Origin: Herbiconiux sp.
GTDB taxonomy: Bacteria > Actinomycetota > Actinomycetes > Actinomycetales > Microbacteriaceae
Assembly: GCF_023264855.1 (NCBI RefSeq)
Contig: NZ_JAHFUW010000027.1
Coordinates: 1-55,281, forward strand
Length of the DNA: 55,281 nt
Reading direction: 5' to 3'
Shown here one piece after another: positions 1 through 55,281 of this stretch. The translations under genes and the position numbers were made by a program. The notes under the pieces were generated by a model. It was not told where the DNA came from. It was given only the letters and a program-made list of their open reading frames with translations, and did not search any database. How positions within the stretch are numbered: position 1 is the stretch's first letter; each line of letters opens with the position of its first letter.

Positions 1-1
1 G

Positions 2-2461
<2,460 letters not shown>

Positions 2462-2476
2462 CGCTCGCCGCGAGCC

Positions 2477-2929
2477 TCAGAGCACGTGAACGGCGCTGGC
2501 ACGCCAGCGAAGGCCCAGCGCCTCCAGGCGGATGGCCACGGCGCGTGATCGTGCGCGCCCGTGCACGATCACGACCGCTTCGACCACCCCGTCCCGCGGC
2601 TCGCTGAGCACCGTCGTCCCCATGCGGAAGGTCAGGCGCCCGGGCGCTTCACCCCGGGCCGCTCGCGCGCGCTGCGAGAGCACCACCCGCTTCATCAGAT
2701 GGGCGTGCACGTCGCTGGAGAGCCAGCGCGCGATCTGATCCAGACTCCGTGTACCGGCGAGGATCTCGATCACGCAGCGCGCCAGGTTCTCGGCCAGAGG
2801 GCGAGGGTCGCCGCGCAGGACTCCCTCGACGTCGACCCCTTCCACATCGACCGGCTCCACGTCGAGGGGCGGCGCCTCCGGTGGCCTCGACACGAGCTCT
2901 CGAGGCAGCTCCAGCGTGGTCGAGGTCAT
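2477..2929 (-). CDS. Rv3235-family conserved actinobacterial protein
   Basis: 150-residue protein of unknown function. An acidic, proline-rich N-terminus (about 1-45) precedes a compact alpha/beta domain (about 45-150) with a basic loop RARAARGEAPGR and an end enriched in V, R and L. The fold and the position next to secA match the Rv3235-type family, which sits between secA1 and the whiB1/pdtaS region in mycobacteria. The start is an ATG preceded by AAGGAG at good spacing, which favours it over internal starts. It has no signal peptide or membrane segment. It is convergent with secA and divergent from the kinase gene. Family assignment rests on residue pattern and synteny only. Confidence 0.7.
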   Translation of the reverse strand: MTSTTLELPRELVSRPPEAPPLDVEPVDVEGVDVEGVLRGDPRPLAENLARCVIEILAGTRSLDQIARWLSSDVHAHLMKRVVLSQRARAARGEAPGRLTFRMGTTVLSEPRDGVVEAVVIVHGRARSRAVAIRLEALGLRWRASAVHVL

Positions 2930-3141
2930 GTGCGCTCCTTCGGTTCAGAGGCAGCATCCGCAGAGGTAAGGATTGCTCACCAGGGTGCTGAGGGCTGTTA
3001 CTCAACCAGTGTCGAGAAAGCTTGTCCAGCAGCGTTTGTGCCCTGTGGAATCCGTCCAGACGGCGCGCACATTAGGTGGCAATTGCTCATAACACCCCGG
3101 ATGCTCCCGCTGATGTACTGAAGACACGCAAGAGCATGAGT

Positions 3142-3238
3142 TTCCGACCGGGGTGCCCGTTCCCCCGATCTGCCGCAACCCCGGTCGGAATGATACGGCT
3201 CCCGTGGCCACTTCGTAGGGAAACGTGGTCACGGGAGC
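3142..3238. other. Two tandem GC-rich hairpins upstream of pdtaS
   Basis: Arm TTCCGACCGGGGT (3142) pairs fully with 3178-3190. Arm GCTCCCGTGGCCAC (3198) pairs with 3225-3238 with one wobble. They are 7 nt apart. The loops are far longer than the six-base loops of ANTAR target RNAs, so I do not call them such. No T-run follows the second hairpin. Confidence 0.6.
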
Positions 3239-3264
3239 TTCCCCCCTCCATCAGCGGCCTCTGA

Positions 3265-3293
3265 TTCGAGTGCCAGGCGAGTCACCGTAGGCT
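3265..3293 (+). promoter_or_regulatory. Putative leaderless promoter of the histidine kinase gene
   Basis: TTCGAG at 3265-3270, a 17-nt spacer, then TAGGCT at 3288-3293. The GTG start follows 7 nt later, so transcription would begin at or beside the start codon. No Shine-Dalgarno sequence precedes the GTG, which fits a leaderless message. Confidence 0.5.
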
Positions 3294-3300
3294 AGTTCCC

Positions 3301-4794
3301 GTGTCAACACTCAGCGACCTCGTCTCCGCCCACGGCAGCTCCACCGAAGCCGATGTGGAATGGCTGCACCTGCTCGTCAGCGACTGTCAGCTGCTCGCAG
3401 ACCTCGCCTTCGCCGACATCGTGCTCTGGGTTCCCACGGCCGACAGCACCTTCGTGGCGGTGGCCCATTCGCGCCCCTCCAGCTCGGCCACGCTGTTCTA
3501 TCGCGACTTCGTCGGGCAGACGATCAAACCCGAATGGCGCAAGCAGGTCACGGATGCGTTCGAGAGTGCGCAGATCGTCGACACCGCGGCGCCGGACTGG
3601 TACGAAGAGACCCCCACCCGCGTGCGCGCGGTACCGGTGCTGCGCCGCCTCTCGGTCTCGGAGCAGACCACCACCGAGAAGCCGATCGCGGTCATCACCC
3701 GGCACACCAACCTCAGCGAGGCCCGCACGCCGAGTCGCCAGGAGCTCACGTTCAACGAGTGCGCCAACGATCTGTTCGCCATGATCGCGGCGGGCGACTT
3801 CCCCGATCTCGGAGCGCCGACCGGCCCTCGTCGGGGAGCCCCGCGAGCATCCGACGGCCTGATCCGGCTCGATGTCGACGGTGTGGTGACTTTTGCGAGC
3901 CCCAACGGCTTGTCCGCGTTCAACCGGATGGGCTTCGCCGGCGAGCTCGAGGGCCAATCGCTGGCCGAGGTCACCACCGGTCTGCTGGCCGGCCGCTTGG
4001 TGGTCGACGAATCACTGCCTCTGGTGGTCACCGGCCGGGCGCCGTGGCGCACCGACATCGAAGCGCGCGGTGTCACCGTCTCGCTGCGGGCCATTCCGCT
4101 GCGCACCCGCGGTCACCGGTTCGGCGCCATCGTGCTCAGCCGCGACGTCACCGAGCTGCGCCACCAGGAACGCGAGCTGATCACGAAGGACGCCACGATC
4201 CGCGAGATCCACCACCGCGTCAAGAACAACCTGCAGACGGTCGCCTCGCTGCTGCGCATCCAGGCCCGCCGCACGCACTCCGACGAGGCCCGGGATGCTC
4301 TCACCCAGGCCATGCGCCGGGTCGCGGCGATCGCGGTGGTGCACGACACCCTCTCCGAGGGGCTGAACCAGAAGGTCGACTTCGACACCGTGTTCGACCG
4401 GGTGCTGCTGCTGGTGGCCGAGGTCGCATCGGCGCACAACACGACGGTGCACCCGAAGTCGTCGGGCAGCTTCGGCGTGCTGCCGAGCGAATACGCCACG
4501 CCTTTGGCGCTCGCGCTGACCGAGCTCGTCACGAACGCGGTCGAGCACGGCCTCGCGGGTCAAGAGGGCGAGGTCGAGATCGTCGCCACGCGCTCGGAGG
4601 AGACCCTCACCGTCGAGGTGCGCGACAGCGGTACCGGCCTGCCCGAGGGCAAGGTCGGTTCGGGGCTCGGCACCCAGATCGTGCGCACGCTCATCCAGGG
4701 CGAGCTGGGCGGAACGATCGACTGGCACACCATGGTGGGCAGCGGCACGGTCGTGACCATCGAGATCCCGTTCCGCTGGCTGAAGAAGCCCTGA
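3301..4794 (+). CDS. pdtaS: PdtaS-like sensor histidine kinase (GAF-PAS-HisKA_2-HATPase)
   Basis: 497-residue soluble sensor kinase. Layout: N-terminal GAF-like domain (about 1-150), PAS-like domain (about 185-285), HisKA_2 dimerisation/phosphoacceptor helix with IREIHHRVKNNLQ (His304 or His305), and a HATPase_c domain with N-box ELVTNAVEHG (about 405-415) and DSGTGLPEG/GLG boxes. This HWE/HisKA_2 architecture without membrane helices is that of mycobacterial PdtaS, which phosphorylates the ANTAR-domain RNA-binding antiterminator PdtaR. The response regulator is not in this window. Neighbouring whiB1 and secA match the Mycobacterium order, supporting orthology. The GTG start is chosen because nothing upstream is in frame with good coding character and a -10-like element sits just before it. 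It is convergent with whiB1 across a strong hairpin. Confidence 0.88.
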   Translation: MSTLSDLVSAHGSSTEADVEWLHLLVSDCQLLADLAFADIVLWVPTADSTFVAVAHSRPSSSATLFYRDFVGQTIKPEWRKQVTDAFESAQIVDTAAPDWYEETPTRVRAVPVLRRLSVSEQTTTEKPIAVITRHTNLSEARTPSRQELTFNECANDLFAMIAAGDFPDLGAPTGPRRGAPRASDGLIRLDVDGVVTFASPNGLSAFNRMGFAGELEGQSLAEVTTGLLAGRLVVDESLPLVVTGRAPWRTDIEARGVTVSLRAIPLRTRGHRFGAIVLSRDVTELRHQERELITKDATIREIHHRVKNNLQTVASLLRIQARRTHSDEARDALTQAMRRVAAIAVVHDTLSEGLNQKVDFDTVFDRVLLLVAEVASAHNTTVHPKSSGSFGVLPSEYATPLALALTELVTNAVEHGLAGQEGEVEIVATRSEETLTVEVRDSGTGLPEGKVGSGLGTQIVRTLIQGELGGTIDWHTMVGSGTVVTIEIPFRWLKKP

Positions 4795-4818
4795 TTCGGG
4801 AAAAGCCCAGACACGCAA

Positions 4819-4849
4819 AGAACCCGCTGACACCGGGTCAGCGGGTTCT
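4819..4849. terminator. Bidirectional terminator between pdtaS and whiB1
   Basis: Perfect 13-bp stem: AGAACCCGCTGAC (4819-4831) pairs with 4837-4849 around a 5-nt loop. It lies between two convergent genes, 24 nt after the kinase stop and 7 nt after the whiB1 stop. It lacks a long T-run, as is usual in actinobacteria. Confidence 0.85.
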
Positions 4850-4856
4850 CAGAGGG

Positions 4857-5105
4857 TCAGGAGGCGCGTCGTGCCCTGGCGGCGCGACGCTTCAGAGCGC
4901 GGCGCTCGTCTTCGCTGAGGCCACCCCAGACGCCGGAGTCTTGACCGGTCTCGAGTGCGTACTGCAGGCAGACCTCGGTGACGGTGCAACGGGAGCACAC
5001 GGCCTTCGCCTTGTCGATCTGGTCGACAGCAGGTCCGGTGTTCCCGACGGGGAAGAACAGCTCGGGGTCTGCGGTCAGGCAGGCGGCTTTGTCGCGCCAA
5101 TCCAT
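4857..5105 (-). CDS. whiB1: WhiB1-type iron-sulfur transcription factor
   Basis: 82-residue Wbl protein. Four cysteines at positions 9, 37, 40 and 46 (C-X27-C-X2-C-X5-C) would hold a [4Fe-4S] cluster. The GVWGG turn (about 58-62) and the basic C-terminal tail RRALKRRAARARRAS follow. MDWRDKAAC and PELFFPVGNTGPA are near-identical in pattern to mycobacterial WhiB1, an essential NO-responsive regulator that binds the primary sigma factor. The ATG is preceded by AAGGAG with 8-9 nt spacing. A palindrome overlapping the probable -10 suggests autoregulation or control by another factor. It is convergent with the kinase gene, the same pairing as Rv3219/Rv3220c. Confidence 0.95.
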   Translation of the reverse strand: MDWRDKAACLTADPELFFPVGNTGPAVDQIDKAKAVCSRCTVTEVCLQYALETGQDSGVWGGLSEDERRALKRRAARARRAS

Positions 5106-5134
5106 AGCGGGTGCTCCTTATGTAGCCAGGTGCG

Positions 5135-5174
5135 TAGGTCGAACGACCTAGGGGGGATTCGGGTGAATAGTCAA
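5135..5174 (-). promoter_or_regulatory. whiB1 promoter with overlapping palindrome
   Basis: Read leftward: TTGACT (5174-5169), an 18-nt spacer, TAGGTC (5150-5145). The -10 is the outer arm of a perfect palindrome TAGGTCGAACGACCTA (5135-5150), which would cover the transcription start, an operator position suited to repression. The 5' leader to the ATG would be about 30-35 nt. Confidence 0.55.
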
Positions 5175-5185
5175 CGGCACGGTAG

Positions 5186-5235
5186 ACGTTGCAATCAGAG
5201 GAGATTGCACCCGCTCACGTCACTGTGAGCAACGT
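5186..5235. promoter_or_regulatory. Nested inverted repeats, two with six-base loops
   Basis: Three interlocking inverted repeats: TGCAATC (5190-5196)/GATTGCA (5203-5209) with loop AGAGGA; GCTCAC (5213-5218)/GTGAGC (5225-5230) with loop GTCACT; and an outer ACGTTGC (5186-5192)/GCAACGT (5229-5235), which competes with the inner two. They lie between divergent whiB1 and a membrane protein gene. They may be operators, or an RNA with two hexaloop hairpins. Confidence 0.5.
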
Positions 5236-5297
5236 TGACCTCAAATATGGTCGCATACTGGTATTTGCAAATCAAGGGTTTTCTCGGGAGTACGAGC

Positions 5298-5744
5298 GTG
5301 AGTGACGAGACCAACAGCCCCGGAACATCGGGTGAATACGGCGTGACGGGCCGCCGTGAGCCCGTGCGGCGACCCGCTCTGCTGGTGCTGCTCGCGGTGA
5401 TCATGGGGGCCGAGGCGCTCGTGATGATCGGGGTGGTGGTGTGGCTTCTGCTCGAGCTGCTGACCACGCGGCCCACGTCGTACGTGACGGCGCTGGCCAT
5501 CCTGGTGCTCGCCGCGGTGGCCGCCCTGTTCCTCTCGTTCGTCGCCATCCACACCCTCCGGGCGCGCCCGTGGACCCGGGCGGCGACCCTCACCTGGCAG
5601 TTGCTGCAGGTGGTCATCGCGATCGGCTGCTTCCAGGGGCTGGTGGCCACACCGACCATCGGCTGGTACCTGCTGGTGCCCGCCGTACTGGCGATGCTGC
5701 TGTTGTTCACACCCTCCGTCGTCGCAGCCACCCGCCGCGAGTGA
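5298..5744 (+). CDS. Four-helix integral membrane protein, unknown function
   Basis: 148 residues with a polar N-terminus (about 1-28) and four hydrophobic segments at about 29-53 (LLVLLAVIMGAEALVMIGVV), 62-82, 95-115 and 118-140. It ends with a short basic tail. The GTG at 5298 has GGGAG 8 nt upstream. A longer reading from 5235 is open but lacks a ribosome site. Such four-helix proteins are widespread in actinobacteria without assigned function. TTGACC at 5235-5240 is a plausible -35 element, but no convincing -10 is seen at standard spacing. It is divergent from whiB1 and convergent with bcp. Confidence 0.75.
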   Translation: MSDETNSPGTSGEYGVTGRREPVRRPALLVLLAVIMGAEALVMIGVVVWLLLELLTTRPTSYVTALAILVLAAVAALFLSFVAIHTLRARPWTRAATLTWQLLQVVIAIGCFQGLVATPTIGWYLLVPAVLAMLLLFTPSVVAATRRE

Positions 5745-5759
5745 CCGACCGGCGCGTGC

Positions 5760-6242
5760 TCAGGCGTCGATCTTGAGCTTCTTGCGCAGCGAGGCGACGT
5801 GGCCCGTGGCCTTCACGTTGTAGAGCGCCAAAGTCAGGATGCCGTCGTCGTCGACGACGAACGTCGAACGCAGTACGCCCGTGACGGTCTTGCCGTAGAG
5901 CGACTTCTCGCCCCAGGCGCCGTAGAGGTGGTGCACGGCGACATCCGGGTCGGAGAGCAGGGGGAAGTTGAGCCCCTGGTCGTCGACGAACCTCGCGAGC
6001 TTCTCGGGCTTGTCGCGCGAGATGCCCAGCACGACGTAGCCGGCGCTCTTCAGCGAGTTGAGGTTGTCGCGGAAGTCGCAGGCCTCTTTGGTGCAGCCCG
6101 GCGTTCCCGCCTCGGGGTAGAAGTACACGATGACCCGCTGGCCACGGAATTCCGACAGCGATCGGGAGTTCCCGTGCTCGTCGAGGAGGGTGAAATCGGG
6201 AGCCGTCTGGCCTGCTTCGAGGCGCGCGCTGGTGTCGGTCAT
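5760..6242 (-). CDS. bcp: Thiol peroxidase Bcp (peroxiredoxin)
   Basis: 160-residue cytoplasmic peroxiredoxin of the Bcp/PrxQ class, reducing hydroperoxides with thioredoxin as electron donor. The active site TPGCTKEAC gives peroxidatic Cys50 and resolving Cys55, the alpha2-type two-cysteine arrangement. The thioredoxin fold is complete, with YFYPEAGTPGCT (40-51), the conserved FRDNL helix, and the C-terminal SLRKKLKIDA. I choose the MTDTSARLE start because TGGAG stands just upstream and homologues begin at this point; the frame stays open for 17 more codons. It lies directly upstream of, and divergent from, tRNA-Lys. Confidence 0.93.
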   Translation of the reverse strand: MTDTSARLEAGQTAPDFTLLDEHGNSRSLSEFRGQRVIVYFYPEAGTPGCTKEACDFRDNLNSLKSAGYVVLGISRDKPEKLARFVDDQGLNFPLLSDPDVAVHHLYGAWGEKSLYGKTVTGVLRSTFVVDDDGILTLALYNVKATGHVASLRKKLKIDA

Positions 6243-6326
6243 GGCTCCAGTATTTCGCATCCCGGGCCCGGTTTCGCATCGTCCTCGGAGCATGCTAATG
6301 TTGACGACTGGCTCGCCAAGAGCCTC

Positions 6327-6402
6327 GCACCTCTAGCTCAATCGGCAGAGCAACTGACTCTTAATCAGTGGGTTCTCGGTTCAAGTCCGAGGGGGTGCAC
6401 CA
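6327..6402 (+). tRNA. tRNA-Lys (anticodon CTT), intact, prophage attB site
   Basis: 76-nt cloverleaf: acceptor GCACCTC pairs with GGGGTGC (one G.T), anticodon stem ACTGA/TCAGT with loop CTCTTAA giving CTT, T-arm CTCGG-TTCAAGT-CCGAG, discriminator A and an encoded CCA. The 3' half (from 6364) is also the phage attachment core. The downstream half of this tRNA gene therefore came in with the phage while keeping the tRNA sequence unchanged. Confidence 0.97.
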
Positions 6403-6403
6403 C
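6364..6403 (+). repeat. attL core, 40-bp direct repeat with attR
   Basis: The 40 nt from ATCAGTGGG to GCACCAC are identical to 49444-49483. They cover the anticodon stem 3' strand, T-arm, acceptor 3' strand and CCA of tRNA-Lys. Flanking bases differ on both sides (A/T before, A/T after), so the repeat has sharp limits. Confidence 0.97.
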
Positions 6404-6406
6404 AAG

Positions 6407-6439
6407 AACGGCCCAGGTCTGCGGATCTGGGCCGTTTTT
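6407..6439 (+). terminator. Phage-supplied terminator for tRNA-Lys
   Basis: Perfect 10-bp stem AACGGCCCAG (6407-6416)/6427-6436 around a 10-nt loop, running into a T-run (6435-6439). It stands 4 nt after the attachment core, so it replaces the host tRNA terminator that was displaced to 49493-49526. Confidence 0.88.
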
Positions 6440-6469
6440 CGTTGTCCCGGGGAGTCGAGAGGCGGGGCC

Positions 6470-6493
6470 GATCCAGTATTTACTCGGTACTTT
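6470..6493 (+). repeat. Putative integrase arm-type site, left copy
   Basis: 24-bp sequence matching 49307-49330 at 20 of 24 positions and in the same orientation. Its end, ACTCGGTACTTT, overlaps the last codons and stop of the integrase gene. Once the phage is excised the two copies flank the attP core. Confidence 0.5.
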
Positions 6494-7607
6494 CGAATAG
6501 CGTCTCGATGACTCCTGCGAAGTCCGCGATCTGCTCCTGGATCTCGACGTAGAACTCCGTCGTGATGCCCTCGGTTGCGTGGCCGAGCTGGTCGCTCGCA
6601 GCCTTCACGTTCACCTCGCGCGCTAGGAGCGTTGCGACAGCCTTCCGATAGTCCCGGGGGGTCTTTCCTTCGTAGGCGCTTCCGACGAGGGCCTGGCGCC
6701 ACTGCCGACGCGTGTTGTTCGGCCACCGGTACGTCCCTGTGGCCGACGGGAACACCATCGGGTACTCCGCCTCCACCCGACGCGCTGTGAGCATGTGCAG
6801 CACCGTCGGAGGCAGCTTCAGCCCGCGGTTGCCGGCCTCGCTCTTCGGGTGGTCCTGCCGGCGCAGCCCATCGTCATCGACGAGGGTGCCGGATACGCGC
6901 ACGACGCCGTGCTCAAGGTCGATATCGCGCTCCCAGTCCAGCGCCAGGATCTCGCCGATCCGGGCACCGGTCGCTGTGAGCATCTGCGCGAGTTCGTACA
7001 GCTCGGAGATGTGCTCTCGGTCGTACTCCAGGAACAGGGCCCTCATGGCGTGCACGTCGGGGCCCTTCAGTGCCGTGACGATCTTCTTCTTTGCTGAGAC
7101 CGAGATGACCTCGGCGGCGTAGTTCTTCGTCACGGCCCCGTGGCGCACCGCGAGGGCGAACATCTGGACCAGCACCGTGCGCGCTGTGCGGGCCATGGCG
7201 ACCCGATCCATGCGATCACGGATGAACCTGTCCAGGCGGGGCGTGGTTGCCTCCCTGAGGCGCAACGAACCAATCCCCGGCACGATCTGGCTCTGGATCG
7301 AATTGCGGTACGTGGAGAGCGTGCCCGCGGGTGCGCCCTTTAGCTTTCGTTCGTCGAGCCACACAGCGGCCAGCTCCGCGACGGTCGTGGTCGGCGACAG
7401 CAGAGAGTCGGCTTCACCCTCTTTCAGCTTCTCGCGTAGCGCCGTCAGCAGTACCGCTTCGGCGTTCGCCTCCGTGCGCCCGTACCGCTGCATCTGCCGA
7501 CGCTTCCCGGTCGAATCGCGGTAGTAGACGCTCGCCATCGGCCGGCCGTTGACCGTCGTGCGACGCACCTTGCCCCAGGTCTCGAGGGGGAGAGGTGGCC
7601 TAGGCAT
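6480..7607 (-). CDS. int: Tyrosine integrase
   Basis: 375-residue tyrosine recombinase that would catalyse integration at tRNA-Lys and, with an excisionase, excision. It has an N-terminal arm-binding region (about 1-65), a SAM-like core-binding domain (about 72-165) and a catalytic domain (about 180-360). Catalytic residues: Arg216 (TGARIGE), Lys255, the box PRDYRKA with Arg321, His343 (LGH) and nucleophile Tyr353 (EFYVE). The first His of the usual HxxR box is Arg318 here. I start at MPRPPLPLE because AAGG precedes it and because its ATG overlaps the stop of the upstream protease gene by 8 nt; a longer reading of 399 residues is possible. The gene ends 77 nt from attL, as is typical. Confidence 0.95.
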   Translation of the reverse strand: MPRPPLPLETWGKVRRTTVNGRPMASVYYRDSTGKRRQMQRYGRTEANAEAVLLTALREKLKEGEADSLLSPTTTVAELAAVWLDERKLKGAPAGTLSTYRNSIQSQIVPGIGSLRLREATTPRLDRFIRDRMDRVAMARTARTVLVQMFALAVRHGAVTKNYAAEVISVSAKKKIVTALKGPDVHAMRALFLEYDREHISELYELAQMLTATGARIGEILALDWERDIDLEHGVVRVSGTLVDDDGLRRQDHPKSEAGNRGLKLPPTVLHMLTARRVEAEYPMVFPSATGTYRWPNNTRRQWRQALVGSAYEGKTPRDYRKAVATLLAREVNVKAASDQLGHATEGITTEFYVEIQEQIADFAGVIETLFESTE

Positions 7608-8040
7608 GCGCGTGCCTTGCGATCCATTGCCCGGCGCCCATCTTCGGCTTGACGTAGGTGACGTTCCCGATGCGCTCAAGGCAGTAGCGCTGATAGTCGA
7701 TGACGACCTGTCGGGTCACGTCGAGTTCCTCAGCGATGAAGTCGAGGTCGTACGAGATTGCCTCGGCGCGTGCGTACACTTCCGGGTTGACGAGGATGCT
7801 CGCGGCGAATGCGTTGGCCTGGCGTTCGCCTACCTCGCTGTCGCAGGTGTGGCAGTACTTTGCGTGCCCGAGCTCGTGCGCGATGACTTCGTGCCTCTCC
7901 GCACGCGTGAGGCCGATCTCAACGTAGATCGCGCTGTCGTCGTGGTCGTAGAACCCAAGCAGCCCCTCCTCGACCTCGTCGAGATGCGCGAGGTGGATCC
8001 GGATGCCAAGGCGCAGTGCTTCCCCCAGGAGCTCGCGCAT
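7600..8040 (-). CDS. ImmA/IrrE-family metalloprotease
   Basis: 146 residues with the zinc-protease motif HELGH (55-59) and a probable third ligand Glu72 in GERQANAFAA, the hallmark of ImmA/IrrE domains. In ICEBs1 of Bacillus, ImmA cleaves the cognate repressor to induce the element. The same job is likely here because the gene is directly downstream of the HTH repressor (9-nt gap) and overlaps int by 8 nt. The three form one leftward lysogeny operon. Cytoplasmic, with no membrane segment. The start ATG follows the repressor stop closely. Whether it cleaves this repressor is inference. Confidence 0.88.
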   Translation of the reverse strand: MRELLGEALRLGIRIHLAHLDEVEEGLLGFYDHDDSAIYVEIGLTRAERHEVIAHELGHAKYCHTCDSEVGERQANAFAASILVNPEVYARAEAISYDLDFIAEELDVTRQVVIDYQRYCLERIGNVTYVKPKMGAGQWIARHAHA

Positions 8041-8049
8041 GATGTTCCT

Positions 8050-8430
8050 CTACTTGCCGTCGTCGTCGGTGGGGCGCTTCTTCGCGGCCCGCTTCTCAAT
8101 CCCGTTGTTCCAGCTCTCGCGGGCCTTTTCGGTCGCGCGCTTGGGGGACAGATCACCAGTATCTGGATCACCTACGACACTGAGCGCTGGCTTCGCGGCC
8201 GTGCGCAGGATGAGCATCGGGTCGCAGCCCAGCGCCTCGGCGATTACGTCGATGTCGTTCGTGTTGAAGGGCACCTCGCCACGGAGCTTCTTGTAGAAGG
8301 TGTTGCGTCCCATGCCAGTGCGCTGAATTAGCTCTGCCTGAGATACGTCTGCGTCGCGCCGAGCGTTCTCGATGACGTCGATCACGCGCATGGAGAACCC
8401 GCGCGCCGGTCCGATTGGTTTCTGCCCCAT
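8050..8430 (-). CDS. HTH lysogeny repressor
   Basis: 126-residue XRE-type regulator. An N-terminal helix-turn-helix domain (about 14-70) contains SQAELIQRTGMGRNTFYKKLRG, read here as two helices plus recognition helix. A linker DPDTGDLSPKRATEK and a basic C-terminus KRAAKKRPTDDD follow. It has no LexA-like self-cleavage domain, consistent with induction by the neighbouring ImmA-like protease. The ATG at 8430 lies 7 nt after a -10-like TACTTT and has no ribosome site, so the message may be leaderless. A TTG six codons earlier is possible but falls inside the operator. It likely binds the three palindromes upstream, repressing the Cro-side promoter and its own. Confidence 0.85.
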   Translation of the reverse strand: MGQKPIGPARGFSMRVIDVIENARRDADVSQAELIQRTGMGRNTFYKKLRGEVPFNTNDIDVIAEALGCDPMLILRTAAKPALSVVGDPDTGDLSPKRATEKARESWNNGIEKRAAKKRPTDDDGK

Positions 8431-8437
8431 GGCGTAC

Positions 8438-8466
8438 AAAGTACCCAATTCGGGTACTTAACGCAA
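8438..8466 (-). promoter_or_regulatory. Repressor promoter (lysogenic, leftward)
   Basis: On the minus strand: TTGCGT (8466-8461), a 17-nt spacer, TACTTT (8443-8438), then 7 nt to the repressor ATG. Operator 8440-8458 covers the -10 and most of the spacer, implying negative autoregulation. Confidence 0.65.
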
Positions 8467-8509
8467 TGTGTACCCATTTAGGTTGCATAAGAGTACCTAA
8501 ATAGGTACT
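8440..8509. promoter_or_regulatory. Tripartite operator of the lysis-lysogeny switch
   Basis: Three related palindromes: O1 AGTACCC-N5-GGGTACT (8440-8458), O2 TGTACCCATTTAGGTTGC (8469-8486, imperfect), and O3 AGTACCT-N4-AGGTACT (8492-8509, perfect). O1 sits on the repressor promoter, O3 on the Cro promoter and O2 between the two -35 boxes, the layout of lambda OR. Confidence 0.8.
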
Positions 8510-8511
8510 GT
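8483..8511 (+). promoter_or_regulatory. Early lytic promoter (rightward), leaderless into cro-like gene
   Basis: TTGCAT (8483-8488), a 17-nt spacer, TACTGT (8506-8511), then exactly 6 nt to the ATG at 8518. Operator O3 fills the spacer and overlaps the -10. Confidence 0.65.
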
Positions 8512-8517
8512 CACTGC

Positions 8518-8766
8518 ATGGACAGCGCAGACTTCACCCTCAGTACCCGAGTAGCGGGTGCCGTAAAGGCCGAACTCGCCCGGCGCGACCTCAGCGGTCA
8601 CGACCTGGTGGAGCCGCTTCGACTGGGCCGCAACGCGGTTTACGCCCGCCTTCGCGGCGAGCGGCCGTTCGACATGGCGGAGCTCGCTCTGATCGTCGAC
8701 TTCCTCGACCTCTCGATGGACGAGCTGCTTGCCTCAGCCGAACTCGGACGGCGGGTAGCGGCGTGA
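8518..8766 (+). CDS. Cro-like HTH regulator
   Basis: 82-residue DNA-binding protein. An HTH domain (about 10-72) contains DLVEPLRLGRNAVYARLRGE followed by the helix DMAELALIVDFLDLSMDELL. It is divergent from the repressor across the operator region and is the first rightward gene, the position of Cro. Its HTH shares the pattern GRN-x-x-Y-x-x-LRGE-x-PF with the repressor, so the two regulators are likely paralogues reading the same operator. The ATG is 6 nt after a -10-like hexamer. It overlaps the next gene by GTGA. Confidence 0.82.
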   Translation: MDSADFTLSTRVAGAVKAELARRDLSGHDLVEPLRLGRNAVYARLRGERPFDMAELALIVDFLDLSMDELLASAELGRRVAA

Positions 8767-8957
8767 TCGGCGCGCAGTGGCTCACCGAGGAGCAGTGCTC
8801 GGCGAAGACCGGGATTCCCGCGGCCACGCTGCGTGACTGGCGCTTCAAGCGGGTGAATATCCCCTTCTCCCGGATCGGGCGGCTCGTCCGCTACTCGGAG
8901 GCGGAGGTCGAGTCCTACCTCCAGAGCCAGACCGTCGAGGTCCAGCGCACGGCGTAG
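8763..8957 (+). CDS. Excisionase-like winged helix DNA-binding protein
   Basis: 64 residues of MerR/excisionase type: LTEEQCSAKTGIPAATLRDW (helix-turn-helix), then RIGRLVRYSEAEVESYL, the classic wing and dimer helix of AlpA/Xis-like proteins. It would bend attachment-site DNA to favour excision or act as a regulator. A second protein of the same class is at 23084-23287, so which is the true Xis is uncertain. The GTG start overlaps the Cro-like stop (GTGA), placing it in the immediate-early transcript. Confidence 0.75.
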   Translation: MIGAQWLTEEQCSAKTGIPAATLRDWRFKRVNIPFSRIGRLVRYSEAEVESYLQSQTVEVQRTA

Positions 8958-8975
8958 CCCGCCACACAGACCGTC

Positions 8976-9015
8976 GCGCCCACACCCCCCACAGGTTCCC
9001 CCACCTGGTGGGCGC
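8976..9015 (+). terminator. Early hairpin, possible attenuator after cro/xis
   Basis: GCGCCCAC (8976-8983) pairs with GTGGGCGC (9008-9015), with an inner AGG/CCT. It sits in the only sizeable gap (97 nt) of the first early operon, like lambda tR1. No T-run follows. Confidence 0.4.
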
Positions 9016-9054
9016 GGCTTCCCCCTCGCAGTACCGAAGAGAGAAGAGATCAGC

Positions 9055-9318
9055 ATGCCCATGATCGAGATCGGCACGGCAGACGCGCAGCACGCGCTCT
9101 GGGCCGTTGCCGGCGACTTCGGGCTCGGCCTGCAGCCGGGTTCGTTCACCACCAACCTCATCCGTGCGATTCAGCACGCGGACCCGCTGAACCGGGCGCG
9201 CGTCGCCGAGGCGTTCCCCTCGCTCGTGCAGGCCGTGCTCATGGCGTCTGGGTCTGTGGAGGCGCTCGAGGCGCTGCGCACGATGGTGAAGGACCGCACC
9301 GAGGCGGTGACGGTCTGA
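9055..9318 (+). CDS. Hypothetical phage early protein
   Basis: 87 residues, predicted mainly helical, acidic-neutral, no cysteine and no membrane segment. Motif-like stretches are ALWAVAGDFGLGLQPGSFTTN and a C-terminal VEALEALRTMVKD helix. I do not recognise a family. The ATG has a purine-rich GAAGAGAGAAGAGAT upstream. The stop overlaps the next ATG (TGATG), so it is translationally coupled to the TOPRIM protein. Confidence 0.75.
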   Translation: MPMIEIGTADAQHALWAVAGDFGLGLQPGSFTTNLIRAIQHADPLNRARVAEAFPSLVQAVLMASGSVEALEALRTMVKDRTEAVTV

Positions 9319-10238
9319 TGCGCGAAGCATTCGAGGACTGGAACCCGAAGCCCGAAGCGCTCGAGCAGGTACGGATCGCCAACGCGATCTGCGCCGAGAT
9401 GAAGGCGCAAGGCTACGACCTCACACTCCGTCAGCTGTACTACCAATTCGTCGCCCGCGACTACATCCCGAACACCATGCGCAGCTACAAGAACCTCGGC
9501 GCGGTCATGAACCGGGCCCGCCTCGCCGGACTCATGGACTGGGACTACCTCGAGGACCGCACACGCAATCTGCGTGGCAGCCACGGAGGATTCGAAACTC
9601 CGGCCGAGCTGATCGAACTGAACAAGTGGCAGTACGAGACGGACCACTGGCTCGGACAGGACTACCGCGTCGAGATCTGGGTCGAGAAAGACGCCCTCGT
9701 GTCGGTCGTTGGTCGAGCCGCGGGCCGGTACAGCGCGCCCTACTTCAGCTGCCGGGGCTACGTCTCTCAGTCCGAGCTGTACGCAGCCGCTCAGCGTCAT
9801 CTGGAACTCGAACAGTCCGAGACCGAGTCGGGCCTTCGCCCGCAGGTGATCGTCATTCACCTCGGCGACCACGACCCGTCGGGCATCGACATGACCCGTG
9901 ACATGCAAGACCGGCTACGTCTGTTCGGCGCAAGCACCGAGGTCGTCCGCATCGCACTGAACCGCGATCAGATCGACCAGTACAACCCGCCGCCGAACCC
10001 CGCGAAGATCACCGACAGCCGGGCGCGCGGTTACATCGCCGAGCACGGAAGAAGCAGCTGGGAACTTGATGCTCTCGAGCCCCAGGTGCTGAACGACCTT
10101 ATAGGCAACACAATCCAGGACTACCTCGACCGGGACCTCTTCGAGGAGCAGCAAGAGCTGACTCGCGGGGGCCGCCAGTTGCTCGAGAAAACGAGTGAGC
10201 AGTGGGCGGCCGTGACCGAATTGCTGGACACGCTGTGA
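9318..10238 (+). CDS. Stand-alone Topo VI A/Spo11-like TOPRIM protein (Topo mini-A type)
   Basis: 306 residues. The N-terminal winged-helix region (about 15-85) carries LTLRQLYYQ, where Tyr41 or Tyr42 sits at the place of the DNA-cleaving tyrosine of Topo VI A/Spo11. A TOPRIM domain follows: Glu123 in WVEKDAL and Asp184/Asp186 in LGDHDPSGID, plus SCRGYVSQS. The closing segment SSWELDALEP is shared by this protein class. No B subunit (GHKL ATPase) is near. Such mobile-element proteins without a B subunit were described as Topo mini-A. The role is unknown: nicking, cleavage during replication or packaging, or regulation. Its place in the first early operon beside the recombination genes suggests DNA processing. 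Confidence 0.8.
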   Translation: MREAFEDWNPKPEALEQVRIANAICAEMKAQGYDLTLRQLYYQFVARDYIPNTMRSYKNLGAVMNRARLAGLMDWDYLEDRTRNLRGSHGGFETPAELIELNKWQYETDHWLGQDYRVEIWVEKDALVSVVGRAAGRYSAPYFSCRGYVSQSELYAAAQRHLELEQSETESGLRPQVIVIHLGDHDPSGIDMTRDMQDRLRLFGASTEVVRIALNRDQIDQYNPPPNPAKITDSRARGYIAEHGRSSWELDALEPQVLNDLIGNTIQDYLDRDLFEEQQELTRGGRQLLEKTSEQWAAVTELLDTL

Positions 10239-10336
10239 GCCGCCGTCAGACGTTTCAGTCGCGGCCGTGGTGGGCGCGATTCGGCGGTGCCCGGCTGACC
10301 GCCCGCCTCGTGCGCGCAATGCGGGGCGCATCGTGA
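10235..10336 (+). CDS. Possible 33-residue basic peptide
   Basis: GTG start overlapping the upstream stop by GTGA, and a stop that overlaps the next gene's GTG in the same way. The peptide is rich in Arg, Trp and Gly (MSRRQTFQSRPWWARFGG). Double-coupled junctions are the only support. It has no recognised family. Alternatively this 95-nt stretch is an untranslated spacer. Confidence 0.35.
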   Translation: MSRRQTFQSRPWWARFGGARLTARLVRAMRGAS

Positions 10337-10491
10337 CCCGCCAGCTGCTCGCGCTCGTGTTCATCGTCGCATTCCTCGGCCTGGTCGTCGTCTCGTTCGT
10401 GCTCGGCGTCAACGGTGCCGTGCTCGTCCTCGCCGTCGTGATGGCGGGATCCGGCGGGCTGCTCATCGCGACGAGAGCGGGGGCGCGCTGA
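10333..10491 (+). CDS. Small membrane protein
   Basis: 52 residues, mostly two adjacent hydrophobic segments: about 5-24 (LLALVFIVAFLGLVVVSFVL) and 28-46 (GAVLVLAVVMAGSGGLLIA), a likely hairpin in the membrane. A GTG start at 10333 is chosen by the GTGA overlap; a longer in-frame start at 10267 is less likely. It lies between the TOPRIM protein and a cysteine-containing protein in the early operon. Function unknown. Confidence 0.6.
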   Translation: MTRQLLALVFIVAFLGLVVVSFVLGVNGAVLVLAVVMAGSGGLLIATRAGAR

Positions 10492-10775
10492 TGGCCGCCG
10501 TAGACACTAAGTCCGACGTCGACACGATCGAGCACCTCGACTTCGACCCGGCGCTGACATGCGAGGTCCGGAGGCCCGAAGCCTGCCGCACCGTCGCCGC
10601 GTTCATGCTGCGCTGCAAGAAGTGCTCGTGGTCGATCCTGGTCTGCGAGCCGCACCGGGTGCGCGTCGAGGCGGAGTCGGCGAAGACCGCTGGGGTCGTG
10701 TGCGGCATCTGCCGGACCATCGCCGATCGCCTCTATGACCTCTTCGAGCTGATCCCGGTCGGCGGCCGCTCATGA
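10491..10775 (+). CDS. Cysteine-rich hypothetical protein
   Basis: 94 residues with cysteines in CEVRRPEAC, RCKKCSWSILVC and VCGICRTI. The CxxC pairs suggest a zinc-ribbon fold, perhaps nucleic-acid or protein binding. The ATG overlaps the preceding TGA, and its end overlaps the RuvC-like gene by 4 nt. No named family is recognised. Confidence 0.75.
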   Translation: MAAVDTKSDVDTIEHLDFDPALTCEVRRPEACRTVAAFMLRCKKCSWSILVCEPHRVRVEAESAKTAGVVCGICRTIADRLYDLFELIPVGGRS

Positions 10776-11323
10776 TCGCCGTGGGCATCGACCCGTCGCT
10801 CTCGGCGACAGGCCTCGCATCCATCACGGACGCCGGTGCGGTGGAGACGCAGCGGGTCGTGCACGGCGCCACGACGGGGCTGAGCGAGATGGCCGAGCGG
10901 GTGCGGTACATCGTCGGCCGCACCGTCCGCTTCGTTCCCCGCGGCTCGCTCGTGCTCATCGAGGAGATGTACATCCCGCAGGGCGGGAAGCAGGCCGGGC
11001 TCGTGCTCGAGCGGGCGTGGCTGTGGGGGTTCCTCGTCGACCAGATGTTCCGCCTCGGATGCGAGGTCGTCGTGGTCGGTGCGAAGCAGCGGGCGAAGCT
11101 CGCGACCGGCAACGGGAACGCGGAGAAGGCCGAGGTCGCCGCGGCGATGCGGGACAGGTTTCCCGGGGTGCGGATCCCGGATCACAACGTCGCTGACGCG
11201 GTGGCAATGGCGGCCGCCGGCGCGCGGTGGGCGGGGTTCCCGGTCGATGGGGCCCTGAGCAAGAAGCAGCACGAGGCCATGGCCGCTGTGGCCTGGCCCT
11301 TACGAGAAGAGAGAAGCGCATGA
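10772..11323 (+). CDS. RuvC-like Holliday junction resolvase
   Basis: 183 residues with an RNase H fold. Acidic residues fit RuvC: Asp7 in GIDPSLSATG, Glu64/65 in LIEEMYIP, and Asp137 and Asp142 in IPDHNVADAVAMA. The segment VVVGAKQRAKLATGNGNAEKA matches the RuvC DNA-contact region. It would cleave four-way junctions made during phage recombination or before packaging. The context is strong: exonuclease and annealase genes follow two genes later. Overlapping ATGA junctions are on both sides. Confidence 0.88.
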   Translation: MIAVGIDPSLSATGLASITDAGAVETQRVVHGATTGLSEMAERVRYIVGRTVRFVPRGSLVLIEEMYIPQGGKQAGLVLERAWLWGFLVDQMFRLGCEVVVVGAKQRAKLATGNGNAEKAEVAAAMRDRFPGVRIPDHNVADAVAMAAAGARWAGFPVDGALSKKQHEAMAAVAWPLREERSA

Positions 11324-11619
11324 CCGTTCAGATTCAGCCGGCGAAGCCGAAGGACGAGCACAACGGGCTCGTCGACATCGAGGGCGCAATCCTCGCGAAC
11401 CCGCACGACACGATCGTCGCGGTGGTCACCTACTCGGTGAAGAAGATCACGGAGGACGTCGACTCGGGCGACCGCTACCCGGTGCTGAAGATCATCGACA
11501 TCCACCCGCTGACCGGCGACCTGCGCACGCCGGGCGAGGAGCTGCGGCAGAAGGCCATCAGCGCCCGGGCCGGCGCCGAGGTGCTCGACCTCGACTTCGA
11601 CGGCGGTGGTGACGAGTGA
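11320..11619 (+). CDS. Conserved early protein of unknown function
   Basis: 99 residues: MTVQIQPAKPKDEHNGLV, a central beta-rich stretch (VAVVTYSVKKI, YPVLKIIDIHPL), then RQKAISARAGAE and an acidic tail DLDFDGGGDE. It sits between the RuvC-like and YqaJ genes and overlaps both by 4 nt, so it may be an accessory to the recombination system. The acidic C-terminus resembles the tails of single-stranded DNA-binding partners, but I see no OB-fold signature that settles it. Confidence 0.7.
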   Translation: MTVQIQPAKPKDEHNGLVDIEGAILANPHDTIVAVVTYSVKKITEDVDSGDRYPVLKIIDIHPLTGDLRTPGEELRQKAISARAGAEVLDLDFDGGGDE

Positions 11620-12734
11620 GCGCGACCTCGACGCTGTCGCCCGAGATCGCCGCGGTCTACGCCCGCTCGCTCGGCAACGACTCCAACCGGGAGGCCTGGC
11701 TGCATGCCCGCCTGAACGTGGTCACCGCCACCGAGGCGAAGACGCTCTACAAGGGGTCCGCGCAGGACAAGGCGAAGGTGGTCCGCGAGAAGGTCGAGGG
11801 CTCCTCCTTCTCCGGGAACCAGTACACGGAGTGGGGCAAGCACCGCGAGCCGTTCATCGTCGACGCGATCGCCGGCTTCGGGCTGCAGACCTGCGGCGAG
11901 CTGGTGCACGCCGTCGAGAACCCCCGGCACGCGGCCACCCCGGACCAGATCGGTGTCGACTTCGACGGGCTGATCGTGCTCGGCGAGATCAAGACATCGA
12001 AGCACGACATGAGCTTCGGGTCGCCGAAGTTCGATCAGGCCGGCTACCTGTTTCAGATGGTCTGGCAGGGGTACTGCGTCGGCGCTCGGCGGGTGCTGTA
12101 TACGTTCGAGCAGCACGACGACGACTGGTCGCAGTGGGCGTCCCGCCCAATGGACCAGCCCGAGACGTGGAACGACTTCGGTCCCAGCATCATCAACCGG
12201 TCGTCGGTGTGGATCGACCTTGCCGACCCGACGATCACGGCGCACCTGCCGAAGATGATCGCGGCGGCCGACCGTGCGCTCGAGCGGCTCGACAAACGCC
12301 TCGCCGAGGTGGGGGAGACGATCGCCCCCACCTTCACGGATGAGCAGGTCGCCGAACTGACCGAGCTGGCCGCTCGTGAGAAAGAGGGGCTGGCGCAGGA
12401 GCAGGCGGGCAAGGGTCGGAAGGAGTCCGCGCACAAGGCGGCCGAGCAGCTGTTCGAGCAGGTCGGTATGACGGAGGCGTACTCGCAGGAGCACGGCGGC
12501 TTCAAGGTCACCTACTCGCCCGCCGAACCCACCACGACGACCGAGGTGGATCTCGCGGCCGCGTTCGATGCGAGCCCCGGGCTGTACGAGCAGCTGAAGG
12601 ACGCGCAGGCCACCGTGACCTCGCTCACCGACCAGGTGCGGGAGCACGAGAAGGAGTTCACCAGCACGGTGCCGGGCAAGTCGAAGCCGGCACGCCTCAC
12701 GATCACCGCCACGAAGAAGGGACAGGCAGCATGA
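11616..12734 (+). CDS. YqaJ/lambda Exo-type recombination exonuclease
   Basis: 372 residues. The N-terminal half is a PD-(D/E)XK nuclease of the YqaJ family: helix AWLHARLNVVTATEAKTLYKG, then GKHREPF, Asp110 in ATPDQIGVDFDG, Glu124-x-Lys126 in GEIKTSK, and the QMVWQGY helix. The C-terminal half (about 200-372) is charged and coiled-coil-like. It would resect double-stranded ends 5' to 3' to give single strands for the annealase encoded directly downstream (4-nt overlap). The start is a GTG in a GTGA overlap. Together with Bet and RuvC it forms a full phage recombination set. Confidence 0.88.
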   Translation: MSATSTLSPEIAAVYARSLGNDSNREAWLHARLNVVTATEAKTLYKGSAQDKAKVVREKVEGSSFSGNQYTEWGKHREPFIVDAIAGFGLQTCGELVHAVENPRHAATPDQIGVDFDGLIVLGEIKTSKHDMSFGSPKFDQAGYLFQMVWQGYCVGARRVLYTFEQHDDDWSQWASRPMDQPETWNDFGPSIINRSSVWIDLADPTITAHLPKMIAAADRALERLDKRLAEVGETIAPTFTDEQVAELTELAAREKEGLAQEQAGKGRKESAHKAAEQLFEQVGMTEAYSQEHGGFKVTYSPAEPTTTTEVDLAAAFDASPGLYEQLKDAQATVTSLTDQVREHEKEFTSTVPGKSKPARLTITATKKGQAA

Positions 12735-13702
12735 GCAGCACCGTCGTAGCGCTCCCCGAGACCGGGGACCACTCGAAGTGGAACGACACCGAGAAGGCCC
12801 TCGTCGAGGCCGCCGGGCTCGTGTCCCGCGGGAAGCTCGCGCCCCGCCCCGTCGTCGAAGCCTTCCTTGTGCACTGCCGACGCACGGGCCTGGACCCGAT
12901 CGCCCGTCAGATCTACTGCATCGAACGCGGCGGGAAGTGGGGCACGCAGATCTCGATCGACGGCGCCCGCCTCGTCGCCGAGCGCTCCGGGCAGTACAGA
13001 GGGCAGACGCCGACGCAGTGGACCGCCGATGGCGTGACCTGGACCGACGTTTGGCTCTCGAAGGACGACCCGGCCGCGGCGCGGGTGGGCGTCTACCGCG
13101 AGGGATTCCAGGCGCCGCTGTTCGCGGTGGCCACGTTCGACGCCTACAACGCGGGGTCGTCGATCTGGAAGAAGATGCCGGCGCTGATGCTCGGCAAGTG
13201 CGCCGAGATGCTCGCGTTGCGGAAGGCGTTCCCGCAAGATCTGTCGGGGCTGTACTCGACGGAGGAGATGCAGCAGGCCGATGCGAAGTCGCCGGCGGCC
13301 GCGTCGGTGTCGTCGCCTCCGCGGTCGGCGCCGGTGGAGGATGCGCCTCGGTACGCGTCGAAGGACTGGGCGGCCGCGTTGGCCGTCGCGGGCGACGTCG
13401 ACCAGCTGCGCGCGGTCTACGAGCAGGTCGAGGCCGCGGCCGAGGTCGGGCTGCCGCTGAACCCGGTGTTCCGCGATTCGCTCACCTCGGTGGTGGCGCA
13501 GTGGGAGCTCGACGAGCCGCCCGCGACGGTCTCGGCCGGGCAGCTGATCGGCGCGGTGAAGCGGGCGATGGAGGCGGCGCCGGTGGTGGCTGAGGTCGTC
13601 GACGAGCCCGCCGAGGGTGAGCCCGTGCAGGAGTGGGTCACCGCGCCGATCCCGAACGAGGCGCCGGTCGATGTCGAGCCCGCTGCTGACGAGCCGTTCT
13701 AG
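12731..13702 (+). CDS. Bet/RecT-type single-strand annealing protein
   Basis: 323 residues. The core domain (about 15-180) has the Red-beta pattern: TGLDPIARQIYCIERGGKWGTQISIDGARLIA-like text (here ARLVAERSGQY), then FAVATFDAYN, and the strongly typical KMPALMLGKCAEMLALRKAF before DLSGLYSTEEM. The C-terminal third is Ala/Pro/Glu-rich and probably disordered. It anneals complementary single strands made by the YqaJ exonuclease. The ATG overlaps the exonuclease stop by ATGA. Confidence in family is high, in exact subtype moderate. Confidence 0.9.
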   Translation: MSSTVVALPETGDHSKWNDTEKALVEAAGLVSRGKLAPRPVVEAFLVHCRRTGLDPIARQIYCIERGGKWGTQISIDGARLVAERSGQYRGQTPTQWTADGVTWTDVWLSKDDPAAARVGVYREGFQAPLFAVATFDAYNAGSSIWKKMPALMLGKCAEMLALRKAFPQDLSGLYSTEEMQQADAKSPAAASVSSPPRSAPVEDAPRYASKDWAAALAVAGDVDQLRAVYEQVEAAAEVGLPLNPVFRDSLTSVVAQWELDEPPATVSAGQLIGAVKRAMEAAPVVAEVVDEPAEGEPVQEWVTAPIPNEAPVDVEPAADEPF

Positions 13703-13712
13703 GGGGCCGGTC

Positions 13713-13859
13713 GTGTTCCACGTGTGCAAGGGGCCTCTCACCAGGCCGACGAGGGTGATGGGCCCGTTCGAGTCGAGGGAGAAGGCGCAGACCGCGCTCG
13801 AGACCATCGGCGGCGAGCTCGGTCCGACGTGGTGGATCGGGGTGAGTCGTCGTGGCTGA
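13713..13859 (+). CDS. Small hypothetical protein
   Basis: 48 residues, starting at GTG with AGGGGG about 6 nt upstream: MFHVCKGPLTRPTRVMGPF, then ESREKAQTALETIGGELG and PTWWIGV. The pattern of a short strand, helix and strand suggests a compact domain such as those that follow phage recombination genes. It overlaps the next GTG by 8 nt. Function unknown. Confidence 0.65.
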   Translation: MFHVCKGPLTRPTRVMGPFESREKAQTALETIGGELGPTWWIGVSRRG

Positions 13860-14334
13860 GTCCGAGACCCACCCGGTCATCCGGGGTGTGCTGCGCAGCA
13901 TCGGCATGCTCAACCCGGACCTGTCCGACCCGCTCCACGCGGGCCTCGTTCAGGCGCTGACCGACGCGGGTATGTACGCCTCGCCCGGGAAGCGGCTCAC
14001 GGCGATGCGGTGGGTGTTCGCGTGGGAGCTGCGGGCGGCCGGCGAGACGTTCGCGAAGGCGAAGACGGCGTACGAGCACCACGTGGATCGGCGCACGGTG
14101 CAGCTGCGCGCGGAGGGCGAGAAGGTCACCCGCGCCGAGGCTGAGCAGCTGGCACGGGCCGAGGACCGGGCGAACGAGCTGCACCTGGTCTACCTGCTGG
14201 CTGAGCAGCGGGAGCGGGCGATGCGGAACTTCCTCAGCACCATCCAGTCGGCGCAGGACGACGCCAGGACTGACAGAGCAGACGCGCGAGCGGCCAGTGG
14301 GGCGCACGCGCACGGATACGACGGAGGGGCCTGA
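13852..14334 (+). CDS. Helical hypothetical protein
   Basis: 160 residues. The N-terminal part has RGVLRSIGMLNPDLSDPLH; then a long charged helix (about 55-140) rich in A, E, K and R that includes QLARAEDRANELHLVYLLAEQ and probably forms a coiled coil. The ending is His/Gly-rich. It shows no enzyme motif. The GTG start lies within the previous gene and the stop overlaps the next ATG (TGATG). Perhaps a structural or DNA-modulating early protein. Confidence 0.7.
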   Translation: MAESETHPVIRGVLRSIGMLNPDLSDPLHAGLVQALTDAGMYASPGKRLTAMRWVFAWELRAAGETFAKAKTAYEHHVDRRTVQLRAEGEKVTRAEAEQLARAEDRANELHLVYLLAEQRERAMRNFLSTIQSAQDDARTDRADARAASGAHAHGYDGGA

Positions 14335-15026
14335 TGAGCTCGATGGACTTGTACGAGGACGGCTTCCCTCACGGCACGAAGGCGGGCTACGAGCGCGGCT
14401 GCAAGGGCGGCGCGTGCCCGAACGCGTTCGAGGGGCTGACGATCTGCCGGGACGCGTTCATGCGCTACAACCGCGACTACGCGTACCGGAAGGCCGTCGA
14501 CGCGGGGGAGACCCCTCCGCCGGAGTTCCCCGCCAAGGCGGCCGCGTCGAAGGCTCCGCGCGGTGAGGTGCGTGTGTTCGCCGAGCCGACGGTGACTGTG
14601 GCCGACAGTGTCGAGCCGCTGCCCGAGGCCGCGCCCGCGAAGCGGGTGCGTACGTCGAGTGACGCTGTGGTGCACCCGTCGAACGCGATGTACCAGCGCG
14701 GGTGCAGGAAGGACAACGAGTGCCCCTCGTTCCTCGAGGGTGGTCTGTCGTGTCGTCAGGCGTCGGTGGCGTACAAGCGGGGCCTGGTCGAGGCGAAGCG
14801 TGCGGCGCAGCAGGCGGCCGAGGATACTCCGAGCGTGCCGGCCACCTCGAGCAGCCCGGATGTCGTCGTGACGCCCGAGCGTGCCGGCCACCCCGAGCAG
14901 CCCACCCCGGAGCTGACGCTGGCCGGAGCGACGTCGCACCCGGACCTCGAGTGCACGGTGACGGCGCTGCCGTCGGGTGCGCTCGTGGTCGTCATCCGAA
15001 TCCCCGCATCGGTGGTGGCGGCGTGA
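14334..15026 (+). CDS. Protein with duplicated GY-x2-GC-CP-C motif
   Basis: 230 residues with an internal duplication. Repeat 1 (about 13-52): HGTKAGYERGCKGGACP, GLTICRDAFMRYNRDY. Repeat 2 (about 116-155): MYQRGCRKDNECP, GLSCRQASVAYKRG. A shorter form of the motif (CGTYGAYRRHLKHGE...CRAAQ) opens the terminase small subunit at 25736. The motif is common in small proteins of actinobacteriophages and probably binds zinc. Pro/Ala-rich linkers separate the repeats, and a C-terminal beta segment VTALPSGALVVVIRIPASVV ends the protein. Function unknown. It is the last gene of the first early operon. Confidence 0.7.
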   Translation: MSSMDLYEDGFPHGTKAGYERGCKGGACPNAFEGLTICRDAFMRYNRDYAYRKAVDAGETPPPEFPAKAAASKAPRGEVRVFAEPTVTVADSVEPLPEAAPAKRVRTSSDAVVHPSNAMYQRGCRKDNECPSFLEGGLSCRQASVAYKRGLVEAKRAAQQAAEDTPSVPATSSSPDVVVTPERAGHPEQPTPELTLAGATSHPDLECTVTALPSGALVVVIRIPASVVAA

Positions 15027-15042
15027 CTGCGTCGGAGCAATG

Positions 15043-15720
15043 CTACTTTTCGAGGCGCATCTCGTTGACCTTCTGCCGCAGGAATGCGATCAGCGCGTCT
15101 CTCGATTGTGTTCCGTCTCTCCAGGCCCTAACCCGCCTAGACAAGGCCTTCATTCGCACAGATCGTCTAAACAACTTCCGGTTGTCGATCTCCGCGACGT
15201 ACACAGTCATCCAGTGGATTGCGTTCCTGTCATCGGCTCTCGCAACCAGTCCGGCGGCATCGAGTCGAAAGACGACATTCACGTTGGTCGGCTCGTTCGG
15301 GTATGGGAGCTCGTCTGGATTCACAGACATGGGTGCGGACTCTTCGAGTCGGCCAGAGGTCTGTAGCCAGTCGTTGAGCTCTCGGGCGTACTCGCCCAAC
15401 GCTTCGAAGACACGGATGATCGCGGCATTCAACGCGGCCTCGTACGACGCGTCATCGCGCTTGCGTTCCGCGCTGAGTGCATCTGCGGCGATCTCGGCGG
15501 CCTTGCGAGAGGTTCGCCAGGCAGCGATGCCAACAAAAGTCGTCGCCACGAGCGCAAGGATTGCCACTACCGAGTTGATGAAGTCGACCGCACTTGGGGG
15601 ATTCCTCCCTTCGCCCAGGACGTCTATCGAATGCACGCCGACCGCTATCAGCGCTATGAAGCCGAGCGCGGCACAGATGACGATTCCGGCCGCGCGGACT
15701 CCTCTCATCTTGTTCCCCAT
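15043..15720 (-). CDS. Two-helix membrane protein, probable lysogenic accessory gene
   Basis: 225 residues. Two hydrophobic segments lie at about 10-30 (AGIVICAALGFIALIAVGVH) and 47-68 (SVVAILALVATTFVGIAAW). A long helical cytoplasmic domain follows, with RKAAEIAADALSAERKRDD and a basic end with DALIAFLRQKVNEMRLEK. It is encoded against the early operon, so it is probably expressed in the lysogen, as phage morons are. The ATG at 15720 is 7 nt after a -10-like TAGAGT inside an 18-bp repeat shared with the next gene upstream; a longer frame exists but is less likely. Candidate superinfection-exclusion or signalling protein; this is inference only. Confidence 0.65.
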   Translation of the reverse strand: MGNKMRGVRAAGIVICAALGFIALIAVGVHSIDVLGEGRNPPSAVDFINSVVAILALVATTFVGIAAWRTSRKAAEIAADALSAERKRDDASYEAALNAAIIRVFEALGEYARELNDWLQTSGRLEESAPMSVNPDELPYPNEPTNVNVVFRLDAAGLVARADDRNAIHWMTVYVAEIDNRKLFRRSVRMKALSRRVRAWRDGTQSRDALIAFLRQKVNEMRLEK

Positions 15721-15722
15721 GC

Positions 15723-15740
15723 CCCGCACTCTATCGACGG
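15723..15740 (-). promoter_or_regulatory. 18-bp start-associated repeat, copy 1
   Basis: On the minus strand CCGTCGATAGAGTGCGGG, ending 2 nt before the ATG at 15720. It contains TAGAGT (15733-15728), 7 nt from the start codon. Identical to the copy at 15978-15995. Confidence 0.6.
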
Positions 15741-15757
15741 TGACGTCTTTGATGTGG

Positions 15758-15976
15758 CTAGTCGATGGGGCCGGATCCGACGGGGAAGCCACGGTCCTCC
15801 AGTTCGCTCGAGAGCTGCCGCGCCCACTCAACCAGAGAGAGGACGGCGGAGTCGAGGTAGTCGATCGCCTGTCGAGCGTTCTGCGGTGTAGTGGCTGCGT
15901 TCGAGTCCTCGCCAACGAGGTCCCAGGCCAGCTGGCGGTAGTGGGCGGCGTTGTCGAGAAGGGCTGCGTTGATCAT
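15758..15976 (-). CDS. Small helical hypothetical protein
   Basis: 72 residues, likely three helices: MINAALLDNAAHYRQLAWDL, NARQAIDYLDSAVLSLVEWA and RQLSSELEDRG. It has no known motif. The ATG lies 6 nt after TAGAGT, in the same 18-bp element that precedes the downstream membrane protein, so each gene seems to have its own leaderless promoter. It may act together with the membrane protein. Confidence 0.6.
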   Translation of the reverse strand: MINAALLDNAAHYRQLAWDLVGEDSNAATTPQNARQAIDYLDSAVLSLVEWARQLSSELEDRGFPVGSGPID

Positions 15977-15977
15977 G

Positions 15978-15995
15978 CCCGCACTCTATCGACGG
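15978..15995 (-). promoter_or_regulatory. 18-bp start-associated repeat, copy 2
   Basis: Same 18 bp as 15723-15740, ending 1 nt before the ATG at 15976. TAGAGT is at 15988-15983, 6 nt from the start codon. Best read as a leaderless promoter shared by the two leftward genes. Confidence 0.6.
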
Positions 15996-16032
15996 GTGTC
16001 GAGCGCAAGCACCCCCAATTCGGGGAGGCGGC

Positions 16033-16563
16033 ATGAGTGCCTCGGCACAGCTCGCCTTCGACTTCGACGACCTCACACGGCCGCCGTACGAAGGTCCGGA
16101 GCTGCGCTACTACTCCGAGCCGCTTGATCCCGATCTGCTCGACGCCATCGAGCACGAGCAGCGGCGAGTGCACGGCAACTTTGGAATCGCGGTCGGCAAG
16201 CCTCATCTGTGGCTCGCGCTCGGCCAGGGTCCGTCGTTCGGGCCTGACGGGCACATGCTGCTCGAGTATCGCGCGGACCTGCGCTGTCACCACCACCGCG
16301 GCGAGGACTGCCTCTGCCTGGGCGGTCTCGTGCAGCGCGGCTACTGCTCCTGCGGCTGGGTGTCGCCGATCGTGACGTACGGGGTCGTGCGGCGCGCCTG
16401 GGACGCCTCGCACGGTCGCACCGAGTGCTGGGCGTGCAAGGGCACGCGCTACATGTCGGCCAAGGTCTACATCGGCAACGTCCTGCAGCCCGCTAGTGAG
16501 TGCTGGGTGTGCCGCGACTTCAATGCCGTGGCCGCCTTCGTCGAGACGGTGGTGGCAGCGTGA
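16033..16563 (+). CDS. Cysteine/histidine-rich hypothetical protein
   Basis: 176 residues. Cys/His clusters RCHHHRGEDCLCLGG, GYCSCGW, CWACKGTRY and ECWVCRD suggest two zinc sites. The N-terminal third (AQLAFDFDDLTRPPYEGPEL) is acidic. The ATG is preceded by GGGGAGG at good spacing, marking the first gene of the second early block. It overlaps the next gene by GTGA. I recognise no family. Confidence 0.72.
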   Translation: MSASAQLAFDFDDLTRPPYEGPELRYYSEPLDPDLLDAIEHEQRRVHGNFGIAVGKPHLWLALGQGPSFGPDGHMLLEYRADLRCHHHRGEDCLCLGGLVQRGYCSCGWVSPIVTYGVVRRAWDASHGRTECWACKGTRYMSAKVYIGNVLQPASECWVCRDFNAVAAFVETVVAA

Positions 16564-16940
16564 GCGCGCTCGACGGTGTGATCGAGGTCGGCGACGTCGT
16601 CTGGCAGCAGATGTACGACCCCCAGCACCCCGCCTGGCACGCAATGCTGGCCGAACGCATCGCCAGAGGTAAGACGTACGGCGACCGCCGGCAGATGCGC
16701 GTGCTCGGTATCTGGCCGTACGAGGGGACGCCATGCGCGGCCTGCACCGGATGCGGCCGCCGCCTCGACCATTCTCCCTGCCCGGCGTGCTCGGGCACGG
16801 GCGTCATCCATCGGCCGCACACCACCGTGAAGTGGATGCTCGCCGAGGTCGGACGCGAAGGCGACCACTCGACCTACTCGTGGGTCGACGACAACTGGTG
16901 CGTGCTCGAGCACGTCGTTACCGAAGGAGCGCTGTTCTGA
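16560..16940 (+). CDS. Zinc-ribbon hypothetical protein
   Basis: 126 residues with a DnaJ-like cysteine cluster CAACTGCGRRLDHSPCPACSGTG (here CAACTGC and CPACSG, about 58-80). The N-terminus begins MSALDGVIEVGDVVWQ and the C-terminal half is beta-rich (TVKWMLAEVGREGDH, WVDDNWCVLEHVV). Probably a small nucleic-acid-associated protein. The GTG start is in a GTGA overlap and the stop overlaps the next ATG. Confidence 0.7.
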   Translation: MSALDGVIEVGDVVWQQMYDPQHPAWHAMLAERIARGKTYGDRRQMRVLGIWPYEGTPCAACTGCGRRLDHSPCPACSGTGVIHRPHTTVKWMLAEVGREGDHSTYSWVDDNWCVLEHVVTEGALF

Positions 16941-17362
16941 TGGTCGCACCTACCGCTGCCGTCCGCCTCGAGGTCTACGACCGCGACCAGTGGTGCTGCG
17001 TCTCCTGCGGTGCCCGCGATCAGCTGCAGTTCCAGCACCGACGCCGCACCGGCATGGGCGGCTCACGGATCGAGGTCGCGGTGGCCGATGGGCTGGCGTC
17101 GTGCCCGACGTGCAATCCGGCGTACGAGCACGAGATGCAGACGGCTGCTCTGTTCCATGGGTGGAAGGTGCGGTCCTGGGTGAAGCAGCCCGAGCTGGTG
17201 CCGGTGTTCTACGTGCCGGAGATGTCGTGGTGGCGGCTGACGGTGACGGGGGAGCGGTACGAGCTGTCCCCGGCGCGCGTCGGCGCGTTCATGGCCGAGG
17301 TGTACGGCGAGGAGTGGGAGGCGTGGGGCGATCGTCTCCGCGAGCTGGGGGTGTTCCGGTGA
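16940..17362 (+). CDS. HNH endonuclease-like protein
   Basis: 140 residues. An N-terminal HNH-type segment has CxxC (WCCVSCGARDQLQFQHRRR), then GMGGS, and a second CxxC (CPTCNPAYEHEMQ), giving a zinc-held beta-beta-alpha metal fold with QHRR as the candidate catalytic histidine region. The C-terminal half is Trp-rich (MSWWRLTVTGERYEL). It may be a phage DNA nuclease or a homing-type relic. It lies upstream of the replication genes and differs from the late HNH at 24752. TGATG overlap with the preceding gene. Confidence 0.7.
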   Translation: MVAPTAAVRLEVYDRDQWCCVSCGARDQLQFQHRRRTGMGGSRIEVAVADGLASCPTCNPAYEHEMQTAALFHGWKVRSWVKQPELVPVFYVPEMSWWRLTVTGERYELSPARVGAFMAEVYGEEWEAWGDRLRELGVFR

Positions 17363-17499
17363 GCGTCGACAAAGCGGCGCTGCTCGAGTGGCTGGGGCGG
17401 CGGGCGCAGACGGAGGGCCCGGTCGTGGGTGCGATCTACGACGGGATGATCGCGCGCGTGAAGCGCGGCGATTTCGATGAGGAAGAGGCAAGTAGCTGA
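17359..17499 (+). CDS. Small hypothetical protein
   Basis: 46 residues (MSVDKAALLEWLGRRAQTEG, then VVGAIYDGMIARVKRGDFDEEE), helical and acidic. It was chosen by GTGA overlap with the HNH gene and TGATG overlap with the initiator gene. It may be a helper of the adjacent replication initiator. No family known to me. Confidence 0.55.
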   Translation: MSVDKAALLEWLGRRAQTEGPVVGAIYDGMIARVKRGDFDEEEASS

Positions 17500-18365
17500 T
17501 GGCATGGTTCAAGGTCGACGACGGGTTCTTCTCGTCGCGCAAGGTGCTGTCGATCCCGAAGCGGATGCGCCTCGCCGCGGTTGGACTGTGGACGCTCGCC
17601 GGCACCTGGTCGGCAAAGGAGCTGACCGACGGCGAGGTGCCCGAGTACATGATCGAGGAGCTGGGCGCTACTCAGGCCGCAGCCGAGGCACTTGTGAGCG
17701 CCAGACTCTGGACGCGTGAGGCGAACGTTTTCCATTTCGCCAACTGGGACGAGTACCAGCCGAGTGCAGCCTCAATCGAGGACTCGCGCGCTGCAGCTAA
17801 GCAGCGTCAGGCGGAATACCGGGCCAGGAAGGCGGGCGTGACGCCGCCGTCACAGCGTGACAAGAGCGTTAGTCACAGTGTGACAGCAGCGTCAGTCACG
17901 GACGTGTCACAGCCCCCCGACCCGACCCGACCCGACCCGACCGTTATATCTCTTGTCCAGCCTCCGGCTGAAACGGGTAAGCGCCCGGCGACGGCGTACC
18001 CGGACGACTTCGAGCAATGGTGGGCGTCTTATCCGCGGCGGGAGTCGAAGGGGGATGCGCTGAAGGCGTGGAACACGCTGAAGAAGAGCAAGCTGCTGCC
18101 TCCTTTGCAGGTGCTGGTGATGGCGTCGGAAGCGTACGCGGCGAGGTCGGATGACCCGCAGTTCATCAAGCTGCCGGCGGGGTGGTTGCGCGCGCACAAG
18201 TGGAACGACGAGAAGACGACGGCGCCGGCCGAGACTGGCCCGGCGGTGCATCCGCAGCTGGCGATCTGGCTCGATCAGGTGGGGCTGACGCACGACGAGT
18301 ACCTCGAGCGGAAGGACGAGCCCGGGTTCGTCGAGGCCATGAACCGGAGGCGTCAGCATGGCTGA
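17499..18365 (+). CDS. Replication initiator protein (winged-helix/DnaD-like)
   Basis: 288 residues. The N-terminal domain (about 1-95), WFKVDDGFFSSRKVLSIPKR ... AVGLWTLAGTWSA, is the winged-helix start typical of actinophage replisome organisers. A charged helix (SRAAAKQRQAEYRARKAG) and an S/T/P-rich linker (about 115-160) follow, then a helical C-terminal domain (DFEQWWASYPRRESKGDALKAW) resembling helicase-loader domains. The linker DNA contains repeated palindromes, so the gene probably holds its own origin, as lambda O does. It directly precedes and overlaps (8 nt) the DnaB gene, supporting a role in origin binding and helicase loading. Confidence 0.82.
   Translation: MAWFKVDDGFFSSRKVLSIPKRMRLAAVGLWTLAGTWSAKELTDGEVPEYMIEELGATQAAAEALVSARLWTREANVFHFANWDEYQPSAASIEDSRAAAKQRQAEYRARKAGVTPPSQRDKSVSHSVTAASVTDVSQPPDPTRPDPTVISLVQPPAETGKRPATAYPDDFEQWWASYPRRESKGDALKAWNTLKKSKLLPPLQVLVMASEAYAARSDDPQFIKLPAGWLRAHKWNDEKTTAPAETGPAVHPQLAIWLDQVGLTHDEYLERKDEPGFVEAMNRRRQHG
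17849..17952 (+). other. Putative phage replication origin inside the initiator gene
   Basis: Iterons GTCACAGCGTGAC (17849-17861) and GTCACAGTGTGAC (17872-17884), then a third GTCAC element starting at 17895: starts at an exact 23-bp period. A further GTCACAG lies at 17906 and a GTGAC half-site at 17838. Next come five tandem CCCGA units (17916-17940), then an AT-rich GTTATATCTC (17943-17952) that could melt. Confidence 0.65.
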
Positions 18366-19671
18366 GCGCACACCGCCGCACGACGAGGAGGCGGAGCGGT
18401 CCGTGCTCGGCGCGATGATGCTGTCGAAGGCGGCAGTCTGGGATGTCCTCGACGTCGTGGCCGGGAAGGACTTCTACTACCCGAAGCACGAGATCGTGTT
18501 CGACGCCATCCACGCCCTGTCGGCGAAGGACGAGCCGATCGACGCGATCACCGTGCACGACGAGCTGCGCCGCCGCGGCGACCTCGCGAAGGTCGGCAAC
18601 ACGATCACCCACGAGCTGACCTCGGCGACTCCGACGGCCGCGAACGCGTCCTACTACGCGCACATCGTGCACGACAAGGCAGTCCGCCGGCGCACGCTCG
18701 AAGCAGCCACCCGCATCCTGGAGCGCGGCTACTCCGACATCGGTGAAGCCGATGCGCTCGTGGAGGAGGCCCGCGGCGAGCTCGACGCGGTCCTCGGCGG
18801 GCAGCGTGCCGAGGTGGTGCGGGTCGGGGCCGCGTTCAACCAGGTCGTCGAGGAGCTGTCGACGCAGCCCAACGTGATCGAAACACCCTGGCACGAGATC
18901 AACAAGATCCTCGTCGGCCTCCACCCCGGCCGTCTGGTCGTGGTCGGCGCCCGCCCAGGCGAGGGCAAGACGATGGTCGCCGCCCAGCTGGCCATGGCGA
19001 TGTGCCGGAAGGGCCCGGTGGCGTACTCGTCGCTGGAGATGACCCGCGGCGAGCTCCTACAGCGGCTGATCTCGAACGCGGCCACCGTGCACATGGGGTC
19101 GCTCGAGCGATCGCACCTCACGCAGGACGAGTGGGAGCGGGTCGCCAGCATCCGCCCCAACCTCGACGCGCTCCCGCTTTACGTGGACGACCGGTCGGAG
19201 GTGACGATCACGCAGATCCGCGCGCACGCCCGCTCGGTGTCGCGGAAGGGCCCGCTCGGCGGCATCGTCGTCGACTACCTGCAACTCGTGTCCGGCGTCG
19301 GCGATGACGAGCGCTACAAGATCGTGTCCGAGGTGTCCCGGCAGCTGAAGATCATGGCGAAGCAGTTCGACTGCCCGGTGATCGCGCTGTCGCAGCTGAA
19401 GCGGGCCCCGCAGATGCAGGGGAAGCAGCGGAAGCCGCCGACGCTCGAGGATCTGCGCGAGTCGGGAACCATCGAGCAGGACGCCGACGTCGTCATTCTG
19501 CTGCAGCGCGGCCAGTCCGAGGACGGCCACCCAGACCAGCGGCTGCGCATGCATGTCGCGAAGAACCGCCACGGCCGCCAGGGCTACTCGCACCTCCTGT
19601 GGGAGGGCGCTTACGCGCGGGTGTCGTCGTGGAAGAACAACGGGCAGTACGAGCTGCCGATCCCGGACTGA
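18358..19671 (+). CDS. DnaB-like replicative helicase
   Basis: 437 residues. The N-terminal helical domain (PPHDEEAERSVLGAMML, about 6-105) is typical of DnaB. The RecA-fold domain carries Walker A GARPGEGKT (about 197-205), the SLEM segment after beta-strand AYSS, Walker B VVDYLQLV, ALSQLKRAP and DLRESGTIEQDADVVILL, all standard DnaB motifs. It forms a hexameric ring that unwinds DNA 5' to 3' and recruits host primase. It is close to the usual 440-460 residues. It overlaps the initiator gene, which probably loads it. Confidence 0.95.
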   Translation: MAERTPPHDEEAERSVLGAMMLSKAAVWDVLDVVAGKDFYYPKHEIVFDAIHALSAKDEPIDAITVHDELRRRGDLAKVGNTITHELTSATPTAANASYYAHIVHDKAVRRRTLEAATRILERGYSDIGEADALVEEARGELDAVLGGQRAEVVRVGAAFNQVVEELSTQPNVIETPWHEINKILVGLHPGRLVVVGARPGEGKTMVAAQLAMAMCRKGPVAYSSLEMTRGELLQRLISNAATVHMGSLERSHLTQDEWERVASIRPNLDALPLYVDDRSEVTITQIRAHARSVSRKGPLGGIVVDYLQLVSGVGDDERYKIVSEVSRQLKIMAKQFDCPVIALSQLKRAPQMQGKQRKPPTLEDLRESGTIEQDADVVILLQRGQSEDGHPDQRLRMHVAKNRHGRQGYSHLLWEGAYARVSSWKNNGQYELPIPD

Positions 19672-19692
19672 TCGAAGAGACAGGAGAGAGCG

Positions 19693-19938
19693 ATGAGAGA
19701 GATCACGGAGACCACTACTCAGCAGCTGCTGGGTGTGGAGGTGAACGACGAGTGCCAGGTCGACGTGTTCGTCCGCGGACGGCTGGTGCTGACGCTGACG
19801 GCGCAGGACGCGAACGACGCGGGCACGATGCTTCTTGCCGCCGGCATCGACGCGGCCGTAGAGGCCGTCGTGCCGGACGCCGAGCGGGCCGCACGCATGG
19901 CTTCGCAGGCGGCCATGGACTGGGAGAGTGCGAACTGA
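19693..19938 (+). CDS. Hypothetical early protein
   Basis: 81 residues with a beta-rich N-terminal half (LLGVEVNDECQVDVFVRGRLVLTL), then a helical half (AAVEAVVPDAERAARMASQ). ATG with AGGAGAG upstream. TGATG overlap with the next gene. It has no recognised motif. Its place just after the helicase makes a replication-related role possible but unproven. Confidence 0.65.
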   Translation: MREITETTTQQLLGVEVNDECQVDVFVRGRLVLTLTAQDANDAGTMLLAAGIDAAVEAVVPDAERAARMASQAAMDWESAN

Positions 19939-20186
19939 TGAGCGAGGGACCGATCAAGCGGGCGCGGGAAGCCCACGCTTCGCCGCTCACCAGCAACACG
20001 GGCAGCTCCGCCGTGCACGCCCCGGGTGAGGCCGGGAAGGCGTACTGCGGCCGCCGAGCGGCGACGGCGGCGGCGTGGACGCAGGTGACGTGCTCGGACT
20101 GCCACGCCGCCCGCCGGGCAGACGAAGAGTTCGACCAGCAGATGAGGGCGCGCGGCTTGCGCGTCGACGAGAGAGGACAGAACTGA
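19938..20186 (+). CDS. Small CxxC hypothetical protein
   Basis: 82 residues: basic N-terminus (EGPIKRAREAHASPL), central HAPGEAGKAYCGRR and VTCSDCHAARRADEEFDQQM. This is a pattern seen in many short actinophage proteins, where one CxxC plus a preceding Cys/His likely binds zinc. ATG in TGATG overlap; the stop overlaps the next ATG. Function unknown. Confidence 0.65.
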   Translation: MSEGPIKRAREAHASPLTSNTGSSAVHAPGEAGKAYCGRRAATAAAWTQVTCSDCHAARRADEEFDQQMRARGLRVDERGQN

Positions 20187-20509
20187 TGGCGATGATCAGG
20201 ACAGAGGACGCGACCGTGAAGCGGCTCGCGGGGGGCAAGGGCGTGGTCGTCACCGAGGTGGTGACGCTGAACGACGGGCGCACGTTCGACGAGTACTTCA
20301 CGGTCTGGCTCGGCGATGGGCACGGGCTGGCGGTGGGGGACCGGGCGCGGTTCCTGGGCCGCTTCTCGAAGAAGGTCACGGAGAAGGGCGACAAGACGTT
20401 CGTCGACGTCAACCTGAACGACGCGAAGGTCGTCGACGGGACGCTGGTGAAGGCGGCGCCGGCGGCTGACGGCTGGGGTGCCGATAGCGGAGAGGTCGTG
20501 TGGCACTGA
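20186..20509 (+). CDS. Beta-rich early protein, possible OB-fold
   Basis: 107 residues with alternating strands (KGVVVTEVVTLNDGRTFDEYFTVWL, AVGDRARFLGRFSKKV, KTFVDVNLNDAKVV), suggestive of an OB-fold such as a single-stranded DNA-binding protein. Aromatic residues are few and there is no acidic SSB tail, so this is only a possibility. TGATG junctions are on both sides. Confidence 0.6.
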   Translation: MAMIRTEDATVKRLAGGKGVVVTEVVTLNDGRTFDEYFTVWLGDGHGLAVGDRARFLGRFSKKVTEKGDKTFVDVNLNDAKVVDGTLVKAAPAADGWGADSGEVVWH

Positions 20510-20970
20510 TGGACGACCTGATCATCCGAGCGCCGCACGTGCCCTTCGGTCCGAAGGGCGTGCCTCAGCTGATCGCCGATGCTGACTACCTCGCCGACGC
20601 TGCACGCAACATCAGCGCCGGGCACCAGGCCGGCGGAAGCAACGTGACCGCAACCGTCGTCGGCCTGCTCCACGACGTGGCCCGAGCGATGCGCGAGGTC
20701 GAGGACGCGCGACGCGGCTACCAGCCCCGCACCGAGCTGTACGAGTTCGCTCAGCGTGCGAAGGCGTACGTGCCGCACGACGCAGAGCCGGGCGAGCGTG
20801 CCACCCGGCACTTTTCGCAGCGGGTCCGCGATCTGCAGATCGTGCTCATGGAGACGTGGGGAGTGAAGGACGCCAACAGCGCGCCATCGAAGTATCCGAC
20901 GAGCTACATCGAGACGTTCCTCGACATGGCGGTCGCCGTTGACGAGTACCTGACCGCAAAGGAGAGCTGA
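20509..20970 (+). CDS. Helical hypothetical protein
   Basis: 153 residues, mostly helical, with DADYLADAARNISAGHQAGG, HDVARAMREVEDARRGY and a C-terminal SYIETFLDMAVAVDEYL. No metal or nucleotide motif is seen. I take the ATG in the TGATG overlap; a GTG three codons earlier is also in frame. Function unknown. Confidence 0.65.
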   Translation: MDDLIIRAPHVPFGPKGVPQLIADADYLADAARNISAGHQAGGSNVTATVVGLLHDVARAMREVEDARRGYQPRTELYEFAQRAKAYVPHDAEPGERATRHFSQRVRDLQIVLMETWGVKDANSAPSKYPTSYIETFLDMAVAVDEYLTAKES

Positions 20971-22079
20971 TGGACGACCCCACCACCTGGCCGAACGTGA
21001 CCGCATTCGTGGAGAGCGTCGAGCAGGGCCTCGACACCGAAGCAGGTCATTACGCACGCCTCCGTGCACAGGGCATCCCGGAGGACACCGCCGAGATCCT
21101 CGCGCACGAACTGGCCACAGGGATGTTGCCGGCACCGGTCGAGCCCGACGTCGACGAGCTCGTGGCCGCCCGCGCCGCCAAGCGGGAAGCGCAGCAGTGC
21201 CATCGTCGCGGCCGGGACCGCTGCACACTCGGAGTCGGCCACGACGGGGAGTGCTTCGAGCACTGTGCCGCGCACCCGTTCGGGCTCGTCGACATCGCAA
21301 CTGACGGGTACCTCGCCGACTGGTGCGACATCGTCCCGATCGAGGCCCGGTACGGGCACCTGTGCGGCCCGTGCTTCGGCCGTGCACGCAACGACCTGCA
21401 CCAGGCCCCGCAGCTGCTCGCGCACATCCGCGGCCAGGTCGTGCCCTCGCTCGAGTCCGCGCGCGGCCCGCGCGTATCCGGCACCCGCGAGGCACCGATC
21501 CCGTTGCGCCCCGACCCCGTCGACGACGCCGACGACCTTTACGCCGCAGTCGTCAACTGGATCGTGTCCTTCGCCCGGCAGACCGGCACCCGGCCGCCGG
21601 CGACGGCGATCGCGTTCCTGAAGGCCTCGACGGACGCTGCCCGCCTGCCTTCGTGGGCTCGCGACCAGGCGTCCGCGTACACGATCATGGACGACCTCGT
21701 TCGCTGGTACGAGCACCACGACCTCGCGATGGTCACCGCGCTCCCGCCGCTGACCGTGCGCGCCTGGTGTGAGGACATCGGCGCCATCGTCGGGTCGTTC
21801 CGCTCGCGCTACCCCCAGGCGCCGCGGAAGCCGCGCCAGGCATCGAAGCGGGTGTGCCCGACGTGCGGTGAGCGCGCGGTCGGCACGAAGTTCTACGCGG
21901 CGGGCGTCGAGGTGTCATGCGATCACTGCGGCGAGGTCATCCCGCCGGAGCAGCACGACGAGTTCGTCGACTGGGCGGGAACCACACCGGTGCGATCGTT
22001 GGCGTGCGACCGCCGCCGCCACAAGCAGTGCGACAGCTTCCACTGCGCCTGCGAATGCCACGAACAACGAGCAGCCTGA
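20970..22079 (+). CDS. Large cysteine-rich hypothetical protein
   Basis: 369 residues. Three Cys/His regions: CHRRGRDRCTLGVGHDGEC...CAAH (about 75-100), HLCGPCFGRARND (about 129-141) and a C-terminal zinc ribbon RVCPTCGERAVGT...VSCDHCGEVI (about 293-325), then CDRRRHKQCDSFHCACECHE. The middle (about 190-280) is helical. The last ribbon resembles those of DNA-binding or transcription-associated proteins. ATG in TGATG overlap. It may be a phage regulator acting between early and late expression, which is only a guess from its position. Confidence 0.65.
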   Translation: MDDPTTWPNVTAFVESVEQGLDTEAGHYARLRAQGIPEDTAEILAHELATGMLPAPVEPDVDELVAARAAKREAQQCHRRGRDRCTLGVGHDGECFEHCAAHPFGLVDIATDGYLADWCDIVPIEARYGHLCGPCFGRARNDLHQAPQLLAHIRGQVVPSLESARGPRVSGTREAPIPLRPDPVDDADDLYAAVVNWIVSFARQTGTRPPATAIAFLKASTDAARLPSWARDQASAYTIMDDLVRWYEHHDLAMVTALPPLTVRAWCEDIGAIVGSFRSRYPQAPRKPRQASKRVCPTCGERAVGTKFYAAGVEVSCDHCGEVIPPEQHDEFVDWAGTTPVRSLACDRRRHKQCDSFHCACECHEQRAA

Positions 22080-22089
22080 GGAGGCAACC

Positions 22090-22539
22090 ATGCCGATCAT
22101 GAACTACACGACGGACATCTCCGTCACGAAGACCATGGGCGAGATCCAGGGCGCCCTCGCCCGCCGAGGCGTCACCCGCATCTCGACACTGTTCGACGAC
22201 AGCGGCGTCGCGGCCGGCCTCGGCTTCACCATGAAGACCGACTACGGGCCCCGCGACTTCGAGCTTCCCGTGCGCACCGCCGGCGTGCTGAAGGCGATGG
22301 AGTCCGACTCGAAGGTGCCGCGATCGAAGTGCACGACGGAGCAGGCGGCGAAGGTCGCCTGGCGGATCGCGAAGGACTGGCTCGAGGCGCAGTCGGCGCT
22401 GATCGACGCGCAGCTCGCCCGCCTTGACGAGGTCATGTTCCCGTACATGGTGGTGTCAGAGGAGGGCACCGTGTACGAACTATTCCGCGGCAAGCAGCTC
22501 GAGTCGCTTGAGGCGACGAAGACCTCCGCTACGGTGTGA
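22090..22539 (+). CDS. Conserved hypothetical protein, last gene of early block
   Basis: 149 residues: MNYTTDISVTKTMGEIQGAL, RISTLFDDSGVAAGLGFTMK, FELPVRTAGVLKAME, then VAWRIAKDWLEAQSALIDAQ and EVMFPYMV. This alpha/beta protein is a type commonly seen in phages and prophages near replication genes; I know no established function for it. ATG preceded by GAGGAGG. It overlaps the next gene by GTGA, although that gene appears to have its own promoter. Confidence 0.7.
   Translation: MPIMNYTTDISVTKTMGEIQGALARRGVTRISTLFDDSGVAAGLGFTMKTDYGPRDFELPVRTAGVLKAMESDSKVPRSKCTTEQAAKVAWRIAKDWLEAQSALIDAQLARLDEVMFPYMVVSEEGTVYELFRGKQLESLEATKTSATV
22508..22535 (+). promoter_or_regulatory. Putative internal promoter for membrane-protein accessory gene
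   Basis: TTGAGG (22508-22513), a 16-nt spacer, TACGGT (22530-22535), then 6 nt to a GTG at 22542. It lies within the end of the preceding early gene and would let the accessory gene be expressed independently in the lysogen. Confidence 0.45.
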
Positions 22540-23078
22540 CAGTGAATATTTGGGACGGGCTCTGGAGCTGGTACGCGAGAGAGTTTCAGGAGGACCCGGC
22601 CGGGTGGATCAGCCTGTTCATCCTCGTCGGCGGCGTGGTCGTCGCCTCAATCTTCGGCCGAAAGATCATTGGGTTCGCTCGATCAATACCCGGCCGCATT
22701 GATCGGCGTCTCCGTAAGCACTACTCGCCGCCGGCGCCAGTTACTCCATCGGTTCTTGCGACGTTGGCGGTGACCTTTGTCCTCGCGAACGTCACGGCCA
22801 AGAACTATGTGGACACCATGGGTAGGCGACAGGGCGGTGTGATCAACTATGGCATCGAGAATCTGGGCCCCATGGCGGTTCAAGACGTATGGATATCGCT
22901 CGAAGGACCACAGCTCAGCGCGCGAAGCCGCCTGTTTTGGGATGAGATGCCAGTCGGTCGAAAAGAAGCGTTCACCGTCCACATTCCATTCACCGCTGAG
23001 CGTTCGGCGACCCTCCTTTGGAAGCAGGATGGCGTTCAATGCAGCAAGATCCTTCTGCTCCCGCTGGACGTCGACTGA
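22536..23078 (+). CDS. Membrane protein, probable lysogenic accessory gene
   Basis: 180 residues (178 from the GTG at 22542). Two hydrophobic helices at about 24-46 (ISLFILVGGVVVASIFG) and 69-88 (VLATLAVTFVLANVTAKNYV) flank a basic loop (RIDRRLRKHY). A beta-rich soluble domain follows (INYGIENLGPMAVQDVWISL, FTVHIPFTAERSATLLW), resembling an immunoglobulin-like fold. Codon use is visibly less GC-rich than in the neighbouring genes, a sign of separate acquisition. Start choice is unresolved between the GTGA overlap and the leaderless GTG. Function unknown; superinfection exclusion is one possibility. Confidence 0.65.
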   Translation: MTVNIWDGLWSWYAREFQEDPAGWISLFILVGGVVVASIFGRKIIGFARSIPGRIDRRLRKHYSPPAPVTPSVLATLAVTFVLANVTAKNYVDTMGRRQGGVINYGIENLGPMAVQDVWISLEGPQLSARSRLFWDEMPVGRKEAFTVHIPFTAERSATLLWKQDGVQCSKILLLPLDVD

Positions 23079-23083
23079 TTGCA

Positions 23084-23287
23084 ATGGAGGACCGCGAGCT
23101 CTACGACATCCGGAGCGCGTCGCGTCGCGTGCGCCGCTCGCGGCAATCTATCTACTCCTGGATGCGCCACGGAATGCCCTACCGACTCGTCGGAGGCCGC
23201 CGCTACATCGCCCACGACGACCTGCTCACCGCACTCCGCGAACGCATCCGCGCGAAGAGATCCACCCAATTCAGGAAATCCGTTTGA
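23084..23287 (+). CDS. Excisionase-family HTH DNA-binding protein
   Basis: 67 residues: LYDIRSASRRVRRSRQSIYS (helix-turn-helix), WMRHGMPYRLVGGRRYIAHDD (wing), then LLTALRERIRAKR. This is the HTH_17/excisionase fold, strongly basic. It may be the true excisionase or a transcription regulator of the late genes that follow. The ATG at 23084 has little ribosome-site support; a longer frame from 23018 overlaps the membrane gene and is less likely. Confidence 0.68.
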   Translation: MEDRELYDIRSASRRVRRSRQSIYSWMRHGMPYRLVGGRRYIAHDDLLTALRERIRAKRSTQFRKSV

Positions 23288-23486
23288 CACCCACGGTTCT
23301 TTACAGTTTCACTACAAGGTAAGCACTTCTGCACCCACCGATTCGAGTCACCGACTCTCGGCGGGTGTCGTGCATCACGGACCCGCCACCGTCTCTTCCG
23401 GTGGCGATACAGGGCTGACAACCTGGCATCTGAGGGGATGCGAACTCGTCACGGGCGGCCGCATTCTGGGAGAGTTGCGGCCGCCC
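23284..23486 (+). ncRNA. Candidate structured non-coding RNA
   Basis: A perfect -35-like TTGACA (23284-23289) opens a gene-free stretch with three hairpins in a row: 23332-23367 (CACCC-A-CCGA paired with mismatches to CGG-C-GGGTG), 23384-23406 (CGCCACCG/CGGTGGCG, 7-nt loop) and 23453-23486 (11 bp). No strong -10 is seen at standard spacing, so the start is unclear. It lies between convergent genes. It could be a small regulatory RNA or only a terminator region. Confidence 0.35.
23453..23486. terminator. Bidirectional terminator between convergent genes
   Basis: Perfect 11-bp stem GGGCGGCCGCA (23453-23463)/23476-23486, with a 12-nt loop. It stands 7 nt from the stop of the leftward HEPN gene and ends the rightward stretch as well. 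Confidence 0.7.
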
Positions 23487-23493
23487 GGCTTCA

Positions 23494-24210
23494 TCATCGA
23501 GATGTGACGATCACCGTCGCGGCCGAGTGAATCAAGTCTGACGCGACGGCGAAGGCCAGGTCGCACATTGCCGCGGCATCCTCGACCGGCCGGTGGTGTC
23601 GAGCTCGACCGCGCGCGGCTTCGACATCCTGGTAGTCCATCTTGTGGACAACGCTGTTGCGGACGGTGAAGAACGGATCGAGCGCTTTGAACCGGGCCGG
23701 GGGAAGCCCGGCACCGGGCAACCCCAGAGCACCTCGAACACGCGTGTCCAGGTCGCCGCTTCCCTGGTAGCTGGCCTTTGTCCGCTGACGAAGGTAGTAG
23801 GTGATCAGTTCCTCCCTGGGGTCGGACGCAATGATCGCTTTGATCAGATCAGCGCCCACCTTGTCCGAGCTCACCAACTCCTGACGGATAAACGACTCGT
23901 ACTGCGCGCGAGCCCCAGTCCCGGCTCGGGGGATCAGATAACGCCCGGCGTCCCAGACAAGTCGTTGCATCGACGCGTCCAATCCGCTCGACGTGAAAGC
24001 GATCGCGGCACGGACGATGTCGACCTCGTGCGTCGCCATTCGACCGCCGTTCACACCAGTTGCTGCCCGACGGGCGTCGTTCAATGCCGCGACTGATTCG
24101 AACAACCCAACAACGCTTCCGTGCGCACCGCGGAGGAACTTGTGTGCGACGCGCACTTCCGGGACGCGACCCTTCGGCCCGTCGGGCAGTGCCCTCAACG
24201 ACGTCGTCAT
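23494..24210 (-). CDS. HEPN-type protein with RNxxxH motif, candidate phage-encoded defence RNase
   Basis: 238 residues, mainly helical. The motif VRNSVVH (Arg184 to His189, R-N-x3-H) is the active-site signature of HEPN ribonucleases. It is preceded by DPFFT and followed by a long C-terminal helix DAAAMCDLAFAVASDLIHSA, as in HEPN bundles. The N-terminal helix VDIVRAAIAFTSSGLDASMQ also has the HEPN helix-1 pattern. HEPN proteins act in toxin-antitoxin, abortive infection and RNA-processing systems. It is encoded leftward against the early and late operons, as expected for a gene active in the lysogen. The start MTTSLRAL has GGGGGG upstream; a longer frame is possible. Ribonuclease activity and defence role are inference. 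Confidence 0.68.
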   Translation of the reverse strand: MTTSLRALPDGPKGRVPEVRVAHKFLRGAHGSVVGLFESVAALNDARRAATGVNGGRMATHEVDIVRAAIAFTSSGLDASMQRLVWDAGRYLIPRAGTGARAQYESFIRQELVSSDKVGADLIKAIIASDPREELITYYLRQRTKASYQGSGDLDTRVRGALGLPGAGLPPARFKALDPFFTVRNSVVHKMDYQDVEAARGRARHHRPVEDAAAMCDLAFAVASDLIHSAATVIVTSR

Positions 24211-24306
24211 CGACCCCCCATTCGTCCAGCCAGCATATGGGGCATCTGCCCAGCCGTGTACCCCGCCCAGCCCGCCTCGCACGCCGCACGGTGGCCGGAG
24301 CGGCAC

Positions 24307-24513
24307 CTACCTGCGGCCAGAGAGAATCTGGTTGGCGCGACGTCGGACGCGCTCATTGTCGACCCGGAAGCCGGGATCGTCGGTCGTCAGATCGAGAGTC
24401 ACACCGTCCGCCGTATCGCCGCCGTCGGCGCGGATCTCTTCAGCAACTGCCTCGGCCAGCGCTTCGTAGATGATGTCGTCCCCCATCTTGCCGAAGTCCG
24501 GGAAGCCGCTCAC
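24307..24513 (-). CDS. Small acidic protein of the HEPN cassette
   Basis: 68 residues: MSGFPDFGKMGDDIIYEALA, AVAEEIRADGGDTADGVTL, then a basic end RVRRRANQILSGRR. Mixed charge and no known domain. Its ATG overlaps the stop of the upstream small gene by 4 nt, so the two are coupled. The HEPN gene starts 96 nt downstream. It could be an antitoxin or regulatory partner. Confidence 0.6.
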   Translation of the reverse strand: MSGFPDFGKMGDDIIYEALAEAVAEEIRADGGDTADGVTLDLTTDDPGFRVDNERVRRRANQILSGRR

Positions 24514-24710
24514 GAGCGGTCCTTCTCGAGCAGCAGACGGATCGCGTGGATCTCGGTGGCGAGCACAGCGAGCAGAGCCGACTGCGCCTGCACGTGCTGA
24601 TACTGCGAACCGGGGATTGGTGTCGTCGTATCGGCGTTCGCCGCGTTGATCTGGTCGACAGCATCGTTGATCATCTCGGTCGGGTCATATTCGGCGTTCA
24701 GGTCAGACAT
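24510..24710 (-). CDS. Small acidic protein, first gene of the HEPN cassette
   Basis: 66 residues: MSDLNAEYDPTEMINDAVDQ, then a Thr/Pro turn and a long helix (QYQHVQAQSALLAVLATEIH, AIRLLLEKD). The ATG is exactly 6 nt after a near-consensus TATGAT, so this gene probably heads a leaderless leftward transcript. No family recognised. Confidence 0.6.
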   Translation of the reverse strand: MSDLNAEYDPTEMINDAVDQINAANADTTTPIPGSQYQHVQAQSALLAVLATEIHAIRLLLEKDRS

Positions 24711-24716
24711 GGCCGA

Positions 24717-24722
24717 ATCATA
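24717..24722 (-). promoter_or_regulatory. Leaderless promoter of the HEPN cassette
   Basis: TATGAT on the minus strand (24722-24717), 6 nt before the ATG at 24710. No clear -35 is visible. It is the closest match to the sigma-70-type -10 consensus (TATAAT) among the elements noted here. Confidence 0.6.
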
Positions 24723-24751
24723 GCGACAGGTGAAGACCAGGAGATAGGGCT

Positions 24752-25057
24752 ATGGGAAGTCGAAGCGTCCGGGACGGCAAGGGTCACCGCGCCTACCGCC
24801 GCGCCCAGGCCGCCCTGAAGCGTCGCACCGCGGCCGAGAACCTGCCCTGCGGGTACGGCTCACCCACCGGCGAGGGATGCGGCCAGCCCATCGACACCAC
24901 CATTCCGGCCGGCGAGCGCATGTCGTTCACCGCCGACCACCCGCAGGCGCTCGGGAATGGCGGCCGCCTCGTTGGCCAGCAGCTCGTGCCGATGCACCTG
25001 ACCTGCAACAGCAGGAAGGGCGACCACGCGCCCGTCGAGATCTGGGCCGCGTCGTAG
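24752..25057 (+). CDS. HNH endonuclease upstream of terminase
   Basis: 101 residues. HNH fold: CGYGSPTGEGCGQPI (zinc or structural Cys), FTADHPQALGNGGR with the catalytic DH, then LVPMHLTCNSRKGD with the conserved N and a final H. HNH proteins encoded beside terminase genes work with the terminase in cos-type phages such as HK97. It is the first late gene, and AGGAG lies 8 nt before the ATG. It is divergent from the HEPN cassette. Confidence 0.85.
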   Translation: MGSRSVRDGKGHRAYRRAQAALKRRTAAENLPCGYGSPTGEGCGQPIDTTIPAGERMSFTADHPQALGNGGRLVGQQLVPMHLTCNSRKGDHAPVEIWAAS

Positions 25058-25072
25058 ACAGAGGAGATCACC

Positions 25073-25441
25073 ATGGCTGCAGTCATCGGCACTGTGAAGG
25101 TGCCCGCCTCAATCGTGATCAGCGCCGAGGGATCAAGCGAACCGCTGGGCACCGCCGAGTTCGAGCTGACCGTCCATGTCGGCGGTGACTATGCCGGCGA
25201 CGCGACGAAGCGTTCGATGGCCGACGCGCTGCGTCAGGCGGCCGACGACATCGAAGCCCAGCTCTTCCACGAGCCCAGCGCCCACCACCACCGCCCCGTG
25301 CAGCACAGAGACGGTAAGCCACCATGGTGCAACGCCTGCGGGCTCACGGCCAGCCACGCGGTGCCCGTCTCGCGCTTCCCCTCACCACCCACACGCGGGC
25401 CCAGCGGCGGGGCCGGCGACTCGGGCGCAGCCGATGAGTAA
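25073..25441 (+). CDS. Hypothetical protein with CxxC tail
   Basis: 122 residues. The N-terminal beta-rich part (VIGTVKVPASIVISAEG, AEFELTVHVGG) and a helix (MADALRQAADDIEAQLF) are followed by a His-rich stretch (SAHHHRPVQHR), a CNAC motif and a disordered Pro/Gly end. The ATG is preceded by AGAGGAG. It overlaps the next small gene by 8 nt. Function unknown. Confidence 0.65.
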   Translation: MAAVIGTVKVPASIVISAEGSSEPLGTAEFELTVHVGGDYAGDATKRSMADALRQAADDIEAQLFHEPSAHHHRPVQHRDGKPPWCNACGLTASHAVPVSRFPSPPTRGPSGGAGDSGAADE

Positions 25442-25619
25442 GCCCCACGGTGGAGGGCTCAGTCCTCGTCAGGGGAGTGGTGCAGGGCACCCAGACGGAG
25501 TGTGCCACGCCTTCATCCGAGACGGACGCATCGAGTACCTCACAGACAGCAGCCACCACCTCGCCGGACAGACCGTGCCCATGCTCGCCTTCGGCACCCG
25601 ACACCGCCCCCAGACCTGA
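25434..25619 (+). CDS. DUF6527-like small protein
   Basis: 61 residues. The C-terminal two thirds CHAFIRDGRIEYLTDSSHHL and AGQTVPML match the DUF6527 signature (CH-F-x-DG-x-I-x-L-x-D-x-x-H-LAGQTV). The usual N-terminal beta strands of that family are replaced by a short MSKPHGGGLSPRQG. ATG in an 8-nt overlap. Often found in phages and prophages; role unknown. Confidence 0.65.
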   Translation: MSKPHGGGLSPRQGSGAGHPDGVCHAFIRDGRIEYLTDSSHHLAGQTVPMLAFGTRHRPQT

Positions 25620-25682
25620 GAAAAATCCAGCAACCCCAAACCGCTGCCCACCTCCCGCGCGGTCCTGGCGCGTTTCTCCCCG

Positions 25683-25696
25683 CGCACGATCGTGCG
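25683..25696. other. 14-bp perfect palindrome upstream of terminase, possible cos/binding element
   Basis: CGCACGATCGTGCG is fully self-complementary. It lies 39 nt before the terminase small-subunit start, in a 116-nt gap. cos sites of related phages lie near terS, so this could be part of the packaging site; direct evidence is lacking. Confidence 0.3.
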
Positions 25697-25735
25697 TGAC
25701 GCTCGATGCCCGATGACGCGCGATGGAGGTGCACG

Positions 25736-26188
25736 ATGCCACCACCCAGAGCGGCCTGCGGCACGTACGGGGCGTACCGGCGGCACCTGAAGCACGGCGA
25801 GAAGGTCGATGCGGCCTGTCGGGCTGCGCAGAAGGAGCACGACGGTGGGCGGTCGACGTCGGCGCCTGCTCGCGCGGCCCGGGCGGCTGCGAAGAAGCCG
25901 CCTGCCGACGAGACCCCGCCGGCACCTCCCACGCCGACTCCGACCACCGCCGACGGTCATGTGTCGCGAGTCGAGGTGCTGAAGGAGATGCTCGAGGACT
26001 CGCGGACGCTCGTGAAGGCACTGATGAAGACCGATCCGGCGCGCGCGTATCTGCAGCAGCGGGAGCAGCGGGAGATCATCCGGGAGATCGCCGAGCTGCA
26101 GGGCAACGGCCAGGTGAAGGGGGTCACGCTTGCAGACCAGCTCGCCGAAGTCCGTGCTCGTAGGCTCGCAGCGACCGCGGCTTCATAG
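25736..26188 (+). CDS. terS: Terminase small subunit (probable)
   Basis: 150 residues. It opens with the actinophage motif AACGTYGAYRRHLKHGEKVD...CRAAQ, then an Ala/Pro-rich linker. A C-terminal helical segment VLKEMLEDSRTLVKALMKTD and ARAYLQQREQREIIREIAEL is typical of small terminase oligomerisation helices. It would recognise the packaging site and regulate TerL. ATG with GGAGG 8 nt upstream. Its 3' end overlaps the terL start by 35 nt. Assignment leans on position and helix pattern. Confidence 0.75.
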   Translation: MPPPRAACGTYGAYRRHLKHGEKVDAACRAAQKEHDGGRSTSAPARAARAAAKKPPADETPPAPPTPTPTTADGHVSRVEVLKEMLEDSRTLVKALMKTDPARAYLQQREQREIIREIAELQGNGQVKGVTLADQLAEVRARRLAATAAS

Positions 26189-27683
26189 GCTCCCGGAGCG
26201 CGCGGGCTCGCTCGGCGAGGAAGCGCTCGACCTCTGGTATCTGGCCGGGAAGAAGAGCGACCCGTGGCAGGAGCTGTCGCTCGACTCCATCTTCTCGATC
26301 GACGCCTTTGGCCGCTGGGTGTGCACGGAGCACGGCGAGCTGGTGGCCCGCCAGAACGGCAAGGGCGACGTGCTGTCGCCGGCCACGATGGCGCACCTCT
26401 ACCTGTGGCCGAAGCCGGACGGTGAGCCGAAGACGATCGTGCACACGGCGCACCAGTTCAAGACCGCCCGCGAGGCGTTCCTGCGACTGCGGCGCGTGAT
26501 CCAGTCGTCGGCGATCCTGATGGGCGAGGTGACCCGCATCTCGACCGCGCACGGCGAGGAAGGGTTCGAGCTCGCGAACGGGAACCGCCTGCTGTACCTG
26601 GCGCGTTCCGCGAACTCGGGCGTCGGCTTCACGACCGACGTGCTGATAGTCGACGAGGCGCAGCAGATGGCGCAGGCCGCGCTCGATGCGCTGCTGCCCA
26701 CGATGTCGGCCGTCGACAACACGCAGATCATCTACACCGGCACCGTGCCCGACGAGCTCAACGACTCCGAGGTGTGGGAGGGCGTCCGCGACCGCGGCCG
26801 CTCCGGGTCGGACCCGCGCACCGGGTGGATGGAGTTCAGCCCGCCCGGGTCCGAGGATCCCGACATCGCCGACAAGATCGACATCCGAGACGAGGCCAAC
26901 TGGCCCTATGGGAACCCGGGCCTCGGCTACCGTCCGGGCCTCACCCGGGAGACGATCGAGGACGAGATCTCGCGGCTGTCGCCGGAATCGGTGCGCAGGC
27001 TGCGGCTGAACATCTGGCCGAACCGCCGCCCGGCCATCGCCGCGAAGCTGTCGGAGTTCGACCTCGAGGTGTGGACGCGGCACGCCCGCGAGGACGCTGG
27101 GGTCGCGGGCGACGGTGTCGTGCTGTCGCTCGCGCTCGGCCGCGGCGCCGGCTACGCCACCATCGGCAAGGCCGTGCGAGTCGACTCCGACTCCATCGCG
27201 GTCGAGCACCACAAGACCGATCGCGGCACCCGCTGGCTCGCCGCCGACCTGAAGGCGCTGAAAGCAGAGCTCGGGAACGCGCTCCTCGTGCTCGACACGA
27301 AGAACGCTGCGCCGGTCCTGTCCTCGCTCGCGGCCGCCGGCATCAAGTGGCTGCCGATGAACATGGACGACGTCGCCGCGGCGCACGCCCAGTTCGTCGA
27401 GTGGTCGAACGCTGGCCTCGTGCCGCACCGCCCGCAGGACGAGGTCACGAAATCCCTCCAGTTCGCCACCACGCGCCCGCTGGGGCGCGCGGGCGTTACG
27501 TGGGACCAGTCGGACCCGACGAAGCCGATCACGATGGCGCAGGTCGTCATGTGGGCGCTATGGGGCGTGCTCAAGTCCGAAGCCACCCCGACGAAGAAGT
27601 CCCCACCGCCCCCTGAGGCGGCACTGCTCACGCGCGGCCACGTCGCCGACAACGAACCCGACCTCAGGACGCTGGGGTTCTAG
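26154..27683 (+). CDS. terL: Terminase large subunit
   Basis: 509 residues (517 from an upstream TTG at 26130). ATPase: Walker A-like ARQNGKGD (about 64-71) in ELVARQNGKGDVLSPATMAH, Walker B VLIVDEAQQM (about 163-172), and the coupling TGTVPDE. The C-terminal RNase H-like nuclease domain begins near residue 315; the expected first-strand Asp is not obvious (VVLSLALGRGAGYATIG), while Asp in LLVLDTKNAAPV is present. It powers DNA translocation into the prohead and cuts the concatemer. Start choice is GTG at 26154, inside terS. It is followed after 13 nt by the portal gene. Confidence 0.93.
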   Translation: MLVGSQRPRLHRLPERAGSLGEEALDLWYLAGKKSDPWQELSLDSIFSIDAFGRWVCTEHGELVARQNGKGDVLSPATMAHLYLWPKPDGEPKTIVHTAHQFKTAREAFLRLRRVIQSSAILMGEVTRISTAHGEEGFELANGNRLLYLARSANSGVGFTTDVLIVDEAQQMAQAALDALLPTMSAVDNTQIIYTGTVPDELNDSEVWEGVRDRGRSGSDPRTGWMEFSPPGSEDPDIADKIDIRDEANWPYGNPGLGYRPGLTRETIEDEISRLSPESVRRLRLNIWPNRRPAIAAKLSEFDLEVWTRHAREDAGVAGDGVVLSLALGRGAGYATIGKAVRVDSDSIAVEHHKTDRGTRWLAADLKALKAELGNALLVLDTKNAAPVLSSLAAAGIKWLPMNMDDVAAAHAQFVEWSNAGLVPHRPQDEVTKSLQFATTRPLGRAGVTWDQSDPTKPITMAQVVMWALWGVLKSEATPTKKSPPPPEAALLTRGHVADNEPDLRTLGF

Positions 27684-27696
27684 ACCAGGAGGCGCT

Positions 27697-28962
27697 ATGG
27701 CCGAGATCGGATATCAGACCGACGCCGGGCTCCTCGGGTGGGGCGCTCTGCTCGAGGCCATGCACGAGACGAACCCCGAGCTGCTGTGGCCGCAGTCGCT
27801 GAACGTGTTCGACCGGATGCGTCGTGAAGACCCGCAGATCAAGTCCGTGCTGCGTGCGGTCACGCTGCCCATCCTCCGCGCCGAGTGGGCGATCGACGGT
27901 TCCGGGTGCCGACCCGCGGTGATCGCGCATGTCGCCGCCGATCTGGGGCTTCCGGTCAAGGGCCAGTCATTCATGGCGCCGCTTCGAACGAAGGGCCGCT
28001 TCTCTTGGAAAGAGCACCTGCGACTCGCCCTGTTGTGCCTGCCGTACGGACACTCGTTCTTCGAGCAGGTCTACGACCAGAGCAGTGGCAGCACCCACCT
28101 CGCGAAGCTCGCATGGCGACCGCCGCGCACGATCAGCGAGATCAAGGTGGCACGCGATGGCGGCCTCGAAGGCATCCACCAGCACGGCGTGAAGCCGCTC
28201 ATCGGCGTCAAGCAGCTCGTGGCCTACGTGAACGAGCGCGAAGGCGCGAACTGGCTCGGTGAATCGCTGCTGCGGTCGGCCTACAAGATGTGGGTGCTGA
28301 AGGACCGGGTGCTCCGCATCCAGGCGCTGACGGCCGAGCGCAACGGCCTCGGCTTGCCCGTGTTCACCGCCGCGGCCCCGCCCGAGGGCGCCACGTTCGA
28401 AGAGGCCAAAGACCTCATGGACAAGGAGATCGCGCGCGGCCTCGAGATCGCCACGAAGGTGCGCGCAGGCGATGCCGCAGGAGCCGCCCTCGCTCACGGG
28501 TCGACCCTGCTCTTCCAGGGTGTCGTCGGAGATCTGCCCGATACCGACAAGCCGATCCGGTACTACGACGAGCAGATCGCTCGCGCGGTGCTCGCGCACT
28601 TCCTGAACCTCGGCACCGAGACCGGGTCGTGGGCGCTCGGCTCGACGTTCGCGAACTTCTTCACCGACTCGCTGAACGCCGTCGCGCAGCACATCGCCGA
28701 CGTCACGAACCAGCACGTCATCGAAGACCTCGTCGACTACAACTGGGGCCCGACAGAGCCAGCGCCGCGCATCGTGCCGGCCGCGATCGGCGAGCAGCAG
28801 CCCGTCACCGCCGAGGCCATCAAGGCCCTCATCGAGTCCGGCGCCATTGTCCCCGACGAGCCGTTCGAGGTGTACGTGCGCGACAAGTTCGGGTTCCCCG
28901 TGAAGGACATCGCCACGGCGAGACCTCGATCAACATCTACGAGCGCCGAGGAGGCCGCATGA
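27697..28962 (+). CDS. Portal protein
   Basis: 421 residues. The pattern DRMRREDPQIKSVLRAVTLPILRAEWAIDG, then KEHLRLALLCLPYGHSFFEQVY, IGVKQLVAYVNEREGANWLGESLLRSAYK, and AVLAHFLNLGTETGSWALGS, is that of DUF935/Mu gp29-type portal proteins of actinophages. Twelve copies form the DNA channel at one head vertex. ATG with AGGAGG upstream. The stop overlaps the protease start by ATGA. Consistent with terL directly upstream. Confidence 0.9.
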   Translation: MAEIGYQTDAGLLGWGALLEAMHETNPELLWPQSLNVFDRMRREDPQIKSVLRAVTLPILRAEWAIDGSGCRPAVIAHVAADLGLPVKGQSFMAPLRTKGRFSWKEHLRLALLCLPYGHSFFEQVYDQSSGSTHLAKLAWRPPRTISEIKVARDGGLEGIHQHGVKPLIGVKQLVAYVNEREGANWLGESLLRSAYKMWVLKDRVLRIQALTAERNGLGLPVFTAAAPPEGATFEEAKDLMDKEIARGLEIATKVRAGDAAGAALAHGSTLLFQGVVGDLPDTDKPIRYYDEQIARAVLAHFLNLGTETGSWALGSTFANFFTDSLNAVAQHIADVTNQHVIEDLVDYNWGPTEPAPRIVPAAIGEQQPVTAEAIKALIESGAIVPDEPFEVYVRDKFGFPVKDIATARPRSTSTSAEEAA

Positions 28963-30257
28963 CCCGCACCGAGACGTGGCCGAACCGATTCTGGGGAAGC
29001 CGCGACCTGCCGAAGACGAAGCGCGAATTCTTCGACGCCGTCGTCGCCCCGCCGCCCGTCGGCGATAGTCCCGAGATCGCGACGATCCGCCTGTACGGGC
29101 CGATCGATTCCTGGGGTGGCTACTGGGGCATCTCAGCGAAGGACGTCGGCGGGGTGCTCGACGCGCTCCCCGAGTCGGTGACGCAGATCATCCTGCGCAT
29201 CTACTCGCCCGGCGGATACGTGTTCGAGGGCATCTCGATCATGAACCTCCTCCGCGCCCACAAGGCGAAGGTCACCGCCGTCGTCGACGGCCTCGCCGCA
29301 TCGGCCGCGTCCGTGATCGCGGCCGGCGCCGACGACACGGTGATGTCGCCCGGCACGCAGATGATGATCCACTGCACCTCGACCATCGTCTGGGGCAACG
29401 CCGCCGACATGCGCAAGGAGGCCGCGGTGCTCGAGGGCCTTGACCGGTCGCTCGCCGAGGTCTACTCGGCCAAGGCAGGCGAGAAGGACTGGGCCGCGCT
29501 GCTCGAGGCGGAGACCTGGCTCACCGGAGCCGAGGCAGTCGCCGAGGGCCTCGCGGACCGTGTCGCTGTCATCCCGGATGCGGGCGAGACCGCGACCGTC
29601 GGAGACGAAGACGACGAAGACCTGCTTGTCGTGCCCGACGACGAGGAACCGGAGGACATCGCCGCCGCACGCGTCATCCGGTTCGCGGCCGGCGCCCGGC
29701 GCCTCCCCACTGCGGCGAAAGCTGCACCCAAGCTCCCGAGCTCGTCCGAGCCGGGTGACCCCAACCGAAAGGAGAACGCTGTGGCTTACAGCGATCTGAC
29801 GGCTGGCCTTCGCGAGCGGCTCGGCGTAACCGACGCCGCTGCTTCGGACGAGACGCTGCTCGCAGCGCTCGACGAGGCACTCGAAGAGCAGTCCGACCCG
29901 GCGGCACCCGCCGCCACCGCCACGCTCCCCGAGGGTGCCGTCGTCATGGACGCCGCCGCTCTCGCCGAGCTGCGCGACAACGCCGCCCTCGGCGCCCAGG
30001 CTCGCCGCGAGCAGGAGAGCAATCGTCGCGACGGCATCATTTCCGCCGCCCTGAAGGACGGCCGCATCACGGCTGCGTCGAAGGATGGCTGGCGAGCCCA
30101 GCTCGACAAGGACGAGGACGGCATCAAGACCATCCTCGCCGGGATGCCCGCCAACACCGCCGTGCCGACCACCGAGGTCGGCGTGTCCGACAGCCTCACC
30201 AGCGCCGACGACGCGCTGTACGGCGCGGTATACGGCTCCGAGAAGAAGGAGGCCTAA
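28959..30257 (+). CDS. ClpP-fold head maturation protease with C-terminal scaffold
   Basis: 432 residues. The N-terminal ClpP/S14-like domain (about 25-215) shows RLYGPIDSWGG, IYSPGGYVFEGISIMN, catalytic Ser in GLAASAASVIAAGAD (about 110-118), and His in GTQMMIHCTS (about 134-137). After an acidic linker (DEDDEDLLVVPDDEEPED) the C-terminal part is a coiled scaffold-like segment (LRDNAALGAQARREQESNR). The protease digests the scaffold during head maturation. An internal ribosome site and GTG at 29781 could yield the scaffold alone. ATGA overlap with portal. Confidence 0.88.
   Translation: MTRTETWPNRFWGSRDLPKTKREFFDAVVAPPPVGDSPEIATIRLYGPIDSWGGYWGISAKDVGGVLDALPESVTQIILRIYSPGGYVFEGISIMNLLRAHKAKVTAVVDGLAASAASVIAAGADDTVMSPGTQMMIHCTSTIVWGNAADMRKEAAVLEGLDRSLAEVYSAKAGEKDWAALLEAETWLTGAEAVAEGLADRVAVIPDAGETATVGDEDDEDLLVVPDDEEPEDIAAARVIRFAAGARRLPTAAKAAPKLPSSSEPGDPNRKENAVAYSDLTAGLRERLGVTDAAASDETLLAALDEALEEQSDPAAPAATATLPEGAVVMDAAALAELRDNAALGAQARREQESNRRDGIISAALKDGRITAASKDGWRAQLDKDEDGIKTILAGMPANTAVPTTEVGVSDSLTSADDALYGAVYGSEKKEA
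29781..30257 (+). CDS. Nested scaffold protein (internal in-frame start)
   Basis: 158 residues, the same frame as the protease. AAAGGAG at 29768-29774 and a GTG 6 nt later (29781) give MAYSDLTAGLRERLGVTDAA. The rest is acidic and helical, typical of scaffolds. This copies the lambda C/Nu3 arrangement, where a protease and a shorter co-terminal scaffold come from one reading frame. The strong ribosome site inside a coding region is the main evidence. Confidence 0.6.
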   Translation: MAYSDLTAGLRERLGVTDAAASDETLLAALDEALEEQSDPAAPAATATLPEGAVVMDAAALAELRDNAALGAQARREQESNRRDGIISAALKDGRITAASKDGWRAQLDKDEDGIKTILAGMPANTAVPTTEVGVSDSLTSADDALYGAVYGSEKKEA

Positions 30258-30260
30258 ACC

Positions 30261-30623
30261 ATGCCGAAGAGCTACCTGCCCCTGTTCCGCCCGGGCGACA
30301 CCGTCACGTTCAACGTGACCACCGCCGTCCTCGCCGGCCAGCTCGCCGAGGTCGGCACCGCCGACATGTCGGTCGCCCCCGCCGCAGCCGCCTCCGCGAA
30401 GTACGTCGGCGTCGTCGGCCACGACGCGAAGGTCGGCGACAAGGTGACCATCGAGATCGGCAAGCCGATCCACGAGCTGAAGGCCACCGGTGCGATCACC
30501 CGCGGCCAGAAGCTCGAGGCCGCCGCCACCGGCAGCGTTCGTACGCTCGCCTCCGGCGCGGCCATCTTCCTCGCCCTCACCTCCGTCGCCGACGGCGGAC
30601 TCGTCCGCGCCATCCAGCTCTAG
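30261..30623 (+). CDS. Head decoration-like protein (DUF2190 type)
   Basis: 120 residues, beta-rich: YLPLFRPGDTVTFNVTTAVL, AGQLAEVGTADMSVAPAAAA, VGVVGHDAKVGDKVTIEI, HELKATGAITRGQKLEAAA. The pattern of short Gly-bounded strands and its place between protease/scaffold and capsid fit DUF2190-type capsid cement proteins. GAAGGAGG precedes the ATG. Confidence 0.78.
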   Translation: MPKSYLPLFRPGDTVTFNVTTAVLAGQLAEVGTADMSVAPAAAASAKYVGVVGHDAKVGDKVTIEIGKPIHELKATGAITRGQKLEAAATGSVRTLASGAAIFLALTSVADGGLVRAIQL

Positions 30624-30636
30624 AAAGGAGACCACG

Positions 30637-31551
30637 ATGCAGACCTACCCGCTGACCCCCAGTCAGCTCGCCGACGTCTCGGCAGCCGACCTGGTCGCGT
30701 TCCTCAAGTCGCCCACGCTCATCGCGCGGCGATTCGCGGAGATCCTGCAGGCACAGCAGTTCCTCGGACTGTTCCTGCTGCAGGGCCGCTACACCATCAC
30801 GGGCGGCGCCATCGGCGTCCCCATCAACGAGGTCATCCGCGCCCAGCGCGGCGCGGAGATCGTGAACCCCGGGGCCGAGTACAAGCTCACCCCCATGTCG
30901 GCGGAGGAGTACGAGTTCTACTCCGCGATGAAGGAGGGTCTCGCCACCGAGGTGACCGACGAGCAGGTGGGCCGACTGCTGCGCCAGCCCATCGACGACG
31001 CGTTCACTTTCCTGCAGACCGAGCTCGTGTTCTCGGCCAACGACGCTGCGCTCGGCGCGATCGCCTCGTCGATCACGAACACCGTCGCGGCTGGCGGCTT
31101 CTGGACGACCGGCAAGCAGGTCTACAAGGATGCGCTGCGCGTGAAGGCGCGCGTGCGGAAGCAGAAGCTGGGCTACGACGTCGACACCGTTATCCTGCCC
31201 GGCGAGCTCTACGCCGAGGTCATCCCCGAGCTGATGGAGATCCTGCCGAAGGACAGCTCTCAGGCCCTCACCGACGGCTTCCCGTCGATCGGTGGCCTGA
31301 CCTGGCTGCCCGACGACGGCGACGACATCGAGGATCCGCTGTTCCTCGATCGACGTCGCCTCGGCGGCATCGCTCGCGAGCAGATCCCCTCGCCGGAGTA
31401 CCGCGCCATCGGCGGCGACACCGGCGTCGAGATCGCAACGATCCGCGAGCCGAAGGCCGACAAGACCCGGCTGCAGGCACGCAACGTTCACGTGCCGATC
31501 GTCACGAACCCGCTCGCCGGGTTCTACCTCACCGGAACGGAGGCCCCGTGA
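30637..31551 (+). CDS. Major capsid protein
   Basis: 304 residues. It follows protease/scaffold and decoration genes, with GAAAGGAG before the ATG. The sequence has features of the HK97-like shell fold in actinophages: an N-terminal arm (LTPSQLADVSAADLVAFLKS), the E-loop/spine region (YTITGGAIGVPINEVIRAQR), a long helix (FTFLQTELVFSANDAALGAI) and a beta-rich P-domain end (VEIATIREPKADKTRLQARN). It has no long N-terminal delta domain; the scaffold is separate. It forms the icosahedral shell. Confidence 0.85.
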   Translation: MQTYPLTPSQLADVSAADLVAFLKSPTLIARRFAEILQAQQFLGLFLLQGRYTITGGAIGVPINEVIRAQRGAEIVNPGAEYKLTPMSAEEYEFYSAMKEGLATEVTDEQVGRLLRQPIDDAFTFLQTELVFSANDAALGAIASSITNTVAAGGFWTTGKQVYKDALRVKARVRKQKLGYDVDTVILPGELYAEVIPELMEILPKDSSQALTDGFPSIGGLTWLPDDGDDIEDPLFLDRRRLGGIAREQIPSPEYRAIGGDTGVEIATIREPKADKTRLQARNVHVPIVTNPLAGFYLTGTEAP

Positions 31552-31961
31552 TGCACCAGCACATCGTGACCGCAGCAGCGGTGAAGGTGTCCATCGGCTC
31601 GGCCGGCGGGAACCGCATCGCGCAGTTCCTGCGCCGCGGCGACGTCGTGCCCGAGGGCGTCGTCAAGGAGCAGCTCAAGCGCCTTCAGCGCCGTGGGTTG
31701 ATCGCCGAGCTGCCCTCCACGGAGGAGTTCGAGGCGGAGGAGGCCGCACTGCTCGCCGAGCGGGACGCCGCCGAGGTCGCCGCCGCCGAGGCCGAGCTGC
31801 AGGCGAAGATCGACGCCGGTATCGAAGCCGGCGTCGCGAAGGTGCTGGCCGAACGCGAGCAGGCCGATGCGGAGGCCCGCGAGGCCGCCGACAAGGCTGC
31901 TGCAGCTGGTGCCCAGGCGCCGCCCGCGAAGGCCGCGGCCGCTCGCACCACCGCGAAGTAA
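31551..31961 (+). CDS. Hypothetical head-region protein with coiled coil
   Basis: 136 residues. The N-terminal part (VSIGSAGGNRIAQFLRRGDV, VVKEQLKRLQRRGLI) may be a small winged or swapped-strand domain. The C-terminal two thirds is a Glu/Ala coiled coil (AEEAALLAERDAAEVAAAEA) with a basic tail. TGATG overlap with the capsid gene. It occupies the slot before the head-tail connectors. Role unknown. Confidence 0.65.
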   Translation: MHQHIVTAAAVKVSIGSAGGNRIAQFLRRGDVVPEGVVKEQLKRLQRRGLIAELPSTEEFEAEEAALLAERDAAEVAAAEAELQAKIDAGIEAGVAKVLAEREQADAEAREAADKAAAAGAQAPPAKAAAARTTAK

Positions 31962-31981
31962 CAACGAGAGGGGGCGGTGAC

Positions 31982-32338
31982 GTGATCACCCACGACAAGC
32001 TCGGCAACGACGAAGACCTCGCCCGCGAGGTGCTCATCGTGGCTCGCGACATCGCCCCCTGCCTCGGCTCCTTCGTCGAGGACACCGAGGACTACAAGAA
32101 CGCGCTCGCCATCGTGCGGCGCGTCTACCTCGCGCTCGCTGGCCGCGGCTCGCTGTTCGTGAAGGGCCAAGGCATCGGCTCCGCGCGCGTCGAGTACCGA
32201 GACATCGTCGATGCATTCGCGGGGCAGCCCACCCGGGCGCTCCGTGCACTGTGCTCCGCCGCGCCCGCGCCCGGCTCGGTCGGATCGTTCCCCACCGAGC
32301 GTCCCTTGGCGAACCTGTGGCCGGAGACCTACTCGTGA
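31982..32338 (+). CDS. Head-tail connector protein (adaptor)
   Basis: 118 residues, helical N-terminus with REVLIVARDIAPCLGSFVED, then NALAIVRRVYLALAGRGS and SVGSFPTERPLANLWPETYS. Position and size match the gp6/gp15-type adaptor that docks under the portal. The GTG start is preceded by GAGGGGG. It overlaps the next gene by 4 nt. Family call is by order and helix pattern. Confidence 0.65.
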   Translation: MITHDKLGNDEDLAREVLIVARDIAPCLGSFVEDTEDYKNALAIVRRVYLALAGRGSLFVKGQGIGSARVEYRDIVDAFAGQPTRALRALCSAAPAPGSVGSFPTERPLANLWPETYS

Positions 32339-32697
32339 GCATGATCTTCCCGCACGGCCGCACGGTCACCCGTGAGCGGGCCGGCCTGATGCCCGACCCC
32401 TACAACCCCGACGCCGAGGTCCGCGAGGACTGGGCCAATCCCGAAGAGCCGCTGCCGATCCCCGGTGCGTTCATCGCTCAGACCTCGACCTCGCTGCTGA
32501 AGACCGCCACCCGAGAGCAGGCCGCCGAGTCGAAGTCGCTGTTCTGCGAAGGAACGGTCGACATCCAGAAGGGCGACCGCATCCGCGACGGCGATCTGGT
32601 CTACACCATCGACGGCATCCCACCGGCCGCGGACTCGAACCCTTTCACCGGGTGGACCCCGCCGCGAGAGATCCCGCTCACCCGCTACGTCGGCTGA
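32335..32697 (+). CDS. Head-tail connector protein (stopper)
   Basis: 120 residues, beta-rich: MIFPHGRTVTRERAGLMPDP, PIPGAFIAQTSTSLLKTA, FCEGTVDIQKGDRIRDGDLV, YTIDGIPPAADSNPFTGWTP. The pattern GDRI-x-DGD-x-VY-x-I is common in siphophage stopper proteins, which hold DNA in the head. A GTG in the GTGA overlap is preferred; an ATG two codons on is possible. Confidence 0.7.
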   Translation: MSMIFPHGRTVTRERAGLMPDPYNPDAEVREDWANPEEPLPIPGAFIAQTSTSLLKTATREQAAESKSLFCEGTVDIQKGDRIRDGDLVYTIDGIPPAADSNPFTGWTPPREIPLTRYVG

Positions 32698-32712
32698 TGG
32701 AGAGGAGTGCTC

Positions 32713-33003
32713 ATGCCTCGCAAGGGACAGACCGTTGTGCAGTTCAACGACTTCTACTTCGACCAGATCCTGAAGACCGCTGAGGTGGAGGCGCTCTCGC
32801 GGGAGTCGGCCGAGAAGGCGCTTGAGATCGCGCGCCAGAACGCGCCCGTGGATGACGGCGATTACAAGCGTGGCCTTCACATCGAAGTGAAGGAGGCGAA
32901 GTTCCGCAAGGTCGTCCGCGTTGTCGGCGACGACGCCAAGACACTCCTCATCGAGGCGAAGACTGGCAACCTCGCCCGCGCCCTGAAGGCGGCCAAGAAG
33001 TGA
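32713..33003 (+). CDS. HK97 gp10-like tail-completion component
   Basis: 96 residues: RKGQTVVQFNDFYFDQILKT, EALSRESAEKALEIARQNAP, VDDGDYKRGLHIEVKEAKFR, VVRVVGDDAKTLLIEAKTG. The phrase RQNAPVDDGDYKRGL is the hallmark of the HK97-gp10/DUF-type neck proteins. AGAGGAG is 6 nt before the ATG chosen; a GTG two codons earlier lies within the ribosome site. GTGA overlap with the next gene. Confidence 0.78.
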   Translation: MPRKGQTVVQFNDFYFDQILKTAEVEALSRESAEKALEIARQNAPVDDGDYKRGLHIEVKEAKFRKVVRVVGDDAKTLLIEAKTGNLARALKAAKK

Positions 33004-33416
33004 GGGTCACCCCTCCGGACCTCGAGCTGTGGCTCACCGAGTTCGTGCGCACCCGCGCCGCGGCCGCGCAGATCGCGGTGACCGTCGCGAACACCGAGCC
33101 GGCGGACCTCGGTCTGCCTCTCGGGAAGCCGCTCGTGGTCATCCGTGACGACTCCGGCAACCGCCTCGACTGGACCACCTTCGATCGCTCGGTCGGCGTC
33201 TCCGTCCTCGCGGGCACCACCCGGAACGGTAAGCCGGCCAGCGACCTCGGGCGTTGGCTCGCGGGCCTGCTCTTCGATGACGCGATCGCCCTCGTCGAGG
33301 GCAGCCCGATCGCCGCGGTCGAGTGGGACGGATGCAACGGTCCCTACGCCGTGCAGGAATCCCTGAATGTGGCTCGACGGTATCTGACCGCCGAGTACAC
33401 CGTCGTCGGCGACTGA
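33000..33416 (+). CDS. Tail terminator protein
   Basis: 138 residues, alpha/beta: DLELWLTEFVRTRAAAAQIA, PLGKPLVVIRDDSGNRLDW, FDRSVGVSVLAGTTRNGKPA, DLGRWLAGLLFDD, YAVQESLNVARRYLTAEYTV. This fits tail terminator (gpU-like) proteins that cap the tail tube and join it to the head. It is the last gene before the tail tube gene and is followed by a hairpin. Confidence 0.72.
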   Translation: MRVTPPDLELWLTEFVRTRAAAAQIAVTVANTEPADLGLPLGKPLVVIRDDSGNRLDWTTFDRSVGVSVLAGTTRNGKPASDLGRWLAGLLFDDAIALVEGSPIAAVEWDGCNGPYAVQESLNVARRYLTAEYTVVGD

Positions 33417-33437
33417 TCGCCGGCGCCAACCCAACCT

Positions 33438-33470
33438 GAGCCACCCCACCGCGGGGTGGCTCTTCTCTTT
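33438..33470 (+). terminator. Hairpin before the tail tube gene
   Basis: Perfect 10-bp stem GAGCCACCCC (33438-33447)/33453-33462 with a 5-nt loop, then TTCTCTTT. It directly precedes the GGAGGAG ribosome site of the tail tube gene, so it may end or process the head mRNA and protect the tube mRNA. Confidence 0.65.
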
Positions 33471-33483
33471 GAAGGAGGAGACT

Positions 33484-34323
33484 ATGTCGGCAGACGCCGA
33501 AGGCAACGACATTGGCGCGGTCGGCGTCCCGATCACCGGGTTCGCAGCCGTCCAGCTCACCGGAGGGCCCACGTACCTCACCCCCCAGGCGGGCGGCACT
33601 CTGCCGATCAGCGCGCCGTCCGGGTACGTGAAGGTCGGCCTGTTCAAGGTCGACGGCGGCCCGCAGGAAGGTGGCGACGCGGGCGACCCCATCGAGTTCT
33701 TCCAGCAGGGCTACAAGCTCGCCGGCGACGACCAGCCCAACATCCAGATCAATCTGGCCCAGTTCGACGCCACCGTGCGCCGGCTGATCACCGGGAAGAC
33801 CCCGGATGCGAACGGCATGATCGTGATCACCGGTCTCACCCCGGACAACGCGTTCCCGCTGCTGGTGGTCACGAAGTACAAGAACAAGGCCACCCGCGTC
33901 CGCAACGGCCTCGCTCGCATCTCCGCGGTGGAGGCCGATCAGGAGACCCGAGGCGAGGCCCAGGGCCGCGCGACCACCTTCGAGTGGATCTGGGACGAGA
34001 CCGTCGGCGGCTTCTACCGCGAGTGGCTCATCGCCCCGACCGCGGCCACGGCGAAGACCAGCTGGGCCGTGACGGTCTCGGGTTCCCCGACGGGCGGCAC
34101 GTTCACCCTGACGCTGAACGGGGTGGCCACGCCGCCGCTCGCGTTCGACGCGAACGCCGCGGCCGTGACCGCGGCCCTGAACGGGCTGTCGGGCGTGACC
34201 GGCATCTCGGGCATCACCTCCTCGGGTACCAGCCCGATCGCGGTGACGCTCCCGACCGCGGCCATCCTCGCGGCCTCGCACTCGCTCACCGGCGGCACCA
34301 CCCCCGCCGTGGCGGTCGCGTAG
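33484..34323 (+). CDS. Major tail tube protein
   Basis: 279 residues. The N-terminal tube domain (about 1-185) has GYVKVGLFKVDGGPQEGG, FDATVRRLITGKTPDANGMI, FPLLVVTKYKNKATRVRNGL and TTFEWIWDETVGGFYREWL. The C-terminal domain (about 195-279) is a Gly/Thr-rich beta module (GTFTLTLNGVATPPLAFDAN, AAVTAALNGLSGVTG) of a kind added to many phage tube proteins. GAAGGAGGAG precedes the ATG. The gene is flanked by hairpins on both sides, consistent with strong expression. Confidence 0.85.
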   Translation: MSADAEGNDIGAVGVPITGFAAVQLTGGPTYLTPQAGGTLPISAPSGYVKVGLFKVDGGPQEGGDAGDPIEFFQQGYKLAGDDQPNIQINLAQFDATVRRLITGKTPDANGMIVITGLTPDNAFPLLVVTKYKNKATRVRNGLARISAVEADQETRGEAQGRATTFEWIWDETVGGFYREWLIAPTAATAKTSWAVTVSGSPTGGTFTLTLNGVATPPLAFDANAAAVTAALNGLSGVTGISGITSSGTSPIAVTLPTAAILAASHSLTGGTTPAVAVA

Positions 34324-34335
34324 CCGCTTCTCAAC

Positions 34336-34372
34336 GACTGGCCGGGGTGCTATCGGGTCACCCCGGCCAGTC
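34336..34372 (+). terminator. Strong hairpin after the tail tube gene
   Basis: Perfect 14-bp stem GACTGGCCGGGGTG (34336-34349)/34359-34372 with a 9-nt loop, 13 nt after the stop. No T-run. It probably limits read-through into tail assembly genes or stabilises the tube mRNA. Confidence 0.7.
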
Positions 34373-34413
34373 CCACCACCCGAACCCGAGAACCCCGATA
34401 GGAGAGATTCACC

Positions 34414-34821
34414 ATGGCCGCACGCGCCACAACCACCCCGACCACCCCCGCCGCAGAGACCGCGCCGCTGCCCGAGCCCAACGAGGTCGTCTACGACTTC
34501 GACGGCTGGACGCCGGAAGCCGAGACCAAGGCGATCGCCGCCCTCGCGCCCGAGATCCCGTACATCATCGTCGAGAAGAACTTCGTCGGCCGATTCCCCG
34601 ACGGCATCATCGTGAAGATGCCGCTGTCGATCAGTCTCGACGAAGTCGACGCCCTGTCCAGCGGCGACCCCGTCGACCAGTTCAAGGCGCTCCTCACCAC
34701 CCTCGCCGGCGAGGAGGCGGCGAAGCAGTTCAGCCGCCACGACCTCGCCGAGACCGTCGTGATGTCGAGCAAGTTCTTCGCCGTCTTCGAGCGCATCGCG
34801 AAGGCGTCACTCCCGGAATAG
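34414..34821 (+). CDS. Tail assembly chaperone, upstream product (gpG-like)
   Basis: 135 residues: a disordered Thr/Pro/Ala N-terminus (about 1-25), then VVYDFDGWTPEAETKAIAAL, FPDGIIVKMPLSISLDEVDA and FKALLTTLAGEEAAKQFSRH. It lies between tail tube and tape measure, the universal place of the G/GT chaperones, which coat the tape measure during assembly. GATAGGAGAG precedes the ATG. A second coding region in the -1 frame overlaps and follows it. Confidence 0.82.
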   Translation: MAARATTTPTTPAAETAPLPEPNEVVYDFDGWTPEAETKAIAALAPEIPYIIVEKNFVGRFPDGIIVKMPLSISLDEVDALSSGDPVDQFKALLTTLAGEEAAKQFSRHDLAETVVMSSKFFAVFERIAKASLPE

Positions 34822-35183
34822 TCGACGTCGCCCAGCTCATCCGAGACCACAAAGGCGCGGCCGCGCGCACGCTCCGGATGTCGGGCGTGGGGCTCTCGGA
34901 CCTGGGCGACGCCCTCTCCTGGGGGGAAGCGAAGATCCTCCTCGAGGACGCCGCCGTCGACGGCGGCACCCCGCTCGGCGCGGAGCTCTCCGGGTGGGCC
35001 TATCAGGCCAGCATGATCGAGCTGCTGTCGCTGATGGCGCAGATCGGCGACCCGAAGGTCGCCAAGCGCGTGATGCCATGGGCGCTCGAGCTACCCGGCC
35101 GGAAGGCCGGCGCCCCGGCCGCGTCGGCCGCGGAGGTCGCGGCGGCCAACGCTGAGCTCGACGCCGACTTCGTCTTCGAATAG
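34414..35183 (+). CDS. Tail assembly chaperone, -1 frameshift product (gpGT-like)
   Basis: The downstream region (about 34800-35183) has no good start of its own. It encodes DVAQLIRDHKGAAARTLRMS, GLSDLGDALSWGEAKILLED and YQASMIELLSLMAQ, the T-type domain of actinophage chaperones. It is in the frame reached by a -1 shift near the end of the first gene. No textbook slippery heptamer is visible; C-CCG-GAA at 34815-34821 minus stop is the nearest, where only the P-site Pro codon can re-pair. The product would be about 256 residues. Exact join unknown. Confidence 0.7.
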
Positions 35184-35197
35184 CCCTGGAGGTGCGC

Positions 35198-38100
35198 ATG
35201 TCCGCAGAGGTCGGCTCCGCGCACGTCAGCATCGTCCCCCAGATGAAGGGGTTCAAGTCGACGGTCTCGAAGGAGACGCAGTCGGCTGGCGCGGCGGGCG
35301 CGAAGTCGTTCGAGGGCAGCTTCTCCGGCGCCGGGACTCGCGCCGGCCGGAGCCTCGGTAAGGGGCTCCAGTCGGCGCTTTCCGCTACGGCCGGGGACCT
35401 CGGCGCGAACGAGATGCGCAAGCTCACCAGCGAGGTCGGCGCCGCGTCGGCCGCGCTGGCGAAGTCCAGGCTGAAGCAGCAGGACGACGCAGGAAAGGTG
35501 CGCGTCGCCGAGACCCGCCTCGCGGAGGCGGTCGCGAAGTCGGGGGAGGGCTCGGCCCTGGCCGTCGCCGCGGAGGAGCGTCTCGCCTCGGCACGCCGCA
35601 TCCAGGGTGTGTCGACGGACGCGGTCACGGCCTCCACTCTGCGGCTCCAGGCGGCACAGCTCTCGCTCCACACGGCGCAGACCGCTGTGCAGGTGTCCGC
35701 GGTCGCCGCCTCGAGCGGCCTCCGCGGGTTCCTCGCGAACCTCCGGCTGGGCGCCACGAACTCCGCGGCCGCACGCTCGGCGTTCAGTGGTGTTGCCGCG
35801 TCCATCGGCGGGGTGCTGCGGGCCGTGTCCGACGTCTCCGGCCTCACCCACCTGGGCCGTCTTGCGCGCCTCACCGCGTCACAGGTGTCGACGTCGTTCA
35901 CGTCGATGGCCACGATGGTCGGCGGGAAGCTCGCGGCCGCCTGGTCGACGTCGTCCCGGTTCCTCGGCGGCATCCGCTCGAACGTAGCCACCGCGCTCGC
36001 ACCGATCGGGCGACTCGCCTCCGCGGCCGGCACCACCCTGGCGACGCCGTTCGTGCGCCTTGGCTCGCGGGTCTCCTCGTGGCTGTCGCCGGTCACCTCG
36101 CAGGTGTCGTCGCTGTTCACCAAGATCAGCGGCCTCGCCGGCCCAGCCGGTGCTCGCATCGCCGAGGGCCTCCGCTCCGGCCTCGGCCGGCTCGGGTCGA
36201 TCACCAGCTCAGCGTTCACCGCCGTCACCTCGGCGGCGTCACGCGCTGGCCAGGCCACCAGCAACGCCCTCCGCTCCGGACTCTCCTCCGCCTCCATCGG
36301 CGCGGCCGCGCTCGTCGGATCCGCCGTCGCGGCGATCAAGACCGGTGTGTCCGCGTTCTCATCCCTGCAGGGCGCGGTGTCGGGGCTGCAGCGCGTCATC
36401 GGCGGATCCGTCGAGGAGGTCTCCGGCCTCCGCGGCGCCATGCAGCTGTCGGGCATGGACGTCGACAACGCGACCATCTCCCTCACCCGGTTCTCAGCGA
36501 ACCTCGAGACCGCGGCCGCCTCCGAGGAGACCGCGGCCGAGCTCAGCGACAAGCTCGGCTTCAGCATCACGGACGCCAACGGCAACGTCCGCGAGATGAC
36601 CGACCTCCTGCCCGATGTCGCGAACAAGTTCGCCGGCATGGAGAACGGCACCGAGAAGACCGCGCTCGCGGTGAAGCTGTTCGGCAAGTCCGGCGTGCAG
36701 ATGCTCCCGTTCCTGAACAAGGGCGCGGCCGGCATCGCCGAGCTCACAGGCAAGGCTGCAGGTCTCGGGCTCGTCCTCGACACGGTGCAGCAGCAGAAGT
36801 TCGGCGCGTTCCGCGGTGCATCCCGCACCCTGGGTGCCACCTTCCAAGGCCTCGCCGTGATCATCGGGTCGACCTTCCTCCCGATCCTCACCGGCCTCGC
36901 CACCGCGTTCACGACCATCGTGACCCCGGCGGTGCAGGCCGCACGCGGGTGGCTGTCGAAGCTGAACGAGCCGATCGCGGCACTCGGCGCGAAGCTCGCC
37001 GCCGTGTCGCCGGGCGTCGAGGGCATCAAGCAGCTGTTCGGGTCGCTGAACCCGGTGCTCGCCACCGTCGGCGCCGGGTTCCTCGCCATGTCCGGCGGCG
37101 GCATCATCGGGCTCGTCTCGAAGATCCCACTGCTGGGCGGCGCGTTCAGCGGACTCCTCGGCCCGCTCGCTGCCCTGACCGGCCCGCTCGGTATCGCAGC
37201 CGCGGTCATCGCCGGGTTCGCGCTCTCCGGCGCGGATGCGACCGGGCTGGTGACCGGCCTCACCGGGATCATCAACCAGGTCGTCGCTGCCCTCCCCGGG
37301 CTCGTCACACAGGTCGCGGCCTTCGTCCCCCTACTGGTTACGTCGATCCTCGCGCAGCTGCCGCTGCTGCTCTCGGCCGGCGCACAGATCATCACGGTCC
37401 TCATCCAGGGGCTCGTGACCGCGCTGCCGCTGATCATCACCGGCGCCGTGGCACTCGTCCAAGGGCTCATCACCGCGATCGTCGGCGCCTTGCCGATGAT
37501 CATCCAGGGCGCGATCCAGCTCGTCGGCGCGCTCGTGCAAAGGCTGGTCACTGCCATCCCGGCGCTCGCCGCGGGGGCGCTCGCGCTCGTGCAGGGTTTG
37601 ATCACGGGGATCGTCGGCGCCCTGCCGATGATCATCGATGGTGCGATCCAGCTGGTGACGGCGCTGATCAGTGGAATCGTGACCGCGATCCCGTTGCTCA
37701 TCACCGCGGCGCTGCAGCTCGTGACCGGCCTTCTGACCGCAATCGTCGCCGCGTTGCCGATGATCATCCAGGGCGGCATCAAGCTGCTACTGGCGCTGGT
37801 GCAGGGCATCATCACCGCGCTGCCGCAGCTGCTCACCGCAGCTCTCGGCCTGGTGATGGGTCTGCTTCAGGCGATCATCGAGAACCTGCCGATGATCATC
37901 GATGCCGGCATCCAACTGCTGCTGTCGCTGGTCACCGGACTGATCGCGGCGCTGCCGGATCTGATCACCGCGGCGATCAACCTGGTGCTGCAGCTCGTGG
38001 TCGGCCTGATCACGATGCTGCCTCAGCTGGTCGAGGCGGGCATCCAGCTCGTCGTGTCGCTGATCACCGGTCTGGTCGGCGCGATCCCGAAGATCATCGA

Positions 38101-38635
38101 GATGCTGCCTCAGATCGTCTCGGCGATCTGGGATGGCCTCGTCGCAGTCGACTGGCTCGACCTCGGCACGCAGATCGTGATGGGCATCATCAACGGCATC
38201 GGGTCCATGGGCCAGGCGCTCATCGATGCTGTCGTCGAGCTGGCCGGCGGCGCCTTCCAGGGGTTCAAGGACTTCTTCGGGATCGCGTCACCGTCCAAGC
38301 TGATGCGCTCCGAGTCGAAGTGGGTGGTCCGCGGTGCGGCCGCTGGTGTCGACGACGAGGCCCCCACGTACGCGAGCTCGCTCGTGGACATGGCCAAGGC
38401 CGCGTCGAAGAAAGCCCAGGGTGCGATGGGTGCCGTGACCGCCACGTTCTCCGCTGCAGTCGACGATCCGCCCACCCGTCCGGGTGGCGGACCGGACGAT
38501 GGCAGCGGCGGGCCCGCGGTCGCCGGCACGCCGGGGTTCGTGCAGAACAACCACTTCGAGCACATGGATCCCGAGATCGCGATCGAGGCGACAGGGCAGA
38601 GGCTGTCGGCTGTCGCGAGGAGGGCGGGTATCTGA
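35198..38635 (+). CDS. Tape measure protein
   Basis: 1145 residues setting tail length. The N-terminal 250 residues are helical with coiled-coil character (QDDAGKVRVAETRLAEAVAK). A TMP core domain (SSLQGAVSGLQRVIGGSVEE, ALAVKLFGKSGVQMLPFLNK) follows, then very hydrophobic segments. From about residue 720 to 985 there is a series of 44-residue repeats with ALPMII and LITGIVGALP. The C-terminus has the common FQGFKDFFGIASPSKLM box. ATG after GGAGG; a GTG two codons before lies too close to the ribosome site. The stop overlaps the Dit gene (TGATG). Confidence 0.95.
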   Translation: MSAEVGSAHVSIVPQMKGFKSTVSKETQSAGAAGAKSFEGSFSGAGTRAGRSLGKGLQSALSATAGDLGANEMRKLTSEVGAASAALAKSRLKQQDDAGKVRVAETRLAEAVAKSGEGSALAVAAEERLASARRIQGVSTDAVTASTLRLQAAQLSLHTAQTAVQVSAVAASSGLRGFLANLRLGATNSAAARSAFSGVAASIGGVLRAVSDVSGLTHLGRLARLTASQVSTSFTSMATMVGGKLAAAWSTSSRFLGGIRSNVATALAPIGRLASAAGTTLATPFVRLGSRVSSWLSPVTSQVSSLFTKISGLAGPAGARIAEGLRSGLGRLGSITSSAFTAVTSAASRAGQATSNALRSGLSSASIGAAALVGSAVAAIKTGVSAFSSLQGAVSGLQRVIGGSVEEVSGLRGAMQLSGMDVDNATISLTRFSANLETAAASEETAAELSDKLGFSITDANGNVREMTDLLPDVANKFAGMENGTEKTALAVKLFGKSGVQMLPFLNKGAAGIAELTGKAAGLGLVLDTVQQQKFGAFRGASRTLGATFQGLAVIIGSTFLPILTGLATAFTTIVTPAVQAARGWLSKLNEPIAALGAKLAAVSPGVEGIKQLFGSLNPVLATVGAGFLAMSGGGIIGLVSKIPLLGGAFSGLLGPLAALTGPLGIAAAVIAGFALSGADATGLVTGLTGIINQVVAALPGLVTQVAAFVPLLVTSILAQLPLLLSAGAQIITVLIQGLVTALPLIITGAVALVQGLITAIVGALPMIIQGAIQLVGALVQRLVTAIPALAAGALALVQGLITGIVGALPMIIDGAIQLVTALISGIVTAIPLLITAALQLVTGLLTAIVAALPMIIQGGIKLLLALVQGIITALPQLLTAALGLVMGLLQAIIENLPMIIDAGIQLLLSLVTGLIAALPDLITAAINLVLQLVVGLITMLPQLVEAGIQLVVSLITGLVGAIPKIIEMLPQIVSAIWDGLVAVDWLDLGTQIVMGIINGIGSMGQALIDAVVELAGGAFQGFKDFFGIASPSKLMRSESKWVVRGAAAGVDDEAPTYASSLVDMAKAASKKAQGAMGAVTATFSAAVDDPPTRPGGGPDDGSGGPAVAGTPGFVQNNHFEHMDPEIAIEATGQRLSAVARRAGI
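37359..38150 (+). repeat. 132-bp (44-residue) tandem repeats in tape measure gene
   Basis: The marker TGCCGATGATCAT occurs at 37491, 37623, 37755 and 37887, exactly 132 bp apart. Diverged copies continue the period at 37359 and 38019. Each unit is two 22-residue hydrophobic half-units. This is consistent with growth or loss by recombination. Confidence 0.85.
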
Positions 38636-39405
38636 TGATTCGGAATGCCCTCACCATTCAGGGGCTCGGCCGGGAGATCCGGGGGACGCCGACGCTCGAG
38701 CGGCCCACCGGGTTGTTCGTCAAGCGGGATGGGTGGCAAGGGTGGGAGGGTCTTCCGGCTGGACGCCGGGAGGCCCTCGCCCGGGCCCTCGCGCATGGCG
38801 AGTTCGATGTGCCGGTCAAGCTGCCGGCGCGGGTGATCACGATCGACGGGTGGGTGATCGCCCGGACGATCCCGGAACTGCGGAACCTCTCCCAGTCGCT
38901 GACGGGGTGGGGTGCATCGGGAGACAGGTTCGCGCTGTCGGTTGAGCATCAGGAACAAGATCTCACCGCGACCGCGCGCCGGCTCCTCGCCGAGGCCGAC
39001 GACACGGGCCGCCGGCACGGGCCGTGGCGGGTTGCCGCGTTTCAGGCGCAGCTCGTCGCCGCCGACCCGCGCAAGTACGGCGACGTGAAGAGGTTCCCCG
39101 AGTCGGGCCTTGCGACGTCGATCGATGTTTCCCACGACGGGAACTTCCTGGCGTTCCCCGTCATCGAGGTCCCGGCCGCTCCGGCCTCGTACGCGATCCA
39201 GACACCGGCCGGTGTCTACAACATCACCGGGGCAACGCCGGGCGGCACCCATCGCGTGGACCTCCGCACGGGCAGGGTCACCCGCAATGACGTGTGGATG
39301 CCAGACGTCGGCCGCGGCCCGCTGTGGGCGGCACCCGACGGTGCGACATCAACGATCGTCCTGTCGAGCCCCGGTCGGGCGCTCGTGACCAACACGTTCG
39401 TGTGA
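38635..39405 (+). CDS. Distal tail protein (Dit)
   Basis: 256 residues: ALTIQGLGREIRGTPTLERP, GLFVKRDGWQGWEGLP, then GEFDVPVKLPARVITIDGWV and SLTGWGASGDRFALSVEHQE. The end has a second beta domain (FLAFPVIEVPAAPASYAIQT). This is the two-domain Dit layout of siphophages, forming the hub at the tail tip. ATG in TGATG overlap with the tape measure gene. Confidence 0.85.
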   Translation: MIRNALTIQGLGREIRGTPTLERPTGLFVKRDGWQGWEGLPAGRREALARALAHGEFDVPVKLPARVITIDGWVIARTIPELRNLSQSLTGWGASGDRFALSVEHQEQDLTATARRLLAEADDTGRRHGPWRVAAFQAQLVAADPRKYGDVKRFPESGLATSIDVSHDGNFLAFPVIEVPAAPASYAIQTPAGVYNITGATPGGTHRVDLRTGRVTRNDVWMPDVGRGPLWAAPDGATSTIVLSSPGRALVTNTFV

Positions 39406-39415
39406 GGAGACCCCG

Positions 39416-40498
39416 ATGGCCGGATGGTCCTTGACCGTGCACGATGCCAAGACCGGCGCGCACAAAACGTCTGTCGAGCCGGCGGACTCGGCATGGTCGA
39501 CCGCGATCGCCCCGGATGGCACCACCACCGAGACGTTCATCGTCAACGACGCTGACGCACCGTGGCCGCCCGGGCGCGTCGACGATCTCTTCCTGCCCAA
39601 CGACCGCCTGCTGGCGCGCTGGTGGGGCGATCACTGCATGTACGCGCAGAAGGTCGAGGACTACGCCTACGAGAAAGACACAGGCAAGGTGACCGTCACC
39701 ACCGTCGACCTCATCACCGAGGCGGAGTGGCGGCTCCTCGGCGGCGTGGACGGTGCCGAACCGGGGAACGAAGTTCCCCCGCTGGTCGTCACGAACCAGT
39801 CACCGCGCGCAGCGATCGGCGCAGCATTCGCGCGCATGATGCAGTGGGACGAGAAGTGGCACTACCCGATTGACGTGCCCGGGGCCGAGGCTGGCCCGAT
39901 CTCGGGGCAGTGGGAGTTCCTGAAGAAGTACCGCATCTCCGACGTCATCCAGCAGATCTCAGAGCGCGCCGGTGTCGAGGTCTACCTCCGCCCCTACCGG
40001 ACCAGCGACGACGGAGTGCGGTTCGCGGTCGAGGTCGCTCAGGCGATCACGGTCGGTACGTCCAGCATGAACCTCGCCGCCGACGATTGCCCGATCAGCG
40101 CAATCACCTATCGGAAGAGCGGAAGCCGCCAGGTCACTGGCCTACTCGGTGTCGGCAACGGAACCGGCGAGGAGCAGGAAACCCGCTGGCAGGGCCGCGC
40201 CCCGTACCTCATCCCGATCCGTGACACCAAGCAGTCGTTCCCCGATCAGACCGGTGACGACCTGCAGCAGGCCACGGACACCTACTACGAGGCGAACCGA
40301 CTCCCGATCGCCCAGTGGTCGGTGGGCGCATTCACTATCAGCGACGACTGGCCACCTTCTCACGCGGCACCCGGTCGCCGATGGCTGGTCGAGTCCCACG
40401 GCGACCCGGTGATCCCTGACGACGTGCACCCGCTGCGGGTCATCAAGGTGTCCGGCGGGAACGGCTACCAGCTCAAGACGGAGGTCCAGAGTGGTTGA
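39416..40498 (+). CDS. Baseplate/tail-associated minor tail protein
   Basis: 360 residues: MAGWSLTVHDAKTGAHKTSV, ETFIVNDADAPWPPGRVDDL, AQKVEDYAYEKDTGKVTVTT, then ISDVIQQISERAGVEVYLRP and YLIPIRDTKQSFPDQTGDDL. The pattern resembles Tal/gp27-like hub proteins of actinophage tails (a GPN-type beta hub with a mid helix region). It shows no peptidase motif. It follows Dit, where Tal is expected. 8-nt overlap with the next gene. Confidence 0.78.
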   Translation: MAGWSLTVHDAKTGAHKTSVEPADSAWSTAIAPDGTTTETFIVNDADAPWPPGRVDDLFLPNDRLLARWWGDHCMYAQKVEDYAYEKDTGKVTVTTVDLITEAEWRLLGGVDGAEPGNEVPPLVVTNQSPRAAIGAAFARMMQWDEKWHYPIDVPGAEAGPISGQWEFLKKYRISDVIQQISERAGVEVYLRPYRTSDDGVRFAVEVAQAITVGTSSMNLAADDCPISAITYRKSGSRQVTGLLGVGNGTGEEQETRWQGRAPYLIPIRDTKQSFPDQTGDDLQQATDTYYEANRLPIAQWSVGAFTISDDWPPSHAAPGRRWLVESHGDPVIPDDVHPLRVIKVSGGNGYQLKTEVQSG

Positions 40499-41159
40499 CC
40501 TCACCGATGTCGCCGGGTGGATCAAGCGGATCGTGTACCGCCTCGACCGCATCGAGGGCGGCTGGCTGCTCGAGAACGCGTCCATCACCAGAGGGCGGGT
40601 CCGGTTCATCGGCGGCCTGCTGCAGGGCATGGCCGGCGCCGTCTTCGAGTGGATCGGCACGTTCAACCTGACGGGCGCGTTCACCGCGATCGGTTCGAGT
40701 ATCTTCCGCGGCCCCGTGTCCATCACCGGGGAGACCGGGACGCTCGATGTCGAAGCGGACGCCTCGTTCGGTGGCGATGTCGCGATCACGAAGACGCTCG
40801 ATGTCACGGCAGAGACGACGCTCCGCGAGCTCGTGTCTCTCCTTTCCGACATGCGCGTCGTGGGCGGCGGCAAGATCGACCTCGGCGGCATCACACTCGA
40901 GCCATCTGTCGTAGGTGGCGGTGCGATCAACTTCAACCCCACCGGCAGCATCTTCGCTGGCCTGGGCAGCCTCGGCATGATCTCACCGGATCTCACCGTC
41001 ATGATCACCCTCGCGGACGGGCGCGCCACGGTTGCCGGCGACCTCAGATCCGCCGAAGGCCTGCAGGCGATGAACCTGCCAAACCCGCCGTCAGACACTT
41101 CTATGTTCGTCGCGCTCGTCGATGAAGACGGCAACTTCTACCGAGGCCCCGCAGCCTGA
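40491..41159 (+). CDS. Minor tail protein, fibre-like
   Basis: 222 residues. The N-terminal helix VAGWIKRIVYRLDRIEGG is followed by short repeated beta segments (FEWIGTFNLTGAFTAIGSSI, GPVSITGETGTLDVEADASF, GDVAITKTLDVTAETTLREL), the repetitive pattern of a triple-stranded or beta-solenoid fibre. The GTG start is within the preceding gene. Likely part of the tail tip. Confidence 0.72.
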   Translation: MVDLTDVAGWIKRIVYRLDRIEGGWLLENASITRGRVRFIGGLLQGMAGAVFEWIGTFNLTGAFTAIGSSIFRGPVSITGETGTLDVEADASFGGDVAITKTLDVTAETTLRELVSLLSDMRVVGGGKIDLGGITLEPSVVGGGAINFNPTGSIFAGLGSLGMISPDLTVMITLADGRATVAGDLRSAEGLQAMNLPNPPSDTSMFVALVDEDGNFYRGPAA

Positions 41160-41182
41160 CCACCTAACTCTTGGAGGATCTC

Positions 41183-41674
41183 TTGGCGCTCGAGACTGTG
41201 ACCGGGTTCATCACATCATTCGCCCGCAACACCGACCAGCTCCCTGGGTTGCAGTTGGCGTTCGTTCCGACCGGCAACGGTGTGCACGGGGACCACCTAT
41301 TCGTCACGCGGGAGGTGCCGGCGACTGTCACCCAGTCGACGGGTGCGTTCACGGTGCAGCTCGAGCGCACTGACGAGATCTATGGCGTCCCGGACGGGTC
41401 GCTGCGCTACTTCCCGCGTATCACGTGGCAGAACGGTGTCGGCCGTTTCATCTCCCAGGACTTCGTGAACTGGCGGGTTCACGTTCCTCTCGGCGGCGGA
41501 ACCCTCGAAGAGCTGCTTGATGCCCCCACCAACGCGGACTCGCTGTATTGGTCCTACGCGCCCACCTACGCCGCACTGGTGAAAGAAATGGGAACTATCT
41601 CGATCGGCACTTGGATCTACTGGGCAACCGCCCCCGAAGACGCTCCTGATAACTGGTTCGAAGTGGAGGCCTGA
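41183..41674 (+). CDS. Minor tail protein
   Basis: 163 residues starting at TTG, chosen because GGAGG lies 5 nt upstream (an earlier in-frame TTG overlaps that site). Beta-rich: VTGFITSFARNTDQLPGLQL, TQSTGAFTVQLERTDEIYGV, FINWRVHVPLGGG-like text (here FVNWRVHVPLGGG), SYAPTYAALVKEMG. Probably a small adaptor or upper-baseplate protein between tail hub and spike. No exact family known. Confidence 0.68.
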   Translation: MALETVTGFITSFARNTDQLPGLQLAFVPTGNGVHGDHLFVTREVPATVTQSTGAFTVQLERTDEIYGVPDGSLRYFPRITWQNGVGRFISQDFVNWRVHVPLGGGTLEELLDAPTNADSLYWSYAPTYAALVKEMGTISIGTWIYWATAPEDAPDNWFEVEA

Positions 41675-41676
41675 GC

Positions 41677-44355
41677 ATGGCACAACTCGTCGGCAAGGGC
41701 CGCATCGCGCTCGCAAACGATGACGTCACCGAAGGGCTGATCAAGAACCCCACGAAGACTCGGCAGGCGATCCGCGACGAGGTCAACCCTCTCGTGTCGG
41801 AGGCGCTCTCTGACCCAGAGCTCACGACGATCATCACCGGTGTCGTCGACGACCGTGCAGACACGGCCGTCTCGGCTGCGCTGGAAACGCAGCTCGATCC
41901 CGCCGTCGCGCAGATCATCGAGGATGCCTACTTCCAGCCGGGCACCGCCGACGGGCTCGTGACGATGCCGAACGGGTCACAGCCTGGCCGCCTCTTCGGC
42001 ATGCGCTACTCCATCGACCCTTCGGCGATCGCGGCCGGTACGGCATCGTTCAACGGGCTCGCCGCAATCACGGGCCCCGGCGCTGATGCTCGAGCGATCT
42101 CGGTGCGCTTCCCCACGGGCACAGGAGGTCAGTGGGGCAACAGCCTCACCCCTGGCTTCCAGCGTCCAACGGGCGGCTCCGCCATCGTTATGCCCCTCAT
42201 CGATGTCGGGACCGGTGACGGGGTGTCTCGTTTGCGCGTGGGCGGTCTTGCAACCACGGGCGTGCAGTCCTCCATGGGTGGCATCGTGGGCTGCCGCATC
42301 GCGACCAACGATGTCCGTTTCTTCCGGTGGGTCATCACCTCGGCCGGTGTTTACGCACTCACCCGTTGGGAAGGCACTAGCTTCTCCATCGGTGCGTTCA
42401 CCACGCTCTGCGTGACGAATGTGGTGCCGAAGGCCAACGACCTGGTCGACCTCGGCTACGCGCGTGCCGACGGCATCCTGTCGCTCAGCATCAACGGAGC
42501 CCTGGTCGCATTCGTGCAGGTTGCCGACGCAGTCAAGACCGCTCATGCAGCGGCGAACTTCGCCGGCATGTGGGCCAACGGCACGCTGCAGGATGGGGCG
42601 AAGCTCGGCGGCTGGCAGTGGCTGGCCTGGTACGACTCGCCCACCGGAACCGTAGATCGTCAGCTTCCTTCGCTGGGGGCGGATGGTCTGCTGTCGTCGT
42701 TGGTGCGACTCGCGCCGGAGACGAAACGGTCAATCATCGGCCCCGTCTTCGATATCCGCGATTACGGCGCGAAGTGCGACGGGATCTACCTCACCGACGT
42801 GAATACGTACGCCGGGCAGGCCTACGTCCAGTCGCCGACCTACGCGTTTACATCGGCGGACATCGGCAAGCGGGTCGCCGTGATGGGCGCTGGACCCGTG
42901 CTGGCGAACAAGAACGACGGCGTGTGGATCGGCACCGTCCTGTCTTTGTCGGGCAGCTCCGCGGTCCTCGACTCCAACGCGACCACCTCCGCCACCGGAC
43001 TCCGAGCGATCTTCGGTACCCCTGACGATCAGGCCATTTTCCGCGCACAGGAAGCAGCGGTCAGCCTTTCTTCTTTCTCGAAGGGCGGCACTGTCTACTT
43101 CCCCGCAGCGCGGAGCATCGTCACCCTGCCGCTCAAGGTGAAGAACTACGTGAGCTGGGGAGGTGCCAGCCGGGAGCGGTCGTGGGTGCACGTCATCCAG
43201 GACACCGGCGGCCTGCCTTACGTGGCGGGTGAGTCGGACTGGCTCACGTGCGCCGGCCGTACAGCGGACGACCCGCTGATCGGTGCCGACTTCCACGACT
43301 TCGGCATCAACGCTGAGGCTCACATCCATACGGGCGGATACGGGTCCGCGATCAAGCCGCTGAACATCTACTACGTGCAGCGCTGCTCGATCTACAACAT
43401 GAACGTGTGGAACACCCCAGCGACCGCGATCCCGTTCGATCACTCGTTCGACCAGTGCTCGATTCACGACAACGTGATCCTCTACCCGGGACGTCTCGCA
43501 CCTTCCGGCGTGGGGCCGGGCGGGTCGGGGATCGGTGCGGGCACGAAGGCGACGGGCGCGACCGAGCCGACGTTGATCTTCAACAACACGATCATCGGCC
43601 GACAGTCCGCGACGAACATCACGAACGGGCACAACGGGATCTTCACCGAGGGCCAGACCGGCGCGAACCCCGACCTCGGCACCCCGGGCTACCGGATCGT
43701 GAACAACGTCATCATCGGGTTCTACTTCGGGATCTCCGACGCAGGCTCGAACGGGACGCTCATCAGCGGCAACCTGGTCGTCGGCTGCTCGAGGGGCATG
43801 CGGGTGAGCGTCACGACGCTGCCGGATTCGTACCCGGGCCTGAACACCACCATCGTCAACAACATCATCATGGGCTGCACCGGCCCGGGTGAAAACGATG
43901 GGGTCGGCCTCACGATCTCCACGGCGAAGCTCGCGGACTTCCCGAACGTGCGCCGGAACCTTCACCTGATCATCCAGGGCAATCAGATCATCGACAACAA
44001 GTCCTATGGCATCGCGATCACCGCCTCCTGGGTGGACATCGAGGGGCTGATGATCACGGGGAACCAGATCCTTCGCAACGGGAAGTCCGGTGTGTGGCTG
44101 CGCACCTCCGACGGCGCAAAGATCAAGGAGCTGATGCTGAAGGACAACATCATCGCTTCCAACGGCAAGCGGGGCATCGTCGGCGACCGTGCGGCGATCC
44201 TCGTCGCGGTTGGCGCGGTGCTGATCGGCGGCTACCTCCAGTCCCGGAGGGGCATCTTCGACCTTGCTGACACCCCTACCCAGCTCGACACGGTGGTGAC
44301 GACGGGGGCGACGCTCACGAACGTGGAGAAGGACCCGGTGCCCGTCCTTTGGTGA
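41677..44355 (+). CDS. Tail spike with lectin-like and right-handed beta-helix domains
   Basis: 892 residues. The N-terminal 85 residues (GKGRIALANDDVTEGLIKNP, VNPLVSEALSDPELTTII) are probably the tail-binding and trimer part. Residues about 95-330 form a beta-sandwich, perhaps a carbohydrate-binding domain. From about 354 (GPVFDIRDYGAKCDG) to the end is a pectate-lyase-like beta-helix with repeated units (LIFNNTIIG, RIVNNVIIGFYFG, TIVNNIIMGC, LIIQGNQIIDNKSYGIAI, LMLKDNIIASNGKRG). It likely binds or degrades host surface polysaccharide. Three Asp-rich turns could be catalytic, but I cannot fix the site. Confidence 0.85.
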   Translation: MAQLVGKGRIALANDDVTEGLIKNPTKTRQAIRDEVNPLVSEALSDPELTTIITGVVDDRADTAVSAALETQLDPAVAQIIEDAYFQPGTADGLVTMPNGSQPGRLFGMRYSIDPSAIAAGTASFNGLAAITGPGADARAISVRFPTGTGGQWGNSLTPGFQRPTGGSAIVMPLIDVGTGDGVSRLRVGGLATTGVQSSMGGIVGCRIATNDVRFFRWVITSAGVYALTRWEGTSFSIGAFTTLCVTNVVPKANDLVDLGYARADGILSLSINGALVAFVQVADAVKTAHAAANFAGMWANGTLQDGAKLGGWQWLAWYDSPTGTVDRQLPSLGADGLLSSLVRLAPETKRSIIGPVFDIRDYGAKCDGIYLTDVNTYAGQAYVQSPTYAFTSADIGKRVAVMGAGPVLANKNDGVWIGTVLSLSGSSAVLDSNATTSATGLRAIFGTPDDQAIFRAQEAAVSLSSFSKGGTVYFPAARSIVTLPLKVKNYVSWGGASRERSWVHVIQDTGGLPYVAGESDWLTCAGRTADDPLIGADFHDFGINAEAHIHTGGYGSAIKPLNIYYVQRCSIYNMNVWNTPATAIPFDHSFDQCSIHDNVILYPGRLAPSGVGPGGSGIGAGTKATGATEPTLIFNNTIIGRQSATNITNGHNGIFTEGQTGANPDLGTPGYRIVNNVIIGFYFGISDAGSNGTLISGNLVVGCSRGMRVSVTTLPDSYPGLNTTIVNNIIMGCTGPGENDGVGLTISTAKLADFPNVRRNLHLIIQGNQIIDNKSYGIAITASWVDIEGLMITGNQILRNGKSGVWLRTSDGAKIKELMLKDNIIASNGKRGIVGDRAAILVAVGAVLIGGYLQSRRGIFDLADTPTQLDTVVTTGATLTNVEKDPVPVLW

Positions 44356-44420
44356 CTGCCGTGCAAAGGTACCGAGGATGAAAGGACGGGTGGGGCGGCG
44401 ATTACTACGTCGCCCCACCC
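44341..44420 (+). terminator. Late terminator with a competing upstream stem
   Basis: Hairpin GGGTGGGGCG (44388-44397)/CGCCCCACCC (44411-44420) ends the tail operon. A second perfect 10-bp repeat, CCCGTCCTTT (44341-44350, the last codons of the spike) and AAAGGACGGG (44381-44390), shares GGG 44388-44390, so both cannot form fully at once. The rest of 44421-44510 shows no feature. Confidence 0.65.
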
Positions 44421-44510
44421 CCGATGCAATGCGGGCTGTCTTAGACCGCCGGCTCGGCGCTGATGCGGCGGTTGGGCAAGCCTCGAGGCCGGAGCCTCCT
44501 TCGCCGTCTG

Positions 44511-45680
44511 TCAGGGGGTTGAAACTGGTCGGACGATTGTGTCTTCGCCCGCCTTGTCGGCGAGTGCGCGTTTCTGGTGACTGGTGATGAAGTGTCTCTC
44601 CACAAGCCAGAAGAACCCGTACGATGCAGCGACCGCGATCGGGATCACCACGAGGACAAGCACAAGCCAGTTCGCGAGGGTGGGGAGCTCGAGCGGCAGC
44701 ATCAGGATGTTCGCCAGAGCGAGAAGCGGGGAGTGGATGAGGTAGATGCTGTAGGAGAACAGCCCGAGGAACACCAGTGGTCGCCACTCGAGAATGCGCA
44801 CTCCGAGGTTGGTGCGCCCGGCCAGCTTCGTTTGCCCCATTGCGACGAGGCCGAGGGCGATGCCGGCTCCGGCGAGTGTGTCGGAGATGATCTGCTCGTG
44901 GCGGGCGTGTGGAGTGTAGGTGAGCTGCCACGCGACGGCGATCAGGAAGAGGCCGATGCCTGCCCATCCGAACCAGTGTGACGGGATGCGTGGTGTCCCA
45001 CGGACGGTGTAGAGCGCGGCCATCATTCCGAGTGCGAAGAGGCCGATCATCCAGTAGTTCGCTGGTCCGACTCCGGGGAGAGCGTAGGAGAGGGCGGGGC
45101 CGAGTAGCAGGGCGACGACCAGCATCACCCACGGGTTGAGCCAGCGGCAGAGCGGCAGGAGGATCAGCGGCATGATGAAGTAGATGTGCCACTCGGTCGC
45201 CACCGACCAGGCGGGTCCGTCGATCTGGTAGATCCAGTCGGCCCTCCAGTTATGGATCAGCAGGAAGTGGGAGACGACGCCCCAAGGGGTGATCGGCACC
45301 TTGTTGTCCCAAGCGGTGTCGTGGCCTGTCTGCAGCGCGGGGATGACGGCGATCATCACGATGAAGAGGATGAGGGCAGCGTAGTAGGGCGGGAGGATTC
45401 GTTTCCCTCGTCGCCAGATGTACTTCCAGAACCCGCCGCGAAGCTCGAAGTTGGCGGTGCGGGCGACGGGGAGCATCAGTACGTAGCCCGACAGTGTGAT
45501 GAAGATGGGCACCGCGTAGTTCCCGATCTCCATCAGCTTCGCGATGATCGGCAGGTTCTCGTCGGCATCGCCGAGGTGACCCGTGAACGTCGTCGCGTGT
45601 AATACCGCGACCGTCAGCGCGGCGAGTGCTCGCAGCCCATCGGCGAACTCGAATTTGGGACGCGCCCCCGCTTTATCCAC
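44511..45680 (-). CDS. Acyltransferase 3 family membrane protein, probable surface-modifying conversion gene
   Basis: 389 residues, about ten membrane helices. Family marks: FADGLRALAALTVAVLHATT with the catalytic-type His28, RRGKRILPPYYAALIL, PAWSVATEWHIYFIMPLI, and near the end LGLFSYSIYLIHSPLL. Acyltransferase 3 proteins acetylate cell-surface sugars or peptidoglycan; phage versions (such as Oac) change O-antigen and block reinfection. It is encoded leftward between spike and endolysin, against the late operon, so it is probably expressed from the prophage. The GTG start is 6 nt after TAGGGT. Confidence 0.9.
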   Translation of the reverse strand: MDKAGARPKFEFADGLRALAALTVAVLHATTFTGHLGDADENLPIIAKLMEIGNYAVPIFITLSGYVLMLPVARTANFELRGGFWKYIWRRGKRILPPYYAALILFIVMIAVIPALQTGHDTAWDNKVPITPWGVVSHFLLIHNWRADWIYQIDGPAWSVATEWHIYFIMPLILLPLCRWLNPWVMLVVALLLGPALSYALPGVGPANYWMIGLFALGMMAALYTVRGTPRIPSHWFGWAGIGLFLIAVAWQLTYTPHARHEQIISDTLAGAGIALGLVAMGQTKLAGRTNLGVRILEWRPLVFLGLFSYSIYLIHSPLLALANILMLPLELPTLANWLVLVLVVIPIAVAASYGFFWLVERHFITSHQKRALADKAGEDTIVRPVSTP

Positions 45681-45686
45681 TCGTGA

Positions 45687-45692
45687 ACCCTA
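45687..45692 (-). promoter_or_regulatory. Leaderless promoter element of the acyltransferase gene
   Basis: TAGGGT on the minus strand, 6 nt before the GTG at 45680. No clear -35 was found. It belongs to the same layout as the other accessory-gene promoters here. Confidence 0.45.
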
Positions 45693-45763
45693 CCGGTATT
45701 CGACACCCGTGAACGACCGGACAATCGCCCGCTTCGGCGGGCATTCGTATTTAAGGAGCACTC

Positions 45764-46777
45764 ATGACTCTTGTCGACGGCAGCAACCTCTCCACGTGGG
45801 AGGGTGGTCTCTTCGACCGCGACAACGAGAACTCTGTCAGCCTCCTCTACCGGCTCCTGTGGATCTTCACGCAGCTGCGCGAGGAGGGTGTCGACGTCGG
45901 CCTGAACGAGGCTGGGCGCCCGTTCGGCTCGTTCTCCGACATTGCCGTGGGCCGCAACGGGCAGAGCGCCTCACAGACCGCCTCCGGCCGCTCCACGGTC
46001 TGCTACCAGTACGGCCGGTACCTGCTCTACGTGGCGACCGGCGGAGCTCAGGGCACCCCCTCAGCGGCGAACCCGTACGCCGGCCAGTACGCCTCGAAGC
46101 ACACCGTCGGCGTGGCCGGCGACATCGACTGCGACAGCTACAGCCGCCTCGACTACTGGGCCGAGCGCGCCGGCATGAAGCGCACTATCTCATCGGAGAT
46201 CTGGCACTACGAGATCTACCGCAACCCCGACGGCGACATCGACTTCTCGGCCTTCTCGAAGGTCGTCCATGCCGTCTTCGGCCGTACCAGCACCGCAGGC
46301 GAACACACAACACCGATCCAGGGAGACGACATGTACGACGCCGCCGCACGCGAGGAGCTCATCGGCACTCGCATCGACAAGACCATCGTTCCGCTGCTGC
46401 GCGCCATCCTCGCGGCGCTCGGCAACGACGACGCCCAGGTGGAGCGCATCCTCAACGCCATCCGGCGCGAGGCCCGCCCCCGCCAGTACCGCCGCACCAA
46501 GACCGGCGAGATCGCCGCGATCGACACCGACCAGGGCTTCTACCACTCGTTCGCATCGCTCGCGGAGCGAGAGAACTGGATGCGACTGCAGATGGTCGCG
46601 CCCGAGAACGCGCTCGAGTGCTCTGAGGCCGACTGGACCCTCCTGATGGACGAGGTCCAGGGCAAGCTCCACACCCTCGTCTCGGCTAGCAGCGAGCCCA
46701 TCGACCTCGGCACCCTGGTGCCGACGGACGAGCCCACACCCGCGCTCGATGCATCCGCTCCCACGGCAGAAGCCTGA
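45764..46777 (+). CDS. Endolysin with M15 (VanY-like) peptidase domain
   Basis: 337 residues. The N-terminal M15 peptidase domain (about 1-160) has zinc ligands His113 and Asp120 (SKHTVGVAGD, H-x6-D) and His148, with catalytic Glu145 (SEIWHYEIY). Such enzymes cut the peptide stem or crosslink of peptidoglycan. The C-terminal half (about 175-300) is an unassigned helical module with TDQGFYHSFASLAERENWMR that may bind the wall. It ends in a Pro/Ala-rich tail. AAGGAG lies 7 nt before the ATG. It opens the lysis cassette. Confidence 0.88.
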   Translation: MTLVDGSNLSTWEGGLFDRDNENSVSLLYRLLWIFTQLREEGVDVGLNEAGRPFGSFSDIAVGRNGQSASQTASGRSTVCYQYGRYLLYVATGGAQGTPSAANPYAGQYASKHTVGVAGDIDCDSYSRLDYWAERAGMKRTISSEIWHYEIYRNPDGDIDFSAFSKVVHAVFGRTSTAGEHTTPIQGDDMYDAAAREELIGTRIDKTIVPLLRAILAALGNDDAQVERILNAIRREARPRQYRRTKTGEIAAIDTDQGFYHSFASLAERENWMRLQMVAPENALECSEADWTLLMDEVQGKLHTLVSASSEPIDLGTLVPTDEPTPALDASAPTAEA

Positions 46778-46797
46778 CCCTCTCCACCCTGAGAGGG
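46778..46797 (+). promoter_or_regulatory. Small hairpin overlapping ribosome site of next gene
   Basis: CCCTCTC (46778-46784) pairs fully with GAGAGGG (46791-46797) around a 6-nt loop. The 3' arm is part of the AGGGGG ribosome site for the GTG at 46806, so folding would reduce its translation. Confidence 0.45.
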
Positions 46798-46805
46798 GGT
46801 AGCAG

Positions 46806-47117
46806 GTGACTGCACTCATCATGGCCGCGCTCGTCGCCGAGGGTGCCGACCCAGTTACCGCGCTACTTACGCGCGACTGGGCGGCCCTCGGCGGTTGGTC
46901 GCTCTTCATCGGGCTCTGCCTCGCCGTCGTCCTCGGCGCGTTCCGCGAAGGATGGGTGCCCGGCGCCCGATACCGACGCCTCGAGGCATCCGCGAAGCTC
47001 CTCGCCGAAGCCAACGTCGAACTCACGAAGCAGAACGGGCAGCTGATCACGGCCAACGAGATCACGAAGCACTTCTTCGAAGAGACAACCCCGAAGCGCG
47101 GGGAGGTGTCCACGTGA
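46806..47117 (+). CDS. Single-helix membrane protein of the lysis cassette
   Basis: 103 residues. A short N-terminal hydrophobic part (MTALIMAALVAEG), one clear transmembrane helix at about 30-48 (WSLFIGLCLAVVLGAF), and a long charged C-terminal helix (LEASAKLLAEANVELTKQNG) form a spanin- or holin-accessory-like layout. The GTG start follows AGGGGG, which lies in a small hairpin. GTGA-type overlap with the next gene. Confidence 0.68.
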   Translation: MTALIMAALVAEGADPVTALLTRDWAALGGWSLFIGLCLAVVLGAFREGWVPGARYRRLEASAKLLAEANVELTKQNGQLITANEITKHFFEETTPKRGEVST

Positions 47118-47314
47118 GCATCTTCACCCGCAAGCCGCGGCACCCGCGCATCGACCCGGACGAGCTCACCGCGCAGGCCGACGAGTCCATGCGACGCGTC
47201 GCCGCACAACAGCCCCACGTCAACGCCCTCACATCCTGGCTCGAAGCCCGGAAGGACCAGAACGGTTTCGGTGAGGACTTCGAGTACACCCTGCGCCCCA
47301 AGGAGGCCCGATGA
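47114..47314 (+). CDS. Small conserved lysis-region protein
   Basis: 66 residues: MSIFTRKPRHPRIDPDELTA, then EADESMRR-type helix (QADESMRRVAAQQPHVNALT) and SWLEARKDQNGFGEDFEYTL. Soluble and amphipathic. The last part (QNGFGEDFEYT) is a recurring element in small proteins of actinophage lysis cassettes. GTG in overlap; it is followed by the multi-helix membrane protein, with ATGA overlap. Confidence 0.68.
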   Translation: MSIFTRKPRHPRIDPDELTAQADESMRRVAAQQPHVNALTSWLEARKDQNGFGEDFEYTLRPKEAR

Positions 47315-47727
47315 CCGACCTCTTCGCCGAGATCAACCCGATCCTGTGGGTGGCCTCGAACCTGCTCGTCGCCTACATCGCGGTCGTGCTCGTCATCTTC
47401 GTGGTCGGCTACTACGCCCTCTTCGACCCCGGCGCGACGACCGCGGGCAAGTTCGTGTTCCGGTTCGCCGTGTCCCTCATCGGCGTCGTCGGCCTCGTGT
47501 TCATCAGCCTCTTCATCGACCCCCGTACCGGCCGCGAGTGGTGGATCTACCCGGGCGACGTACTCCCGTGGCGGCCGCTCGTCCGCGCGATCGCCTACAC
47601 GTACGTCGCATACACCGTCACCGCCCTGGTGATCCTGCTCGGCCTCCGCAAGTGGCGGCCACACCTTCTTCGCACCGCCCCCGACCGTGACCTCGTAAAG
47701 GTCCGCAACCCCAAGGAGACCCCGTGA
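47311..47727 (+). CDS. Multi-helix membrane protein, holin candidate
   Basis: 138 residues with three to four hydrophobic segments: about 15-38 (SNLLVAYIAVVLVIFVVGYY), 48-68 (FRFAVSLIGVVGLVFISLFI) and 92-112 (YTYVAYTVTALVILLGL). It ends with a basic tail RDLVKVRNPKE. The neighbours are endolysin and another holin-like gene, so it probably takes part in membrane opening or in holding the lysis timing. Confidence 0.7.
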   Translation: MTDLFAEINPILWVASNLLVAYIAVVLVIFVVGYYALFDPGATTAGKFVFRFAVSLIGVVGLVFISLFIDPRTGREWWIYPGDVLPWRPLVRAIAYTYVAYTVTALVILLGLRKWRPHLLRTAPDRDLVKVRNPKETP

Positions 47728-48035
47728 CCCACATCGACACCACCACCGTGCCCACCATCTGGTTCAAGACCCAGCGTGCCCTCCGCACCGGCGTCCAGGC
47801 CCTCGTCGTCCTCGTGCCCGTCGCGAACCTCGGCGCCGGCATCGTCCTGGAGGTCCTGAAGGGTCAGGCCGACTTCGTCATCCCCGGCTGGATCTTCGTA
47901 GTCCTCAACGGCATCGTCGTCGCGACGGCGCTGCTGATGGCGCTCGTCGCCCGGCTGATGGCCAACCCGGTGGTGAACGCGTTCCTCACCCGGTTCGGAC
48001 TGGGCAGCATCCCGAAATCCGCGATCAACTCCTGA
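47724..48035 (+). CDS. Holin candidate with two membrane helices
   Basis: 103 residues, two helices at about 20-42 (VQALVVLVPVANLGAGIVLE) and 53-75 (WIFVVLNGIVVATALLMALV). The ending is short and basic. The size and two-helix layout are typical of class II holins. Starts at GTG in an overlap with the previous gene. Followed by a strong terminator, making it the last gene of the late operon. Confidence 0.72.
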   Translation: MTHIDTTTVPTIWFKTQRALRTGVQALVVLVPVANLGAGIVLEVLKGQADFVIPGWIFVVLNGIVVATALLMALVARLMANPVVNAFLTRFGLGSIPKSAINS

Positions 48036-48054
48036 CCCACCCGCATCACCACCG

Positions 48055-48088
48055 AGCCCCCGGCTTCTCTTCGGAGAGGCCGGGGGCT
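48055..48088 (+). terminator. Terminator of the late/lysis operon
   Basis: AGCCCCCGGC (48055-48064) pairs with GCCGGGGGCT (48079-48088); an inner TCTC/GAGA stem closes a TTCG tetraloop. It is very stable. The last T of the stem is the first base of the next gene's -10 element. Confidence 0.88.
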
Positions 48089-48093
48089 ATTCT
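48088..48093 (+). promoter_or_regulatory. Leaderless promoter element fused to the terminator
   Basis: TATTCT, then 6 nt, then the ATG at 48100. It starts at the final base of the preceding hairpin. No ribosome site is present. Confidence 0.5.
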
Positions 48094-48099
48094 GCGTTC

Positions 48100-48354
48100 A
48101 TGACCACAGACCGATCAGACGAGGGCGATCTGGACGACAACCTCCATCTCTTGTACGAGAACGCGCGCCGCATGGAAGCAGCCAACGAAGTGATCACGCA
48201 GTCGCAGATCAAGCACGGAATGGAGCCCTACGGCTCGATCATCGTCGTTGATGGTCCGGATGACCCGGTCAATCAAGCGATCGAAGACGTGCGGGAGGCC
48301 ATCAAGCGGCAGACCGAGATAATGGCGCTCTTACCCAAGCGGCTTACCGAGTAG
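48100..48354 (+). CDS. Small hypothetical protein, right-end accessory gene
   Basis: 84 residues, acidic: DEGDLDDNLHLLYENARRME, QIKHGMEPYGSIIVVDGPDD and VREAIKRQTEIMALLPKRL. Helical with a central strand. Its own leaderless promoter just after the late terminator suggests expression in the lysogen. Function unknown. Confidence 0.65.
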   Translation: MTTDRSDEGDLDDNLHLLYENARRMEAANEVITQSQIKHGMEPYGSIIVVDGPDDPVNQAIEDVREAIKRQTEIMALLPKRLTE

Positions 48355-48371
48355 AGACCTACCCGCACCTG

Positions 48372-48542
48372 ATGCGAGTGACCATCTCTCTCGAAGTCGA
48401 CACCGTCGACCCGGCTCGATACCGCGCGGCGCTCGAAGCGACAGGCAACGATCAGACCATCTCCGACTTCGTCACCAATGCGCTGTCGGCGATCGATTGG
48501 CGAGCCCTTGGGCTAGACGTGACCTACGTCTCTAACGAGTGA
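48372..48542 (+). CDS. Small hypothetical protein
   Basis: 56 residues from ATG at 48372: VTISLEVDTVDPARYRAALE, ATGNDQTISDFVTNALSAID and WRALGLDVTYVSNE. Strand-helix-helix order with a Gly-rich turn. It begins 17 nt after the previous stop, so it is probably in the same transcript. Coding is supported by the protein-like composition only. No family named. Confidence 0.5.
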   Translation: MRVTISLEVDTVDPARYRAALEATGNDQTISDFVTNALSAIDWRALGLDVTYVSNE

Positions 48543-48548
48543 ACCCCC

Positions 48549-48863
48549 TCACCGGTAGATCGCCTTCTCTGGGCTCATGTCGACCGACGCGCCGCGGGTC
48601 TGGATGATATTGCTGCCAGCATTTGCGACCGCATGCCGATGCGCGGCCATCGCCGCGTCTTCAAGTTCCCGGTAGTAGCCGTCGCTGAGGAGCCGGCGTC
48701 TGTTCGGGTCCGAGTGCCAGGTCACGACCCGCCACCGCGACACAGGCTCGCCCTCGAGCATTACGTCCACCCAACGGATGATCGCGTACGGCTCTTTCGT
48801 GCCCGGCCGGGGGAAGATCAGCTCGGCGGGCAGCAGGCTGTCGACGGGGTGCCATTGGGCCAA
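48549..48863 (-). CDS. Hypothetical protein on the opposite strand
   Basis: 104 residues from TTG (AGGAG 8 nt upstream): MAQWHPVDSLLPAELIFPRP, EPYAIIRWVDVMLEGEPVSR, WHSDPNRRRLLSDGYYRELE, then AAMAAHRHAVANAGS. It has an alpha/beta look with no known motif. It lies leftward in the right-end accessory region and converges with the small gene before it. Confidence 0.6.
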   Translation of the reverse strand: MAQWHPVDSLLPAELIFPRPGTKEPYAIIRWVDVMLEGEPVSRWRVVTWHSDPNRRRLLSDGYYRELEDAAMAAHRHAVANAGSNIIQTRGASVDMSPEKAIYR

Positions 48864-48974
48864 CGGGTGCTCCTCTCAGATGGGAGCGCGCCGGCCCGCG
48901 CAGTGGTCATCGTAGACAGCACCACCGACGACACGCCAAGATGAGAGCCCACGACGACACGAACTGGAAGCATT

Positions 48975-49217
48975 GTGAATACAGAAGAGACCTACGCCGC
49001 CGCCATCCAGAACGGCGTCGGAGTTGGGCAACTGACCACCCTCACCATCGAGAACGGGACACCCCAGGAGTACGTCAAGCAGGCCACTAGCGGACCGGGC
49101 TTCACCTATTTCCGCGCCGTAGACGCAAAGACGCGCCCAGTGACCTACGTGCAGATCCGCTCGCTGCCAGAGACGGTGGACGAAGACGACCTGACCGTTA
49201 TCGAACCAGCCAGATAG
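48975..49217 (+). CDS. Hypothetical protein next to attR
   Basis: 80 residues, GTG start: NTEETYAAAIQNGVGVGQLT, TIENGTPQEYVKQATSGPGF and VTYVQIRSLPETVDEDDLTV. Ribosome site weak (GGAAG). It is the last phage gene before the right end, followed by a long terminator hairpin. Function unknown. Confidence 0.6.
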   Translation: MNTEETYAAAIQNGVGVGQLTTLTIENGTPQEYVKQATSGPGFTYFRAVDAKTRPVTYVQIRSLPETVDEDDLTVIEPAR

Positions 49218-49224
49218 ACGCGCG

Positions 49225-49278
49225 ACACCAGAAGCGCTCCACACCAGCCATCACGGCGGTGTGGGGCGCTTCTGGTGT
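49225..49278. terminator. Long right-end terminator hairpin
   Basis: 21-bp stem: 49225-49245 pairs with 49258-49278, with a single T.G wobble, and a 12-nt loop. It would stop transcription from the phage into attR and, reading leftward, from the host into the phage. Confidence 0.88.
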
Positions 49279-49306
49279 TGTAGGCGGTTGCCTGCCAGGC
49301 CACCCA

Positions 49307-49330
49307 GATCCGGTACCTATTCGGTACTTT
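49307..49330 (+). repeat. Putative integrase arm-type site, right copy
   Basis: Matches 6470-6493 at 20 of 24 bases in the same orientation. It contains GTACC-N5-GGTAC, similar to the halves of the switch operators. It lies 113 nt left of the attR core. The rest of 49279-49443 shows no gene. Confidence 0.5.
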
Positions 49331-49443
49331 GACTCAGAGGAGAACGGACCCTGCCCGACCTATTCCGAACTCACATCTGTGACGTGGCGCGGATGTTCGA
49401 TCCGATTGGAGCTTCTCCAACTTCCTCGAAACATGAACTCCGT

Positions 49444-49483
49444 ATCAGTGGGTTCTCGGTTCAAGTCCGAGGGGGTGCACCAC
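49444..49483 (+). repeat. attR core, 40-bp repeat of the tRNA-Lys 3' end
   Basis: Identical to 6364-6403. The upstream tRNA half is absent here, so this is a remnant and not a functional tRNA gene. Confidence 0.97.
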
Positions 49484-49492
49484 TCCCAGCAG

Positions 49493-49526
49493 AAGAGGGC
49501 CCCGCTCACGCGAGCGGGGCCCTCTT
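49493..49526. terminator. Displaced host tRNA-Lys terminator
   Basis: Perfect 15-bp stem AAGAGGGCCCCGCTC (49493-49507)/49512-49526 with a 4-nt loop, 9 nt after the attR core. Before integration it would have followed tRNA-Lys directly. Confidence 0.85.
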
Positions 49527-49604
49527 CGTATGCCGAGCGGGCTCGCTCGGCGAGTGCCGAGCATCCGTTCACGTGTTCGAAACGTGCCGGTCCCACGGCG
49601 GGTC

Positions 49605-49610
49605 TACCGT
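49605..49610 (+). promoter_or_regulatory. Leaderless promoter element of small membrane protein gene
   Basis: TACCGT, 6 nt, then the ATG at 49617. No ribosome site. It shows that the same layout is also used by host genes. Confidence 0.45.
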
Positions 49611-49616
49611 GGGCAC

Positions 49617-49787
49617 ATGCCTTCGACGTCGAGACGTCGCTCAAGGCGACGCAGCAGCCGCTACTACCCCGATCCGCGCGCCGAGAAGCTCAAGCGCTGG
49701 GGCATGGGGGCCTTGATCGTGCTGATCGCCATCGTGGCCGCGGGGCTGGCCTGGGCCGCGATGTTCGCCGATCGCACGTTCGCCTAG
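49617..49787 (+). CDS. Small single-helix membrane protein (host)
   Basis: 56 residues: a strongly basic N-terminus (PSTSRRRSRRRSSRYYPDPR), then one transmembrane helix at about 32-50 (GMGALIVLIAIVAAGLAWAA). It ends MFADRTFA. The N-terminal charge suggests the inside orientation. First host gene after attR. Before phage entry it would have been next to tRNA-Lys. Function unknown. Confidence 0.68.
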   Translation: MPSTSRRRSRRRSSRYYPDPRAEKLKRWGMGALIVLIAIVAAGLAWAAMFADRTFA

Positions 49788-49824
49788 CCGGGAGCCTCCG
49801 CGCGGGCCAGGCGTCGACCCCGGG

Positions 49825-50346
49825 TCAGGCCGGATCCACGAAGTGCACGCCCCACTTGTTCGAGGCGGCGAGGATGCGGTCCATGTCGGGCGGGCCCGCC
49901 ATACCCGGGGCATACCAGAGGTCGGTGACGTCGCCGATGTCCTCGAAGAAGTTGTCGAGGCCGCCCGGCGTCGAGACCACGAACACCTTCGACTGCGTGA
50001 GGCCCACGTTCTTGAAGGTGTGCACCACGGATCCGGGGATCGAGGCGATCGAGCCGGGGCCGCCGGTCACGATCTCCGGGCCGTCGTCGGTGACGTGCAT
50101 GAACTGCACCTCGCCCGTGAGCACGTAGAACAGTTCAGCCTGCGGGTGGTGGTGCGGGGGAGGCCCGCCGTTCGGCGGCGTGAGCTCTTCGAAGGCGCAG
50201 AAGAGGTTGCCGGTCGACGAGGAGGGCACCTTGATGGTGACCAGATCTCCGACGACGGTGCGGGCGGGGCCGACGGACTCGCCGTCGAGGATGTGCCCGA
50301 ACGGCATCGCCAGCGGCGTTCCGACGGCGAACGCCGCGTCAGACAT
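49825..50346 (-). CDS. Cupin-domain protein
   Basis: 173 residues, single cupin barrel. Metal-binding pattern: PPPHHHPQAELFYVL (His65-67, Glu71) and a second His109 in SVVHTFKN. This motif is typical of quercetin-dioxygenase-like and other small-molecule cupins. The 8-nt overlap with the upstream tautomerase gene shows an operon of two leftward genes, probably acting on the same (aromatic or keto-acid) compound. The substrate cannot be told from sequence. Confidence 0.85.
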   Translation of the reverse strand: MSDAAFAVGTPLAMPFGHILDGESVGPARTVVGDLVTIKVPSSSTGNLFCAFEELTPPNGGPPPHHHPQAELFYVLTGEVQFMHVTDDGPEIVTGGPGSIASIPGSVVHTFKNVGLTQSKVFVVSTPGGLDNFFEDIGDVTDLWYAPGMAGPPDMDRILAASNKWGVHFVDPA

Positions 50347-50620
50347 CGGCGGTGACCTTCTCGGCCGGCGCGATGGCGGATGCGGGTTCGCCCGCGGCCT
50401 CGTTCCCCGCGGCGATGGCGCCGAGCACCAGCTCGGTGGTGATGCGGTCGCCGCCGCCGCCCCAGTCGCCGCTCTCGACCTCGTTCAGCAGCACGGTGAC
50501 GAACGGCCGAACGCCCTCGCCCTTCACGGCGACGACCGCGTTCGTGAAGCCCGCGATGAGCTCGCCCTTCTCGGCGGCGTCGTAGGTACCCGCGACCACG
50601 GTGGCGTTGATGACCGGCAT
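50339..50620 (-). CDS. 4-oxalocrotonate tautomerase-family enzyme
   Basis: 93 residues beginning MPVINATVV, so after Met removal a Pro1 becomes the catalytic base, as in the family. The second element VVAVKGEGVRPFVTVLLNEV fits the beta-alpha-beta fold. It is longer than the classical 62 residues. Likely isomerises an enol/keto intermediate. AAGGAG stands 6 nt upstream of this ATG, deciding the start against a longer frame. Divergent from the HTH-OsmC gene. Confidence 0.82.
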   Translation of the reverse strand: MPVINATVVAGTYDAAEKGELIAGFTNAVVAVKGEGVRPFVTVLLNEVESGDWGGGGDRITTELVLGAIAAGNEAAGEPASAIAPAEKVTADV

Positions 50621-50828
50621 GGTGTCTCCTTCTGGTGGATCGGATGGCTGGTCCACCGGGATCGGAGACGGAGCGTCGCCAGCCCGGATCGAGCTTGTCG
50701 ACGAACATACACTGCGCGTTCGAGACGCTACAAGAGGCGTGATTCCGCGGGTGTTACAGTTGTGTTTCCTCATCGTCGCCAAGGTCGATCCGCCTTGTCG
50801 CCGATTCGTCCACGGCGCGGAGGTGCTC
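50621..50828. other. Divergent promoter region between tautomerase and HTH-OsmC genes
   Basis: 208 nt without a gene. It holds an inverted repeat CGAAC-N11-GTTCG near 50702-50722, which could be an operator for the regulator next to it, and a -10-like TACAGT near 50756. No riboswitch-like fold recognised. Confidence 0.4.
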
Positions 50829-51518
50829 ATGCAGCACGACGACACACTCGAGCAGGCGACTGCGCTCACCGGGGAGCCCGTGACGGATCGCTTCGCCGCC
50901 AAGTTGCGCGCCCTGCGCGCCCAGCGCGAGTGGTCGCTCTCCCGCCTGGCCGCTGCCACCGACCTCTCGAAGGCCTACGTGTCCCGGCTCGAACTCGGCG
51001 AGCGTCAGCCCTCGCTCCCGGCGCTGGTGGCGCTGGCCCGCGCCTACGGACTCAGTGTCGGCGACCTCGTCGACGAAGAGCCCCTCTCGGAGAACATCAC
51101 CCGCACGGGCTCGTTCGACTGGAATGCCGACGGGGGCACCCCGTACGGGCGCCTGGTGGGCGGCAGCGGCGTCATCGACGCCGACTTCTCGTTCGACGGC
51201 CGCACCCTCGCCGAGGGATCGAGTCCTGAAGAGATGGTGGCCTGCGCCCAGGCGGCCTGCGCGGCGATGAGCCTCAACACGCTGATCACGGCGGCCGGCT
51301 ACGAGCCCCGCGCCATCGGCACCCGGGTCTCGGTCACCATGGAGGTGTTCGACAACAGCTCGGGCATCCTGCAGTCGATCGACATCGAGCTGCGAGCGGA
51401 TGTGCCGGGAATGAGCGCGACTGAGTTCGGGCAGCTCGCGCAGCGGGTCTCCCGCAACTCGACCATCGCGAAGGCGCTCGCCGTCGACATCCACATCGGG
51501 TCCACGCTCGTCGGCTGA
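50829..51518 (+). CDS. HTH-OsmC fusion regulator
   Basis: 229 residues. An N-terminal XRE HTH (about 18-75): LRALRAQREWSLSRLAAATD, then SKAYVSRLELGERQPSLPAL. The C-terminal domain (about 90-229) is OsmC/Ohr-like: GRLVGGSGVIDADFSFDGRT, SPEEMVACAQAACAAMSLNT with the peroxidatic-type Cys, and ending LAQRVSRNSTIAKALAVDIH. There the second Cys of OsmC/Ohr enzymes (usually CPxSKAL) is absent. It thus looks like a one-cysteine sensor that may gauge organic peroxide or an electrophile. ATG after GGAGG. Divergent from the tautomerase-cupin pair. Confidence 0.82.
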   Translation: MQHDDTLEQATALTGEPVTDRFAAKLRALRAQREWSLSRLAAATDLSKAYVSRLELGERQPSLPALVALARAYGLSVGDLVDEEPLSENITRTGSFDWNADGGTPYGRLVGGSGVIDADFSFDGRTLAEGSSPEEMVACAQAACAAMSLNTLITAAGYEPRAIGTRVSVTMEVFDNSSGILQSIDIELRADVPGMSATEFGQLAQRVSRNSTIAKALAVDIHIGSTLVG

Positions 51519-51711
51519 GTGCGGCCTACCGCTCTGTCACCAGTCCGTGACGACAGAAACGCAACTGTAACAAACGCTTAACAAGCCCGTGCCTCGAGCG
51601 GGTATTCCTCGGCTGTAGTGTCGTCGACAAGCGAGATCTAGGTTGGCGACGATCGTCCTCCGGCCGGGCTCGCGTTCCTGTCCCGCAACGACGACGCCGA
51701 ACGGATTCCGC

Positions 51712-52731
51712 ATGGATCGCTCGACCGCTCCGGATGCTCGAACGGCGCCCCACGAGCGCCCCGACATGGCCGCCGCCACGGTGCGCAGCGGTCAGTTCTG
51801 GATCCCCGGCGACGTCAAGCAGGTCGGCATCACCGTGCAGAGCGGCCCCATGTACGTGTACTGGGAGGCGCCCGAGGTCGTCACCCGCCGGTATCCCGTG
51901 ATCTTCGTGCACGGCGGGGGAGCGCAGGGCACCGACTGGCTCGGCACCGTCGACGGCCGCACCGGCTGGGCCCGCCGCTTCGTGGAGGCCGGCTTCGCGG
52001 TCTACGTGATCGACCGCCCCGGACACGGCCGCTCCGCCTTCCACCCCGACGTGATCGGCGCGATGGGGCCGCAGTTCGGCTACGAGCCCGCCGCCGGCCT
52101 GTTCATCGAGTCGGCCACGGACGAGCCGCACACCGCCTGGCCCTGGGGATCGGCTCCCGGCGACCCCGAGATGGATCAGCTGATCGCCTCGGTGGGTCCG
52201 CTGCCCGCCGATCTCGGCCTGAGCCAAGAGCTCGACGCCGACCGGCTGGCCACGCTGCTGGACCTCACCGGCCCCGCCGTGCTGGTGACGCACTCGGCGG
52301 GCGGGCCTTCGGGCTGGCTCACCGCGACCCTGCGGCCCGGGCTCGTCAAGGCGATCGCCGCCATCGAGCCGATGGGGCCGGCGTTCGCCGAGTTCCCCGG
52401 CCTCGGCACGCTCACCTGGGGCCTCACGACGGCGCCGATCGCCTACGACGCGGCGTACGAGACATCCGACGCCGTGGTCGCCGCACCGGCCGCCGAACGC
52501 ACGATCGCGGCGCTCGCGGGCCTCCGCGTGGCGGTCTTCACCGGCGGCAGCTCGCCGTTCTCGTCCGTCGCACCCGAGGTGGTCGCGTTCCTCGGTCACG
52601 CAGGTGCGAACGCCGAGCGGGTGCACCTGCCCGACCTCGGCATCCACGGCAACGGCCACGGACTGATGCTCGAGCAGAACTCCGACGACACCGTGCGCCC
52701 CGTCATCGACTGGCTGGCCGCACAGCCCTGA
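51712..52731 (+). CDS. Alpha/beta hydrolase
   Basis: 339 residues. Fold marks: FVHGGGAQGTDW (oxyanion region), YVIDRPGHGRS, nucleophile Ser195 in VTHSAGG, and His316 in GNGHGLM. An acid residue probably lies between. The family includes esterases and C-C bond hydrolases. The start is uncertain because neither the ATG at 51712 nor the in-frame TTG at 51643 has a ribosome site. The 193-nt gap before it holds TGTAGTGT, a possible -10. The product shows no signal peptide. Neighbouring genes suggest catabolism. Confidence 0.85.
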   Translation: MDRSTAPDARTAPHERPDMAAATVRSGQFWIPGDVKQVGITVQSGPMYVYWEAPEVVTRRYPVIFVHGGGAQGTDWLGTVDGRTGWARRFVEAGFAVYVIDRPGHGRSAFHPDVIGAMGPQFGYEPAAGLFIESATDEPHTAWPWGSAPGDPEMDQLIASVGPLPADLGLSQELDADRLATLLDLTGPAVLVTHSAGGPSGWLTATLRPGLVKAIAAIEPMGPAFAEFPGLGTLTWGLTTAPIAYDAAYETSDAVVAAPAAERTIAALAGLRVAVFTGGSSPFSSVAPEVVAFLGHAGANAERVHLPDLGIHGNGHGLMLEQNSDDTVRPVIDWLAAQP

Positions 52732-52763
52732 TCCGCCCGGCCCATCGGCTCCGCCGCAGCATC

Positions 52764-52831
52764 CGCTCCACCGCTCGACCCGCTCCACCGCTCGACCCGC
52801 TCCACCGCTCGACCCGCTCCACCGCTCGACC
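52764..52831. repeat. 17-bp tandem repeat, four exact copies
   Basis: Unit CGCTCCACCGCTCGACC at 52764, 52781, 52798 and 52815, then degenerate pieces to about 52890. It lies between two host genes (gap 52732-52926). No spacers, so it is not a CRISPR array. A minisatellite likely to vary in copy number. Confidence 0.93.
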
Positions 52832-52926
52832 CGTTCCACGCACCGCCCGCTCCGCCAGCACCGTCTGCTCCACAGCACCGCCTGCTCCGCCGCCCCGCCC
52901 GTGCCACCGAACGAGAGAGAGCCGCC

Positions 52927-54117
52927 ATGCCGGTCCGCACCGCACCCCGCAGCACGCTCCACGTCAGCGACGACTTCGAGCCCCTGATGGAGCGCATCGA
53001 CGCGATCCTCCCGCTGATCGCCGAGAGCGGCGCCCAGAACGACGTCGACGGCCGGCTCACCACGGAGGTCGAGCGGGCGCTCGCCGCCACCGGCGTCTAC
53101 GGGATGACCGTTCCCCTCGAACTCGGCGGCTACGAGTTCTCGCCGAGCCAGGTCATCCGGGCCGTCGAAACGATCGCCCGGGCCGACGCTTCCACCGCCT
53201 GGGTCACCATGGCGCTGCAGATGGAGACCGGCAGCACCGCCGCCTACCTCGACCCCGAGGCGGCGCGCGCGCTCTACGCCGACGACTTCCCGCTGCACGC
53301 CGGCCAGGGCACCAAGCCCGGCATCGCGGTGCCGGTGGAGGGCGGGTATCGCCTGTCGGGCTCGTGGTCGTTCGCCTCGGGGATGCCCCACGCCAGCCGC
53401 CTGCAGACCGCGGCGATCGTGCGCGAGACCGGGGAGTCGCTGATGATCACGGTGCCTGTCGCGGCCTCCACGCCGATGGACAACTGGGACGTGATGGGGC
53501 TGAGGGCCACCGGCAGCATCGACTACGACCTCGACGACGTGTTCATCCCGGCCGAGCACGTCTGGCCGGCCGCCACGATGGAGCCGCGCACCGGCGGCTC
53601 GCTCTACCGCATCGGCATCGTGAACCTCTCCGGCCTCGGCCACGCCGGCTGGGCGCTGGGCGTGGCACGGCGGATGCTCGACGAGATGGCCGCGCTCGCC
53701 CGGCAGAAGACGGGCTCCCGCGGCGCCACCGTCGACTCCGCCCAGTTCTCCGCCGAGTTCGCCCAGGCCGAGGCGAAGGCCCGCTCCGCCCGCGCCTGGT
53801 TGCTGGAGGTCTGGGCCGACAACGAGGCCACCCTCGATGCCGGCCTCCCGCTCAGCACCGAGCAGGAGACGCTGATCCGCCTCGCCCTGAACAACGCCAC
53901 CTGGATGGCCCACGAGGTCACGATGACCGTCTACAAGTGGGCCGGCACCGCGGCGCTGCGATCGGGCACCCTGCAGCGCTACTTCCGCGACATGAACGCC
54001 GGCACCCAGCACGTGACGAGCGGCCCGGGAGTGCTGCAGGGCTGCGGGCAGATGCTCGCGGGCCTCGCCCCCGGCATGCGGTGGATGTTCCTCGATCTCG
54101 TACCCGCATCGGCCTGA
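52927..54117 (+). CDS. Acyl-CoA dehydrogenase-fold flavoprotein (DszC/monooxygenase type)
   Basis: 396 residues. The acyl-CoA dehydrogenase fold is seen in LAATGVYGMTVPLELGGYEF, SWSFASGMPHASRLQ (flavin/substrate strand), MGLRATGSIDYDLDDVFIPA and the C-terminal helical part GTAALRSGTLQRYFRDMNAG with QHVTSG. The usual catalytic Glu of true dehydrogenases is not apparent. The pattern fits reduced-flavin-dependent monooxygenases such as DszC or HsaA, which need a separate flavin reductase. Possible oxygenation of an aromatic or sulfur compound, supported by the adjacent uptake protein. ATG after GAGAGAG. Confidence 0.82.
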   Translation: MPVRTAPRSTLHVSDDFEPLMERIDAILPLIAESGAQNDVDGRLTTEVERALAATGVYGMTVPLELGGYEFSPSQVIRAVETIARADASTAWVTMALQMETGSTAAYLDPEAARALYADDFPLHAGQGTKPGIAVPVEGGYRLSGSWSFASGMPHASRLQTAAIVRETGESLMITVPVAASTPMDNWDVMGLRATGSIDYDLDDVFIPAEHVWPAATMEPRTGGSLYRIGIVNLSGLGHAGWALGVARRMLDEMAALARQKTGSRGATVDSAQFSAEFAQAEAKARSARAWLLEVWADNEATLDAGLPLSTEQETLIRLALNNATWMAHEVTMTVYKWAGTAALRSGTLQRYFRDMNAGTQHVTSGPGVLQGCGQMLAGLAPGMRWMFLDLVPASA

Positions 54118-54166
54118 CCCGAACCGCCCGCCCGACCCGAACCGCCCGCCCGACCCGATCCGCCCC
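54116..54166. repeat. 18-bp tandem repeat (2.8 copies) after the flavoprotein gene
   Basis: Unit GACCCGAACCGCCCGCCC at 54116 and 54134, then a partial copy from 54152 with one change. The first copy begins at the stop codon of the preceding gene. It is a second simple repeat in the same cluster. Confidence 0.88.
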
Positions 54167-54220
54167 ATCCGCATCACCTCACCCGTTCCATTCGCAGCAC
54201 GACGAACCAAAGGACGCACC

Positions 54221-55246
54221 ATGAGAATCCGCAGACTGGCCGCCTCGGCCGCAGTGCTGGCCACCGCCCTCGCCGTCGGACTGACGGGCTGTGCCACGTC
54301 GTCGACCGCCGACACCGAGTCCACGAGCGACGCCTCCGGCGAGACGCAGTCCATCACGGTCGGCATCGACATCCCGTTCCACCCGCTCTACGCCTATCTC
54401 GCCGCCAAGAGCGACGAGATCTTCGCCGGCTCCGGCTACGACATCGACTTCACGGTGCTGGATGCCACGACCCTGGTGCCGAGCTTCGGCCGCGGCGACA
54501 TCGACATCGTCACGACGGTGCCCTCGTTCCAGCCGCGGATCAAAGACCAGTACGGCATCGACACCCAGTTCTTCTATCCGATGGCCCGCTGGACCCCGGG
54601 CTCCGAGCTCTACGTGGCCGGGGACTCCGACATCCAGTCGATCGAGGATCTCAAGGGCAAGAAGGTCGCCATCCCGCCGCTGGCCACCCGCTTCGGCGCC
54701 GAGCAGGCCGCCGTGCTCGCCAGCACCGGCGAGACCATCCAGGACTACTTCGAGCTGACGGAGACGGATGCCGCCGCGCAGGAGCTGACCCTCGGCCGGG
54801 CCGACGCCGCCTTCATCGAGGCCCCCGCCACGGCGCCGCTGATCGAGGCCGGGTTCCGCCCGGTCTACAACGTTCAGACCGCGTTCGAGGAGGCGTTCGG
54901 CGACCCGGCCGTGCTGAGCGGAGGGTTCATCGCCAGCAACGAGTTCGCCGAGGCCAATCCCGAGGTCATCGACCTGATCGTGAAGGCCACCGGAGATGTC
55001 TGGAAGCAGTTCCAGGACGATCCCGACTCGGTGCTGAGCGTCGCCAGCGAGGAGACCGGCATCCCGGTGGAGCAGCTCGAACTGGTCTCGCAGATCCTGA
55101 ACCTCGCCGACATGCCCGACGACCAGAAGATCGTCTCCGAGACCGACGTGGCCACCTGGAGCGCGATCTTCCCGCTGCTGGTGGAGGCCGGCTTCCTCAC
55201 CGAGGAGCCCTCCGACCCGGCATCGATGTTCATCGTCACGGAATGA
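54221..55246 (+). CDS. ABC transporter solute-binding lipoprotein (SsuA/NMT1-like)
   Basis: 341 residues. Lipoprotein signal: basic MRIRRLAAS, a hydrophobic stretch and lipobox LTGC (Cys at about 25). The mature part has SITVGIDIPFHPLYAYLAAK, FGRGDIDIVTTVPS, KGKKVAIPPLATRFGAEQA and LGRADAAFIEAPA, the pattern of SsuA/TauA/NMT1-type binding proteins for sulfonates, nitrate or related compounds. It would catch the substrate at the outer membrane face and pass it to a permease. A new ATG overlaps its stop, so the transporter continues beyond the window. Confidence 0.88.
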   Translation: MRIRRLAASAAVLATALAVGLTGCATSSTADTESTSDASGETQSITVGIDIPFHPLYAYLAAKSDEIFAGSGYDIDFTVLDATTLVPSFGRGDIDIVTTVPSFQPRIKDQYGIDTQFFYPMARWTPGSELYVAGDSDIQSIEDLKGKKVAIPPLATRFGAEQAAVLASTGETIQDYFELTETDAAAQELTLGRADAAFIEAPATAPLIEAGFRPVYNVQTAFEEAFGDPAVLSGGFIASNEFAEANPEVIDLIVKATGDVWKQFQDDPDSVLSVASEETGIPVEQLELVSQILNLADMPDDQKIVSETDVATWSAIFPLLVEAGFLTEEPSDPASMFIVTE

Positions 55247-55281
55247 CCGCGATGACCTCGACCATCGAACCCGTGGTGGGT
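55243..55281 (+). CDS. Start of next gene, cut by window edge (probable ABC transporter component)
   Basis: ATG overlapping the previous stop by ATGA, then MTAMTSTIEPVVG to the edge. Only 13 residues are visible. The coupling to a binding-protein gene makes an ABC permease or ATPase the most likely product. Confidence 0.5.
   Translation, partial: MTAMTSTIEPVVG

Follow-up and report, generated by a model that had tools for sequence, protein, structure and literature searches.

A predicted HEPN ribonuclease carried in a variable slot of a Herbiconiux prophage, a candidate anti-phage effector

HepS of the Salmonella Gifsy-1 prophage, deposited bound to the lambda J tail tip (PDB 9oik), is presumably a HEPN protein that acts through abortive infection; we found no paper on it in the literature searched. 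A better documented case is Tha, described as a tail-activated HEPN anti-phage protein of Staphylococcus aureus prophages with the motif R265NSIMH270. According to its source, the cI promoter drives Tha expression, and the antisense inhibitor Ith, a small phage-encoded product, keeps Tha in check (PMC11087260). Here, we report on a 238-aa protein encoded within the window, the whole stretch of 55,281 nucleotides that was analysed, which is one entire contig of Herbiconiux sp.

An earlier note, made from these letters alone, had placed the gene in a prophage, and this is confirmed by the att repeats, the integrase and the repressor. Together with the phage module genes, which also include RecT, DnaB, large terminase, portal and tape-measure, the repeats delimit a prophage some 43 kb long in which the expected modules are present. 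The repressor gene (8050-8448) lies 15 kb from the HEPN gene. A 389-aa gene (44511-45680, - strand) runs leftward in the rightward late region; by eye it resembles a membrane acyltransferase, and it is a candidate for lysogenic conversion. The features of the window are as follows.

6364..6403, no strand: attL core, a 40-bp repeat at the 3' end of tRNA-Lys(ctt)
6480..8448, - strand: lysogeny module by gene content (integrase, ImmA/IrrE-like metallo-protease, repressor)
23084..23287, + strand: small HTH_17-like protein (match below Pfam's cut-off) that borders the slot on the left and is also conserved in the sister prophage of genome G005
23452..23487, no strand: perfect 12-bp inverted repeat around a 12-nt loop, where two genes converge; resembles a terminator but has no T run
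23494..24210, - strand: 238-aa protein of predicted HEPN fold, ATG start; Rx4H motif R184-N-S-V-V-H189, codons 23661-23644
24252..24306, - strand: shared element of 54-55 bp, matching at 80-83% over 41-54 bp in three related prophages
24307..24513, - strand: 68-aa small protein (P0002), GTG start, family not recognised
24510..24710, - strand: 66-aa small protein (P0003), open reading frame with ATG start
24717..24722, - strand: TATGAT as read in the DNA, possible -10 of a leaderless transcript
24752..25057, + strand: HNH endonuclease, right border of the slot
49444..49483, no strand: attR core, 40 bp identical to attL

All three leftward reading frames that the note had listed are found, and as it described they point against both flanking operons amid replication and packaging genes, with the DnaB helicase (18358-19671) to the left and HNH/terminase genes (from 24752, 25706 and 26130) to the right. 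The coupling it proposed holds between the 66-aa and 68-aa genes, which overlap by 4 nt (the start of the 68-aa gene with the preceding stop), but not for the HEPN gene: its ATG lies 96 nt past the stop of the 68-aa gene, too far for translational coupling. The HEPN frame stays open back to a GTG at 24306 (a 270-aa open frame), but a start near 24210 is the position used by the nearest relatives. The TATGAT reported 6 nt before the first ATG is there but comes without a -35 hexamer visible by eye, and a scan for promoters and terminators gave 0 sites, where shuffled sequence would lead one to expect 0.4 sigma-70 sites. GC3 of the cassette ORFs is 0.73-0.80 (the 0.73 taken on the 270-aa open frame) versus 0.81-0.93 for the remaining ORFs called from 20075 to 28962, leaving out two short opposite-strand picks at 22104-22493; the exceptions are two rightward genes just left of the cassette, at 0.71 and 0.69. 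One gene at the slot's left edge (22536-23078, + strand, GC3 0.71) encodes a 180-aa probable membrane protein, as judged by eye, with no Pfam or PHROG match.

The VRNSVVH motif on which the note based its HEPN assignment is present, and the motif proved to be kept in homologues, R184 and H189 being invariant in 27 of 27 sequences (21 of these below 90% identity). Both are among the 13 of 238 positions invariant across the 27, which argues for more than a chance motif. The residue after the Arg is N in 19 sequences and H in 8; the HEPN rule, as given in the source, is a polar residue (N, D or H) at this place (PMC3710099). Upstream, an acidic residue (D78) occurs in all 27, where the HEPN criterion used is typically Ex3[KR]; the +4 position is K/R in 19 and Q in 8, the window protein included. 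In the predicted structure the helices form a bundle, and the solved structures that match it best are HEPN toxins, which take the top five places at 8.1-9.2 versus 7.7 for the next row among the VIA-align matches listed. The HEPN assignment thus withstood two refutations that the note itself had named, a fold other than a HEPN bundle and a motif not kept in homologues. Sequence searches reached less far: direct matches up to E = 1 were absent from Pfam, PADLOC and NCBIfam, with one PHROG at 0.24; the single protein matched nothing in a PDB sequence search; and the family profile gave weak matches to non-HEPN PDB chains, at E 0.38 and above. The nearest sequence family is PF18735 (HEPN_RiboL-PSP), subthreshold in 10 of 16 relatives, at 16.6-19.0 bits where listed, below the 28.4-bit cut-off; the window protein itself (P0001) had no match to it. 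The order of the helix-1 acidic residue and Rx4H corresponds between the two, although the profile comparison is weak, and no paper joining 'RiboL-PSP' with HEPN turned up in the literature searched. That some other helical bundle carries an Rx4H motif by chance is very improbable, with the invariance of R, H and D, the lead of the HEPN toxins and the subthreshold PF18735 matches all against it. We regard the HEPN fold and motif as close to certain and RNase activity as highly probable: the protein is likely an active-type HEPN, a mainly helical bundle with an R-N-x3-H RNase site that would probably act as a dimer.

Relatives are scarce and patchily spread. They occur in 4 of 60 close genomes (own genome counted, the other three weak), in 7 of 396 genomes of the phylum (the strong ones besides the window being G313, E 3e-76, and G233, 1e-14), in 6 of 398 genomes of the bacterial family with a six-row profile (one in three pieces, one weak), and in 11 of 295 genomes from one genus of the class, six nearly full length. 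Named loci belong to Microbacterium, Agromyces, Streptomyces, Kitasatospora and Nocardiopsis, with a short copy in Actinomadura. Further relatives lie on two Streptomyces plasmids and two viral-labelled contigs, one of these contigs being exactly as long as one of the plasmids. Phage records held none (E 0.01), and neither did single-sequence scans of the viral_contigs and genome_contigs sets. The alignment query (A3) recovered 15 genome and 2 viral loci; alignment A4 combines the window protein, 13 of the 15 genome loci and both viral ones, with the short copies L064 and L065 dropped. The closest relative, L051, is 53% identical. The gene is broken or shortened in L024/L026/L027 (G655), L034/L039 (G969), L064 and L065, a sign of turnover.

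Within this phage group the site itself is variable, empty or with other cargo in related prophages. Genome G005 contains related prophage DNA (77-80% identity over terminase and portal) that matches over the HTH gene and on as far as the hairpin, at about which similarity stops, and again over the HNH gene, with only ~447 bp between the matching flanks; the cassette is therefore absent there. A 177-aa ORF in this G005 slot, which overlaps with HNH, is probably not real. The Herbiconiux genome also holds a decayed prophage copy on contig C52 (locus L095), 90% identical over 1.2-1.3 kb of terminase genes, whose flanks match 23320-23461 and 24760-25050 and enclose ~2.46 kb, the HTH gene itself missing. 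As cargo it has a 415-aa gene that runs leftward and a 276-aa gene with IRNSAHH that runs rightward, neither with a useful Pfam match; by its sequence, the latter is a candidate second Rx4H protein.

L095:2865-3695 (- strand) and 3793-5040 (+ strand): slot cargo pair of C52, the 415-aa and 276-aa genes

The HNH gene was found at 12 places in 10 of 398 genomes, and at the 11 besides the window some 5-9 kb upstream was inspected. At 10 of 11 the next gene after HNH is that of the small terminase, and at 2 of 11 HNH is preceded by the HTH gene, while a HEPN relative lies upstream in 0 of 11, so related phages do not need the gene. This count bears on the idea that the protein regulates or processes RNA for the prophage's own cycle rather than for defence, to which its slot amid replication and packaging genes, closed by a convergent hairpin, would lend itself; with relatives also located, by contig, in chromosomes and plasmids, we give that idea little credence. 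The HEPN gene is best read as swappable accessory cargo between the HTH (23084-23287) and HNH (24752) genes.

The shared element occupies the same slot in 3 of the 11 HNH loci (L094, L095 and L112) and, in the window, lies between the 68-aa and HEPN genes. In the window and C52, the two copies with cargo, it precedes the leftward cargo gene by ~40 nt. All four copies encode CRSG(H/R)RAA in the leftward frame, so the element may be what is left of a small gene, or else a leader. On its HNH side, L112 and L095 have a short rightward, membrane-like ORF (beside the 276-aa gene in L095) and L094 a similar one by DNA reading; the window has its two small genes in that place. Weak matches to the element in L055 (35 nt, E 0.003, ~5 kb from the HEPN gene) and L116 (21 nt, E 0.03) were taken as chance.

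The earlier note had joined the three genes into one system. When the two small proteins were searched by tblastn in the 32 neighbourhoods fetched around HEPN relatives, neither turned up (best E 0.34 and 0.46), in a set that includes duplicate, truncated and broken copies and with a method that could miss short, fast-changing proteins. Since the small genes are undetected beside relatives and the shared element intervenes, we reject the three-gene unit; its HEPN identity and prophage setting stand. Searches of phage records (E 0.1) and viral contigs gave no relative of either small protein. In the 60 genomes the 66-aa protein has none and the 68-aa protein two, in C52 (58%) and G012 (51%), neither adjoining a recognised HEPN gene. 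The C52 relative sits at the edge of the prophage remnant ~6 kb from the 276-aa Rx4H gene, and we count this against the separateness of the small genes. In G012 (L018, ~6161-10425) the relative comes shortly before a 1244-aa gene whose product by eye resembles a P-loop, STAND-like protein, a possible defence setting.

These data also address a toxin-antitoxin or inhibitor arrangement in which one or both small upstream proteins restrain a HEPN toxin, as Ith does Tha, to stabilise the prophage or block phages. Two mutually coupled small genes upstream on the same strand, the described precedent of a small phage-encoded inhibitor (PMC11087260) and the C52 remnant would suit it, but the negative tblastn search, the intervening element and the 96-nt gap make it unlikely. 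Most likely, the 66- and 68-aa genes are a separate insertion beyond the shared element and not obligatory partners; the simplest reading has the HEPN gene arriving separately from the pair of small genes. A broader proposal would make the HTH-HNH slot the phage group's dedicated site for immune cargo, the 54-bp element a leader launching leftward, lysogen-expressed cargo, the HEPN family an undescribed phage-sensing one, the own-genome remnant a bearer of other cargo including the 276-aa IRNSAHH protein, and the small proteins a self-protection switch by which induction is spared the prophage's own RNase; as a whole, we consider it doubtful.

Some neighbours of the relatives point to defence. 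In L052 a TIR gene lies 450 bp upstream; in L006 one gene separates the HEPN relative from AbiV, a name also given in RefSeq; in L046 a SMODS cyclase is divergent from it; and near L020 are proteins with Fic and C5-methyltransferase motifs (sequence motifs only). Many Streptomyces loci have no defence-type neighbours by eye. In L046 (4388-6155), the cyclase and a downstream 155-aa gene without Pfam match form a CBASS-like pair. In several Streptomyces relatives (L062, L066 and L067, and L006:6708-7556) the HEPN stop and the start of a conserved gene overlap, two versions of that gene (282 and 393 aa) lacking a Pfam match. Genes that look by eye like recombinases or transposases (L042:7235-7951, L051:8923-9764, L052:9065-9790, L057:2646-3686) would fit mobile cargo. 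A census compared 143 neighbour proteins picked from 23 loci, partly near-duplicates (L041 and L058; L061-L063, L066 and L067), with 114 control proteins from 11 arbitrary stretches of relative-bearing genomes: 132 of 143 matched 145 PADLOC families (E <= 1e-5) and 110 of 114 controls matched 23, counts that are inflated, since a single protein can hit several of the models. SoFic and MTase_II models were matched in the pooled neighbours, most of the 25 families listed were matched by one member only, and the controls also gave AbiEi and AriA matches; we take the census as a hint.

L051 suggests another origin: there the HEPN gene is third in a tight same-strand set of NTase-like, GmrSD_N and HEPN genes, with 91 bp before HEPN, and the prophage copy might be a lone remnant of an effector elsewhere paired with a nucleotidyltransferase and a GmrSD-type protein. 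This is quite unlikely, as the L051 NTase match is below Pfam's cut-off (15.5 versus 21 bits), no similar set was noticed by eye in the other neighbour lists, and the window gene is unbroken and retains its motif. By analogy with Tha and HepS and from some relatives' neighbours, defence is a plausible role, one we hold somewhat probable. Our favoured account, reasonably probable, is a solitary, dormant HEPN RNase of the prophage that would abort infection by other phages. In the lysogen, the protein would probably be made at a low level and held inactive; a component of another infecting phage, by analogy a structural one such as a tail protein, would activate it; it would then cut RNA (tRNA, rRNA or mRNA) and stop translation, and the aborted infection would leave the remaining lysogens protected. 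The variable cargo site of this temperate phage group is a place to look for more defence genes.

How does the protein compare with known systems? The HEPN/MNT toxins (PDB 7ae2, 7ae6, 7ae8 and 7ae9) differ in that the window protein is ~90 residues longer and that we recognised no gene for an MNT antitoxin next to it: a scan of its neighbours at 22536-25441 gave no NTase match, and one NTase-like gene lies two genes before the relative L051. HepS shares 11% identity with the window protein. Tha, as its source describes it, is alike in being prophage-encoded and a single effector gene with a C-terminal HEPN domain and R-N-S-x-x-H; it is longer, at 301 aa against 238 aa, and is expressed from the cI promoter, whereas the window gene has its own leftward slot 15 kb from the repressor and no recognised Ith (PMC11087260). 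On this likeness by description, Tha is the best documented working analogue. If the trigger were a phage structural protein, such sensing by HEPN effectors would seem to recur across unrelated prophages. Taken together, our findings would add to prophage-borne effectors like Tha and HepS a HEPN family from actinobacteria that has no name in the four family libraries scanned.
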